Shown: piece after piece, positions 1-44,469 of the stretch | Numbering within the stretch: position 1 is the stretch's first letter | Layout: each line of letters opens with the position of its first letter | IMG/VR virus record: IMGVR_UViG_3300046167_000571 | Coordinates: 1 to 44,469 of that record | DNA from: a virus | Length of the DNA stretch: 44,469 nt | Strand: one strand, 5' to 3' | The notes under the pieces: model-generated | Database searches by the model: none | Told to the model about the DNA's origin: nothing | Seen by the model: the letters and a program-made list of their open reading frames with translations, nothing else | Made by a program: the position numbers and the translations under genes

Positions 1-1
1 C

Positions 2-1216
2 GTTAAGTACATTGATTGTGCTTCAGGTTCAGCAGCCGGAGTTAGCAACGCAACTATCACAGTAAGCGACGTACTTGACCCTGACCGAGCAACTATCGGC
101 TTAACAGCAGGTGGTATTGCAGTACGAGTTGGACAGACAGTTTTGATTTCTGATAATGCAGGAGCAGGAGGTTCTAACAAAGGTATTGTAACAGCAGTTA
201 ACACAACAGCAGGTACTTTTAACGTAGCTTACTACGAAGCAGCAGGACAGACTTTTGCAGCTACAGATACTGTTACTGTATTTATCTATGGTTCTGAGTT
301 CAAAAAAGGAACTGAAGGAATGGACGGTTCATTAGAATCTGACGACTTCATCTTCGAGAACAACCCAATCATCATCAAAGACAATTACACAGTATCAGGT
401 TCTGATATGGCACAAATTGGATGGATTGAAGTAACTACTGAAAATGGAGCTAACGGATACCTATGGTATTTAAAGTCTGAGCACGAAACTCGTTTACGTT
501 TCGATGACCACTTAGAAACCGCAATGATTGAAGCAGTTCCTGCCGGTGTACCGGGTTCAGGTACTCCTGTAGCAGGTAGTGCAGCAGCTTTAGGATTTAA
601 AGGTTCTGAAGGTATATTCTACGCTGTTAACAACCGAGGAAACGTATGGGGTGGAGGTACCCCAACTACTCTTGCTCAGTGGGATACAGTAGTATCACGA
701 CTTGACAAGCAAGGTGCGATTGAAGAGAACGTAGTATTTGTTGATAGAGATTTCTCTTTTGACATTGACGATATGTTAGCAGGGTTAAACGGTTACTCAA
801 GTACGGGTGCTTCTAACTTCGCATCTTTCGGTTTGTTCGACAATGATAAGGATATGGCATTGAACTTAGGTTTCACAGGATTCCGTAGAGGATATGACTT
901 CTACAAGTCTGATTGGAAATACCTAAACGACCCAACTATGCGTGGTGGAATAGGTTCAGGAGCAGTAAACGGACTATTAGTTCCCGCAGGTTCTACATCA
1001 GTATACGACCAAGTAATGGGTAAAAACGCAAAGCGTCCATTCTTGCACGTTCGATACAGAGCTTCTGAAACTGAAGACAGACGTTACAAAACGTGGATTA
1101 CAGGTTCAGCAGGTGGAGCAAAAACTTCAAGCTTAGATGCTATGGAAGTACACTTCTTATCTGAGAGAGCTGTATGTACGTTAGGTGCAAACAACTTCTT
1201 CTTATTCCAAGACTAA
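2..1216 (+). CDS. Probable major capsid protein (5' end cut off)
   Basis: The frame is open from base 2, so the true start lies outside the window; the first methionine-type codon (TTG near 143) is internal. About 404 residues are visible. The C-terminal half has features I associate with capsid proteins of Bacteroidota podophages: a FRRGYDFYKSDWKYLNDPTMRGG stretch, split here as FRRGYDFYKSDW followed by KYLNDPTMRGG, and an ending of RAVCTLGANNFFLFQD. The gene is followed by a strong terminator, as expected for a highly expressed virion protein, and by connector and tail genes. The capsid assignment is by family resemblance and position. I could not check the fold; another abundant structural protein is possible. 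Confidence 0.72.
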   Translation, partial: VKYIDCASGSAAGVSNATITVSDVLDPDRATIGLTAGGIAVRVGQTVLISDNAGAGGSNKGIVTAVNTTAGTFNVAYYEAAGQTFAATDTVTVFIYGSEFKKGTEGMDGSLESDDFIFENNPIIIKDNYTVSGSDMAQIGWIEVTTENGANGYLWYLKSEHETRLRFDDHLETAMIEAVPAGVPGSGTPVAGSAAALGFKGSEGIFYAVNNRGNVWGGGTPTTLAQWDTVVSRLDKQGAIEENVVFVDRDFSFDIDDMLAGLNGYSSTGASNFASFGLFDNDKDMALNLGFTGFRRGYDFYKSDWKYLNDPTMRGGIGSGAVNGLLVPAGSTSVYDQVMGKNAKRPFLHVRYRASETEDRRYKTWITGSAGGAKTSSLDAMEVHFLSERAVCTLGANNFFLFQD

Positions 1217-1232
1217 GAAGTAAATTAATAAT

Positions 1233-1268
1233 GGGATGGGGCTACATATGTAGCCTCTCCCTTTTTTT
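1233..1268 (+). terminator. Intrinsic terminator after the capsid gene
   Basis: GGGAtgGGGCTACATA pairs with TATGTAGCCtcTCCC, giving a long stem with one internal mismatch, followed directly by seven T. It lies 16 bases past the capsid stop. It probably lowers transcription of downstream genes relative to capsid rather than ending it, because no clear promoter is visible before the next gene. Confidence 0.88.
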
Positions 1269-1288
1269 AAGAATTAAATTAGAATTAA

Positions 1289-2038
1289 ATGAAAAATAAA
1301 AACAAAGTATTTGAAGCCAAGTCTTACAGGCTTACAAGAGATGTAGCACCTTTATCTTTTATGCTACCAACACAAAACAGTAGAAGATTTGCATTAATGT
1401 ATTTTGACGAAGGTACAGGTACTAACCGAGAGCTTCGTTATGCACGAAATCAAAAGTCTCCCTTTGTGGATGAGCAGGATGGAAATGCAATTCTCGAACC
1501 CGTAGTATTTGAAGATGGGTTACTTCACGTTCCAAAAGAAAACCAAGTATTACAGAAGTTCTTACACTACCATCCCTTAAATGGAAAAAAGTTTATAGAG
1601 GTTGATAAAGCTAAGGACGCAATAGAAGAAGTAGACTACCTATTAGTTCAAGCAGACGCATTGATAGAGGCTAAGTCACTTAGCATAGAGCAACTTGAGA
1701 ATGTATGTCGTGTACTCTTTGGTATGGATACATCAAAGACATCCACCGCAGAGATGAAGCGAGACATATTAGTATTTGCTAAGAACAATCCAAGTGATTT
1801 CTTAGATGTTATAACAGACCCTGAGCTACAGTTAGTAGGAACGGTTCAAAGATTCTTTGACCAAGGGCTATTGACATTTAGAAAAAGTAACAAAGAGGTA
1901 TGGTTTAATTTATCTTCCAATAAAACAAAGTTATTAAATGTACCTTTTGGAGAAGAAGGTATAGATTTAGTTGTCTCTTATATGAAGAGCGATGATGGTA
2001 TAGAGATATTAAAACACCTTGAATCACTATTAGACTAA
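1289..2038 (+). CDS. Conserved capsid-neighbour protein, unknown function
   Basis: This is a soluble 249-residue protein of mixed charge with no signal peptide or membrane segment. I do not recognise a domain. It starts at ATG after an A/T-only leader and is flanked by two terminators (1233-1268 and 2061-2093), so it forms its own small transcriptional compartment between the capsid and connector genes. That position suggests a head-associated or assembly role. This is inference from location only. Confidence 0.6.
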   Translation: MKNKNKVFEAKSYRLTRDVAPLSFMLPTQNSRRFALMYFDEGTGTNRELRYARNQKSPFVDEQDGNAILEPVVFEDGLLHVPKENQVLQKFLHYHPLNGKKFIEVDKAKDAIEEVDYLLVQADALIEAKSLSIEQLENVCRVLFGMDTSKTSTAEMKRDILVFAKNNPSDFLDVITDPELQLVGTVQRFFDQGLLTFRKSNKEVWFNLSSNKTKLLNVPFGEEGIDLVVSYMKSDDGIEILKHLESLLD

Positions 2039-2060
2039 CAAGTTACTCTACCAATATACA

Positions 2061-2093
2061 AAGACTCCGCAAAAATGTGGGGTCTTTTTTTTT
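2061..2093 (+). terminator. Intrinsic terminator
   Basis: AGACTCCGCA and TGTGGGGTCT form a 10-bp stem with G-T pairs around an AAAA loop, followed by nine T. It ends transcription after the 249-aa gene and sits four bases ahead of a promoter -7 box. Confidence 0.88.
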
Positions 2094-2096
2094 GCC

Positions 2097-2104
2097 TATC
2101 TTTG
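2097..2104 (+). promoter_or_regulatory. Bacteroidota -7 promoter box (TATCTTTG)
   Basis: TATCTTTG matches the known Bacteroidota -7 consensus TAnnTTTG. It lies immediately after the terminator and 17 nt before the ATG at 2122. No clear -33 TTG is visible at the usual spacing. It probably restarts transcription for the connector and tail genes. Confidence 0.72.
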
Positions 2105-2121
2105 TAATAAAATAAGAGCAG

Positions 2122-3063
2122 ATGATTAACTCGGTCCGACAGACGGTAATGTCTGTATTGAACAAAAATAATTACGGGTACATAACCCCATCTGATTTCA
2201 ACTTGTTTGCAAAGCAAGCTCAGTTAGATATCTTTGAGAATTATTTCTATCAGTACAACTACCAATTAATGAAAGAAAATGCCCGTCAATCAGGAACGGG
2301 TTACGCAGATATTACGAAAGGTATAGAGGAGGTAATAGACTCTTTCTCAGTAACGCTACCATTGTTACAGAATGCAGGTAGTCAGTATTTTTTACCATCT
2401 CCAACAACGACTAACAATAGCTACTATCTTATTAATAAGGTATTAATCTATACTAATCAATTGGCAAGTGGTACTACCGATGCATTTGATTCAGTAACAT
2501 TTACGATTGTAGACGACAATGCAGCAGACTTTATAGCAAGTGGTGTATCAGTAGGAGACATCGTGTCAACGGTAACAAATAACGTTACATACAATACTAT
2601 AGTGGCATCTGTGAACAGCTCTACTCAGTTAACAGTAGGAGCTACGTCAGGCGTAAATGTATGGAATGCAACTAATAAGACTTATAATATATATAGGGCA
2701 TCAGACATAAAGGAAGCAGAGAAGGTAAGCAACAGCAAGATTACTATGCTAAGTAATTCTATTCTTACTGCACCAAACCTAACATTCCCTGCATACGCAC
2801 AGGAGGGTGACTTCTTGGATTCTTATCCAAACACAATAAATAATATAGGGCAATTGGTTTCTCAGTACATTAGATTTCCATTTGCACCTAAGTGGACATT
2901 CATAACATTAGCAAGTGGAGAGCCTGTATTTGATTCAGGAAGTGCTGACTATCAAGACTTTGAGCTACCATTGGACGATGAGGTTAACTTGGTTAACAAG
3001 ATTCTACAATACGCAGGTATGTCGATTAGAGAGATTCAAGGCAGTACAGTTTGCACAGGCTGA
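2122..3063 (+). CDS. Head-tail connector-type virion protein (3' end out of frame)
   Basis: The ORF gives 313 residues, but the last codons are probably wrong. Near 3037-3041 skipping one G gives a +1 frame reading AVQFAQAEDNENTALEK and stopping at 3092-3094, three bases before the next ATG at 3098. This acidic, Q/E-rich tail looks like a genuine C-terminus, and the stop-to-start spacing then matches the neighbouring genes. The restored protein would be 323 residues. The N-terminus (NSVRQTVMSVLNKNNYGYIT) and the position between capsid and tail suggest an adaptor or stopper-type protein. The exact role is not established. Confidence 0.65.
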   Translation: MINSVRQTVMSVLNKNNYGYITPSDFNLFAKQAQLDIFENYFYQYNYQLMKENARQSGTGYADITKGIEEVIDSFSVTLPLLQNAGSQYFLPSPTTTNNSYYLINKVLIYTNQLASGTTDAFDSVTFTIVDDNAADFIASGVSVGDIVSTVTNNVTYNTIVASVNSSTQLTVGATSGVNVWNATNKTYNIYRASDIKEAEKVSNSKITMLSNSILTAPNLTFPAYAQEGDFLDSYPNTINNIGQLVSQYIRFPFAPKWTFITLASGEPVFDSGSADYQDFELPLDDEVNLVNKILQYAGMSIREIQGSTVCTG

Positions 3064-3097
3064 GGACAACGAGAATACAGCATTAGAAAAATAACAT

Positions 3098-4021
3098 ATG
3101 GCATATATATCACAATATCAATATTACGAAAATGGAGGGGCAAGCCCTGAAGATGAAAATTGGGGTTCATACCAATATGTTTCTTTAGAGGATATAGTAA
3201 ATAATTTTATGTTAATGTACGCAGGGAACCACTCATTGGTAAACAATGAGCCTCGCTACAAAGTATTGTTCCACGCAAAGAGGGCGATACAAGAATTAAA
3301 CTATGACGCATTTAAAGAGAGCAAGATATTAGAACTAAATGTTGGGGCACAGCTTAGGTATGTGCTACCATCAGACTATGTAAATTGGATTAGAGTATCA
3401 ATGTACCGTGATGGTCTATTGATGCCATTGACTGAAAACATTCAGACCAATTGGTCAAGTGCATACCTACAAGACAATAACGATAGGATACTATTCGATA
3501 TAGACGGTAACGCATTAAGCCCTCAGAACTCAAACTTAGACCAAGATAGATTGGATGGGACTAAGCAGTCTATATACCTAAACCAAAACTCTGAGTATTA
3601 TGGGAGAGCAGGTTGGAATATTGATGGGGCTTGGTACTTTGACTATGGGATAGGTGCTCGATATGGATTAAACACAGAGACTGCAAACGCTAACCCTACA
3701 TTTAAGATAGATGCCAAGGGTGGTGTGATAAACTTTAGCTCAGGTATTGAGGGAGAGCTTGTTGTACTTGAGTATGTATCTGATGGTATGGAGAATGGAG
3801 ACGACAGTAAGGTAACTGTTAATAAGTTATTTGAAGACTTCATCTACGCTTACATTGAGTACGCTATATTAAATAGCAAGGTAGGTGTCCAAGAGTATGT
3901 CGTAAGGAGAGCACAGAAGAGAAAGACAGCATTACTTAGAAACGCAAAAATAAGAATTAGCAATATACATCCGGGAAGATTATTAATGAATCTAAGAGGA
4001 AGAGATAAGTGGTTAAAATAA
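3098..4021 (+). CDS. Tail adaptor / tubular-type virion protein
   Basis: This 307-residue protein has a central segment LRYVLPSDYVNWIRVSMYRD and an upstream RYKVLFHAKRAIQELNYDAF, a layout I associate with head-to-tail adaptor or tail-tubular-A-like proteins of podophages. The C-terminus is basic (RRAQKRKTALLRNAKIRI). The next gene starts one base after its stop, so the two are probably translated together. The function comes from family resemblance and gene order. Confidence 0.62.
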   Translation: MAYISQYQYYENGGASPEDENWGSYQYVSLEDIVNNFMLMYAGNHSLVNNEPRYKVLFHAKRAIQELNYDAFKESKILELNVGAQLRYVLPSDYVNWIRVSMYRDGLLMPLTENIQTNWSSAYLQDNNDRILFDIDGNALSPQNSNLDQDRLDGTKQSIYLNQNSEYYGRAGWNIDGAWYFDYGIGARYGLNTETANANPTFKIDAKGGVINFSSGIEGELVVLEYVSDGMENGDDSKVTVNKLFEDFIYAYIEYAILNSKVGVQEYVVRRAQKRKTALLRNAKIRISNIHPGRLLMNLRGRDKWLK

Positions 4022-4022
4022 T

Positions 4023-5021
4023 ATGGCGAATATTCAAAGAAACTTTATAGCAGGTAGGATGAATAAATCAGTCGATGAGCGACTCGTTCCAAACGGGGAG
4101 TACATTGATGCATTAAACATTCGTATGGGGTCAACAGAAGGCTCTGAGATAGGTGTCCTTGAAAACTCTAAAGGGAATACTCAGCTAACAACGTTAAAGT
4201 ATAATAACCAAGCACTATCTGCTAACGCAAGGTGCATAGGAGCATTTGATGATGGAGCCAATGAGACTATGTATTGGTTTATACACGACTCAGACTTTAA
4301 TCAAGGTAAACTTGATATGGTAGTGTCCTATAATGTAAACACTACGGCAGTTGTATACCATCTAATAAGTATCAATGATGGAAGTGGGAGTGGAAATACC
4401 ACACTAAACTTCAATCCTGAGTACCTAATAACAGGCGTAAATAAAGTTGAGGACTTGTTATTCTTTACAGATAACCTTAATCAGCCAAGAGAAATAAATG
4501 TTAAGAGAGGTTACTCTCAGCCCGTGGCAGGTGTAGATGGGTTTGCTTATGATGATATATTGGTAATAAAAAGACCACCATCAGCAGCACCTGAAGTAGC
4601 TCTTGTTACCACATCACCAAACGAAACATTCTTAGAGGAGAGGTTTATATGCTTTGCTTATAGATACAAGTATGCTGATGATGAGTATTCAGCTACATCT
4701 CAATGGACAGACCCTGCATTCTCACCAAGACCTTTTGTTCATCTTGAAATAGATAGTATGCTAAATGAGGGTATGATTAATGAGTTTAATCAAGCGGAGG
4801 TAACCTACAATACAGGTGGACCTTTGGTAAAAGGTATTGACATATTATTTAAGGAAGCAGATAGCCCTACTATAAAGATAATAGAGAAGATTGACAAGGC
4901 GAAAGCAGGTCTTACGGACGATGCAGAAGAGACCTTTACATTCACAAACAGTAAGATATTTACAATACTCCCTGAGTCAGAGATACTCAGACTATACGAT
5001 AGTGTACCCTTACTAGAGTAA
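4023..5021 (+). CDS. Large tail protein, N-terminal part (frame-broken)
   Basis: The N-terminus NFIAGRMNKSVDERLVPNGE followed by YIDALNIRMGSTEGSEIG is a conserved opening of large tail or stabilisation proteins in Bacteroidota podophages. The frame stops at TAA 5019-5021, just after RLYDSVPLLE. Skipping the T at 5019 continues as KAQTVMGNRLMYGNYTEGFD, so the next ORF is the same protein. With a second shift near 6937, the region 4023-8671 encodes about 1548 residues. Whether this is an assembly insertion or real recoding cannot be told from the sequence. Confidence 0.75.
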   Translation: MANIQRNFIAGRMNKSVDERLVPNGEYIDALNIRMGSTEGSEIGVLENSKGNTQLTTLKYNNQALSANARCIGAFDDGANETMYWFIHDSDFNQGKLDMVVSYNVNTTAVVYHLISINDGSGSGNTTLNFNPEYLITGVNKVEDLLFFTDNLNQPREINVKRGYSQPVAGVDGFAYDDILVIKRPPSAAPEVALVTTSPNETFLEERFICFAYRYKYADDEYSATSQWTDPAFSPRPFVHLEIDSMLNEGMINEFNQAEVTYNTGGPLVKGIDILFKEADSPTIKIIEKIDKAKAGLTDDAEETFTFTNSKIFTILPESEILRLYDSVPLLE

Positions 5022-5034
5022 GGCTCAGACAGTT

Positions 5035-6945
5035 ATGGGAAATCGACTTATGTACGGTAACTATACTGAAGGATTTGACTTGATAGACAACGATGGTAAC
5101 GATGTAAGGTTTGATTACACTACTTCACAAAAATCTGTATCTCTTAGTACAGATACTATTGATGGTACACTATCAGCAGCAACCTATACCATAAGTGGAA
5201 CAGATACACCTGCGGATACTTTGGTTTCATTTGAATTTCCTTTAAGCGTAGAACTAAAAGCAGGAGCAACTCTTACTTTTTCCTTTATTTTTAATCATAG
5301 CGGTTGGTCATCAGGTAGTACGACACCTGTTCCTACAGAGACAAATGGCAATGGTAATCCTCTTGAGTTTTCATTTCCTCTTATAAGAGACTATGTAAGT
5401 GTGTACGACTTATGGCTAAGTGATGAGTGGCAAGAAGCTATAGGAATATCTTTACCCGGTGGTAATATTCAGCCAATGGCTACAGCAGAAGATGGGACTA
5501 CATTAACAGATTTATATAACACTATATTTGCTGACATTCTTAATGGTGCATATGAAAAATATCAGAGTGGTATAAGTGCTATTGAACAAGCAATTATAAC
5601 TACGGCTTCGGCAGGGTCAGGTGTAATTACCTTTCAGTTCCCTGCTATACAATACCAAGATAATATTACTGCTGCTAATGTATATACGGAATACTTATCT
5701 GTTGTTGACCCAACTATAGAATACTTGTCAACAGGAACTCAGAAGAGCTTGCATAGCAATAGAGGATACGAGATAGGTATAGTCTATATGGACGAGTTCA
5801 ATAGGTCTACTCCTGCATTAGTTAGTGAGAACAATACGGAGCACTTCCCTTGTTCTACTTGCGACACAGCTAATAGTATTGACGTAACTATACCAACCAC
5901 ACAGCTTGCTCCATTTTGGGCAAAGAAATATAAGTTTGCAATAAAGCCTGACAGAGAGACTTACGAGACTATATACTCAAATATATATTTTACAGAACCC
6001 GGCAGTAGTGATACATACTTCTTACTTGAGGGAGAGAACGCTGCCAAGATAACAGACGGACAGAGGTTAATAGTAAAGAGAGATGTTAGGGGTTCGGCAG
6101 ATAGCTGCCTATATGCTACAGTATTAGAGAAAGAAGCAAAGCAAGAAGATTTTATTGACGTTCCATCATCTGAAAATCCTTCCATTAATCTACCTATACC
6201 AAGTGGTGTGTATATGAAGATAGACAACACTAACTTATCCGTAAATAATACAGATAACTCTATTATAAATCTAAGAGGAGCGGATACTAAGTCAAATGAA
6301 TCAGGTATATCACCTCGAATAGTTGTTCCTATGAATATATTTAATCCAACATCAGGAGTTGCAGAGGATTTTGATATACCACGAGGCAGTAGGGTTGTGC
6401 TTCATTATAGAAATATTAGAGAAGGGGGTGGACTTCTTGGGAGATGTGAAAAAAGAGAGTACCAATTGGATGTAGTATATACAGCGTCTGCTGATTATGA
6501 CAATATGTATGATTGGTTTGTAGGCGATAATATTGATTTGACATTGAATAATGGGGCTATAAATGTAGGTCCTCAGTCAAATGAATTTTTAGACCCAACT
6601 CCGGGAACACCTGTTCCTCTTACGGGTACTACGGTTCCTCGTTTGGGAAATAGTGTAAGTGTAAATAAATGGCAATTTTTCAGATTTACTTCAAGTAATA
6701 GTTTAGTATTAGCTATAACAGGTGCTCAGGCTTGTGGGTCAAGCGATAAGAGACAGTCTTTTCTCGAAGCTCACGTAACCGTATACAGGGCAGATGAGAC
6801 AGTAGTATTTGAAAGCGAACCACTTGATGCATCTCCTGATATTTGGTATGAGTCTTCTGAGTCATTTGGAATTGTTGAAGGTACAGATAAGTGTCGTATA
6901 GAGTTAGGTGTTGCATTAGCAGAGCCTACAGCCTATTGCATTTAA
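5035..6945 (+). CDS. Large tail protein, middle part (frame-broken)
   Basis: The apparent start MGNRLMYGNYTEGFD is an internal motif of the tail protein begun at 4023, not a new gene; upstream codons in the same frame (K-A-Q-T-V) join it to the first part. It is a 636-residue, beta-rich, Thr/Ser/Asn-rich segment. A Cys pair appears in PCSTCDTANS. The frame ends at TAA 6943-6945, while the +1 frame continues as AFNYLDLDGRSQQIVLQPG into the next segment. Confidence 0.75.
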   Translation: MGNRLMYGNYTEGFDLIDNDGNDVRFDYTTSQKSVSLSTDTIDGTLSAATYTISGTDTPADTLVSFEFPLSVELKAGATLTFSFIFNHSGWSSGSTTPVPTETNGNGNPLEFSFPLIRDYVSVYDLWLSDEWQEAIGISLPGGNIQPMATAEDGTTLTDLYNTIFADILNGAYEKYQSGISAIEQAIITTASAGSGVITFQFPAIQYQDNITAANVYTEYLSVVDPTIEYLSTGTQKSLHSNRGYEIGIVYMDEFNRSTPALVSENNTEHFPCSTCDTANSIDVTIPTTQLAPFWAKKYKFAIKPDRETYETIYSNIYFTEPGSSDTYFLLEGENAAKITDGQRLIVKRDVRGSADSCLYATVLEKEAKQEDFIDVPSSENPSINLPIPSGVYMKIDNTNLSVNNTDNSIINLRGADTKSNESGISPRIVVPMNIFNPTSGVAEDFDIPRGSRVVLHYRNIREGGGLLGRCEKREYQLDVVYTASADYDNMYDWFVGDNIDLTLNNGAINVGPQSNEFLDPTPGTPVPLTGTTVPRLGNSVSVNKWQFFRFTSSNSLVLAITGAQACGSSDKRQSFLEAHVTVYRADETVVFESEPLDASPDIWYESSESFGIVEGTDKCRIELGVALAEPTAYCI

Positions 6946-6982
6946 CTATCTTGATTTAGATGGAAGAAGTCAGCAAATAGTA

Positions 6983-8671
6983 TTGCAGCCCGGAACGGCA
7001 CTATTTGTAAATGGTATATGTGGTAGTGCAGCAGTATCTCCTACTACACCGGCTACTCTTCCTGTTACAATATTTGATACAGCATTAGCAGCAGGTACGC
7101 ACTTGGGTAATGTTCAAGACCAAATCCTTAGCTCACCCACTCCTGCTATATGCGAAACAAACTTCTTTAACTGCTTTACATTTGGAAATGGTGTAGAGAG
7201 CTATAAGATTAGAGATAGTGCCATTGGTAAACCTTTTGCACTTGGCAACAGGGTTACATCCACACAGGCAAATGAGGTTGAGCAAGTTAATAGATTTGCT
7301 GATATTACCTATAGTGGTGTATACTCAGACGAGTCGAATGTAAATAGGCTAAATGAGTTTAATAGAGGGCTACTTAACTTCAAGCCACTCGAAGAATCAT
7401 TTGGTCCTGTAGAAATACTATTCGGTAGAGAGACAGATGTACTGACTTTACAAGAGGATAAGATATCATATGTATTAGCAGGGAAAAACTTACTCTCTGA
7501 CGCAGCAGGTGGAAGCACCCTTACCTCAGTACCTCAAGTGTTAGGTACTCAGATAGCAAGGATTGAGGAGTTTGGTATCAGTAATAACCCTGAGAGCTTT
7601 GCTCAATGGGGACCTGATAAATACTTCACAGATGCAAAGAGAGGTGCTGTATTGAAACTTACAGGGGCAAGTGGTCCGAGTGACTCATTAGAGATTATCT
7701 CTCAGAATGGTATGAGAACTTGGTTTAGAGACCTCTTCCTTGTATCAATGGATAAACAGAAACTTGGTGGCTTTGACCCATATATGAATGAGTATGTCAT
7801 CACAGCTAACCAACAAGACTTACCTGCACAGATTGAATGTGTGGACTGTGATGTGTCTCAGACAATAACAGTAACACCTGAGACTCCTTACAACCGATGC
7901 TTTGAATTAGGTGCAGCGATTGGAGAGACTATTATGGGATGGAGTGCTTCTGTAGTTAATCCCGGAGATGTTCTTGACTACGATGTAATCATTACCTATA
8001 ATGGAAATGTTACACAGATATTAGGGTCGAGTAGCGGTATAGGTACACTCATCTTCCAAAAGGATACGATAAATGTAACTGAGGTAACAATACAGATAAT
8101 ATCAAGGGTTCCAATGAATATTAATTTCACGGTAGGATGTCCTTTATCTGAGACTATTAGTATTGTTGAGGTGTGTGTGACGAGTCCGAATGAAGAGGGA
8201 CTACAAGTTCACAACCAACACAGATTTGTGGATGGCACGTATACATCGCCACTAACATCCAACCAAGTAAAGTTTGGAACAGATATAGGAAGCCCTGTGG
8301 TGTCATACTATGACGTTACAACGGGACCACAAGGTGTTGGGGCTATACCACCGAATGGTGCGAGTATGACCCTTACATTCAATAAGCTGAGTGGAGATAG
8401 TGCGACATTTGATACATCTGCAAATGACTTTAAGTTTTTAAGGAGTAGTACAAACTATCCAAATACACAGGCATCTATTGCAACCCTTTTAGCTGCAGCT
8501 ACGTCAATGACTACGGATACAGGTGGAGCACCCAATATATACACGGGTACTTTTACTGTACCTAATGGAAGTAATGGAGATTTTTTATATCTTATATATG
8601 ACTATAGAAAGCCTAATAATGTCAACTTATGTTTTGGTGCAGACTTGGAATCTTCTTGTTGTGGATGTTAA
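6983..8671 (+). CDS. Large tail protein, C-terminal part (frame-broken)
   Basis: The first possible start is an internal TTG. Upstream codons in this frame (AFNYLDLDGRSQQIV) overlap the end of the previous segment, which shows it is the C-terminal third of the 4023-8671 protein. It contains conserved-looking RFADITYSGVYSDESNVNR and EVNEV-like turns, and FRDLFLVSMDKQKLGGFDPY, resembling a propeller or platform domain of tail proteins. It ends in a Cys-rich tail (SSCCGC). The next gene starts 24 bases later. Confidence 0.74.
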   Translation: MQPGTALFVNGICGSAAVSPTTPATLPVTIFDTALAAGTHLGNVQDQILSSPTPAICETNFFNCFTFGNGVESYKIRDSAIGKPFALGNRVTSTQANEVEQVNRFADITYSGVYSDESNVNRLNEFNRGLLNFKPLEESFGPVEILFGRETDVLTLQEDKISYVLAGKNLLSDAAGGSTLTSVPQVLGTQIARIEEFGISNNPESFAQWGPDKYFTDAKRGAVLKLTGASGPSDSLEIISQNGMRTWFRDLFLVSMDKQKLGGFDPYMNEYVITANQQDLPAQIECVDCDVSQTITVTPETPYNRCFELGAAIGETIMGWSASVVNPGDVLDYDVIITYNGNVTQILGSSSGIGTLIFQKDTINVTEVTIQIISRVPMNINFTVGCPLSETISIVEVCVTSPNEEGLQVHNQHRFVDGTYTSPLTSNQVKFGTDIGSPVVSYYDVTTGPQGVGAIPPNGASMTLTFNKLSGDSATFDTSANDFKFLRSSTNYPNTQASIATLLAAATSMTTDTGGAPNIYTGTFTVPNGSNGDFLYLIYDYRKPNNVNLCFGADLESSCCGC

Positions 8672-8695
8672 AAAGAAAATAATTAGAATTAAAAA

Positions 8696-9631
8696 ATGGC
8701 AACAGTAAACGTATATATAGACGGAACAACACTAAGCAACTCTACTGCGGTTTATACAGACGCAGGGCTAACAACTTGTGCAACAGCAGGATTCTACTCT
8801 GATGGTACTATATCAAGAGAGCAGGTAGTTAGTGGAGGTACTTGTTACCTACTACCAAATCAGACTTGCCCTTCTTGTGCAACAGCGTGTGGAGGATTGA
8901 TTGCATTGTCAAGTGCTGCGGCAGGATACTATACTTTAGATATAGACACAGGAGCAACCTCAACAGATACAGGAGCAATAGTAGTTAGCTTTAATCCATT
9001 TAGTGTGCCTGATGGTGTAAGAGCTGTATATGATGGAGTGACTTATAATAAGTTAAGTTCTCCAATCTATGGTAAATTGCAGTCAACAGGAGCGAATGAC
9101 CCCTTTACATTTATTGGAAACACAGGGGATGATTGTGGTATTCTTGCAGGTAGCCCACACACTTTAGACGAGTATGATTACGATGGTACTTCTTTTGTGG
9201 CTACAGGTAACACTCAAGTTGTAACAGTAAACTCAGTAGATATGCAGTTAACTGCTACAGCACCGGGACTTTGTGTTATGGTTATACCAAAGCTCGTAGG
9301 TACTCCATCAATTATAAGGCTTGAGATAGCAGGTCCCTGTGCAGGTACAGGATTTAATGTTACAACAGCGTGTCCAACGGAGCTAACATCTTTTACGACA
9401 TCATCAAGACAGGTGTCATCCGTTAATGCCTGTGCTGAGACCACATATCCTGTAACGCTTTATAATGTACCCGTAACAGGAACGGCAGGAGCACCTGCAT
9501 TGCACGACTATGTGTTTACAGATATAAACGGACAATTTGCTCCCGGGGATGGCTTTTATAGGGTTGAGTCTACAGGAGATAATATTGAGGTTACAGATGG
9601 TATTGTTGTAGGAGTAAATACTTGTCCATAA
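8696..9631 (+). CDS. Predicted tail fibre / receptor-binding-type structural protein
   Basis: This 311-residue protein is rich in Thr, Ala, Gly and Ser, with many Cys (for example CPSCATACGG). The opening MATVNVYIDGTTLSNSTAVY leads into a DGFYSDGTI-like turn. It looks like a repetitive beta-rich surface protein. The Cys-rich style matches the end of the preceding tail protein, so the two may contact each other. No enzymatic motif is seen. A fibre or tail-tip role is inferred from composition and location. Confidence 0.5.
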   Translation: MATVNVYIDGTTLSNSTAVYTDAGLTTCATAGFYSDGTISREQVVSGGTCYLLPNQTCPSCATACGGLIALSSAAAGYYTLDIDTGATSTDTGAIVVSFNPFSVPDGVRAVYDGVTYNKLSSPIYGKLQSTGANDPFTFIGNTGDDCGILAGSPHTLDEYDYDGTSFVATGNTQVVTVNSVDMQLTATAPGLCVMVIPKLVGTPSIIRLEIAGPCAGTGFNVTTACPTELTSFTTSSRQVSSVNACAETTYPVTLYNVPVTGTAGAPALHDYVFTDINGQFAPGDGFYRVESTGDNIEVTDGIVVGVNTCP

Positions 9632-9643
9632 AGAAAATAAGAT

Positions 9644-10441
9644 ATGAGTGAAGTAATAGCAGGAAATAATTATACACTAACTTACGATAGAGGGGTTACG
9701 GGATTCCCGTCATTCTATTCGTACTACCCTGACTTTATGATGGGTATGAATAACTATTTTTATACTTGGAAGGGAGGCAACCTATACAGGCATAATACAA
9801 ACGAGACTCGAAATAATTACTATGGCGTTCAGTATAACTCTGAAGTAATATCAGTATTCAATGACTCTCCCTTAGAGAATAAGCTGTTCAAGACTATCGA
9901 GCTTGGAGGAGATGACCGTTGGGATGTCTCATTGATTAGCGACCAACAGACCACAGGGTTTATTGATGAGGATTGGTTTGAAAAGAAGGAGGGTACATTC
10001 TTTGCTTTCGTTAGAAATAGTGGAACGGTTCCTGCATCATTAGACCAATACGCATTACGTTCAGTAAATGGCTTAGGTACAAGCTCTAATATCACTACGG
10101 TAACTACAGTATCTACGATTGACTTTAATGTCAATACTCCGGTTGGCAGTATTATAAGTATTGGGGACTATGTATATTGGGGCAGTAGTGCACCTACTTT
10201 GTTTGGTGTAGTCACAGCAATAAACCAAAACTTACCACAGGGTATTAACAATGTGGTTGTCAACAACTCAACAGGTACAGTACCTGTTGGAACAACAGAG
10301 TATATACTATACATAAAGAACTCAGTAGCTGAATCTCAGGGTATCTTGGGTCACTACGGACAGTTTACTCTGACAAACGACAACACATCTAAGGTAGAAC
10401 TATACGCAGTATTATCTGAGGTTATGAAATCATTCCCATAA
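9644..10441 (+). CDS. Predicted virion structural protein
   Basis: This 265-residue protein opens with MSEVIAGNNYTLTYDRGVTG. It is rich in Tyr and aromatics (FPSFYSYYPDFMMGMNNYFY) and has an NKLFKTIELGGDD segment that I associate with structural proteins encoded after the tail in Bacteroidota podophages. It starts 12 bases after the previous stop. The C-terminal half (STGTVPVGTTEYILYIKNS) looks beta-sandwich-like. The exact virion position is unknown. Confidence 0.55.
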   Translation: MSEVIAGNNYTLTYDRGVTGFPSFYSYYPDFMMGMNNYFYTWKGGNLYRHNTNETRNNYYGVQYNSEVISVFNDSPLENKLFKTIELGGDDRWDVSLISDQQTTGFIDEDWFEKKEGTFFAFVRNSGTVPASLDQYALRSVNGLGTSSNITTVTTVSTIDFNVNTPVGSIISIGDYVYWGSSAPTLFGVVTAINQNLPQGINNVVVNNSTGTVPVGTTEYILYIKNSVAESQGILGHYGQFTLTNDNTSKVELYAVLSEVMKSFP

Positions 10442-10447
10442 TTTTTG

Positions 10448-10455
10448 TATCTTTG
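10448..10455 (+). promoter_or_regulatory. Bacteroidota -7 promoter box (TATCTTTG), close to ATG
   Basis: The TATCTTTG box ends only 7 nt before the ATG at 10463. With a transcript start usually a few bases past the -7 box, the message would be leaderless or nearly so. The placement right after the stop of the structural gene supports a real promoter. Confidence 0.68.
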
Positions 10456-10462
10456 CTGTAAT

Positions 10463-10978
10463 ATGGATGAAGTTCAATTAGTACAACCCAATCCTGAATC
10501 TGTTTTGGAGAATATTATCCAACACAGAGGGGCATTATGGGAAAAGATTAATGAATTTAAAAGTCAAATGATATCTATGGAAGGAGTGGTGTTACACCAC
10601 ACTAAAGAGATGGAGGAGACTATGCCATTAAAGCACCATATAAAAGATGGTATTTACACAAGAGAAGTTTTTATGCCAAAGGGGATGTTGGTATTAAGTT
10701 TTATTCATAAGGTAAATCACCCATCTTTTTTTTTAAGTGGAGAGATGTCTATCTTAACAGATAAGGCAGAGATAAAAAGAATAAAAGCACCTATGGTGGT
10801 GCAAACAGAAATAGGAACGCAAAGGGTGGCTTATATACACGAAGATAGTGTTTGGGTGTGTACTTATAGGACAGATGCAAAGACAGTTGAGGAAGCAGAA
10901 AAAGAAGTGTTTACCGAAGACTACAACGAGTTGCCTGAATACGTTATAAAAGAAAAGAAGAAATTATGTCAGGAGTAA
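10463..10978 (+). CDS. Small protein of unknown function, possible cupin-like fold
   Basis: I place the start at ATG 10463; an upstream TTG in frame lies inside the promoter region. This gives 171 residues. The central part (KHHIKDGIYTREVFMPKGML followed by HPSFFLSGEMSIL) has the rhythm of a small beta-barrel or cupin (KG..H.H...E.sil), as in phage assembly or head-maturation helper proteins. The C-terminus is Lys/Glu-rich. It has its own promoter inside the virion operon and overlaps the next gene by 13 bases. The cupin idea is a weak inference. Confidence 0.62.
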   Translation: MDEVQLVQPNPESVLENIIQHRGALWEKINEFKSQMISMEGVVLHHTKEMEETMPLKHHIKDGIYTREVFMPKGMLVLSFIHKVNHPSFFLSGEMSILTDKAEIKRIKAPMVVQTEIGTQRVAYIHEDSVWVCTYRTDAKTVEEAEKEVFTEDYNELPEYVIKEKKKLCQE

Positions 10979-11727
10979 TAGCAGGATTAGCAATAAGCAC
11001 AGTCTCAGCAGGTGCATCGTTTGCTCAAGCAGCAAAGCAAAACAGATTAAAGCGTCAAGCACAAGAAAATGCAGAGCAGGCAATGGCTGATGCAAAAAAG
11101 CAGTTGGATAAAAACTTTGCAGAGCAGCAGGCTATAAAGAAAGAGGCATACGACTTAGAGAGACAGGCTATGTTGGTTCAAGGAGCACAGCTTACTCAGG
11201 CAGGTATAGAGAGTGAGAGAGGTTCGGCAGCTACCGCAGGTAGGGTATTCGCTCAACAGCAGTTAGGGCAGCAGCAGATTAGGAGTGCTATGGCTGACGA
11301 GATGACAAATATTGAGGCAGCAGTCCTTGAGGAAGAGTCAAGGCTAAGAGACTTAGGAGTTGGCTTAGACTTAGAGGAAGTAGCAGGTCAGCAGATGATG
11401 GCAGCAGACGCACAGAGGGCGGCGGCAGCATCCACACAGCAAGGTTTCCAAAGTGCATTAGGTGCAGCAAAGTTAGCAGTAGAACAAGTTCCTTTGTATA
11501 GGGAAGATAAGGTAGCAAAACAATTAGCATTAGAAGAGCAGCAGTTAGCTGCGATACGACAAAGACCTAAAGTTCAAGCATTAAAAGGAGTTGAACTATC
11601 GAATGATACCCTTACTGAAAAAGCAATTCAACAGGGCTTGCAAAGAATAAACGCTGAAGCAATAGACCCCTTTAGTTATGCTCCTTCTATGTATCCAACT
11701 ACACTTAATTTACCAAAAATAAAATAA
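10966..11727 (+). CDS. Internal virion (ejection-type) protein, Ala/Gln-rich coiled coil
   Basis: This 253-residue protein begins with a short hydrophobic segment (GVIAGLAISTVSAGASFAQA) followed by a long Ala/Gln/Glu-rich helical region. This is the design of T7 gp14-like internal core proteins that are ejected into the host envelope. Its place just before a 628-aa soluble protein and a giant protein parallels the podophage order gp14-gp15-gp16. No sequence-level proof of homology is possible here. It is probably translationally coupled to the upstream gene through their overlap. Confidence 0.62.
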   Translation: MSGVIAGLAISTVSAGASFAQAAKQNRLKRQAQENAEQAMADAKKQLDKNFAEQQAIKKEAYDLERQAMLVQGAQLTQAGIESERGSAATAGRVFAQQQLGQQQIRSAMADEMTNIEAAVLEEESRLRDLGVGLDLEEVAGQQMMAADAQRAAAASTQQGFQSALGAAKLAVEQVPLYREDKVAKQLALEEQQLAAIRQRPKVQALKGVELSNDTLTEKAIQQGLQRINAEAIDPFSYAPSMYPTTLNLPKIK

Positions 11728-11736
11728 TAGAACAAT

Positions 11737-13623
11737 ATGCCAATAGGTTATAAATATGTAGAGAGAGACGCTCAGGATACTCAGATAAATTGGGCTGAGG
11801 TCGGAGCCAACTTTAGCGGTATGCTCCAAGAGGAGAATCGTGTAAGAGAAGAAAAGAAGGATGCTTTAGATGAGCAAGCAAGAGTCTATCAGAATTCATT
11901 AAACTCAATACCTACAGGACAGAATACACAGCTAAACGATGCTGCGTTAAATTTTGCAGCAGACTTGCAAGAGCAGGCTCTAATGCTAAATAAAAATCTA
12001 AAGGCAGGTTTACTAAGTCCAAGAGACTACACAAGGTATATGCAAAACCTTATGGACGGTACAAATCAAGCGTTTGGTTTATTTGATGATTACAATCAAG
12101 AGTATTCAAAGAAGATGAAGATGGTAGAGGATGGAACGCTTTCTCAAGTTGATTTGGAGATTATGGCTAACACCGAGTCGTTTGCAAACTTCCAAAATCA
12201 CAGACTTGTAATAAACCCTGATGATAGTAAAGTAGCCTCTGCGAGAATGATTGAAGGACCTGATGGGACTTTAGTGCCTGACACTAACCCGAACCACTTA
12301 GCATTGGTATCAGTTCTTAAAGATAGGATAAGACAGACAGTAAACAAGTTTGATGTGGTAGGTTCAGCAGAGCAATGGGCAAGTACCTTAGGTAGTGAAG
12401 AATATGAAATTGTTCAATCTATGGGTACATCTCTTCAAGCAGGTGTATTCAAAGAAATTAACGATATTACACAAAGAGGGGGTGGGTTAAAAGGAAAAAG
12501 CCCTGAAGAGCTTGCTGAAATAGCTAAAAAACTTGGCGTAAAACCTGAAGAATTGAAAGCAACCTCATTGTTTTTAGAGGCTCAAGACAATTGGGCTAAG
12601 AGCCAAGTGTCATCAGCCGTTAATAGTATGGCAGGTGCATCTACGCTTATAGACTTTATGGGCTTTACCAAGGATGGTAAACAGTACACTACAACGTTTG
12701 ACCCAAAGGGAGTGTTCAATGAGGATGGAAGTCGAGACGAAACTGTCATCCTACTTGAAAATAAGAATGGGAGGGTGATATCAGATTTAACAGATATCCA
12801 ACAAGCAAATGCAGAGAGAGCATTAAAGGGTGCGTCTCTTGTTCAGATTGACAAAAGTGAAGCTCTTAGAGCTGACTTTATGAAGAAAGAGAAACAAATC
12901 AGACTGCCATCTGCATATGAGATTGACCGAGGAGACAGAAGAAGAAAGGAGACAGAAGAAGCAAATATTTTTGCTAAATTTTACTATGGAACTGCTGCTC
13001 AAAAGCAAGAGGCAGCAGATTATTTTGGAGGTTTAAATAAAAAAATAAAACGAATTATACCAATGAAGGACGAAATTAAAGTTATTCTTGATAATGGTAG
13101 TAAATTTTCAATAAAAACAAAAACGGGCAATACGAGATTAAGTCAAGAGCAATTTGTAATTGGTGGGTTAAATCAAATTCTCGGTGAGGACAAAGAAATA
13201 TCAGATGTGAATAGAATTGTTCGACAATCAGGGTTAACAAAAAATGCAACATATAGTAATGTGACAGCAGAAGGATATACAGGACCTACTGCTCCTATAA
13301 AAAAATCAAACAACCCATTTAAAAATTTATCTGTTTATGCAACTCAGCAATTTAATCCATCTCGTAGAAGTTCAGCATCTAATATAGTACAGCTTATTAA
13401 TGCTAAATTTGCAGATATTGGCTATCGTGCAGCAGTAAGTCCTGAAGGTAACGTTAATATATTTACAAGTAGAGACGATACAGGAAAACTTTATAAACCA
13501 AATTTTATAAGTGGTATGAGAAACTATATAATACAATCAGCACAGGAAAAAGGTAAAGATAATCCGGCATTTTTGAAACAGCTAATGGATTTACCAACGG
13601 GGAATAGTATGAGTGGGTTTTAA
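11737..13623 (+). CDS. Internal virion protein (gp15-like position)
   Basis: This 628-residue, charged, mostly helical protein has no membrane segment. The N-terminal region has long runs of Glu/Asn/Gln (NFSGMLQEENRVREEKKDAL), typical of core or ejection proteins. It sits between the Ala-rich internal protein and the 3004-aa giant. The codon context becomes more A/T-rich toward the 3' end. The internal core role is inferred from order and composition. Confidence 0.55.
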   Translation: MPIGYKYVERDAQDTQINWAEVGANFSGMLQEENRVREEKKDALDEQARVYQNSLNSIPTGQNTQLNDAALNFAADLQEQALMLNKNLKAGLLSPRDYTRYMQNLMDGTNQAFGLFDDYNQEYSKKMKMVEDGTLSQVDLEIMANTESFANFQNHRLVINPDDSKVASARMIEGPDGTLVPDTNPNHLALVSVLKDRIRQTVNKFDVVGSAEQWASTLGSEEYEIVQSMGTSLQAGVFKEINDITQRGGGLKGKSPEELAEIAKKLGVKPEELKATSLFLEAQDNWAKSQVSSAVNSMAGASTLIDFMGFTKDGKQYTTTFDPKGVFNEDGSRDETVILLENKNGRVISDLTDIQQANAERALKGASLVQIDKSEALRADFMKKEKQIRLPSAYEIDRGDRRRKETEEANIFAKFYYGTAAQKQEAADYFGGLNKKIKRIIPMKDEIKVILDNGSKFSIKTKTGNTRLSQEQFVIGGLNQILGEDKEISDVNRIVRQSGLTKNATYSNVTAEGYTGPTAPIKKSNNPFKNLSVYATQQFNPSRRSSASNIVQLINAKFADIGYRAAVSPEGNVNIFTSRDDTGKLYKPNFISGMRNYIIQSAQEKGKDNPAFLKQLMDLPTGNSMSGF

Positions 13624-13649
13624 TAAAGATAGAAAATAATAAATATTAG

Positions 13650-16600
13650 ATGAACGAAGAAGCATTACAACAACTATATTCTTTAGCACAAAACGAAGGA
13701 TACAAAAAATCTATTGAGGACTTTAAAATCTTGATGTCTTCAAATGAAGGTGCATTAAGTAATATGTATAATGTTGCACAAAACGAAGGCTATAATAAGC
13801 CCATTGAAGACTTTAAAGTTTTAGTTGGGTTTGGAGGCACTTCGACTCAAGAGACAGACCCTCCTGTAAAAAAAAAAGGCGGTATGGTATCGTCTTCGGC
13901 AGATGGTTCTTCGGAATCTCAAGAGGTTAGCTATGTATCGCCTGAAGAGTTTGACAAGAAAACTTTATATGGGGAGTCAGTAGATAATGCTACTTATGTA
14001 TCTCCTGAAAAGTTTGACGCTACAAGCAGAGGGTCGGCACAGGATGACTTTGTTCGTACAATAGATGCTAATGGTGGTTTCAAGTCAAGAGAAGAAGTAG
14101 CACAGGATGACTTCGTTCGTGCAGTAGATACTGATGGTGGCTTCAAGCCAAGAGAAGAATTAAAGTTCCTTACAGGGGAAGAGGCTGATAAAAGGTTAGA
14201 TGAGACATTAGCTACAGCAGAATGGAATCAGCCAAAAGAAGCTAAGGAGGAGATTAAATACGACCCAATTACTAAAGAGCAGGCAGCAGCAGCAGACGTT
14301 GCTACATTCCCTGAATACAGTCAGTTTGAACAAGCCGATGTTACTCGACTTGATATGCCAATAGGTGAGGCTCAAGCAGAGCAAGTAAAAGAAACTATAG
14401 ATGCTATTAAAGAATCTCAAGTGCCAACGGGCGAAGAGTCTGTATTTATACTTGAGCAAGAGAGACTCAAATCTGAAAAAGAGTTTCGTGAGAGAGAAGA
14501 ATTAAAAAGAAAAAAAGAGCAGAACTTGTACTCAAATGCTGAGTTAGAAGCAATTAAGTTCTTTAAAGAAAGAGGCAGAGACTACGAGAAAGATAAAGCA
14601 TTATACGATGAGTATAACGAAGTTAGGGATGCATTAATATTCCTTGAGGACGAAAAAAAATACCAAGAAAAAGATTTAACACCTGAGCAGAGAGCTGAGT
14701 TTGGGTCAGCCTTTTATTACAACGGAGTTCTAAGGACCGATATAGTATCCCTTAAAAGAGAATTAAATAAAAGGAGAGATGAGCTTGCATCTGCATACCT
14801 CGATGATGAAGCACAACAAGTAAGAGAAGACTTCGACCAATCAGTTATGGTCGCAAATAAAGAGCGTATCGACAATGCCGTATTAGTTAACAACCAAGCT
14901 GTGGCTAATATAAATAAGTTTAACGATAAGTCGATTCAAAAGTATGGTGTAAGTGCAGAGAAATTAAACACACTAAAGCCTCAAACAATTCAGGAAGCAA
15001 ACGATATAAATTTATTTATAGACGATTACAATAAAGCTAAGTTAGAATCTCAGTTAGCAGCAAACCAATATGAGGATGCGAGCTTGTACTTAGAAACTCA
15101 GTTTGATAAAGACAACACCTTAGAATTTGTAGATAACTTTTCTGCAATTAAGTCACAAGCAAAAGAAGGTTTAAGTAGAGGAAATGCAGGAGATATTATT
15201 CTTCAATACTCGATGGGTATTACCCCTGATAATGAGGCATCAACTAAAGAGGCTGCTGAAAAAATAGTAGCTGCACTTATGCAAAAGCCTGAGAATAAGT
15301 CTCGTGTAATGAGCAGATGGGAGAAGGCTAATGGCTTTAGTGAAGGGTTTGATGTAATTGCAGATGACCCGATAGAATGGGCAGTTTCGTTGGCAGCATC
15401 GTCAATGTCTCAAATGCTTCCATATGGGAGTAAGATAGTTGCAGCGACAACTGCAACAGGAGCAGGAGCAGGAGCAGCAGCAGCAGGTTTAGCAGGTGCA
15501 GGTGCAGGTGCGGTTTATGGTCTTAGAGCAGGTATGGCTACCACAATGTTTGCGATGGAGTACACCAATGAGGTGATGGATGCCATATCTCATTTTGGGT
15601 ATGATATATCAGACCCTGACTCTGTGGCAGAGGCTTTGCAGGATAATGAAGTTTGGGCAAGAGGTAGAGAGCGTGGTTTAAAAAGAGGTATACCAATTGC
15701 AATAGTAGATTATCTTACAGCATCCCTTGCAGGTAAAGTAATAAAAGTAGGTAGCGTGGCTTCAAAGGCAAAAAGAATAGGAGCGATGACTGCGGAACGT
15801 TTATTGGTTGACCCTTTGGGTGAGGCATCAGGTGAGGCTATAGCTCAAGTTACTGTAGGCGATGAGTTAGACTTCAAGGAGATAGTAGCTGAAGCAGGAG
15901 GTGGTCTTGGTAACAACACCTCAAATATGGCAATCAACTTAGCAAGAGAAACAAAATCTAAGAACAGAGTAGACTTAGCTAACAAGTTCACAGATATAAA
16001 CTTCATATCCAAAGAGATTTCTTCAGATAAGCAAATATCAGATTGGTCAAACAATATGGAGCGATTAGGTAAGATAACTCCTGAGGTAAACCAAAGAATA
16101 CAAAAGAATGTAGGACTAAGAAGAGATGCTAAAGACCTACAAGATGCAGCCCCGATAGAAAGGATTATTTATAGCGGAAAGAATAGAGCAGTTAGAGCGA
16201 GGATAATGACGCTTCTTGCAGCAAAAGAAGAGTTAAGTTCAACTCAAAATAGAAGGTCTGTATTCGGTGAAAAGATTAGAGAGATAGATGCAGAGCTTGC
16301 ATCTACGGTTGAGACAGGCAATCTACTCCCTCAAGAGGAGCAGGTTGTATTAGCAGGTCAGGGTGTTCTATCTACTACAGAGCAAGCATCTGCTACAGAC
16401 GTAAGAGAGGCATTGCCTGAGTATAGAATAAAGAAAGGGATTCGTGGAAAGATGGTTCCCGTATCAAAGGAAGAGTTCCTTAAAAGAATAGATGAATCAT
16501 CTGCCGATGAATTACAAAAAATAAACGCAACAGTTACTAATGACGCTGAGGTTGTTGGTATATTAGAAGAAAAACTAAAAGAAGTAAAAGAAGATGCCAT

Positions 16601-19600
16601 TCAAGAGCCAAGCACAGAGACGGTGGATGCACAAGAACCTGCCGAAAGTCGCCCAACAATGGGAGAAACAGTACCCGGAAAAGTTACCGTTACCGAACCG
16701 ACTGAAGTCGAGGAAAAAGTAGATGCAGCCTTGGGTCAAGTCAAAGAATTACTAAGCACTCAAGAAGGAGCCAAGGGTATGTATAAATCAGCATACAATG
16801 TTCCTGTAATGAAGGATGGTAATACTATAACAATGCCTAACGGAACCTCATCTTTTGAAATAAAGAACGAAAACGCAAATATAATAGGAAGGGTAAAAGG
16901 AGTTGACTTTGGAAAAAGTCCGATGTCAGAAAAAAGAGGAGAAGTATTTATCTTGGAATCGAAGAACAAAGGGCAAGGGTATGGCAAAGATATAATGTTA
17001 GAAGCTCTATACCTTATGAGAATGAATGACGTTGAGTTGGTTAAGTTTACTCAACCCTCTAAAGAAGGTAGCCCTTTTAATGATGCTCTCGAAAGACAAG
17101 GATACATAACAAAGGTAAGAACATTGGAAGGTAGTCCGACTACTGAATATAAAATAAATAACAAAGTTGTTGATGAGAAGTTTCAAGAGAAAACAAAGTT
17201 GAGTGAAGCTGAAGTCGAGGAAGAGGTAACAACAGAGCAAGAGGTAGAAGCTGATGAGCAGGAAGTCGCTGATTTAAGAGCACTCATATCTGAGCCAACT
17301 CCTAAAGTAGATTTTAGATTAAAAAGTAAAGAAGATATAGATACAGAGGTTGGTCCAAGTGCTGATTTGACACAAGATATAACTCGTCAAATTAATGAGT
17401 TGCCTTCAGGTAATGTGGCAACAAAAATTGAAATAGAGGAAGGAGTAGATATAGATGTAGATGAATTAAATAATAGGACTGATACACCAATTAAAAGAGT
17501 ATCATTGGAAATAATAAATGGTATACCTACTATATTCACTATATCTGACCAACTCACAACAGGAGACATAGTAAACCCAAAAACAGGTAATTTTATAATA
17601 AATCTAAAAGGTGGTTTAGGGTTCACAGGAACCGAGGGTAATGAGAATGCAGCTTGGGCAAACACATCAGAAGCAGAGGCAAGAGATTTATTGAACAAGG
17701 CAGAAAAAGTTTATCAAGATAATGTAGATTTATTTAATAAATTTTGGGAAGACAATCCTGAATATAACGGATTGGTTCCAATGAATGTAGTGAAGATGGG
17801 AGAGGGTTCTTTGTTATCAAATGAGGCTACCTTTAGGGTATTATCAGACAATATGTCTATTGTACCTGATGAGAATAAAATAAACGCAATTAATATTCTT
17901 AGAGATACCATAAACATAGATACTAAAAATAAAAAAGAAACAATATCTGAAGGTGGTTTAACTAAAAATACATCTAAAGCATATCAAAAAGCGATTGATG
18001 CTAATGATAAGATAATAAATATGCTTGAGGGTATGGAGAGTATTGAATCGCTCATTACTGAAGATAAAATAAAACAACTTTCTTTACCTCAAAGAAGAAT
18101 TTTATTGGAAAAAATAGCCTATGGAAAAGCAAATAGAGCAGGAGAAAAAGTAAGTCCGGGAAAACCAAAGGAGGGGTCAGTAGCTGACGCTCTTATAAAA
18201 GGAATGCCCATAGAATCAAAAGAACTATTTCACATAGGGACCATTACTGATTTGATTACTGATAATCAAATGGCAAATATCCCTCAAAGAAGTATTGTAG
18301 CTATTCAGGGAGTTGATGTACTTAATCCTGATGTTATTGAAACCAATCACCCTAACTACCCGTTTGGAGTTAAAGGTAAATCTATTGGTATATTAGAAAA
18401 GTCAGCCCCTATACAAGATGTATATCCAACTGCTTTTAATAATGCGATAATCGGATTAACAAAGGCAGAAGCAAAAAAGAAAACCTTTACAGAAAAACAA
18501 GTAGAGGAGAGTCAAAAAAGAAAGGATGAATCTGAAAGATTAAAGCCGGGTCAATTAAAGCCCTCAAGTTTAGGCACAATACTTACTGAAACAATTGGAG
18601 TACAAAACGGATTACCGGGATTGGAGTTTATTGGAGCAATATCTGAGGGTAATATTTCTAATATTAATAAGCTAATATCTTTTATAAACACAGCGTTTCC
18701 AAGTGTTAATATATCGACTGACCCAAATACATTTAATAATGTTCTTCAGTCTGATGGAGTTAAAGTTTATTTAAAAGGAAATGAGATAGTATATGGTGTT
18801 ACTGTAGATGGTGATATATATATAAACCCTGATGTTCACAACTCTGAGTCTGCTATGTTTAATACTGCGATTCACGAGATGGGTCACATATGGACTGACT
18901 ACTTGAGGACTAATAAAAAAGGAAGAGAGATATATAACAAAGGAGCCGAGCTTGTTAAGCAAACTGATACATTTAAGCAACAATTAGCTTTGTTTAATGG
19001 AGACGTAGATAAAGCCACGAATGAAGCGATGGCTATATTAATTGGTAATAAAGGCGAAACAATAGCTGACTCTGCACTAAAGTCTAAGTTTACAGAATGG
19101 TTACTTGGGGTGTGGAAATATATCAAATCTCAATTTAAAATGTCTAAAAACTTGTCAGCAGAAGAGATTCAAAATCTAACTCTTGACGAGTTTTTGGGAA
19201 GTGCACTTGCTGATATATTCTCAGGTAAGGAGATTAAGATTAGTGATGCACAGATGAAAAAGTTAAAAAACCCTGATGCTGCGTTCAGTAAGAATATATC
19301 AATGCAAAGTATTATTGAAATAGGTAGAAATAATGCATTGAGTAATGAGTCCATTAAGGTTGTATTAAAAGAAAGAGGATTCAAAGACTCTGATATCAAC
19401 GAAGCATTAAAAGTTGATATAGATTTATTCACAGCAATGCCAAAGGAGTTTGGTAACGTTGAAGGTGGTGTTGAAGTTGGTCTAAAATTATTTAATGAAA
19501 CGACAGAGAAGACAAATAAGTTTTCTACAGAAGGACCAAGAGGTGGTGTAGGTACTACAAGGACTAAGTCTTTTGCTGAGATTAGAGAGAAAGCTCAAGA

Positions 19601-22600
19601 GATACTAAAGAGTAATCCAATATATAAGATTCAGCCTGAGCAGGTTCAATTAGAGCTACAGGTAGCTTTAGATAGAGTGCTTGGTATTAAGAAAGGTCCT
19701 AACGTATCAAGGCAGATTGCAGATATAAGGAATACACTAAAACAAAGGAAGATTGGAGCAGATACAATTACTGATGCTCAACGTAGCTTGAGGATGTTCA
19801 TAAGAAAGGTAATGCCTAAGTCTAAGAACTACTCTAATACTGCACTAAACAAATTAATAAAGGCAGTAAACAATACCACACCCAAGAACTTTGATGGGCA
19901 GGTTCAAGTTGTTCTAAACCAATTAGAAAAGCAACGTCAGGTTCTAAAGAATGAGGTTATTGATAAGATTATCAAGATTGCAAGAGATAAATCTAAGACT
20001 GCAAGGACAAGTGCCAACAGGAAAAGGTCCAAAGGATTAGATGCCATTGGTCAGTCATACTTTAAGGAAGCAAAAAGGGTATTGGACTTAGTTAAGAATC
20101 AAGACTTCGAGGGTCTTGCAGCAATGCAAGCTGAGATTAATGAAGAACTTATAACAGCAGCGTTAGATAATATAGAAGAAGGAAAAACTCTAACAGCAAA
20201 AGAAAGAGCATTAATAGATAAGCAAATTGCTCTTGATACATTTGCAGATGTGATGACGATGAGCCTTGAAGAAGTAAATCAATTGTTTGAAGAAGTTAAA
20301 ACAATCAGAGCCGAGTCTATAGCAAGGCTTAATAATAGAAGAGAGGCAAGAAGGATAGCTGTAAACAACATAAAGGAGAAGTTTAATGAGCAGATATCTG
20401 AGGACTTTGAAGAGTTGTATAACGAAGAAGGAAAGCAGTTAGGAAAAAATATATTAAGAAATAAAAAAGAAGGAATATATAAGTCATTTCAAGCAAAGGG
20501 TATATGGAATAAGGTAATTGCATTTACAGATGAGTTTAGAGAAAATGGTAAGTTTAGAAAAAGTGGTAAGTACGATGCGAATGGAATAATAAAGTTCTTT
20601 AGAGGAAGCCTTCAGCACTTAGGTACTACTACTAATATATTAGATAGGGGTAAGGAAGGAATGTTTACTAAAATATTCTACAACCAACTAAATGATATGG
20701 ATGAAAAGAATCTTGCAGGAGTATTTGAGCAGTTAGATGTTATGGATTCTATTTCCAATTCAGAAGCAGGAAAGGTTTGGGGAAAATGGAAGTATACATT
20801 AGGAACAGATGTCTTAATACTTGATGGCATCAAAGAGTCTAAAACAGGTAAAACGTATAGAGAGGGATTGAATAGAGACCAAGCGATGAGATTGTATGCA
20901 TTGTCCTTAAATCCTGTACAAAGAGAGAAACTTCAAAAACAAGGGTTTACTGAAGAGAAAATGAAGCTCATTGAGGATTTCATAAAACCTGAAGGGATTG
21001 GTATAGCTAATCAGATAGTAGACTACTTTAGTAATAAATACTTTAATGAAGTAAATAATATTTATGTACAGGCTAATGATGTTAACTTAGGCTATGTAGA
21101 AAACTACTTCCCTACAAGGACTATATCTGCACAAAAAAAGGCAGCAGATATGATTAGTGGAGACTTCAGTAAGGTATTCACCGCAGATACGTCTCCTGCA
21201 TTGCAAGAGAGAACTGATACAAAGGGAGACGTAGAGATAGGTATGTCGTTTACTGATGTAGTTGAACAGCATATAAAGGATATGGAACGATACAAGGCAT
21301 ATGCCCTTGGTGTTAAGCAGATGAACGAGGTTTATAAATCACCTGACATTCAAACTCTTTTGGTAGAGACAGGATTATTCTCGATATTTAGTCAGAACTT
21401 AAACTATGCAATAAATCCTGATGCCGGACCAAAGACTACGAGTGGTGTTCTCAGTTGGATTCAACGTAAGTTTACAGGGTTTGCGTTAGCATTTAAACCA
21501 ATACAGGTTTTAAAGCAGTCAACATCTTTTGTTCAGGCATACGAAGACTATTCATTTGTAAAGGGCAAGCCAACACCGGGATTGGATATGGTAATGTTTG
21601 CATTGGATTATGCTAAGGTATTAGCTAACCTACCTAAGAATATAAAAGAGTCTAAAGAAATATCAGCCACATTTAAAAATCGTATGGAGAGGGGTATGGA
21701 AGGAGATGTGTTTGGATTAGAATCAGGCGGTAGAACATATAAAAAGATAGGCTCTCAGCAAGGTAGAAGGGGAGCAGCAGTAAGAGGGTTTAAAAAAGCA
21801 GCAGGTATATTTACTGTTATGGGAGATATATTAGGAGTGCTTGGGTACAAGGCAGTTTACAATAGGAATATTGCAAATGGTATGAGTAAAGCGGAAGCCC
21901 TATCTGCATTTAATAACTATAACGCAACGCAACAGACAAGGAGAAGTACAGAGAAGATTCCTTTACAACAAGACAATAATTTCGCATCTAAGTATTTCAC
22001 TATGTTTGGTAGCACATTATTTCTTCAGATGAATAAGACGTTTCAAAGTGCGAATAATATAGTTAAAAACTTTAAGCCAACAAAGGGTGAGTTCGGTAGC
22101 CTAAAGGACTACAGAGCATTGGCACTAAACGTATCTGTAGCTAACGCATTATTTACAGCAGCAGCTTACTCAGGGGTATTGCTCAAGGGAGATGACGAAG
22201 ATAAGGATAGAGCTTGGCAGGCTATTAAAGATGCAGCCTTGGGTCTTAATATACTATACCAAATCCCATTAGCAGGAACAGCTATTGAGGAAGCAGTAAG
22301 TAAGGCAAGGGGCAAACGTGCATTCACGAGCGAGGGTGTTAATCCATTCACGAGCGTGTCAAGAAAGGTACAGAAGTCCTACAAACTATTAAAAGATGAT
22401 GAGGTTATAAAGGCTGTTAAGCCTATAATAGAACTATCTATTGGAGCACAGTTTGATTCTCCCATTGGTATATATAATCTTATCGGTGGAAGCGGTGAGG
22501 ACGAAGACTTCTATGATGCACTTGGTATAACACCATCATACAGACCGGGTTACGGAAAGAGAAAATCAAAGAAGAAGTCAAGCAAGAGTCAGTCTAAACT

Positions 22601-22664
22601 AAAAAAATCAGAGGTAAAAGAATTTTTCCCTGACTTATATAAAGAGCTATACGAAAACGATTAG
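13650..22664 (+). CDS. Giant 3004-aa internal virion / polyvalent protein with HExxH zincin motif
   Basis: The N-terminus has two tandem 30-residue repeats (about 3-29 and 33-59, consensus LYsLAQNEGYkKpIEDFK), then short repeats YVSPEEFD/YVSPEKFD and two AQDDFVR..D..GGFK units. A Gly/Ala-rich hydrophobic segment lies at about 595-650. A GNAT-like patch (NKGQGYGKDIMLEAL) lies near 1105. A zinc-protease signature HEMGHIWTDYL starts at H1742, with a later MAILIGNKGETIADS helix. Helical regions and hydrophobic stretches (about 2610 and 2830) follow, with a Lys/Ser-rich end. This matches the style of large polyvalent or ejection proteins carried in virions that enter with the DNA. Whether the zincin is active is unknown. 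Confidence 0.72.
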   Translation: MNEEALQQLYSLAQNEGYKKSIEDFKILMSSNEGALSNMYNVAQNEGYNKPIEDFKVLVGFGGTSTQETDPPVKKKGGMVSSSADGSSESQEVSYVSPEEFDKKTLYGESVDNATYVSPEKFDATSRGSAQDDFVRTIDANGGFKSREEVAQDDFVRAVDTDGGFKPREELKFLTGEEADKRLDETLATAEWNQPKEAKEEIKYDPITKEQAAAADVATFPEYSQFEQADVTRLDMPIGEAQAEQVKETIDAIKESQVPTGEESVFILEQERLKSEKEFREREELKRKKEQNLYSNAELEAIKFFKERGRDYEKDKALYDEYNEVRDALIFLEDEKKYQEKDLTPEQRAEFGSAFYYNGVLRTDIVSLKRELNKRRDELASAYLDDEAQQVREDFDQSVMVANKERIDNAVLVNNQAVANINKFNDKSIQKYGVSAEKLNTLKPQTIQEANDINLFIDDYNKAKLESQLAANQYEDASLYLETQFDKDNTLEFVDNFSAIKSQAKEGLSRGNAGDIILQYSMGITPDNEASTKEAAEKIVAALMQKPENKSRVMSRWEKANGFSEGFDVIADDPIEWAVSLAASSMSQMLPYGSKIVAATTATGAGAGAAAAGLAGAGAGAVYGLRAGMATTMFAMEYTNEVMDAISHFGYDISDPDSVAEALQDNEVWARGRERGLKRGIPIAIVDYLTASLAGKVIKVGSVASKAKRIGAMTAERLLVDPLGEASGEAIAQVTVGDELDFKEIVAEAGGGLGNNTSNMAINLARETKSKNRVDLANKFTDINFISKEISSDKQISDWSNNMERLGKITPEVNQRIQKNVGLRRDAKDLQDAAPIERIIYSGKNRAVRARIMTLLAAKEELSSTQNRRSVFGEKIREIDAELASTVETGNLLPQEEQVVLAGQGVLSTTEQASATDVREALPEYRIKKGIRGKMVPVSKEEFLKRIDESSADELQKINATVTNDAEVVGILEEKLKEVKEDAIQEPSTETVDAQEPAESRPTMGETVPGKVTVTEPTEVEEKVDAALGQVKELLSTQEGAKGMYKSAYNVPVMKDGNTITMPNGTSSFEIKNENANIIGRVKGVDFGKSPMSEKRGEVFILESKNKGQGYGKDIMLEALYLMRMNDVELVKFTQPSKEGSPFNDALERQGYITKVRTLEGSPTTEYKINNKVVDEKFQEKTKLSEAEVEEEVTTEQEVEADEQEVADLRALISEPTPKVDFRLKSKEDIDTEVGPSADLTQDITRQINELPSGNVATKIEIEEGVDIDVDELNNRTDTPIKRVSLEIINGIPTIFTISDQLTTGDIVNPKTGNFIINLKGGLGFTGTEGNENAAWANTSEAEARDLLNKAEKVYQDNVDLFNKFWEDNPEYNGLVPMNVVKMGEGSLLSNEATFRVLSDNMSIVPDENKINAINILRDTINIDTKNKKETISEGGLTKNTSKAYQKAIDANDKIINMLEGMESIESLITEDKIKQLSLPQRRILLEKIAYGKANRAGEKVSPGKPKEGSVADALIKGMPIESKELFHIGTITDLITDNQMANIPQRSIVAIQGVDVLNPDVIETNHPNYPFGVKGKSIGILEKSAPIQDVYPTAFNNAIIGLTKAEAKKKTFTEKQVEESQKRKDESERLKPGQLKPSSLGTILTETIGVQNGLPGLEFIGAISEGNISNINKLISFINTAFPSVNISTDPNTFNNVLQSDGVKVYLKGNEIVYGVTVDGDIYINPDVHNSESAMFNTAIHEMGHIWTDYLRTNKKGREIYNKGAELVKQTDTFKQQLALFNGDVDKATNEAMAILIGNKGETIADSALKSKFTEWLLGVWKYIKSQFKMSKNLSAEEIQNLTLDEFLGSALADIFSGKEIKISDAQMKKLKNPDAAFSKNISMQSIIEIGRNNALSNESIKVVLKERGFKDSDINEALKVDIDLFTAMPKEFGNVEGGVEVGLKLFNETTEKTNKFSTEGPRGGVGTTRTKSFAEIREKAQEILKSNPIYKIQPEQVQLELQVALDRVLGIKKGPNVSRQIADIRNTLKQRKIGADTITDAQRSLRMFIRKVMPKSKNYSNTALNKLIKAVNNTTPKNFDGQVQVVLNQLEKQRQVLKNEVIDKIIKIARDKSKTARTSANRKRSKGLDAIGQSYFKEAKRVLDLVKNQDFEGLAAMQAEINEELITAALDNIEEGKTLTAKERALIDKQIALDTFADVMTMSLEEVNQLFEEVKTIRAESIARLNNRREARRIAVNNIKEKFNEQISEDFEELYNEEGKQLGKNILRNKKEGIYKSFQAKGIWNKVIAFTDEFRENGKFRKSGKYDANGIIKFFRGSLQHLGTTTNILDRGKEGMFTKIFYNQLNDMDEKNLAGVFEQLDVMDSISNSEAGKVWGKWKYTLGTDVLILDGIKESKTGKTYREGLNRDQAMRLYALSLNPVQREKLQKQGFTEEKMKLIEDFIKPEGIGIANQIVDYFSNKYFNEVNNIYVQANDVNLGYVENYFPTRTISAQKKAADMISGDFSKVFTADTSPALQERTDTKGDVEIGMSFTDVVEQHIKDMERYKAYALGVKQMNEVYKSPDIQTLLVETGLFSIFSQNLNYAINPDAGPKTTSGVLSWIQRKFTGFALAFKPIQVLKQSTSFVQAYEDYSFVKGKPTPGLDMVMFALDYAKVLANLPKNIKESKEISATFKNRMERGMEGDVFGLESGGRTYKKIGSQQGRRGAAVRGFKKAAGIFTVMGDILGVLGYKAVYNRNIANGMSKAEALSAFNNYNATQQTRRSTEKIPLQQDNNFASKYFTMFGSTLFLQMNKTFQSANNIVKNFKPTKGEFGSLKDYRALALNVSVANALFTAAAYSGVLLKGDDEDKDRAWQAIKDAALGLNILYQIPLAGTAIEEAVSKARGKRAFTSEGVNPFTSVSRKVQKSYKLLKDDEVIKAVKPIIELSIGAQFDSPIGIYNLIGGSGEDEDFYDALGITPSYRPGYGKRKSKKKSSKSQSKLKKSEVKEFFPDLYKELYEND

Positions 22665-22692
22665 AGACTTGTAACTACCCTATACAGAACAT

Positions 22693-22746
22693 ACAGTAGC
22701 ATTGAGTTTAATGCCAATGCTGCTGTAAATTCTAAGTATTTTTTTT
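22693..22746 (+). terminator. Probable terminator between convergent modules
   Basis: ACAGTAGCATTG and CAATGCTGCTGT form a 12-bp stem (one G-T pair) with a 10-nt loop, and an eight-T run follows 12 bases later. It lies 28 bases after the giant gene's stop and before the convergent minus-strand module. The gap between stem and T-run is longer than ideal. Confidence 0.6.
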
Positions 22747-22763
22747 GATTGTTGTTCATTGTA

Positions 22764-23174
22764 TTAAGTTAGTTTAACGCCCTTAGATATGTCGAGGTAT
22801 CCTATCTCCTTGGAGATATTATTCCTTCCATTAAAATCAGTATGCCTTGGTAGGTCTTTCATCTCCCACTCAACATCTCCATACTTTAGTAAGTAGAAAG
22901 CCCACACCCCTTCAGGTGTAGAGTTTATGTATACGGGTCTTGTGCTATTCTCTTTAGCCCTCTTCATTAGTGCATCATACTTTTTCTTCTCAATGATTAG
23001 ACTGTCGTAGTGCTTTCGTCTGCACTTCAACTCTATGTCCATCTCGTATGCCTTTGATATGCAATCGTGACGAGACATCTCATCATTAGACTTCTCTAAG
23101 TCTTGAACAAAGTATTCTTTTAGAAAGTCGAACAGCTCGTGCTCCTTGAAAAAAAATGTGTAGTTATATTTCAT
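22764..23174 (-). CDS. Putative PD-(D/E)XK-like phage protein
   Basis: This 136-residue protein is the last gene of the leftward operon. The segment MDIELKCRRKHYDSLIIEKK contains an E-x-K pair (ELK) followed by IEKKKYDAL, which resembles the D...ExK core of restriction-like nuclease folds in phage proteins. A later GVWAFYLLKYGDVEWE stretch is probably beta structure. It overlaps the upstream 63-aa gene by 11 bases. A nuclease role is a guess; it may be an inactive or nucleotide-binding relative. Confidence 0.5.
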   Translation of the reverse strand: MKYNYTFFFKEHELFDFLKEYFVQDLEKSNDEMSRHDCISKAYEMDIELKCRRKHYDSLIIEKKKYDALMKRAKENSTRPVYINSTPEGVWAFYLLKYGDVEWEMKDLPRHTDFNGRNNISKEIGYLDISKGVKLT

Positions 23175-23355
23175 CTTCTAATGAAGACTCAATCTCCCTG
23201 AGAAAAGAGATTAAGTCTTTTAGTTCTTTCTTTAGTGGCTTAAATTCTCGGTCAACTAAAGACTCGTATATAACATTAGAAGAGTCGTTGATTGTGTCCA
23301 TCAGATAGTTAATGTGAGCTATTCTCTCTCTGTCGTATGCTGATGGTTTTGCCAT
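23164..23355 (-). CDS. Small charged helical protein, unknown
   Basis: This is a 63-residue protein of mostly alternating charged and hydrophobic residues (REFKPLKKELKDLISFLREI), suggesting a single long helix or helical hairpin. No known domain is visible. It overlaps the downstream gene and starts four bases after the upstream stop, so it is part of the operon. Confidence 0.5.
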   Translation of the reverse strand: MAKPSAYDRERIAHINYLMDTINDSSNVIYESLVDREFKPLKKELKDLISFLREIESSLEDEI

Positions 23356-23359
23356 TGTG

Positions 23360-23917
23360 TTATTGTAATCCGTTATAGAAATGATTCAACTTCTTTAGCA
23401 CCTCATCTTCTGCCCCAATTCGAGTTCGCTCTTGTATAAGTTTAAATATATTTTGGAGCCTGCCCTTTGTCTTGTAAGATGATTCAATGCTATCCTTTAA
23501 TTGTTTCTGCTCGGAATATAATTCATTTATTTTGTTTTGCAAAAAAAAGATTTCCTTAGTTAGTTCTGAATTTGTGAATTCAAATATGTGACCCAAGTCA
23601 TTTACGAACGATTTCCTAACAACAGCGTAGTCTTCACTCAATGCCTTGTCTGTTTTTAAGTACCAAGGAAATGTTTTTAAGTAGTGGATAACACTTGTGT
23701 GGTCTTTCTTTAGGAACCTTCCTATCTCAGATGGTCCATATCCTTTCTCGTGCATTATGTAGGAGAACATCATACGTGCCTCTACCTTTTCTTTTGTTCG
23801 GGACTTATCTTTTATTACATCCACGCCTAAGTGGTGTTGGATAATATCCTTTAATGCGTTCATTCTTACTGAGTTCTGTGTCTCTTTAATTGTCTGTGTC
23901 TGTGTTTGTGTTATCAT
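23360..23917 (-). CDS. DnaA domain IV-like DNA-binding protein
   Basis: In this 185-residue protein, residues about 17-90 resemble the C-terminal DNA-binding domain of the initiator DnaA: ARMMFSYIMHEKGYGPSEIG followed by RFLKKDHTSVIHYLK, where DHTSVIH corresponds to the DnaA signature DHTTV.H. There is no AAA+ ATPase part. The C-terminal part is a coiled coil (ELTKEIFFLQNKINELYSEQ). Such domains occur alone in phages and may bind DnaA boxes or an origin. A second related protein lies at 31100-31387. Confidence 0.75.
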   Translation of the reverse strand: MITQTQTQTIKETQNSVRMNALKDIIQHHLGVDVIKDKSRTKEKVEARMMFSYIMHEKGYGPSEIGRFLKKDHTSVIHYLKTFPWYLKTDKALSEDYAVVRKSFVNDLGHIFEFTNSELTKEIFFLQNKINELYSEQKQLKDSIESSYKTKGRLQNIFKLIQERTRIGAEDEVLKKLNHFYNGLQ

Positions 23918-24263
23918 ATTTTTTTTTATTTAAGTAAAATTGTATTGATTTATCTAAGTTAATGTAATCTAAGTATGTGTCCGAGTCAATAGACTCGAAG
24001 TCAAGTAGCAATGGTAGTCCCCCTGCCGTGTTTAAAAATTCTATGCGAAAGAATAATGGAGACTTTCCCTTTACCACACCAACCATTTGCTGTGCCCATC
24101 TATCCTCTATTGGTAGGTAGTCTGTAACACTAACAAGCTGTGTGAGTATGTCGTCTGCGTAGTCTGTGAAATCAGATAGGGCTTCAAAGAACCACCCATC
24201 CATCTCAAGTCTTCCTACTATTGGATGCTCGTCACCCTCTGTATACCTCTGTTCTGAATCCAT
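23886..24263 (-). CDS. Conserved acidic protein, unknown
   Basis: This 125-residue acidic protein (pattern DGWFFEALSDFTDYADDILT) has no signal or membrane segment and an Asp/Asn/Thr-rich tail (NTNTDTDN). It overlaps both neighbours (32 bases with each), a sign of a compact operon. I do not recognise a family. Confidence 0.5.
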   Translation of the reverse strand: MDSEQRYTEGDEHPIVGRLEMDGWFFEALSDFTDYADDILTQLVSVTDYLPIEDRWAQQMVGVVKGKSPLFFRIEFLNTAGGLPLLLDFESIDSDTYLDYINLDKSIQFYLNKKKYDNTNTDTDN

Positions 24264-24471
24264 ATTTTTCTAATTCTTTTAGTCTGTACTCTTGAAGCGA
24301 AGATAACTTTCCCTTGGGAGTCTTTATCTCGCTAAATAAAACATCTGTGTGTGGTGGTATAGCCAACAGGTCAGGTATACCATTCTTGTTTGTAGTGGTT
24401 AGCTTTATCACATAGTAACCCTCTGCTTCGAGCTGTTTAATTCTCTTGGTCTGAATCTTCTGCTCGCTCAT
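24232..24471 (-). CDS. VRR-NUC domain nuclease
   Basis: This 79-residue protein matches the small VRR-NUC fold: an N-terminal basic helix, GYYVIKLTTTNKNGIPDLLA (catalytic GxPD), then VLFSEIKTPKGKLSSLQEYR (ExK plus the SxxQ motif) and a C-terminal helix. All core residues appear present. Stand-alone phage VRR-NUC proteins act as structure-selective nucleases or resolvase-like enzymes. It follows two other nuclease-like genes in the replication cluster. Confidence 0.85.
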   Translation of the reverse strand: MSEQKIQTKRIKQLEAEGYYVIKLTTTNKNGIPDLLAIPPHTDVLFSEIKTPKGKLSSLQEYRLKELEKYGFRTEVYRG

Positions 24472-24472
24472 A

Positions 24473-24892
24473 TCACAAATATAATGAATCCTTTTCTATA
24501 ATGTGTAACCCTTTTTGCTTTTTAAAATATAGCATAAACTCTTGGTCGTTATGCGAACCGTATCTTGGCTTTCTCCCACCTATCTTCCCTTGAGAAACTA
24601 TCTCTTTGGTATTCCCGTAGATTAAAACATCTATACAGTCCCATATAATAATAGATTGATACCCTTTATCTACTAACTTAACCATCTTCCTTCCTGCTAA
24701 CGGGAGTGGATACGCATCTGATAAGTTTTTATTTCTACCTTTAACTTCTATATAGCAAACCTTATCATCTTTTGTAACTTTAAAGTCTATGTCATTTTCA
24801 CTTAGCTTCTCCCAATCGGCAGAAAACTTTTTGCAGAACAAGGCTATAGCATTATTCTCTCTATCTATATCTTTTTTAGTTTCAAATCTCAT
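24473..24892 (-). CDS. PD-(D/E)XK nuclease-like protein
   Basis: In this 139-residue protein the segment DIDFKVTKDDKVCYIEVKGR shows the D...ExK (EVK) catalytic core typical of restriction-like or resolvase-like nucleases. It is followed by KMVKLVDKGYQSIIIWDCID, plausibly the next beta-alpha unit. It overlaps the helicase gene by four bases (ATGA), so the pair is probably coupled. A role in DNA repair or recombination is likely; the precise substrate cannot be read from sequence. Confidence 0.65.
   Translation of the reverse strand: MRFETKKDIDRENNAIALFCKKFSADWEKLSENDIDFKVTKDDKVCYIEVKGRNKNLSDAYPLPLAGRKMVKLVDKGYQSIIIWDCIDVLIYGNTKEIVSQGKIGGRKPRYGSHNDQEFMLYFKKQKGLHIIEKDSLYL
24476..24483 (-). promoter_or_regulatory. 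Possible -7 box (TATATTTG) before the VRR-NUC gene
   Basis: On the minus strand TATATTTG ends 4 nt before the ATG at 24471 and overlaps the last codons of the upstream gene (Tyr-Leu-stop). It fits the TAnnTTTG consensus, but because it is coding sequence it may be chance. Confidence 0.35.
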
Positions 24893-26376
24893 AACAAAGT
24901 CTTTTTAAAATGGTTGACAGTATAATCTTTTTTCTTGCTGACAGCTCTATATATATCTCTCTCTATGCCACCCTTGGCAAAGACCCAATACACATCTGAC
25001 TCAAGCCTGTCCTTGGTTGTCATCCTATCCCGGCTCTGCCAATAGCTTGTAGCACTAAAGTCTATGTTGTAGTAGACAAGAGCCTTAGCCTGTCGTAGTG
25101 AGATACCCTCACGACCTGACACTATCTGTAGTGCTATCGACTTGTCTGTGTCTTCAAAGACACTAAGCTCTGTAGTTAGATTATCTTTTCCGTACACCTC
25201 CATCAATGCGTTCAGCTCTTCTTTAAACTTATAGAAGATACCAATCTTAGAGTCAGCAAAGTTGTCGTGGATATACTTGGCTTTACTCAAGTCTATAATC
25301 TTAGAGTTGCCCGACTCAAACTTAACTGTGCCTGAGTATATCTGATGTAGTTTCATCATTAGCTTGACAGGTGTATCACCAAGTATGGTCTCCTCTTTGC
25401 CCTCTACTACTAAGTTCTTCTTTAGCTTGCCTGCTATGCTGTGTGTTAGGTCTGACATCTCTACCTCAAGTACGTGCTCTCGTGTGTCTACCTTGAAGCC
25501 TGCCTCCTTCTGAGTGTACGCAATAGTGTATGGCTTCATAGCGTCTAATATAGTAGTCAACCCATCCTTATACTCGTTGATAAATAATCCATTTATCTTT
25601 CTCTGCTTTACTATCACGTAGTCTTTAGCAAACTTATAGAACGATACGTACTTATTAAATGGGTTAGATGGTATGGCATATACTTGGTGGTACATCTGAC
25701 TATAAGACTCAGGGGTTGGTGTACCTGATAGCAGTATCACGGATGCCTTGCTCTTCTTAATCATATCCCTTACTGCCCTTGCTCTTCCACTTGGCTTGGG
25801 GTATGCTCCCATACTATGAGCCTCATCGCAGATGATAACATCAAACTTAATTGAACTGTCAACCTTGTGTAGTGACTCGTAGTTTATAACCACTAAGTTG
25901 TAGTCAGGTCTGAGTAGATTAAAATCATTCTCAATACTACTGATTGCCTTCTTCTTTGTTATGAACAGGACATTCTCACATCCCATAAGCTGCGATATCC
26001 CCATACTTGTAAGGGTCTTGCCTGTCCGCACTTCCATAGCTAAGTATAAGAAGCCGTGCTTCATAAGTATCTGTGTGCCTTTTGATATTATCTCCTCTTG
26101 ATAATCTCTGAATTTAATTTGTTTTGGTTTTTCCATTAGTTCTTTGTAGTGTGTTAGCGATGCCTTGGTCTTGGCATCTAATTCATTGCTTGACTCGTAG
26201 ACTCTCGTCTTTACGATGTGTGCAGCCCGACCTCGACCGACCTTCTTTTCTTTAGTTCTGAATATAATATTGTGAAATATCTCGCATTGTCTATGCATCA
26301 TCTCGTCTGAAAATCCTGCTATCCTTTTAGTTATCCCACTCTTATACTCTCCCTTTAATATGCGTACCTTATCCAT
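24889..26376 (-). CDS. SNF2-type superfamily 2 DNA helicase
   Basis: This 495-residue protein has clear SF2 motifs: a Q-like start (KFRDYQEEIISKG, about 96-108), Walker A with a GKT (EVRTGKTLTSMGIS, about 117-130), DEAH box (VIICDEAHSMG, about 184), motif III (LLSGTPTP, about 215), and a C-terminal motif VI region (YWQSRDRMTTKDRLESDVYW). It resembles compact phage SNF2-like helicases used in replication or recombination. It sits between the primase-helicase and nuclease genes. Confidence 0.9.
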   Translation of the reverse strand: MDKVRILKGEYKSGITKRIAGFSDEMMHRQCEIFHNIIFRTKEKKVGRGRAAHIVKTRVYESSNELDAKTKASLTHYKELMEKPKQIKFRDYQEEIISKGTQILMKHGFLYLAMEVRTGKTLTSMGISQLMGCENVLFITKKKAISSIENDFNLLRPDYNLVVINYESLHKVDSSIKFDVIICDEAHSMGAYPKPSGRARAVRDMIKKSKASVILLSGTPTPESYSQMYHQVYAIPSNPFNKYVSFYKFAKDYVIVKQRKINGLFINEYKDGLTTILDAMKPYTIAYTQKEAGFKVDTREHVLEVEMSDLTHSIAGKLKKNLVVEGKEETILGDTPVKLMMKLHQIYSGTVKFESGNSKIIDLSKAKYIHDNFADSKIGIFYKFKEELNALMEVYGKDNLTTELSVFEDTDKSIALQIVSGREGISLRQAKALVYYNIDFSATSYWQSRDRMTTKDRLESDVYWVFAKGGIERDIYRAVSKKKDYTVNHFKKTLL

Positions 26377-26382
26377 ATCCTA

Positions 26383-28458
26383 CTAAAAGTTTATGGTACT
26401 CACTCGTTTTATTTGCATCCACTTACCTGATGAAGTACGACCTATCTTTGGCGATTCTCCTGTGAGATATATGCTATACTCTACAAGCCATCTATTAAAT
26501 GCAATTGCACTTAGGTTCTGCTGTTCGGGGTAGTCTCTCTTAAACTCGTTATAGAGATTGATTGTCTCAAGCCTTATGCCTGTCTCTAATGAATCAGGTT
26601 TTTCAGAGCCTTGGATTAATCCACACCACTCAATAAACTCGTGATGTGTCTTTTGACCTAAGTCCTTAACCTTTTTATTAGCTGACTCACTCTCAATTAA
26701 ACCTGTGCTTAGGTATCCTTGCAGACAGAATATCATATAGTTATCAAACAGACACCACTCATCATCATCCCACTCGGAAAAGAAATGTTTTCCAAACTCA
26801 TCAAGAGGAGTGTAGTTCTTATTGTATGCAGAGTGTAACTCTACTTCCCACTTGCGTCTTGCAAATGAATTACCCGAACCTCTGATTGCGTAGTTAGTTG
26901 TTATCCCAATCTTAGGAGACTTTGAGAATGGTATCTTGATTGCATCCTTATTCTTCTTCTCTAATGTCATACCCTCGGTTACTACACTAAACAGTCTCTC
27001 AAAATCAAAGTTCTTCTTGACATCATCAAAGCATAGTATCTGTGTATCTGCTGACACTAATTGGTATGGAAATGATTTCTCAAATGCAAACTGCTTTCCA
27101 TCAATCACTACGAGTTTCTTCATTTGGGATAGTGCGTTCATAAACAATCCCTTTCCTGTACCTCCTTCGGGAGTCTCCTTCATTACCTCGTCATTAAGTA
27201 TAACAGCAGGGCAGTAGCTAAGGTTCTTATGTCCGTGCATCATAAAGCCAATCGTGGATTCCATAGTCTGAACCCTTTGCTTGTCATCGTTAGATATACG
27301 AGATATAAATACCTTGTAGTCTGAACCCTCTGCATCACACATCGTGAACTTCCTATCTATTACGTGGTCTTTCCAAACATATCCACCCAAGTCAAGATAG
27401 TCAATTGGCTCAATGCCATCCTTAGTAATCTTTACTGCACAGTTATTATAATATATAAACGACGTATCCTTAGAGTCCTCAATGAAGTAAATGTCTATGG
27501 TTGATAGCAAGGTAAGGAACTCCTCTCTAAAGTACCTTACACAGTCTGCAAAGTAGTTGTATATCGAAAGGTCATCTAACTCTATGAGGTAGTTTAAGAC
27601 GTAGTCCTTAATCTCTTTCTCTGATGTGTGGTCAATTAGATTGTTTGTAACCTTTACAAACACATAGTTCTTGCTGCCTTCGGGGCAGTATTTGTAGAAG
27701 CCATTGTCCTCAAGGAATTTCTTAAAGCTAAAGTGTACTAATTTTATAACACCCTTCTCGTTCTTTTCCCAAAAGGTTTGCTGTGCATTCTCCTTCTCAA
27801 TTATATTTATTACAGATTCAATACTATCGCCATCAATCCCTGCATCCTCTAACTGAAGGCGAATCTCCTTTTTTGATACACCCCTCATCATCTTAGACTT
27901 GATGGCATTTACCTTGTCCTCATCCTCGTAATACTTTGTTCCAAAGTTTGCAGTCTGAGAGTATGCTGAGTCTATAGTCCTCTCAATCTCTGCCTTGGAG
28001 AAGTCATTCGCTGCATCCTCGTATTGGTTTAGTACATACCCTGCAAGTGATTTGTTTATACCATAGTCATTGAACGCAGCAGCAAGTACATATGCGTGTT
28101 GGTTTCTCTGTCCATCATCCATTGGGAACTTCTTTGTCCACCACTTTACTAATATATCTACAATCTTATTCTCATCTGTGATTGGTATCGTTGGCGTATC
28201 TCTATTCTTTACTACCTCATTGTACTCAGGCTCTGCTATCGTATCCCATAGAGATGACTTATCGTTGATGTGAATCAATGGGTCATAAGACTCGTAGCAT
28301 ACACGAGATATATTCTTTGATGTCTTGTCAAAGTATTTACTATCAAAGTATTTCTCAAGTGAGTTGAAATAGTTTACGTGATTGTTTATATCCGCAGGTA
28401 TCTTTATCAAAGCCTTTAGACCATTACCCTGATGGAGATATGAATACTGAGTATACAT
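26383..28458 (-). CDS. Primase-helicase, main body (PriCT and SF3/D5-like helicase)
   Basis: The 691-residue frame opens with residues read out of frame, then enters GNGLKALIKIPADI, the continuation of a BT4734/VirE_N domain that begins in the upstream ORF (28424-28804). A PriCT-like helical region (DILVKWWTKKFPMDDGQRNQ) lies at about 105-190. The ATPase has Walker A GGTGKGLF (about 430), Walker B ILCFDDVKK, a sensor-type KIGITTNY and an arginine-finger-like ARRKWEVEL, as in SF3/D5-type helicases. It is the likely replicative helicase-primase. The restored fusion is about 806 residues. Confidence 0.78.
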   Translation of the reverse strand: MYTQYSYLHQGNGLKALIKIPADINNHVNYFNSLEKYFDSKYFDKTSKNISRVCYESYDPLIHINDKSSLWDTIAEPEYNEVVKNRDTPTIPITDENKIVDILVKWWTKKFPMDDGQRNQHAYVLAAAFNDYGINKSLAGYVLNQYEDAANDFSKAEIERTIDSAYSQTANFGTKYYEDEDKVNAIKSKMMRGVSKKEIRLQLEDAGIDGDSIESVINIIEKENAQQTFWEKNEKGVIKLVHFSFKKFLEDNGFYKYCPEGSKNYVFVKVTNNLIDHTSEKEIKDYVLNYLIELDDLSIYNYFADCVRYFREEFLTLLSTIDIYFIEDSKDTSFIYYNNCAVKITKDGIEPIDYLDLGGYVWKDHVIDRKFTMCDAEGSDYKVFISRISNDDKQRVQTMESTIGFMMHGHKNLSYCPAVILNDEVMKETPEGGTGKGLFMNALSQMKKLVVIDGKQFAFEKSFPYQLVSADTQILCFDDVKKNFDFERLFSVVTEGMTLEKKNKDAIKIPFSKSPKIGITTNYAIRGSGNSFARRKWEVELHSAYNKNYTPLDEFGKHFFSEWDDDEWCLFDNYMIFCLQGYLSTGLIESESANKKVKDLGQKTHHEFIEWCGLIQGSEKPDSLETGIRLETINLYNEFKRDYPEQQNLSAIAFNRWLVEYSIYLTGESPKIGRTSSGKWMQIKRVSTINF

Positions 28459-28804
28459 ATTGGTCTTTGCTTAATCTCTCTTTGTGTTCGAGAAGTATTT
28501 TCTTTTTCTCGTATCCATCAAAGTCAAGGCAGATGATTCCGCTATGCTCTTCGATAGATGTATCCTTCCTCTTTTGAAAGATACCACTAAAGCATATAGC
28601 AGGAAGCCTTTTCTTTAGGTCGTTCCTCTCTATCTTGTCCTTAGTCTGTCTTATTTCTTTTACGAGTTTCTTGGTGGCTCCGTTCTTGATTCTTAGTAAT
28701 ACCACCTCTAACTCCCTGTGGAAAGGGGCTTCGGTCTCTTTAATGTTCTTAAATATTGTTACTCTTGGCTGCATTTGTGTTTGTTTTTTGTTATCTGTGT
28801 TCAT
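28424..28804 (-). CDS. BT4734/VirE_N domain, N-terminal part of primase-helicase (frame-broken)
   Basis: These 126 residues match the start of the BT4734/VirE N-terminal domain found at the front of Bacteroidota mobile-element primases: VTIFKNIKETEAPFHRELE, then RLPAICFSGIFQKRK and GIICLDFDGYE. It stops directly after VYSVFISPSG. In this family the sequence normally runs on as G(N)GLK, which is exactly what the +1 frame encodes (GNGLKALIKIP). One G in GGG before TAA is therefore extra, or is skipped by the ribosome. Confidence 0.8.
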   Translation of the reverse strand: MNTDNKKQTQMQPRVTIFKNIKETEAPFHRELEVVLLRIKNGATKKLVKEIRQTKDKIERNDLKKRLPAICFSGIFQKRKDTSIEEHSGIICLDFDGYEKKKILLEHKERLSKDQYVYSVFISPSG

Positions 28805-28835
28805 TTTGTGTTTGATTTATGTTAATTTTATTTCT

Positions 28836-28937
28836 CTAAGTTATTGATTATTAATAGCTGTGCTTATAATGCTTACTTTTTTTCAGAATTCTTAGTAAAA
28901 AATAAATAAGTATATAAGTAGTAGTAGTAGTAGTATA
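28836..28937. repeat. Dispersed element copy A: palindrome plus TAG triplet run
   Basis: This stretch lies in the 219-base gap between the SSB-like terminator and the primase gene. It starts TAAGTTATTGATTATTAATAG, continues GTGCTTATAATGCTTAC and T-rich sequence, then AGTAAAAAATAAATAAG, a run of TAG triplets (28917-28934) and TATAGG. A second copy in the same absolute orientation lies at 40211-40314 upstream of groEL. No gene fits here. Confidence 0.75.
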
Positions 28938-28968
28938 GGAGAGTCAAAGTCTGCACCTATAAGGAGGT

Positions 28969-28997
28969 AAAAAAAGGGAGATGTGTAATCTCCCTTT
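28969..28997 (-). terminator. Intrinsic terminator after the SSB-like gene
   Basis: Read on the minus strand, AAAGGGAGAT pairs with ATCTCCCTTT around a five-base loop, followed by a T-run. It lies 27 bases after the SSB-like stop and separates the recombination genes from the primase operon. Confidence 0.85.
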
Positions 28998-29023
28998 GAC
29001 AAAAAATATGAAATTAAAAAAAC

Positions 29024-29305
29024 CTAAAAAGGCAAGCTATCATCTGCCTTCGCTGTAGTAGCTGTGGCTTTAGGAGCTGCCTCTTCGGCTTTGGCAGGTG
29101 CTTCCCACGTATCAAGTTCGCAATAGTAGTTTCCTCCCTTTGCTATCTTGATGTCGAGGTTTACCCAACCATTCTTTTGGTGTGTTTGTAGGAATGCAAT
29201 TGCTGCATCTACTTTAATTGACTGTCGTCCTACGACAAATTCGGGGGCGTTCTCTTTTCTCTTGAATGAGAAGCCGTCTGCAAATACTTTTTCTTTTTGT
29301 GACAT
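29024..29305 (-). CDS. SSB-like single-stranded DNA-binding protein
   Basis: This 93-residue protein has a compact beta-rich body (GFSFKRKENAPEFVVGRQSI and GWVNLDIKIAKGGNYYCELD), an Ala/Lys-rich linker and the C-terminus DDSLPF. An acidic tip ending in PF is the hallmark of bacterial SSB interaction tails. Together with the adjacent exonuclease and annealing-protein genes this supports a phage ssDNA-binding role. The body is shorter than classical SSB OB-folds, so it may be a distinct phage family. Confidence 0.65.
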   Translation of the reverse strand: MSQKEKVFADGFSFKRKENAPEFVVGRQSIKVDAAIAFLQTHQKNGWVNLDIKIAKGGNYYCELDTWEAPAKAEEAAPKATATTAKADDSLPF

Positions 29306-29325
29306 AATATTTATTTTAATTTACT

Positions 29326-30054
29326 TTATAGTTCTTCTGTTATATAGTATTCATTTATATCCTCCTTTGGATTCTCGCCAAAGAACTTATGATATACTGA
29401 TACTGCTCTGTTTACTTTCTCTTCGCCTCTTGCTACAAACTCCTCTGATGGATGGTATATACCAAGCTGCTTTGTTGTCTTGTCTACCACATAGAATACT
29501 AATGGCTTACCAAATAGCTTCTGATATATGTAGCATTGACTATCGTAGTTATACTTACGTGCTGACCACTTGAACTGAGTGATATCTCCTGTGGTCTTTA
29601 GGTCAATTAGCTTATCGTTACATACGATGTCAGCCTTACCCTTCCATTGGAGTCCATCAATAGTTGTGATGGCAGGAACCTCATACTCTACACCCTCTTC
29701 TCTCACTCCCTCAAAGAATGATAGGTTACCCATCATTGCATTCACGCAGTCTCGAATCTCTTGTCCCTCTTTCTCAAGCATAATGATACCACCTGCATTG
29801 GCGTTAACCTGCTCCTTGTATGCCTTTGTATTCCTACTTGACACATCAATAAAGTTGGTCTCCTTTGCCTTCTCAGGCTCAAGTATTAGCTGATGAAAGT
29901 ATCTACCCTTGTGATAGTTTACATTATCATTCTGTGGTTTTCTGAAGTTTGTTGGGTCATTCAGTAGTGTGCCTATGTCTGAGTTAGACAGGTACTGCTT
30001 CCCAAACGAGCCGTAATACTGCTCGTCATCTCTAAGCAATTCTAATACGTCCAT
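29326..30054 (-). CDS. RecB-like PD-(D/E)XK exonuclease (DUF3799-type)
   Basis: This 242-residue protein contains YLSNSDIGTLLNDPTNFRKP and HKGRYFHQLILEPEK at the front, then the nuclease core WKGKADIVCNDKLIDLKTTG (D...DLK), then YNYDSQCYIYQKLFGKPLVF with the conserved QxxxY. This is the pattern of phage exonucleases paired with annealing proteins. It sits between the SSB-like and annealing-protein genes, forming a complete recombination cassette. It probably resects double-strand ends. Confidence 0.85.
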   Translation of the reverse strand: MDVLELLRDDEQYYGSFGKQYLSNSDIGTLLNDPTNFRKPQNDNVNYHKGRYFHQLILEPEKAKETNFIDVSSRNTKAYKEQVNANAGGIIMLEKEGQEIRDCVNAMMGNLSFFEGVREEGVEYEVPAITTIDGLQWKGKADIVCNDKLIDLKTTGDITQFKWSARKYNYDSQCYIYQKLFGKPLVFYVVDKTTKQLGIYHPSEEFVARGEEKVNRAVSVYHKFFGENPKEDINEYYITEEL

Positions 30055-30055
30055 A

Positions 30056-30697
30056 CTACTTAGTTATCTTCTTAATCTCAGCAAGTGCATTGTCGCTAAG
30101 TGTGTATGATGCACTTATCTTTTTAACTACTGCATTGTATCCGATAGCCTTATTCTCTTTACAGAAATTTACCAATGCCTCCCACTTTGGTGAGTCGGTA
30201 TCCACTACCTCTGACTTACTTGGTGTAGGTTTGATTGGCTCTTGTGCTATCGTATCTTGTGGCAAGTCATCTCCTGAGTACAAGTAGATACCTAAGCCGA
30301 ACATCGCAAGGTTCTTAACCAAGCATCTCATAATCGTCTTATTGATATCAAATGCCGTGGCAGCAGCAACCTGCTTCTCTCCATATCGTGTAGTGTAGGA
30401 GTACGGAACTTTCTTCATCGCTTGATTCTTGCTATCCATTACAGGTAGCCACATCGTTAGAGTCTCTCCATCTATGGTTACAGATGTGTAGCACATAATA
30501 CCTAAGTCATTGTCCACTAACATCTCGCCTATCTCATAGGTGGCATCGGGGCAGTTACTCTTTGTAAGACTCCACGCATTTGCCCAAGACAGATACGTTA
30601 GGTTACTCTTCTTCTCAACATACTTGTTGACGTTGATGGCAGATAACTTCTCAAAAGTAGTCTGCTTTTTTGTTGTTGTTTTTTTAGTTGTTGTCAT
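30056..30697 (-). CDS. Single-strand annealing protein (DUF1071 / Sak-like)
   Basis: This 213-residue protein starts with a Thr/Lys-rich lead, then INVNKYVEKKSNLTYLSWAN, the opening I recognise from DUF1071 annealing proteins. TLTMWLPVMDSKNQAMKK and an AAATAFDINKTIMRCLVKNL helix follow. The C-terminus is variable. One base separates it from the exonuclease, and the two would act together in single-strand annealing recombination. Confidence 0.82.
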   Translation of the reverse strand: MTTTKKTTTKKQTTFEKLSAINVNKYVEKKSNLTYLSWANAWSLTKSNCPDATYEIGEMLVDNDLGIMCYTSVTIDGETLTMWLPVMDSKNQAMKKVPYSYTTRYGEKQVAAATAFDINKTIMRCLVKNLAMFGLGIYLYSGDDLPQDTIAQEPIKPTPSKSEVVDTDSPKWEALVNFCKENKAIGYNAVVKKISASYTLSDNALAEIKKITK

Positions 30698-31097
30698 TTT
30701 TAATTTTATTTAATTTGTTATTTATTTCTGTGTACTTTTTTAATACCTCATCTCGTCTGTCCTTGAGCATCTGAACAAGTTTTTTACTTCCTCTCCTGCT
30801 CATCGCATCCTTTATCTTATTCTCAATAGAGTCAAGCTTTAGACAATAGTTAGACAAAGCTACAACAAAAACTCCATACCTCCAACCATTATCTAAAAAT
30901 ATTTTTACTTGGTCTTCAGTTAGTTCTGCGTAGTACCCCTCGCTGAATTGTGCGTGCAGTATCTCCACATCTGATGTGATGTTGTCTCTTATAATCTTTA
31001 CTCCGTATAGCGTATTGGATATGTATCCAACACCATTTAATCGGGCTGCGTATCGGTCTTCATTAGACTGATTGAATACTTCTTCCAAGCTATACAT
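30684..31097 (-). CDS. Conserved hypothetical protein
   Basis: This 137-residue protein has a mixed front half (GVGYISNTLYGVKIIRDNIT) and a helical, Lys-rich back half (DRRDEVLKKYTEINNKLNKI). It overlaps the annealing-protein gene by 14 bases and follows the DnaA-like gene by two bases. No domain recognised; its location suggests a recombination or replication accessory. Confidence 0.5.
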   Translation of the reverse strand: MYSLEEVFNQSNEDRYAARLNGVGYISNTLYGVKIIRDNITSDVEILHAQFSEGYYAELTEDQVKIFLDNGWRYGVFVVALSNYCLKLDSIENKIKDAMSRRGSKKLVQMLKDRRDEVLKKYTEINNKLNKIKNDNN

Positions 31098-31099
31098 AT

Positions 31100-31387
31100 C
31101 TACTTTAATCTATCTACAATGGTCTTCCAATCTCTATCAGACTCTACCTTCTTGGTAACCTTTTTAACTCCGTATATTATAGGGGAGTGGTCTATCTCAT
31201 ACCCATTGTCATCCATATACTCTTGTATCTGTATCAATTTCATATCTCTATGCTTGCATAGGTAATACAATAGGTGTCTTGCATCTGCGATTGTGTTCGC
31301 CTTATTCTTTTTGAATAGTTGTGATGGCTCTATGTTAAATACCTTACAGGTCTTCTCTACATACTGATTGAATATTTCTCTTTTCAT
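31100..31387 (-). CDS. Second DnaA domain IV-like protein
   Basis: I place the start at ATG 31387, because this makes a four-base ATGA overlap with the upstream stop; a longer frame starting at 31525 would run through the neighbour gene. The 95 residues contain YVEKTCKVFNIEPSQLFKKN followed by ADARHLLYYLC and IDHSPIIYGVKKVTKK, matching the helix order of DnaA domain IV. The usual DHTTV is varied to DHSPI. It probably binds DNA; a role at the origin or as a regulator is inference. Confidence 0.7.
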   Translation of the reverse strand: MKREIFNQYVEKTCKVFNIEPSQLFKKNKANTIADARHLLYYLCKHRDMKLIQIQEYMDDNGYEIDHSPIIYGVKKVTKKVESDRDWKTIVDRLK

Positions 31388-31608
31388 TTTCTTTTCTTCT
31401 CGTAGTCCTTTACTATAGTGCTGATAGATGATAGGATGGTGTTCAATGCCTTGTCCTTGTCGAACGTGAATGATACCACCTCTGTCTCTTCGTAGCTTAG
31501 TCTCTCTCTGTTGTTGCGTCTCCACTCCTCGTATCTGTAGTCATCATCTGTGTACTGATACATCATCTCTTCTTGCATTTGATTAAATAATTCTTTTGAT
31601 TTTCCCAT
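31384..31608 (-). CDS. Small acidic helical protein, unknown
   Basis: This 74-residue protein is rich in Glu/Asp/Arg/Tyr at the front (MMYQYTDDDYRYEEWRRNNR) with a helical end. It is coupled by ATGA to the DnaA-like gene downstream and is four bases from the DUF1599 gene. No family recognised. Confidence 0.5.
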   Translation of the reverse strand: MGKSKELFNQMQEEMMYQYTDDDYRYEEWRRNNRERLSYEETEVVSFTFDKDKALNTILSSISTIVKDYEKKRK

Positions 31609-31612
31609 AATT

Positions 31613-31894
31613 TTATTTCTTTGATTTTAATTTTAATTTTTCTAACTGAACTCTGTATAGCATTAGGTATCCTATCAAGTCGAGAACCGTGTCCTCCGTC
31701 TTGTCGTTTAATCCAACCGTCTTTATTCTACTTAGCTTGTCATCTATCCGTGAGAGGATTGCCTCTATCGGAGATAGCTTTGAGAATATTTGTGGTGGCT
31801 GATTAGCCGTGTCGCCATACGCCTTGTTCTTTTCGATTAGTAGCATCACTACCTCTCGTCCTACTTCTTTGATTAATTCTTCTGTTGATTTCAT
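31613..31894 (-). CDS. DUF1599 / nucleotide-modification-associated domain protein
   Basis: This 93-residue protein contains EKNKAYGDTANQPPQIFSKL, then SRIDDKLSRIKT and DTVLDLIGYLMLYRVQLEK. The K-x-x-Y-G-D and E-D-(x)-LDLIGY pattern is that of DUF1599, a MazG-like all-alpha family linked with modified nucleotides in phages. The family-level call is good. Whether this phage has modified bases is not shown by the sequence; no hydroxymethylase or glycosyltransferase is in view. Confidence 0.78.
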   Translation of the reverse strand: MKSTEELIKEVGREVVMLLIEKNKAYGDTANQPPQIFSKLSPIEAILSRIDDKLSRIKTVGLNDKTEDTVLDLIGYLMLYRVQLEKLKLKSKK

Positions 31895-32199
31895 TATTTT
31901 TTCATTTCTATTGCTGTCTTGTATGCTGCCTCAAAGCTATCGTACTCTTGAATAAGAAACTTTTCGGGTACGATTAGTCTTTTGTGTGACTTGATTAGTT
32001 CTTCTATCTCTATGTAGCTTTTAGTTACAAACAAAAAGTAGTCTGCATCGTGGGCTATAAATAAATAAACCTTGTCACTTGATGGGTCATCACCAAAACA
32101 TAATCTGTCAACCTCTTCGGCTAACTCTTTTCGTTGGATGTCTATCTTCTTAACATCCTCTCCTTTTTTTGCGTAGTGCAATACTATTTTATTTTCCAT
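31894..32199 (-). CDS. Hypothetical protein, first gene of a sub-operon
   Basis: This 101-residue protein (MENKIVLHYAKKGEDVKKID, with KVYLFIAHDADYFLFVTKSY) is alpha/beta-like, with no known motif. It follows a promoter box at 32205-32212 that ends five bases before its ATG, so the message may be leaderless. Its stop shares one base with the next start. Confidence 0.5.
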   Translation of the reverse strand: MENKIVLHYAKKGEDVKKIDIQRKELAEEVDRLCFGDDPSSDKVYLFIAHDADYFLFVTKSYIEIEELIKSHKRLIVPEKFLIQEYDSFEAAYKTAIEMKK

Positions 32200-32204
32200 T
32201 GGTA

Positions 32205-32212
32205 CAAATTTA
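32205..32212 (-). promoter_or_regulatory. Bacteroidota -7 box (TAAATTTG) five bases before ATG
   Basis: On the minus strand TAAATTTG is followed by TACCA and the ATG at 32199. It lies in a 57-base intergenic gap rather than in coding sequence, which supports a real internal promoter for the DUF1599/DnaA-like/recombination genes. Confidence 0.58.
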
Positions 32213-32256
32213 GTTTAAACATTCTACAATTCCTAATTTATTTTCTTGTGTATAAA

Positions 32257-32685
32257 CTATATACGTTTAATCAAATCATAAACTGATTTCCAATCCTCAT
32301 CCGTTGCTATTGTCTTGGTTTTATATAATTGTCTTAAAGAATTTAAAGCGTCATTCACTCTTGATTTCTTTGTGCTTCTCGATATCTTTATATCTTTAGG
32401 TATCCTATCTGTTAGTCCCCATATATAACAATTATTATTGCTAACAATATCTTTCTTCTCTCCCACCTCTATGATTACCCCATATTTTTTTAATTCTGAT
32501 AGCCTTGCGTTAAAAGAAGAAGGATTTGTGTGTGGATAGTGAGCCTTTGATTTCCTAACTATTTCGTTTGCAGTCATATCTCCGTATCTAAATAGAATTT
32601 CGTAAACCTCCATTCTTCTTTTAGATAACAACCCGTTTTCTTTTATTGCATTGTAGCAATCAATTGATGTCTGTCTTCTATTCAT
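32257..32685 (-). CDS. Winged-helix DNA-binding protein
   Basis: This 142-residue protein has RRMEVYEILFRYGDMTANEI as helices 1 and 2, NPSSFNARLSELKKYGVIIE as the recognition helix and wing, and a strand IWGLTD, giving a classic winged helix-turn-helix. The C-terminal half is basic. It is probably a transcriptional or replication regulator. It overlaps the upstream gene by eight bases and ends just before the promoter at 32205-32212. Confidence 0.7.
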   Translation of the reverse strand: MNRRQTSIDCYNAIKENGLLSKRRMEVYEILFRYGDMTANEIVRKSKAHYPHTNPSSFNARLSELKKYGVIIEVGEKKDIVSNNNCYIWGLTDRIPKDIKISRSTKKSRVNDALNSLRQLYKTKTIATDEDWKSVYDLIKRI

Positions 32686-33055
32686 ATGCTTTCTTGTGTA
32701 TATATCTCTCGATGGTCTCTAAGTTCTTTGAACGCTTGCCAAATCCCTTGCCCGATGGTCGGTATAGATAGTAGCCATTGCTAAGTATCTCAATGTAATA
32801 CTTGTCTTGGTATATGATGACATCAACTGCCTTGTCGTGTAGCTTTGATACATCGTAGAATGATGTGTCATCTATTGGCTCTATGTGTGAGCCAAACACA
32901 AACTTAGCGAAGCTATTGTCTGCCATCGCTACTTGCAATGTATCTACTAACTGCTTGTCAGCCATCTGCTGAAGAGTCCGTATCTCCTCAGCACTTCCAC
33001 CTTTCATCTTTAGGTCAAGTATCTTTTTCCATAGGGCATCCATCTTACTTTTCAT
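32678..33055 (-). CDS. Hypothetical protein
   Basis: This 125-residue protein has a helical Lys/Met-rich front (KKILDLKMKGGSAEEIRTLQ) and a beta-rich back (VIIYQDKYYIEILSNGYYLY). It may act as a small adaptor; no family recognised. It overlaps the winged-helix gene. Confidence 0.5.
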   Translation of the reverse strand: MKSKMDALWKKILDLKMKGGSAEEIRTLQQMADKQLVDTLQVAMADNSFAKFVFGSHIEPIDDTSFYDVSKLHDKAVDVIIYQDKYYIEILSNGYYLYRPSGKGFGKRSKNLETIERYIHKKAYE

Positions 33056-33076
33056 ACTTCAATAATAATACTTTTT

Positions 33077-33382
33077 TTATACATTTGCAATAATTGATGA
33101 GTGCTTTATATCATTTATCTTGGCATACCAATACCCATCCTTGAGTATCTTGTCTGCATTATGAAACCATTCATCCTGCTTGTGGAATCCCAATCCGATA
33201 CAAATCCTTGAGTACTTTAATGCTTGTGTTACATCTGCTATGCTCTCAAGTAGATGGTCTGTTCCCTCATCCGTTAACTCATACAATTCAAATGCTTGCC
33301 ATAGTTCTTTGATGGCTGATTTTGTTTTCAACTTTGCGGTTATATCAAACCACATAAAGTTATCTCTTGTCTTAACTATCAT
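33077..33382 (-). CDS. Hypothetical protein
   Basis: This 101-residue, mostly helical protein has many Trp/Phe (FMWFDITAKLKTKSAIKELW). Its start overlaps the stop of the 21-residue-repeat gene as ATGA, making it the last member of a chain of four such overlaps. No known domain. Confidence 0.5.
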   Translation of the reverse strand: MIVKTRDNFMWFDITAKLKTKSAIKELWQAFELYELTDEGTDHLLESIADVTQALKYSRICIGLGFHKQDEWFHNADKILKDGYWYAKINDIKHSSIIANV

Positions 33383-34002
33383 AATTTTATTTTAAATTCT
33401 TTTCCTAACATTTCTTTTAATTCTTCTATTGTATATTCGGGAATATCGAAACCTCGCATCACACCATCGCTATTTTTATATGTTAGCTCCTTCCCTTTCT
33501 CATCATAGGTACGCTCATCCGAATAGCCCTTGCTGCTATTATATGTTAAGACATTCCCCATCTCATCGTAGGTACGCTCTCGCCAATAGCCCTTGCTATT
33601 TTTATATGTTAGCTCATTACCATTATCATCGAAGGTACGCTCTCGCCAATAGCCCTTGCTATTTTTATATGTTAGCTCATTACCATTATCATCGTAGGTA
33701 CTCTCTTCCCAATAGTCATTGCTATCTTTATATGTTAGCTCATTCCCCATCTCATCGAAGGTACGCTCTCGCCAATAGCCATTGCTATTTTTATATGTTA
33801 GCTCATTACCATTATCATCGTAGGTACTCTCTTCCGAATAGCCCTTGCTATCTTTATATGTTAGCTCATTCCCTCTCTCATCGTAGGTACGCTCTCGCCA
33901 ATAGCCATTGCTATCATTGCTATATTTGTTGTACTTATAAGCTATATCCCCATCCTTGTGAAATAACTCTAAATCGTCTGTTGTTCCTAATATATTTTTC
34001 AT
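33379..34002 (-). CDS. Protein with about seven 21-residue YD/Rhs-like repeats
   Basis: The start is ATG 34002, fixed by an ATGA overlap with the lysozyme stop; this gives 207 residues. After a short head (KNILGTTDDLELFHKDGDIA) come about seven tandem repeats of 21 residues, consensus nSkGYWRERTYDEnGNELTYK, where YDENGN is the recognisable YD/Rhs-type turn. A C-terminal cap (FDIPEYTIEELKEMLGKEFK) follows. The 63-bp DNA repeats remain well conserved, suggesting recent expansion. Similar beta-repeat proteins occur in other phages with unknown function. Confidence 0.72.
   Translation of the reverse strand: MKNILGTTDDLELFHKDGDIAYKYNKYSNDSNGYWRERTYDERGNELTYKDSKGYSEESTYDDNGNELTYKNSNGYWRERTFDEMGNELTYKDSNDYWEESTYDDNGNELTYKNSKGYWRERTFDDNGNELTYKNSKGYWRERTYDEMGNVLTYNSSKGYSDERTYDEKGKELTYKNSDGVMRGFDIPEYTIEELKEMLGKEFKIKL
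33463..33920. repeat. 63-bp tandem coding repeats
   Basis: About seven tandem units inside the YD-repeat gene, each containing a recurring TTATATGTTAGCTC core on the plus strand. They encode the 21-residue repeats and are not spacer-type repeats. Confidence 0.85.
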
Positions 34003-34487
34003 AATTTTTCTTTTACTTTTTTCCAATATTTTTTTGTTGACCTTTTCTTGTGTCCTCTGTGTCCACCATTCCATTTACGTGCTACAATCTCGTAGAACTC
34101 TAACCTCGTTAACCCATCGCAGCACTCAACTTCCTCTGCCATTATCTCAAACATCTCTAACGACCTTACTCTGCTCCACCTATCGTTCAAGGTGTATCGC
34201 ATCTGTATGTTGTTTAGCTTGAGGATTCTGTTAACCTCACGCACCATTATAGGGCGTATCTGTAGGCATCCTACGGCATCTTCCTTACGGCAGTATGCAT
34301 TGTCATTGCCTCTGCTCTCTACTTGGATGACTGCTGCTACAAAGCTATCCCATACCACTACCTCTGCTACCTCTTCTATTGGCTCAGTCTGTATTGATGT
34401 TGGCTCCAATGATTTCAAATCATTCCCAATGGATGATAAGAGTAGTGTGCCAAATGTTGCCATTACTATTGTTGTTACTTGTTTCAT
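33999..34487 (-). CDS. Lysozyme-like / lytic transglycosylase (endolysin candidate)
   Basis: This 162-residue protein has an N-terminal hydrophobic segment (TTIVMATFGTLLLSSIG) that may be a signal-arrest or signal peptide. The catalytic region AAVIQVESRGNDNAY has a Glu in the position of lysozyme-fold transglycosylases (E-S-R), followed by GCLQIRPIMVREVNRIL (G-x-L-Q-I) and ARKWNGGHRG. It overlaps the upstream membrane-protein gene and downstream repeat gene by ATGA. It would cut peptidoglycan during lysis. Confidence 0.8.
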   Translation of the reverse strand: MKQVTTIVMATFGTLLLSSIGNDLKSLEPTSIQTEPIEEVAEVVVWDSFVAAVIQVESRGNDNAYCRKEDAVGCLQIRPIMVREVNRILKLNNIQMRYTLNDRWSRVRSLEMFEIMAEEVECCDGLTRLEFYEIVARKWNGGHRGHKKRSTKKYWKKVKEKL

Positions 34488-34669
34488 ATGCTATTTGCGA
34501 TAAAGATTGTGAATGATACACCTATCATAAATGACATCGTCATTACGTATGGTGTAGTTATAGTTAATGTACCGAATCCTATCGGCAAGAGTAGAGATAG
34601 TGCCAATACGTATGTAATCATACCGAACGCTACCCTATTCTGCTTTCTTATTTTCTTATGTCCTCTCAT
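34484..34669 (-). CDS. Small two-TM membrane protein, holin candidate
   Basis: This 61-residue protein has a basic N-terminus (MRGHKKIRKQNR) and two hydrophobic segments (about 14-34 and 40-59), directly upstream of the lysozyme and overlapping it by ATGA. Size, topology and position fit a holin. No sequence family is assigned. Confidence 0.6.
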   Translation of the reverse strand: MRGHKKIRKQNRVAFGMITYVLALSLLLPIGFGTLTITTPYVMTMSFMIGVSFTIFIANSI

Positions 34670-34953
34670 CGTGCTGCTTGTACCTTTCTTACCTTAGCCT
34701 GTTCAAGACTTTTCTTTAACTCTCTAATCTCACTACTGCTATACCTCGCAGCCTTACCTTTCTCTTTGTACTCAGTAATCTGTGGTCTTAGCTTAATGTT
34801 GAACGTACTTCTGCTGCATCCAAGGTACTCATAGCACCTCTTGATACTCCATCGTTCATCTAAACTCTCTGTCTCTGCCTCAGCAAGAAACTTGATAAGG
34901 AGATTCTTTAACTCCTCTACATCTTTTTCAATTTTATTTAATTTATTTTCCAT
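34666..34953 (-). CDS. Coiled-coil helix-turn-helix protein
   Basis: The start is placed at ATG 34953 behind an A/T leader; a longer frame from 34992 would overlap the neighbour. The 95 residues begin with a coiled coil (NKLNKIEKDVEELKNLLIKF) and continue into WSIKRCYEYLGCSRSTFNIK, a plausible MerR/excisionase-type helix-turn-helix. The end is basic. It overlaps the holin candidate by ATGA, so it may regulate the lysis block. Confidence 0.6.
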   Translation of the reverse strand: MENKLNKIEKDVEELKNLLIKFLAEAETESLDERWSIKRCYEYLGCSRSTFNIKLRPQITEYKEKGKAARYSSSEIRELKKSLEQAKVRKVQAAR

Positions 34954-34963
34954 AATTTTATTT

Positions 34964-35197
34964 TTAATCTGTTCCACAGAACTCCCAATCATCTACGTTA
35001 TCTCTAATGAAATCCTCAATATCTTTTAGTGCAATACCTTTCTCATCATAGGATAGGTCTATTGGGAAATCAATGCCATTGATAAATAATATTGTGTCAA
35101 TATTCTCCACCCAATAATCATCCTCAATCTCACGCACATCAAAGGTATGCTCTATCTGTACGCTATCTAATCTGCCGTCTGTTAATGTATACATCAT
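34964..35197 (-). CDS. Small acidic protein, unknown
   Basis: This 77-residue acidic protein (DVREIEDDYWVENIDTILFI) overlaps the next upstream gene by ATGA at 35194-35197. No known domain; its strand-rich front half might bind protein or nucleic acid. Confidence 0.5.
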   Translation of the reverse strand: MMYTLTDGRLDSVQIEHTFDVREIEDDYWVENIDTILFINGIDFPIDLSYDEKGIALKDIEDFIRDNVDDWEFCGTD

Positions 35198-35358
35198 CTC
35201 TTTACTGTTGCCTTTAATTTGTCCCTACTTATCCAAGCATATCTTGGTTTATTCTCTTGGTATACTCTGTCCTCTGCCTCCCACTTGGAGTGTGCAGATA
35301 CAACCTCAATAAACTTGGTCGCATACCTTACGTTGTACATTCTTTTAGTTTCTCTCAT
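35194..35358 (-). CDS. Small basic protein, unknown
   Basis: I prefer ATG 35358 (MRETKRMYNVRYATKFIEVV, 54 residues), which overlaps the upstream gene by 14 bases; ATG 35385 would overlap by 41. Basic and beta/alpha mixed, with a WEAEDRVYQENKP segment. No family recognised. Confidence 0.48.
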   Translation of the reverse strand: MRETKRMYNVRYATKFIEVVSAHSKWEAEDRVYQENKPRYAWISRDKLKATVKR

Positions 35359-35566
35359 TGTATCCCCTTTCATTCCCAATGTCATAAATCCTCTCTTGGA
35401 TTCTTTCTGTTATCCAATCGCTCGTTAACACCTCATCGAGTATGTCTTGTGCATCGTCATCGGATACATCCTTAAACTTGTCTTGAACATCGTCAATGTG
35501 CCATAGGTTACCTACATAATAACCTGCGTCCATAAGTACTTTTCTTGATTTAATTTTACTTTTCAT
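35345..35566 (-). CDS. Conserved small phage protein
   Basis: This 73-residue protein contains GNLWHIDDVQDKFKDVSDDD and AQDILDEVLTSDWITERIQE, resembling a widespread small phage protein of unknown role that combines a W-H-x-D-D-V front with a helical end. It lies behind the stem-loop leader at 35577-35613. Confidence 0.55.
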   Translation of the reverse strand: MKSKIKSRKVLMDAGYYVGNLWHIDDVQDKFKDVSDDDAQDILDEVLTSDWITERIQERIYDIGNERGYNERN

Positions 35567-35576
35567 AATATCTTTT

Positions 35577-35613
35577 TACCACCTCAACCTCGATACCAAA
35601 AGAGGTAACGAGG
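35577..35613 (-). promoter_or_regulatory. Stem-loop leader H0 before the 35566 gene
   Basis: Read on the minus strand: stem CCTCGTTACC with GGTATCGAGG (one mismatch), then TTGAGGTGGTA, an A-rich tract and the ATG at 35566. It belongs to the leader family described under findings. Confidence 0.62.
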
Positions 35614-35626
35614 CAAGATGGATGAT

Positions 35627-35686
35627 AAAAAATTCTACCACCTCATCCCCCCTTGAACTGAATCAAGGTGGGGCTTCGATGGGGTG
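35627..35686 (-). terminator. Long hairpin plus T-run; possible terminator or extra leader element
   Basis: On the minus strand CACCCCATC pairs with GATGAGGTG, enclosing a second pairing of CCTTG with CAAGG, then GGTGGTAGAA and six T. It can act as an intrinsic terminator for the 103-aa gene, yet it also carries the GAGGTGGTA flank of the leader family. Which function applies is unclear. Confidence 0.5.
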
Positions 35687-35697
35687 TAAGGTCTATG

Positions 35698-36009
35698 TTA
35701 AAGCATATCTGATGGTACTTTATATCCTCCCTTTCGGATTAGCTTTGCTGCCTCTATTGGTAGTTCAAATACACCATCGTAGTCTACCAATTCTTTACCT
35801 TCAAACCATAGTCCTATATGCTCTGTTCTTTCTAATTCTTCAACATCCCATTCAATCATTGATGGTACATTATCATCGTCTGTAAACAATTCCATTGTTG
35901 AGATGCTCTCTCCCAATCTTTCAACCATCGGAGACATAGATGTCTCAAGTCCCAATACGCTGCTGAATGTCAGCATTAAATTTCCTTTTTTTGTTATTGT
36001 GTATGTCAT
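35698..36009 (-). CDS. Hypothetical protein
   Basis: This 103-residue acidic protein (DDDNVPSMIEWDVEELERTE) has a strand-rich start and a helical end. Its ATG is preceded by ATAGGTAGAT, resembling the AGGTAG flank of the nearby leader elements but without a stem. No known family. Confidence 0.5.
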   Translation of the reverse strand: MTYTITKKGNLMLTFSSVLGLETSMSPMVERLGESISTMELFTDDDNVPSMIEWDVEELERTEHIGLWFEGKELVDYDGVFELPIEAAKLIRKGGYKVPSDML

Positions 36010-36011
36010 AT

Positions 36012-36347
36012 CTACCTATTTTTATCTATTCTTTTATTATAATCTTTTGTTACTTGCCTTACTTCCTCAAGTGTGCAGTCCATTTCTATGTTAGCTGAGT
36101 ACTCAATGTCATTGTCCATACAGAACTTACCTAACGTGCATCCGTGCTTTGCGTCCAATACATTTGCTTGGTTTAAGATTCGCTTTGCCTCTGTCTGATA
36201 GCCTATCCCCTTTGCCCTTTGATATGGCATCAAGAACTCACGCTTGAATGTCTTAGATTCAACTAATATGGTGCCTGCGAAATAGCTTGCACCATCTACG
36301 TCATCGTAATGCTCGAAGCATTCTACTATTATTTTATTTCTGCTCAT
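36012..36347 (-). CDS. Hypothetical protein
   Basis: The start is placed at ATG 36347 (MSRNKIIVECFEHYDDVDGA), one base past the upstream stop; a longer frame from 36476 only overlaps the membrane-protein gene and is rejected. The 111 residues show FAGTILVESKTFKREFLMPY and HGCTLGKFCMDNDIEYSANI. Function unknown. Confidence 0.52.
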   Translation of the reverse strand: MSRNKIIVECFEHYDDVDGASYFAGTILVESKTFKREFLMPYQRAKGIGYQTEAKRILNQANVLDAKHGCTLGKFCMDNDIEYSANIEMDCTLEEVRQVTKDYNKRIDKNR

Positions 36348-36348
36348 C

Positions 36349-36558
36349 TTACTTACTTTTTTGAGGTAATACAAGGTATACAATCGCTCCCAAAAGGGAT
36401 AAGACGAACAAGGTGGCGATAGTGAACGATACCATCGTAAAGATGTCGTTACTAACGTCTTCAGCCATTGATACAATCAATCTCGCTGCGTTGATGAATG
36501 CAAATAGCAATGCATTTGCTATTAAAAACTTCTCGGTAATTTTAATTAATTTTCTCAT
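36349..36558 (-). CDS. Small membrane protein
   Basis: This 69-residue protein has a basic N-terminus and two hydrophobic stretches (LIANALLFAFINAARLIV and IATLFVLSLLGAIVYLVL), so a two-TM inner-membrane protein is likely. A promoter box lies at 36591-36598. It could serve in lysis or superinfection control, but nothing in the sequence settles that. Confidence 0.55.
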   Translation of the reverse strand: MRKLIKITEKFLIANALLFAFINAARLIVSMAEDVSNDIFTMVSFTIATLFVLSLLGAIVYLVLPQKSK

Positions 36559-36590
36559 AATATTTTTTGTCTTTTTGTTATTAATTTATG

Positions 36591-36598
36591 CAAAGTTA
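36591..36598 (-). promoter_or_regulatory. Bacteroidota -7 box (TAACTTTG)
   Basis: On the minus strand TAACTTTG ends 32 nt before the ATG at 36558, in an intergenic gap. Just upstream is TTTAGGTACTA, close to the TTTAGGTAGTA flank of the leader family. Confidence 0.58.
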
Positions 36599-36628
36599 GT
36601 ACCTAAATTGTACATAACCTAATTTATT

Positions 36629-36820
36629 TTATACTGAATAATAATTATTTGTAGTTTTCAAAAAATACTTCCAATCACTTTCTGTGTTCATTTCCATATC
36701 TTGAAATTCATCCTTTGAGAATCGCAATGTGCGATACTTTGAATGGCATTTGCCATTGTCATACATTCGCAACGTGAACGTGCGTTTACTTTGATTTGAT
36801 GTTACTTTTAAATTTGTCAT
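36629..36820 (-). CDS. Small basic protein, unknown
   Basis: This 63-residue protein is basic and strand-rich (NLKVTSNQSKRTFTLRMYDN), with a later YRTLRFSKDEFQDMEM segment. It starts after the stem-loop leader at 36837-36870. No known domain. Confidence 0.5.
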   Translation of the reverse strand: MTNLKVTSNQSKRTFTLRMYDNGKCHSKYRTLRFSKDEFQDMEMNTESDWKYFLKTTNNYYSV

Positions 36821-36836
36821 AATATTTTTTGTCTTT

Positions 36837-36870
36837 TACTACCTAAATCCCTACACCAAGTGATGTAGGG
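36837..36870 (-). promoter_or_regulatory. Stem-loop leader H1 before the 36820 gene
   Basis: On the minus strand CCCTACA pairs with TGTAGGG around an eight-base loop (TCACTTGG), then ATTTAGGTAGTA and an A-rich tract to the ATG. Its upstream flank CCACAAACAATAG is shared with element H4. Confidence 0.68.
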
Positions 36871-36892
36871 CTATTGTTTGTGGTGTGGTTTG

Positions 36893-37330
36893 TTAGATAC
36901 ATTCGCCAAGTTCGTTAAATTCGTAGCTATTTGCTATGCATAGTTCTTCTAATCCTTCATCTGAGTAAACATAATCTGAATCATTGTGCAAATCTCTCAT
37001 CAATCCATCTGCATTACCATTATCTTGCATACTTAAAAGCAAAGATGCATCCCAACAAATACCTGTTAACGGACATTCATTCGCGTCCAATTCCGAAAGC
37101 AAATCTTTGTCATAATTTTTGAAAGTTATGTACTCTCCCCTGTTTGGAAACTGACTAATTGAATAGTCTACATCTCCTCCAATTTTCATCTGTAATGCAT
37201 TAATACTTTCTATTGATTCATCAACAGATGTAGCATTCAAATCGTGCCAATTTTCTCTAATCCAATCAAAACATTTTTCTTTGTTTGGATGTTCTTCAAT
37301 TCCGTAAATTTTAATTTCTAATACTCTCAT
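36893..37330 (-). CDS. Conserved phage protein, unknown
   Basis: This 145-residue protein opens MRVLEIKIYGIEEHPNKEKC, the kind of start seen in a common phage family that begins with a short beta strand and a helix ending in W. It is acidic toward the C-terminus (DLHNDSDYVYSDEGLEELC). Function not known. Confidence 0.55.
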   Translation of the reverse strand: MRVLEIKIYGIEEHPNKEKCFDWIRENWHDLNATSVDESIESINALQMKIGGDVDYSISQFPNRGEYITFKNYDKDLLSELDANECPLTGICWDASLLLSMQDNGNADGLMRDLHNDSDYVYSDEGLEELCIANSYEFNELGECI

Positions 37331-37334
37331 AATC

Positions 37335-37946
37335 TTAATGTTCTAATATCTTTACATCCTTTTTACCTTTGCCTTCAGTTCCACTACACAAACCACATTT
37401 GGCACAATTACTTATAAAACCCATTTCATTACTTGCCGGACATCCTATGGCATTTTCATTGCCTGTTTTTGTCGCTATAAAACTTCTAAAATCAATCTTG
37501 CTTGCTGCATTTGCTTCTTCTTGATTATGTGTAGATGCCATAAAGAATTTACCAAAATCATTTGCCCAATCTTTGCTCCATTGGTGAGTATATCCCGTCC
37601 AAGATTTGCTCAGAAGAGACATTGACTCGACCAATTCAATTGGCATTAGCGAAGGTTCGCCATATGTCCCAAAACGTACATAACTTTTATGTGACATATC
37701 CATTATGTCTCTATACTTTTGCTCATTTAATTCGGTTAGTGCTTCTTTTGGTATGCTTCTAAGCATAGATAAAAAACCTACATATTGATTAAATTTATGG
37801 GTGTAACATCCACCATTTCCATTTCCCATTGAAAAGGGACAGTCCAAACAATTGTCTTTATCCAATGCAAAAAATACTTTCATTCCAAACCCTTTTTGCG
37901 TGTTTGCCAATTTCCACTGCGCCATACTAAATGTATACGTTTGCAC
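37335..37946 (-). CDS. Cys-rich phage protein (possible metal or Fe-S binding), main part
   Basis: These 203 residues begin at an internal GTG; upstream codons in the same frame (KTSNKKITDGSKIVQTYTF) show the true N-terminus lies further upstream (see 37997-38047). Two Cys clusters are visible: CLDCPFSMGNGNGGCYTH near the front and CPASNEMGFISNCAKCGLC near the end. Between them lie VRFGTYGEPSLMP and SWTGYTHQW. This matches a widespread phage family of unknown function; the Cys layout and TYGEP turn suggest Fe-S or zinc binding, perhaps radical-SAM-related. The four-base gap to the next gene fits one operon. Confidence 0.65.
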   Translation of the reverse strand: MQTYTFSMAQWKLANTQKGFGMKVFFALDKDNCLDCPFSMGNGNGGCYTHKFNQYVGFLSMLRSIPKEALTELNEQKYRDIMDMSHKSYVRFGTYGEPSLMPIELVESMSLLSKSWTGYTHQWSKDWANDFGKFFMASTHNQEEANAASKIDFRSFIATKTGNENAIGCPASNEMGFISNCAKCGLCSGTEGKGKKDVKILEH

Positions 37947-37996
37947 AATTTTGCTGCCATCCGTTATTTTTTTGTTGGAAGTTTTACCTTTGTTTA

Positions 37997-38047
37997 CTAC
38001 AAAGATGTTGTTCCCTTTGTGAATACTACTTTTTTAACTTTTGTCAT
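37997..38047 (-). pseudogene. Displaced 5' end of the Cys-rich gene
   Basis: ATG 38047 follows the stem-loop leader at 38065-38101 and encodes MTKVKKVVFTKGTTSL before a TAG at 37997-37999. Moving back one base there gives VVNKGKTSNKKITDGSKIVQ, which runs straight into the Cys-rich ORF. The full gene would be 37335-38047, about 237 residues. Confidence 0.6.
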
Positions 38048-38064
38048 AATTTCTATATTTTTTT

Positions 38065-38101
38065 TACCACCTAAACCCACAAACCAATTTAGATTTGTGG
38101 G
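38065..38101 (-). promoter_or_regulatory. Stem-loop leader H2 before the 38047 start
   Basis: On the minus strand CCCACAAA pairs perfectly with TTTGTGGG around a TCTAAATTGG loop, then TTTAGGTGGTA and an A-rich tract. Its loop and upstream region closely match H3. Confidence 0.7.
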
Positions 38102-38109
38102 TATTGATT

Positions 38110-38205
38110 TTACTTTAAGTTTAACACAATTAAACGTGCAAAATTGACGATGAATATTAATACAATTACTCCCATAACTAAATATTTATTAATTTCCCAT
38201 TCCAT
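38110..38205 (-). CDS. Possible 31-aa single-TM micro-protein
   Basis: ATG 38205 opens a 31-residue frame with a charged start (MEWEINKY) and one hydrophobic segment (LVMGVIVLIFIVNFARLIVL). It overlaps the end of the 97-aa gene by 28 bases in another frame and ends just before leader H2. The composition is typical of small phage membrane peptides, but the evidence is only the TM segment and position. Confidence 0.4.
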   Translation of the reverse strand: MEWEINKYLVMGVIVLIFIVNFARLIVLNLK

Positions 38206-38471
38206 TTTTTGCCGTTCAAATACCATTGAAAATCCTTTTGGTATATGCTTACGTTTGGTATACCATTGAGTCTTTCTTTTGTGGTATTTGTTTGCCATCC
38301 ACAATTAGTTATTGATATGGTGTTTTTTGGGTCATTATACCTATAAGCTATCTCGTTTCCGTGTAACTTTAATACTGTGACATTTGGCAACACATCTACG
38401 GACATATTCCCTTTGTTGAATTTCTTTCCATTCATAAATGCATCTACTGACTGTTGTGTTATTTTTCTCAT
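38178..38471 (-). CDS. Conserved small phage protein
   Basis: This 97-residue basic protein contains VLKLHGNEIAYRYNDPKNTI and SIYQKDFQWYLNGKKWNGKL, which I associate with a small phage family of unknown role. It lies behind the stem-loop leader at 38488-38524. Confidence 0.55.
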   Translation of the reverse strand: MRKITQQSVDAFMNGKKFNKGNMSVDVLPNVTVLKLHGNEIAYRYNDPKNTISITNCGWQTNTTKERLNGIPNVSIYQKDFQWYLNGKKWNGKLINI

Positions 38472-38487
38472 AATCTTATATTTTTTT

Positions 38488-38524
38488 TACTACCTAAACC
38501 CGTACACCAATTTAGATGTACGGG
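38488..38524 (-). promoter_or_regulatory. Stem-loop leader H3 before the 38471 gene
   Basis: On the minus strand CCCGTACA pairs perfectly with TGTACGGG around a TCTAAATTGG loop, then TTTAGGTAGTA, an A-rich tract and ATG. The stem differs from H2 at paired positions while the loop is identical. Confidence 0.72.
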
Positions 38525-38552
38525 TAAGATTTTTAGTTTAAGTTTAGAACAA

Positions 38553-38852
38553 TTAAGCGTTTAAAAGACTTTCAAGGTCTATTTCATTATATATTAAATG
38601 GTATATATTTTCAAAGGCTACCTGAGACCAATTGTTAAACCTTTCACCGCTTATATCGGATGTGTCAAAGGCATCGTATTCACCTATTATTCCGCTTATT
38701 TGCTTTGCTTTGTAAGTGTAAATTACATTTTCATCGCTGTCTATCATTTCAAAAATTAGGTCATTTAGTGTATCAATGTCATTAATCTCATTGTGCAAAA
38801 TTAATTCTTTGATTTGCTCGGTGTAGTCGTTTATTAAATTTGTGTTTGTCAT
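38553..38852 (-). CDS. Conserved small acidic phage protein
   Basis: This 99-residue acidic helical protein has LIFEMIDSDENVIYTYKAKQ followed by GEYDAFDTSDISGE, a pattern seen in small phage proteins of unknown function. Its start MTNTN matches that of the next upstream gene (MTNTD), down to the nucleotides around the ATG. Confidence 0.55.
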   Translation of the reverse strand: MTNTNLINDYTEQIKELILHNEINDIDTLNDLIFEMIDSDENVIYTYKAKQISGIIGEYDAFDTSDISGERFNNWSQVAFENIYHLIYNEIDLESLLNA

Positions 38853-38853
38853 A

Positions 38854-38888
38854 TACTACCTAAAGCCCTATACCAAACGGCATAGGGC
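38854..38888 (-). promoter_or_regulatory. Stem-loop leader H4 before the 38852 gene
   Basis: On the minus strand GCCCTAT pairs with ATAGGGC around a loop containing TTTGG, then TTTAGGTAGTA runs directly into the ATG, so AGGT lies seven bases from the start codon. Confidence 0.7.
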
Positions 38889-38912
38889 TATTGTTTGTGG
38901 GTTTTTTTGATG

Positions 38913-39158
38913 TTAGTATAATTCGCTTTTTTCTATTCTCTTAACTTCATATTTTGGTAATTCATCGCAATAAGCTAAGTACTTATCGAATGAATTTTCG
39001 CATTTTTTATCCCATTTATTATAGGCTTTCTCATCACCTTCACTATCGGAAATGTTTCTTAAATTATCGAATTCATTGTACTTTTTTAGCCATACAATGG
39101 CTTTCTTGAAATTGCTTTGATTTGCTTTGTTTTTTGCTTTAAAATCTGTGTTTGTCAT
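38913..39158 (-). CDS. Small charged protein, first gene of the leftward operon
   Basis: This 81-residue protein is Lys/Asp/Asn-rich (DFKAKNKANQSNFKKAIVWL) and mostly helical. It is the promoter-proximal gene of the leftward transcript that begins at the box at 39279-39286, with leader H5 between. Function unknown. Confidence 0.5.
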   Translation of the reverse strand: MTNTDFKAKNKANQSNFKKAIVWLKKYNEFDNLRNISDSEGDEKAYNKWDKKCENSFDKYLAYCDELPKYEVKRIEKSELY

Positions 39159-39159
39159 A

Positions 39160-39198
39160 TATCGCCAAATCCTCGCACCTATTGTCTAAGGTGCGAGG
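39160..39198 (-). promoter_or_regulatory. Stem-loop leader H5 before the 39158 gene
   Basis: On the minus strand CCTCGCACCT pairs perfectly with AGGTGCGAGG over ten base pairs, then ATTTGGCGATA leads into the ATG. The flank diverges from TTTAGGTAGTA, making it the most distant family member. Confidence 0.6.
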
Positions 39199-39278
39199 TA
39201 AGTGGTTTATTTTAATACGTCAATGAACTACAGAAGGCCTTGCCAAATAATCGAGTGTGCTATTCCGTTTTGTTGATA

Positions 39279-39286
39279 CAAATATA
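39279..39286 (-). promoter_or_regulatory. Main leftward promoter -7 box (TATATTTG)
   Basis: On the minus strand TATATTTG is preceded by a TTG 21 bases upstream, close to the Bacteroidota -33 spacing. It lies 120 nt before the first leftward gene and is well placed to start the leftward operon. Confidence 0.65.
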
Positions 39287-39592
39287 CATTTACAGATTTC
39301 AATTAAACAAGTTTTTTTGCAAAATAAATTAGTTTTTTATTATAATACTTTGTAATTCATTGTCAATCAACTATTTAAAAATCAAAGTTTTTTTGTGTAT
39401 TTTTTACCTTCATTCGTTTATGCCTGCAAAATTGCGGTCATAGGTTAAGTCTTCCTTCAAGGTATGTAAGCTAAAATATATATTTTGTCTTGGGAATGTG
39501 GACGGGATACGGGATACGTGAACGTGTACGGGGAACAGGTATGCATATATACAGGGATACGGTATACGGTGTGCCCTGCGCAACAGGTATAC

Positions 39593-39616
39593 AGGCCCAC
39601 AGGCCCACAGGCCCAC
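39593..39616. repeat. Three tandem AGGCCCAC 8-mers
   Basis: AGGCCCAC occurs at 39593-39600, 39601-39608 and 39609-39616 without gaps, inside the GC-rich part of the divergent region. Confidence 0.9.
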
Positions 39617-39749
39617 AGATAAAACGCCAAAAAATCGGGATGCAACAATACAAACACACCCCCCACCTGCTTTTTTATTTTCGGTTTCGGTTTGGGGTAG
39701 CTTGCCTGTATGCTATATATTACCCAAATAGTATATACAACTAATGTAT

Positions 39750-39757
39750 TATATTTG
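39750..39757 (+). promoter_or_regulatory. Rightward promoter -7 box (TATATTTG) three bases before ATG
   Basis: TATATTTG is followed by CAT and the ATG at 39761, so the transcript would be leaderless. It is the first rightward promoter after the divergent region. Confidence 0.6.
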
Positions 39758-39760
39758 CAT

Positions 39761-39904
39761 ATGAGTTATAAGATATCAATACACAATCGTATATTCATAG
39801 GCTTCGCATTGGGATGGAGTTACTATGGAAAGACAGAGGAATATGACTATAGTGAGTTAACATTGTTCTTAGGGTTGTTGAGTATCGTTATAGTAAGAAG
39901 TTGA
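39761..39904 (+). CDS. Small membrane-associated protein, unknown
   Basis: The start is placed at ATG 39761 directly after the promoter box; an upstream in-frame ATG at 39710 lies before the promoter. The 47 residues contain RIFIGFALGWSYY and LTLFLGLLSIVIV, so one or two membrane segments are likely. It is four bases ahead of the next gene. Confidence 0.55.
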   Translation: MSYKISIHNRIFIGFALGWSYYGKTEEYDYSELTLFLGLLSIVIVRS

Positions 39905-39908
39905 TATT

Positions 39909-40106
39909 ATGAAAATGTTTAAGTATAAAAGTATGGGCGGTCTTCGAGTAGAGGGCGGTAGATTAGTTAACGACCGTGAAGACGGTGTAACCGGAATTGC
40001 GAAAGCTGCAAGTGTCAAAAAGATGATGAAGCGAGCAAAGAAAGTTGATATGATAGCGGACGGAATTAGTCTTGCTGAAGCCAAAGAGGGATTTTATAGG
40101 ATGTAA
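39909..40106 (+). CDS. Small basic protein, unknown
   Basis: This 65-residue basic protein (YKSMGGLRVEGGRLVNDRED then KAASVKKMMKRAKK) has no known domain. It shares the short transcript with the 47-aa gene and is followed by a terminator. Confidence 0.55.
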   Translation: MKMFKYKSMGGLRVEGGRLVNDREDGVTGIAKAASVKKMMKRAKKVDMIADGISLAEAKEGFYRM

Positions 40107-40133
40107 ACCTATAATTTTTGTGTTGTTAATTTT

Positions 40134-40160
40134 AAGGGAATTTAACGATTCCCTTTTTTT
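40134..40160 (+). terminator. Intrinsic terminator
   Basis: AAGGGAAT pairs with ATTCCCTT around a six-base loop, and the T-run continues from the stem. It closes the two-gene rightward unit. Confidence 0.87.
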
Positions 40161-40210
40161 GTGTTTGTTTTTTACATAGCAATGCTCTTTTTATGCTCTT
40201 TTTTTTCTTC

Positions 40211-40314
40211 TAACTTATTGACTATCAATAGTAGTGTTTAAAATGCTTATTTTTTCTTTCAAAAGTTCTATAAGTAAAAATATATATTACTACTACTACT
40301 ACTACTACTATAGG
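40211..40314. repeat. Dispersed element copy B: palindrome plus CTA triplet run
   Basis: TAACTTATTGACTATCAATAG, GTGTTTAAAATGCTTAT, T-rich sequence, AGTAAAAATATATAT, then a run of ACT triplets and TATAGG. It matches copy A at 28836-28937 closely. Here TATTGA and TCAATA form a perfect inverted repeat with a three-base spacer. It fills most of the 339-base gap before groEL. Confidence 0.75.
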
Positions 40315-40340
40315 GGAACCGAAATTTTACATTGAGCATT

Positions 40341-40377
40341 GTTGGGATTGTTGGGAGTGGTTGGGAATATTCCCAAC
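40341..40377. promoter_or_regulatory. GTTGGGA iterons with an 18-bp palindrome, operator-like
   Basis: GTTGGGA occurs at 40341, 40350 and 40360; the third forms the perfect palindrome GTTGGGAATATTCCCAAC (40360-40377). It ends 31 bases upstream of the groEL promoter box, a typical place for an operator or activator site. Confidence 0.65.
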
Positions 40378-40408
40378 TTTGGTATTACCCTAAGTAAATA
40401 TTTTTATG

Positions 40409-40416
40409 TATCTTTG
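40409..40416 (+). promoter_or_regulatory. groEL promoter -7 box (TATCTTTG)
   Basis: TATCTTTG lies 29 nt before the groEL ATG at 40446 and downstream of the GTTGGGA iterons. It fits the Bacteroidota consensus exactly. Confidence 0.75.
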
Positions 40417-40445
40417 CAATCGAATTAAATACACTCTAAAATTAT

Positions 40446-42029
40446 ATGTCAGAAATCGGATACACTCCCAAGAACTTATTGTTCAATGAAGATGGTAGAG
40501 AAAGATTATTCTCAGGTATTGAGAAGTTAGCAAATGCGGTCAAGTCAACATTAGGACCATCAGGTCAGACTGTACTTATCGAGTCCCCACAACACACACA
40601 CGGAATAACGGTTACCAAAGATGGTGTAACAGTAGCCAAGTCAGTATCACTCCTTGACGCTACAGAGAATCTCGCTGTACGCATTATGAGGGAGGCTAGT
40701 GAACGAACTGCGACTCAGGCAGGGGATGGTACCACAACAGCCATAGTATTGGCTGAGGCACTCGTAAAAGAAGCCTACAAGCATTTGAACGATGGTAAGC
40801 ACAACAAGACTATGGTATTGAGAGATATCGTACGTGAGACCGAGAAGATTGTAAGCGAGTTAAAGAAGAAGAGCCGTAAGGTAAACAAGTCAACCCTAAA
40901 GGATGTGGCTACCATATCAGCGAACAATGACAAGGAGATTGGCTCCATCATCGCTGAGGTGTACAAGAAATTAGGCAAGCACGGTGTTGTTGCGGTTGAC
41001 AAGTCACAGACCTCTGAGACATACTATGAGGCTACGAGTGGTATCAAGATTGACAGAGGGTATGCAAGCCCATTGTTTGTGAACGACCAAAAGAAGGACG
41101 AGTGTGTACTTGAGGACGTATTCATCTTGGTATCAGATGCAACGATTGAGAACATACTTCAGATTGAGACGGTATTGAAACCAATTATCCAAGAGAACAA
41201 GCGACTACTGATAATAGCCCCGACATCGTCAAATGTGACGAACACATTAGCTGCGAATGTTATGAAGAGTAACTTACAGCTATGTGCGATACAGCCACCA
41301 AACTTTGGATACAAGCAGCACGAGCTTATGCAGGACATAGCGATAAGCGTTGGTGCAACGTACTTTAGTGAGAAGACGGGAGATGACCTAAGCCATATGA
41401 CGTTCGCTGACTTGGGACACGCATCAAGGGTTGTGGTAGGGACAGACTCAACGGTTGTGATAAAAGATGACAATACGTTAGAGGATGAGATTAAGAGTAG
41501 AGCAGAGGAGCTAAAGATTGCTGCTGACAATTCAACCAAGAAGGCAGACAAAGAGTTTATAATGTCAAGGATAGCCTCATTGATGGGTGGCGTAGGTGTC
41601 ATCTATGTAGGTGGGAATACTGACCTTGAGCAGAAGGAGTTATACGACAGGGTTGACGATGCGGTATGTGCGGTACGTTCGGCACTTGAGGAGGGTATAC
41701 TACCCGGAGGAGGCGTTGCCTTGTACAAGATGGCTGAGGGAATTGACACGAGCACGGTATCGGGTAAGATACTATCAAAGGCTTTGATGGCTCCAATGTT
41801 GCAGATATATGAGAATGCAGGACTGACTGTAGGAGGCTCACGGATTAGTGATGAGTTTAACCACGGACAGGACGTAAAGACTCAGGAGTATGGAGATATG
41901 TACGAGATGGGTGTTATCGACCCGGTAAAGGTTACGAAGTGTGCATTGCAGAATGCGGTGTCAGTTGCGGTAACCCTTCTATCAACCAATGCTATCATCA
42001 CGATGGCGAGAACATACGAAGACAAATGA
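40446..42029 (+). CDS. groEL: Phage-encoded chaperonin GroEL
   Basis: This 527-residue protein has the full chaperonin pattern: ATP-site LGPSGQTVLIE (about 38), TKDGVTVAK (Asp near 57), GDGTTTA (about 92) and the later catalytic Asp region DRVDDAVCAVRSALEEGILPGGG, split as DRVDDAVCAVRSALEEG and ILPGGGVALY. All main ATPase residues appear intact. Host GroEL has about 545 residues and ends in a GGM-rich tail; that tail is missing, and the apical domain is divergent. It probably works with the GroES-like protein encoded 205 bases downstream to fold phage proteins. The body looks richer in G/C codons than its neighbours. Confidence 0.95.
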   Translation: MSEIGYTPKNLLFNEDGRERLFSGIEKLANAVKSTLGPSGQTVLIESPQHTHGITVTKDGVTVAKSVSLLDATENLAVRIMREASERTATQAGDGTTTAIVLAEALVKEAYKHLNDGKHNKTMVLRDIVRETEKIVSELKKKSRKVNKSTLKDVATISANNDKEIGSIIAEVYKKLGKHGVVAVDKSQTSETYYEATSGIKIDRGYASPLFVNDQKKDECVLEDVFILVSDATIENILQIETVLKPIIQENKRLLIIAPTSSNVTNTLAANVMKSNLQLCAIQPPNFGYKQHELMQDIAISVGATYFSEKTGDDLSHMTFADLGHASRVVVGTDSTVVIKDDNTLEDEIKSRAEELKIAADNSTKKADKEFIMSRIASLMGGVGVIYVGGNTDLEQKELYDRVDDAVCAVRSALEEGILPGGGVALYKMAEGIDTSTVSGKILSKALMAPMLQIYENAGLTVGGSRISDEFNHGQDVKTQEYGDMYEMGVIDPVKVTKCALQNAVSVAVTLLSTNAIITMARTYEDK

Positions 42030-42232
42030 TTTGCCCAATCTGCAAAAAAGAGATGATATGGGGAGGAGACCACGACTCTGAGGATTATTGGGGCGAAGAG
42101 GCTGAGGGTGGTATAGTATCAAACGCATCCTGCCATAATGAGGAGTGCGATGTGGACACGGTATTGATATACAACAGGACGGAAACCCACTTAGACTTGT
42201 ACGACCCGGAGAAGGGAATAGAAATAGATTAG
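42026..42232 (+). CDS. Small zinc-ribbon protein
   Basis: ATG 42026 overlaps the groEL stop as ATGA, which fixes the start; 68 residues. CPICKKEMIWGGDHDSEDYW has a CxxC pair, and ASCHNEECDV supplies C-x4-C, giving a likely zinc knuckle or ribbon. It resembles small phage zinc-finger proteins of unknown role. It is inserted between groEL and groES and so is probably co-expressed with the chaperonin. Confidence 0.75.
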   Translation: MICPICKKEMIWGGDHDSEDYWGEEAEGGIVSNASCHNEECDVDTVLIYNRTETHLDLYDPEKGIEID

Positions 42233-42234
42233 AT

Positions 42235-42492
42235 ATGAAACCAATAGGACCATATATTTTAGTAACTGAAATCAAAGAGGAGATTAAGACCGACTCAGGA
42301 TTATTGCTATCGAGCAATGACGCAAAGGAGCTTCGCTATAAGAAGGCTCAGGTTAATGCGGTAGGTACGGATGTATCGAATGTATTAGCGGATGACCTTG
42401 TGTACTATGACTCAAGGGCAGGGTATACGATGATAATAGACGAGAGGCAGTATACTGTAATCAGTCTACGTGATATCGTTGTTGTCTTGTAA
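42235..42492 (+). CDS. groES: GroES-like co-chaperonin
   Basis: This 85-residue protein starts MKPIGPYILVTEIKEEIKTD, then a mobile-loop-like SGLLLSSNDAKELRYKKAQV, AVGTDVSNVLADDLVYYDSR and an end SLRDIVVVL. This is the GroES beta-barrel layout (P...ILV.......T.SG......A......G.V.AVG) in a slightly short form (host proteins are about 95 residues). It starts two bases after the zinc-ribbon stop, making a groEL-zinc ribbon-groES operon. The 3' end overlaps the convergent winged-helix gene by 32 bases. Confidence 0.85.
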   Translation: MKPIGPYILVTEIKEEIKTDSGLLLSSNDAKELRYKKAQVNAVGTDVSNVLADDLVYYDSRAGYTMIIDERQYTVISLRDIVVVL

Positions 42493-42891
42493 ACTTGTTC
42501 ATACGCTTGATAAAGTTACGATAGACCTTGTCCATATAGGGGACATTATTTCTGAAGAGAGGGTTCGACCCTTCTGATTCGGGAATCTCTTCACCCTCAA
42601 GTTTTTTGTATACTGAGGTAAGCATACGATTGGCTTTGTATGAGAGCTTGTATACAGCCCTCTTTCCATTCTTAGCGTTTCTAAACTTTTCTATCCAACC
42701 TCTTTCTCTTAGGCTCTCGAATCTATTCTTATCCCACGAGATAAGCTCATTGAACTCATCAAACTTATTCTTATCGAAATACTTTTCACTTCTAAGGAAG
42801 AGTAAAAACTCCAAGTCGGGTGCGGAGAGATTATACTTAGACTGCACAAAATATCTAACGGGTCTCCAATATTTGAGGTAATCTTTCATAA
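42461..42891 (-). CDS. Winged-helix (MarR-like) regulator
   Basis: The start is placed at ATG 42891 (MKDYLKYWRPVRYFVQSKYN, 143 residues); a longer frame would cross the promoter of the divergent gene. LSAPDLEFLLFLRSEKYFDK and RFESLRERGWIEKFRNAKNG with AVYKLSYKANRMLTSVY show a MarR-type winged helix. It is transcribed against groES and away from the basic-protein genes, so it could regulate either unit. Confidence 0.7.
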
Positions 42892-42903
42892 AAAAAAAAT
42901 TCG

Positions 42904-42911
42904 TAACTTTG
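42904..42911 (+). promoter_or_regulatory. -7 box (TAACTTTG) before the basic-protein genes
   Basis: TAACTTTG ends 19 nt before the ATG at 42931 in the gap between divergent genes. It matches the Bacteroidota consensus. Confidence 0.65.
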
Positions 42912-42930
42912 TGGTGTAAAGATACGCAAT

Positions 42931-43176
42931 ATGACCAAATCTTCAAAGAAAACATCTAACCCATATAAGCAGACTGATTGGAAGAAGCAACTTAGTGCGT
43001 CTGCAATGCCTGACTTTAGTGAGGAGCGATTCCAAAGAAAGGAAATGACTTGGAGTAAAAAAGGCGGTCCAAGGAGAAGACGAGTAGCAGGTACAAGACG
43101 TTTGGGATTTGGAGGTAGTTTTCTTGGAAGAGGAACCCGATTACAGCGTAAGAGAAACAACAGGAGTAGACGATAA
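42931..43176 (+). CDS. Highly basic small protein
   Basis: This 81-residue protein is very rich in Arg/Lys/Ser (SKKGGPRRRRVAGTRRLGFG and an RKRNNRSRR end). It may bind nucleic acid or be packaged. Its stop shares one base with the next start. Confidence 0.6.
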   Translation: MTKSSKKTSNPYKQTDWKKQLSASAMPDFSEERFQRKEMTWSKKGGPRRRRVAGTRRLGFGGSFLGRGTRLQRKRNNRSRR

Positions 43177-43538
43177 TGCCAAAGGACGCTTGCTATAAAA
43201 AGGTAATGAAGAGCTACGGCAAGTGGTCGGCTCGTGCAGCTCAGGCTACGGCTAAGTGTCGTAAGGCTAAGGGCAAGGTACGAAAGACCAAGGCAGGCTC
43301 TAACCTAAAGAGGTGGACTGCTGAGAAGTGGATTGACACCCGTACAGGCAAGCCCTGTGGGACAGGCGGAAAGAGCGAGTATTGCAGACCATCAAAGAGA
43401 GTGTCTTCAAAGACACCCGTAACCAAGTCTGAGATGTCTAAGAGTTTGTTAAAGAAGAAGCAGGCTCAGAAGAAGAGGATAGGTAAGCAGGGTGCAGGAG
43501 GAAAGAAAGTATCACCAATAAGAAAAAAACGAAAATGA
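43176..43538 (+). CDS. Basic DUF5872-like phage protein
   Basis: This 120-residue protein contains LKRWTAEKWIDTRTGKPCGT and SEYCRPSKRVSSKTPVTKSE, the W..EKW.d...GkpCG...YCRPSKRVSSKTP pattern I associate with DUF5872 proteins of phages and large viruses. It is strongly basic. The function is unknown; DNA or virion association is plausible. An ATGA overlap links it to the next gene. Confidence 0.68.
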   Translation: MPKDACYKKVMKSYGKWSARAAQATAKCRKAKGKVRKTKAGSNLKRWTAEKWIDTRTGKPCGTGGKSEYCRPSKRVSSKTPVTKSEMSKSLLKKKQAQKKRIGKQGAGGKKVSPIRKKRK

Positions 43539-43684
43539 AAAAAGTATTAAAACCATATTTTACAGCAGCAAACAAGAAGACTCAAGGAAAGCCTGAAATG
43601 TTAGGACTACCATCTAAAAAGGACATTGAAAAAAAGAAAAATTCAATGGAAGAATTCTTTTATAAGATGGGTAAGAAGAAGTAA
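43535..43684 (+). CDS. Small Lys-rich protein
   Basis: ATG 43535 overlaps the previous stop as ATGA and the stop overlaps the next ATG (TAATG). The 49 residues (KKVLKPYFTAANKKTQGKPE, LGLPSKKDIEKKKNSMEEFF) are Lys-rich. The double overlap is the main support; function unknown. Confidence 0.6.
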   Translation: MKKVLKPYFTAANKKTQGKPEMLGLPSKKDIEKKKNSMEEFFYKMGKKK

Positions 43685-44043
43685 TGTTTAAATATATCTC
43701 AGAGATATTAGGAAGATTCACACAAAGTCAAAGGATACTTGCGTTACTAATAGTATTGCTAAGTATAGTATTGATTTCATTGGGTCCGTCCTTAATTAAG
43801 GAGAATGATTGCAACGAGGTTTATGATGAGTTGAATAAACAAAGAGAGCAGATACTTGTATTAAATAATAAATTAGTAGATGTTCAAGTTGATTCAAATA
43901 ATGAGCGCATAAAGAGAGAGAAAGAGATTTCTAAAATATTGCAGATGATAAAATCTGATGTTGATAACTGTCCTCTATGTGCACATACTCATACTGAACC
44001 TTATAGAGAGGTTCTTGTTAAAGGAAAAAAAATAAATGGCTGA
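43684..44043 (+). CDS. Single-TM coiled-coil protein, inner-spanin-like
   Basis: In this 119-residue protein a membrane segment at about 17-36 (RILALLIVLLSIVLISLG) is followed by a coiled coil (ELNKQREQILVLNNKLVDVQ) and a C-terminal CPLCAHTHTEP. One TM plus a periplasmic coiled coil is the layout of i-spanins, but no outer-membrane partner is seen here, so this is only a suggestion. The next gene overlaps by eight bases. Confidence 0.55.
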   Translation: MFKYISEILGRFTQSQRILALLIVLLSIVLISLGPSLIKENDCNEVYDELNKQREQILVLNNKLVDVQVDSNNERIKREKEISKILQMIKSDVDNCPLCAHTHTEPYREVLVKGKKING

Positions 44044-44326
44044 TAAGAGTAAGATGAAATGCAATGTCGTAAAGAGAAGCGACAGGGCAGGAAAGAAGAA
44101 AATGGTTAAAGCCTGCGAGGGTGGCAAGGAGAAGTTAATTCACTTTGGTGCTAAGGGCTATGGTCATAACTATTCTCCTGCTGCTCGTAAGTCATTTAGA
44201 GCAAGACATAAGTGTAGCACGGCTAAGAGCAAGCTAACTGCAAGGTATTGGTCTTGCAAAAAGCTATGGGCAGGACCGGGAGGTTCTACAAAAAGCTCTC
44301 CAAAAAATCGTAAAGGAAAATATTAG
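44036..44326 (+). CDS. Basic conserved phage protein, unknown
   Basis: This 96-residue basic protein with Cys/His contains LIHFGAKGYGHNYSPAARKS and RARHKCSTAKSKLTARYWSC, a pattern seen in small basic phage proteins (R/K-FG.KGY.HNYS..ARKSF..RH). It resembles the family of the gene at 43176 in style and may likewise be DNA- or virion-associated. It is followed by a promoter box. Confidence 0.62.
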   Translation: MADKSKMKCNVVKRSDRAGKKKMVKACEGGKEKLIHFGAKGYGHNYSPAARKSFRARHKCSTAKSKLTARYWSCKKLWAGPGGSTKSSPKNRKGKY

Positions 44327-44334
44327 TATCTTTG
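44327..44334 (+). promoter_or_regulatory. -7 box (TATCTTTG) seven bases before ATG
   Basis: TATCTTTG sits directly after the preceding stop and ends seven bases before the ATG at 44342, another near-leaderless arrangement. Confidence 0.65.
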
Positions 44335-44341
44335 CAATATT

Positions 44342-44469
44342 ATGAGAGACTTAAGCAAGCCGCTATCATCTACATACGGAGACGATAAGCCTAAGAAAAA
44401 TAAAAAACTTACCGATAAAGAGTTGTATAAGGGTGATGTAAAAGCAAATTTGAAAGCTATGAAAGAGTT
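44342..44469 (+). CDS. Partial gene at window end, unknown
   Basis: The frame is open to the window edge and encodes MRDLSKPLSSTYGDDKPKKN and further Lys-rich sequence. It is too short to classify; the strong promoter directly upstream suggests the start of a new unit, possibly leading to packaging genes. Confidence 0.6.
   Translation, partial: MRDLSKPLSSTYGDDKPKKNKKLTDKELYKGDVKANLKAMKE

Follow-up and report, generated by a model that had tools for sequence, protein, structure and literature searches.

Engineered insulators of the RiboJ type place a ribozyme and/or a hairpin directly upstream of the start region. The T4-type mobile regulatory cassettes that Arbiol and co-workers described in 2010 reportedly combine an early promoter with a stem-loop. 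In natural phage genomes, hammerhead ribozymes flank single genes and have been proposed to process long phage transcripts into mRNAs the length of single genes (Perreault et al. 2011, PMC3088659), and in the haloviruses HF1 and HF2 one hammerhead lies 13 nt before an early gene (PMC3088659). In cluster K mycobacteriophages, Start-Associated Sequences (SAS) and extended SAS recur just ahead of the start codon in part of the non-structural gene set; some contain inverted repeats, with a consensus that differs between subclusters (PMC3203893).

Here we analyzed the whole of virus record IMGVR_UViG_3300046167_000571, a window of 44,469 nt. A sequence-only reading had reported six minus-strand stem-loops, and perhaps a seventh at 35627-35686, each followed by a constant flank and the ATG of a small gene. 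All six were located where it had placed them, and the doubtful seventh (element 6 below) is also present on the minus strand. Scores are from R1, a covariance model trained on 22 elements from other phages with no window element used.

39279..39310, minus strand: candidate early promoter of Bacteroidota type, TTG-N21-TATATTTG, a pattern match only
39160..39198, minus strand: element 1, 10-bp stem CCTCGCACCT/AGGTGCGAGG, loop TAGACAAT, tail ATTTGGCGATA; before gene 39158-38913, the first gene of the leftward early operon; R1 20.1 bits, E 7.9e-4
38854..38889, minus strand: element 2, 11-bp stem AGCCCTATGCC/GGTATAGGGCT, tail TTTAGGTAGTA, whose first T doubles as the last stem base; before gene 38852-38553; R1 11.3 bits, E 0.43, the weakest by the model
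38488..38525, minus strand: element 3, 11-bp stem ACCCGTACATC/GGTGTACGGGT, tail TTTAGGTAGTA; before gene 38471-38178 (phrog_554, Kyano_Gp96-like); R1 24.9 bits, E 2.5e-5
38065..38102, minus strand: element 4, 11-bp stem ACCCACAAATC/GGTTTGTGGGT, tail TTTAGGTGGTA; precedes an ATG at 38047; R1 30.3 bits, E 4.9e-7
36837..36870, minus strand: element 5, 9-bp stem CCCTACATC/GGTGTAGGG, tail TTTAGGTAGTA; before gene 36820-36629; R1 22.5 bits, E 1.3e-4
35636..35684, minus strand: element 6, inner hairpin at about 35647-35673, outer stem CACC/GGTG, tail ATGAGGTGGTA; R1 16.7 bits, E 0.0088
35577..35620, minus strand: element 7, stem CCTCGTTACC/GGTATCGAGG with one U-U mismatch, an outer stem that pairs with GGUGGUAAA, and tail TTGAGGTGGTA; upstream of gene 35566-35345; R1 34.4 bits, E 2.5e-8, the best by the model

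The candidate promoter lies upstream of the first early gene, and the pattern scan gave no match to the same promoter pattern between elements on the minus strand. The covariance-model check proposed by the earlier reading was carried out: run with filters off on both strands of the 44 kb, R1 returned the seven elements and nothing else, five of them at E values of 8e-4 or below, element 6 at about 0.009 and element 2 at 0.43. On the minus strand of 33001-39300, perfect stems of at least 7 bp with at least 3 G/C occurred exactly five times, all of them elements, versus an average of 1.2 and a maximum of 3 after shuffling. RNA folding z-scores of the elements ranged from -2.3 to -7.2. The tail alone was weak evidence, as TTTAGGTRGTA with up to 2 mismatches was found 44 times versus 35.7 by chance; the exact sequence had four copies in the record, all four in the element region. 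Outer stem pairing with GGURGU was present in elements 6 and 7, and in elements 1-5 it was at the level of shuffled flanks.

Several details of the original description changed. Short loops were found as described (4-8 nt, A/U-rich), but stems are 9-11 bp rather than 7-10 bp, because the GG of the TTGG that had been assigned to the loop is paired and closes the stem (C-G, U-G). Stems do vary while remaining paired; they do not, however, differ completely, since an outer CCC/GGG is mostly common to them. The ATG of a small gene does follow, except that the frame from the ATG at 38047 is broken within 17 codons (the body ORF is 37946-37335) and that elements 6 and 7 are in tandem ahead of one gene. 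Element 6 is the only one with a T-run, as had been noted, but the run lies about 12 nt beyond the stem and not directly after it. Pairing of loop with tail (CUAAA/UUUAG), considered as a pseudoknot for elements 3 and 4, was dropped: the loops are rich in A/U and lack conserved bases, so that the pairing fails in the other elements.

The same structure was detected in other phages. It consists of a GC-rich stem of 9-15 bp that varies but is always paired, a short loop and the tail UUU(G/A)GGURGUA, often extended by GAAA; an A/U-rich leader then runs to the ATG. In many copies an additional outer stem pairs with GGUGGU. Within the helix, 95.5% of cells were paired, versus 41-52% when the helix was slid, and 50 double changes were observed versus 16.2 after shuffling, which upholds the earlier claim of covariation. 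The class formed by the window and relative L005 alone had 21 double changes versus 6.9; only about seven of its unpaired bases are conserved, and the outer stem is absent. In class B, about a dozen bases next to the helix are conserved, with the consensus UUUUGGURGURGAAA. Orthologues in the window and L005 each retain an element, with a different stem. GNRA- or cUUCGg-type loops were present in 7 of 22 A1 members, and such loops are typical of selection on RNA rather than on DNA.

Motif copies were located 0-35 nt ahead of the ATG of small genes in approximately 25 viral records, although many of these phages are related and the counts overstate independent events. An ATG-initiated ORF lay within 75 nt of 64 of the 69 copies, versus 45% of random places. 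A hairpin plus an ORF accompanied 23 of 32 pattern hits in viruses and 1 of 30 in cellular genomes, and the cellular hits were mostly chance. The motif is rare in cells: a model match at E 1e-4 was obtained in 2 of 395 Bacteroidota genomes, and the best cellular match was in a Mucilaginibacter MAG; in the phylum of L160 (Vibrio), 1 of 299 genomes matched at the same threshold, with ten copies of a repeat. No Rfam family reached its gathering score anywhere in the window, and a relaxed Rfam scan of L005, L015, L021 and L022 detected nothing at the elements. A description of the motif was absent from the literature searched, which excluded most subscription papers. The window elements are members of a structured RNA motif located in the leaders of early genes in Bacteroidota podophages. 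A phage-specific 5' leader, as proposed earlier, thus appears supported by covariation, by gene-leader copies in related phages and by concentration in viruses.

Related phages place hammerhead ribozymes in this position. We identified 55 distinct hammerheads in the relatives, 54 of which had an ORF start 11-47 nt downstream; their Rfam support was below gathering scores, and four scrambled hammerhead cores gave zero matches in the same search. By sequence and position, the slot of the motif is the slot of the hammerheads: in L121 and L122 the two alternate gene by gene in one operon, and homologous genes carry the motif in L015, L021 and L022 and a hammerhead in L038, L046 and L054. Some leaders have both, with a hammerhead, then a hairpin and then the ATG (L074, L094 and L095), and four hammerhead-bearing records had no motif match. 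The elements themselves are not hammerheads, as a CUGANGA...GAAA core with three stems was found neither in the window nor in L005. Leader structures are not universal in the relatives; by strict rules, hairpins or hammerheads preceded 41 of 673 early genes, and the hairpins were still above shuffling (22 versus 1.0).

Among the roles suggested earlier, which included translation control and mRNA stability, processing or insulation is favored because hammerheads occupy the same slot. We consider it somewhat more probable than otherwise that the motif is a cis-acting RNA leader isolating early cistrons, either as a processing site or as a structural insulator. Acting in a polycistronic early RNA, it would make each gene or gene pair an independent expression unit, and a leader hairpin would be used interchangeably with self-cleavage at early cistrons. 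An RNase may cut at the junction of hairpin and GGURGUA, or the hairpin may insulate the A-rich start region against RNA and ribosomes further upstream, much as in RiboJ. The presence of either the hairpin or a hammerhead ahead of neighboring genes in related phages suggests that the hairpin helps split a single long message into genes that are expressed separately. Element 1 precedes the first gene and has no cistron upstream of it, so cutting between cistrons alone would leave it unexplained.

The fixed position close to the ATG would also suit a leader that acts in translation only, its hairpin and GGURGU recruiting or positioning the ribosome with no cutting; we regard this as unlikely. 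Its simplest form, in which GGURGU is a Shine-Dalgarno signal, is disfavored. Allowing one G-U, AGGTGGT can base-pair with the 16S rRNA 3' end, but the tails (33 GGTGGT, 15 GGTAGT and 2 GGCGAT) never included the exact complement GGTGAT, the A at position 4 of GGTAGT breaks the pairing, and the L005 tail abuts its ATG with zero spacing, too close for such a helix. Complementarity to the 16S 3' end (GGAGGTGAT) at Shine-Dalgarno spacing was not found in the tails, and Shine-Dalgarno use is rare in Bacteroidota. Alternation with hammerheads, in the same operons and at homologous genes, raises the further idea that the motif is an undescribed class of small self-cleaving ribozyme, which would cut close to its tail or outer stem and release each mRNA in the manner of the hammerheads. 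The dozen or so conserved non-helix bases of class B would fit this idea, to which we assign a low probability: the window/L005 class, with about seven conserved unpaired bases and no outer stem, offers little for a catalytic core, and no ribozyme family matched the copies in L005, L015, L021 and L022 at E 5. Self-cleavage by the motif is less likely because so few unpaired bases are conserved; if it did occur, these phages would swap a new ribozyme class with hammerheads, cutting early polycistronic RNA gene by gene.

A function at the DNA level, as an N4-like hairpin promoter for a phage RNA polymerase or as a recombination site for cassette shuffling, could draw on the mosaic gene content around the elements, on flanks common to the copies within one genome and on the Sak-like annealing and exonuclease proteins encoded by the phage. 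However, stems vary freely in sequence but remain paired, some loops are stable RNA tetraloops, and the same slot is filled by hammerheads, which act only as RNA, making such a function very improbable. The hairpin promoter is disfavored: RNA polymerase motifs (DxxGR, motif B and DxDGD) were absent from the large ORFs and frames scanned, and the 3004-aa ORF showed no motif of an N4- or crAss-type polymerase, though its product has no known relative. Unusual intrinsic terminators between early genes would account for GC-rich hairpins in intergenic gaps, but we give them hardly any credence. No T-run directly follows the stems on the gene strand, and a terminator scan called 0 of 7 on the minus strand, in agreement with the earlier view that these are not ordinary terminators; in addition, the gap from hairpin to ATG is too small for a promoter, and a true T-tailed hairpin does exist before the primase region in relatives L090 and L032.

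The analysis thus newly defines an RNA leader motif with strong covariation and no Rfam match. It also provides a case in nature where, at the starts of neighboring and homologous genes, a simple hairpin is exchanged with a self-cleaving ribozyme. This makes testable both the role of hammerheads in phage genomes and the way in which Bacteroidota phages express the individual genes of a long early transcript. Shine-Dalgarno signals are largely ignored in the phylum Bacteroidota, for which the motif could also yield natural insulator parts.

Compared to known systems, the motif shares with the DUF805b RNA motif (RF02914) a short hairpin and a conserved 3' tail, but the DUF805b tail AGAGUAGGCA and loop are different; one DUF805b copy was found in an early leader of relative L061 and none in the window. 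Like SAS and extended SAS of cluster K (PMC3203893), the elements are repeated just ahead of start codons. However, SAS is a fixed 13-mer, GGGATAGGAGCCC, with inverted repeats conserved in sequence, whereas the present motif combines a free stem with a fixed tail; GGGATAGGAGCCC was not enriched, with 7 weak matches versus 4.75 by chance, and none of them coincided with an element. As in T4-type cassettes, intergenic hairpins are tied to mosaic early genes, although the pattern scan found no promoter at the window elements. In terms of a RiboJ-type insulator, the window elements correspond to the hairpin half only. Unlike phage hammerheads (PMC3088659), they do not have the CUGANGA/GAAA core and third stem, but they share with them the slot just before early-gene start codons, and hammerheads are present in this phage group.

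The sequence-only reading had named six hairpin leaders and a doubtful seventh on the minus strand, and all seven were present in the window.

Features of the window
39160-39198, minus strand: element 1
38854-38889, minus strand: element 2
38488-38525, minus strand: element 3
38065-38102, minus strand: element 4
36837-36870, minus strand: element 5
35636-35684, minus strand: element 6, the doubtful one
35577-35620, minus strand: element 7
39310-39279: candidate promoter TTG-N21-TATATTTG, a pattern match
26383-28458: primase-like protein, PriCT_1
4023-5021 and 9644-10441: muzzle-type tail proteins akin to those of crAss viruses

Stems comprise 9-11 pairs because the GG of TTGG, previously assigned to the loop, in fact pairs with UC or CC. 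On the minus strand at 33001-39300, five perfect stems of at least 7 bp with at least 3 G/C were detected, all of them elements, versus 1.2 in shuffles. An ATG lies 1 nt past the end of elements 1 and 2 and 10-17 nt past the end of elements 3-5 and 7; element 6 is in tandem with element 7. At 37946-38047, the frame from the ATG after element 4 stops within 17 codons, and it is a different frame that stays open through the phrog_2554-like body, reflecting either a frameshift or an assembly error.

This 44,469-base IMG/VR virus record also encodes a helicase, Sak-like annealing protein, exonuclease and GroEL. Late genes occupy the plus strand and early genes the minus strand, leftwards from ~39.2 kb; the promoter pattern had no minus-strand match between elements. 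The closest named record is Podoviridae sp. ctfjg026 (MW202828; primase identity 66.6% over its length), with weaker primase matches in Flavobacterium phages elemoE/F. The primase search gave 80 loci. A relative found by a spacing-aware pattern, L005, has an 88% identical primase and a GroEL of the same length. Pfam matches to crassvirus muzzle protein were split over the two muzzle ORFs (N-terminal part and C-terminal domain), and a 3004-aa ORF at 13650-22664 had no Pfam or PHROGs match.

Covariation, proposed earlier from this genome, was borne out. In an alignment of 22 elements, all from other phages, 95.5% of inner-helix cells were paired, falling to 41-52% when the partner was slid, and double changes numbered 50 versus 16.2 in shuffles (21 versus 6.9 in the window/L005 class). 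CC(U/C)C/GGGG and the tail GGURGU were invariant or nearly so; 7 of 22 members had GNRA- or cUUCGg-type loops, the L061 loop being UUCG. A covariance model (R1) built from this alignment alone, run with filters off, recovered all seven elements of the window without any further match there. Outside the window, 42 loci, some of them alignment sources, gave 59 matches at E<=0.1; E-values are rough owing to short calibration. Motif counts include related sequences, whose copies are not independent events. A 49-nt repeat occurring ten times in genome G557 (L186-L190; phylum of L160, Vibrio) scored 28-32 bits per copy with R1 and is perhaps an unrelated dispersed repeat.

The motif falls into two subclasses. 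Copies from L015, L021, L022, L033, L061 and L111-L142 usually have an outer stem, in which upstream CACC or CCACC pairs with tail GGUGG; L119 shows a matching double change (ACTACC upstream, tail GGTAGT). In the window, elements 6 and 7 have this stem; in elements 1-5 and most L005 elements it was not beyond chance.

Copies ahead of genes in related phages, on which the sequence-only reading had depended, were found: 64 of 69 had an ATG ORF within 75 nt. L005 contains eleven elements; most of them immediately precede a gene, their tail merging into the ATG as TTTGGTAGTATG. Of 32 viral stretches matching pattern GGGGNTTTGGTGGTRGAAA, 23 had both a hairpin and an ORF, versus 1/30 for cellular genomes. 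The lone cellular case is a Mucilaginibacter MAG in which two copies lie close to a recombinase-like gene; it suggests that the hosts are Bacteroidota. Genes 39158-38913 and 38852-38553 have orthologues in L005, with 86% and 71% aa identity; each of these retains an element, but its stem is entirely different. In L032 a different gene follows elements 6/7, and in L090 they are missing ahead of the orthologue of 35566-35345. Across these comparisons stem sequence is free, with pairing retained and gene content mosaic.

Scanning for the hammerhead core plus three stems identified 28 type I and 27 type III hammerheads across 30 loci. Of these 55 distinct ribozymes, 54 have an ORF start 11-47 nt downstream; four scrambled cores gave no match. 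They precede early genes of relatives including L121:190-3437, L122:4637-5717, L098, L101 and L082. Several were supported by Rfam, in every case among the scanned loci below gathering thresholds, which is why a default Rfam scan missed them. A type III hammerhead-like sequence also precedes an ATG in cultured phage elemoE (NC_055854; L110:21875, minus strand). L121 and L122 each have an operon in which consecutive genes or pairs of genes are preceded by one or the other: six hammerheads plus two copies of the motif in L121, three hammerheads plus four copies in L122. Within one gene family, the members from L015/L021/L022 bear the motif and those from L038/L046/L054 a hammerhead. The motif had no match in four hammerhead-bearing records tested; the two are therefore alternatives, sometimes mixed.

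Plain genome-specific hairpins fill the same slot in MW202828 (L029), L006 and L044, where perfect palindromes recur ahead of early genes (GTGTCGTTAACGACAC x14, that of MW202828; AGTTCGGTCACCGAACT x6; GGGGAGCGCAATGCTCCCC x5). One L006 copy has the same flank and a different stem, keeping pairing without sequence. DUF805b RNA (RF02914, 39.8 bits) lies beside a repeated hairpin in an early leader at L061:4975-5007. Such leaders, strictly counted, precede 41 of 673 early genes and are thus recurrent, not universal. Sigma-54-like promoter sequences (TTTGGCAY-N5-TTTGCA or similar) were also seen before early genes (L061:2234, 2596, 4011; L089:789).

At gene starts, and on the same strand as the gene, the motif is a paired hairpin whose 3' tail is fixed, and it occupies the position that self-cleaving ribozymes take. 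It would act on RNA, making cistrons independent via processing or insulation. Self-cleavage by the motif itself is possible, although the window class has only a very small core of conserved unpaired bases. Element 1 lies ahead of the first gene, which favours a leader function that goes further than cutting. A DNA role, as promoter or recombination site, is less likely than this RNA role. Terminator and Shine-Dalgarno readings failed their tests.

No Rfam family matched the motif, and no description was found in the literature searched. Hammerheads of the relatives escape default annotation. Hammerheads before phage genes (PMC3088659) and repeats at gene starts in mycobacteriophages (PMC3203893) are already known; what is new is the motif itself, its spread among these phages and its interchange with hammerheads.
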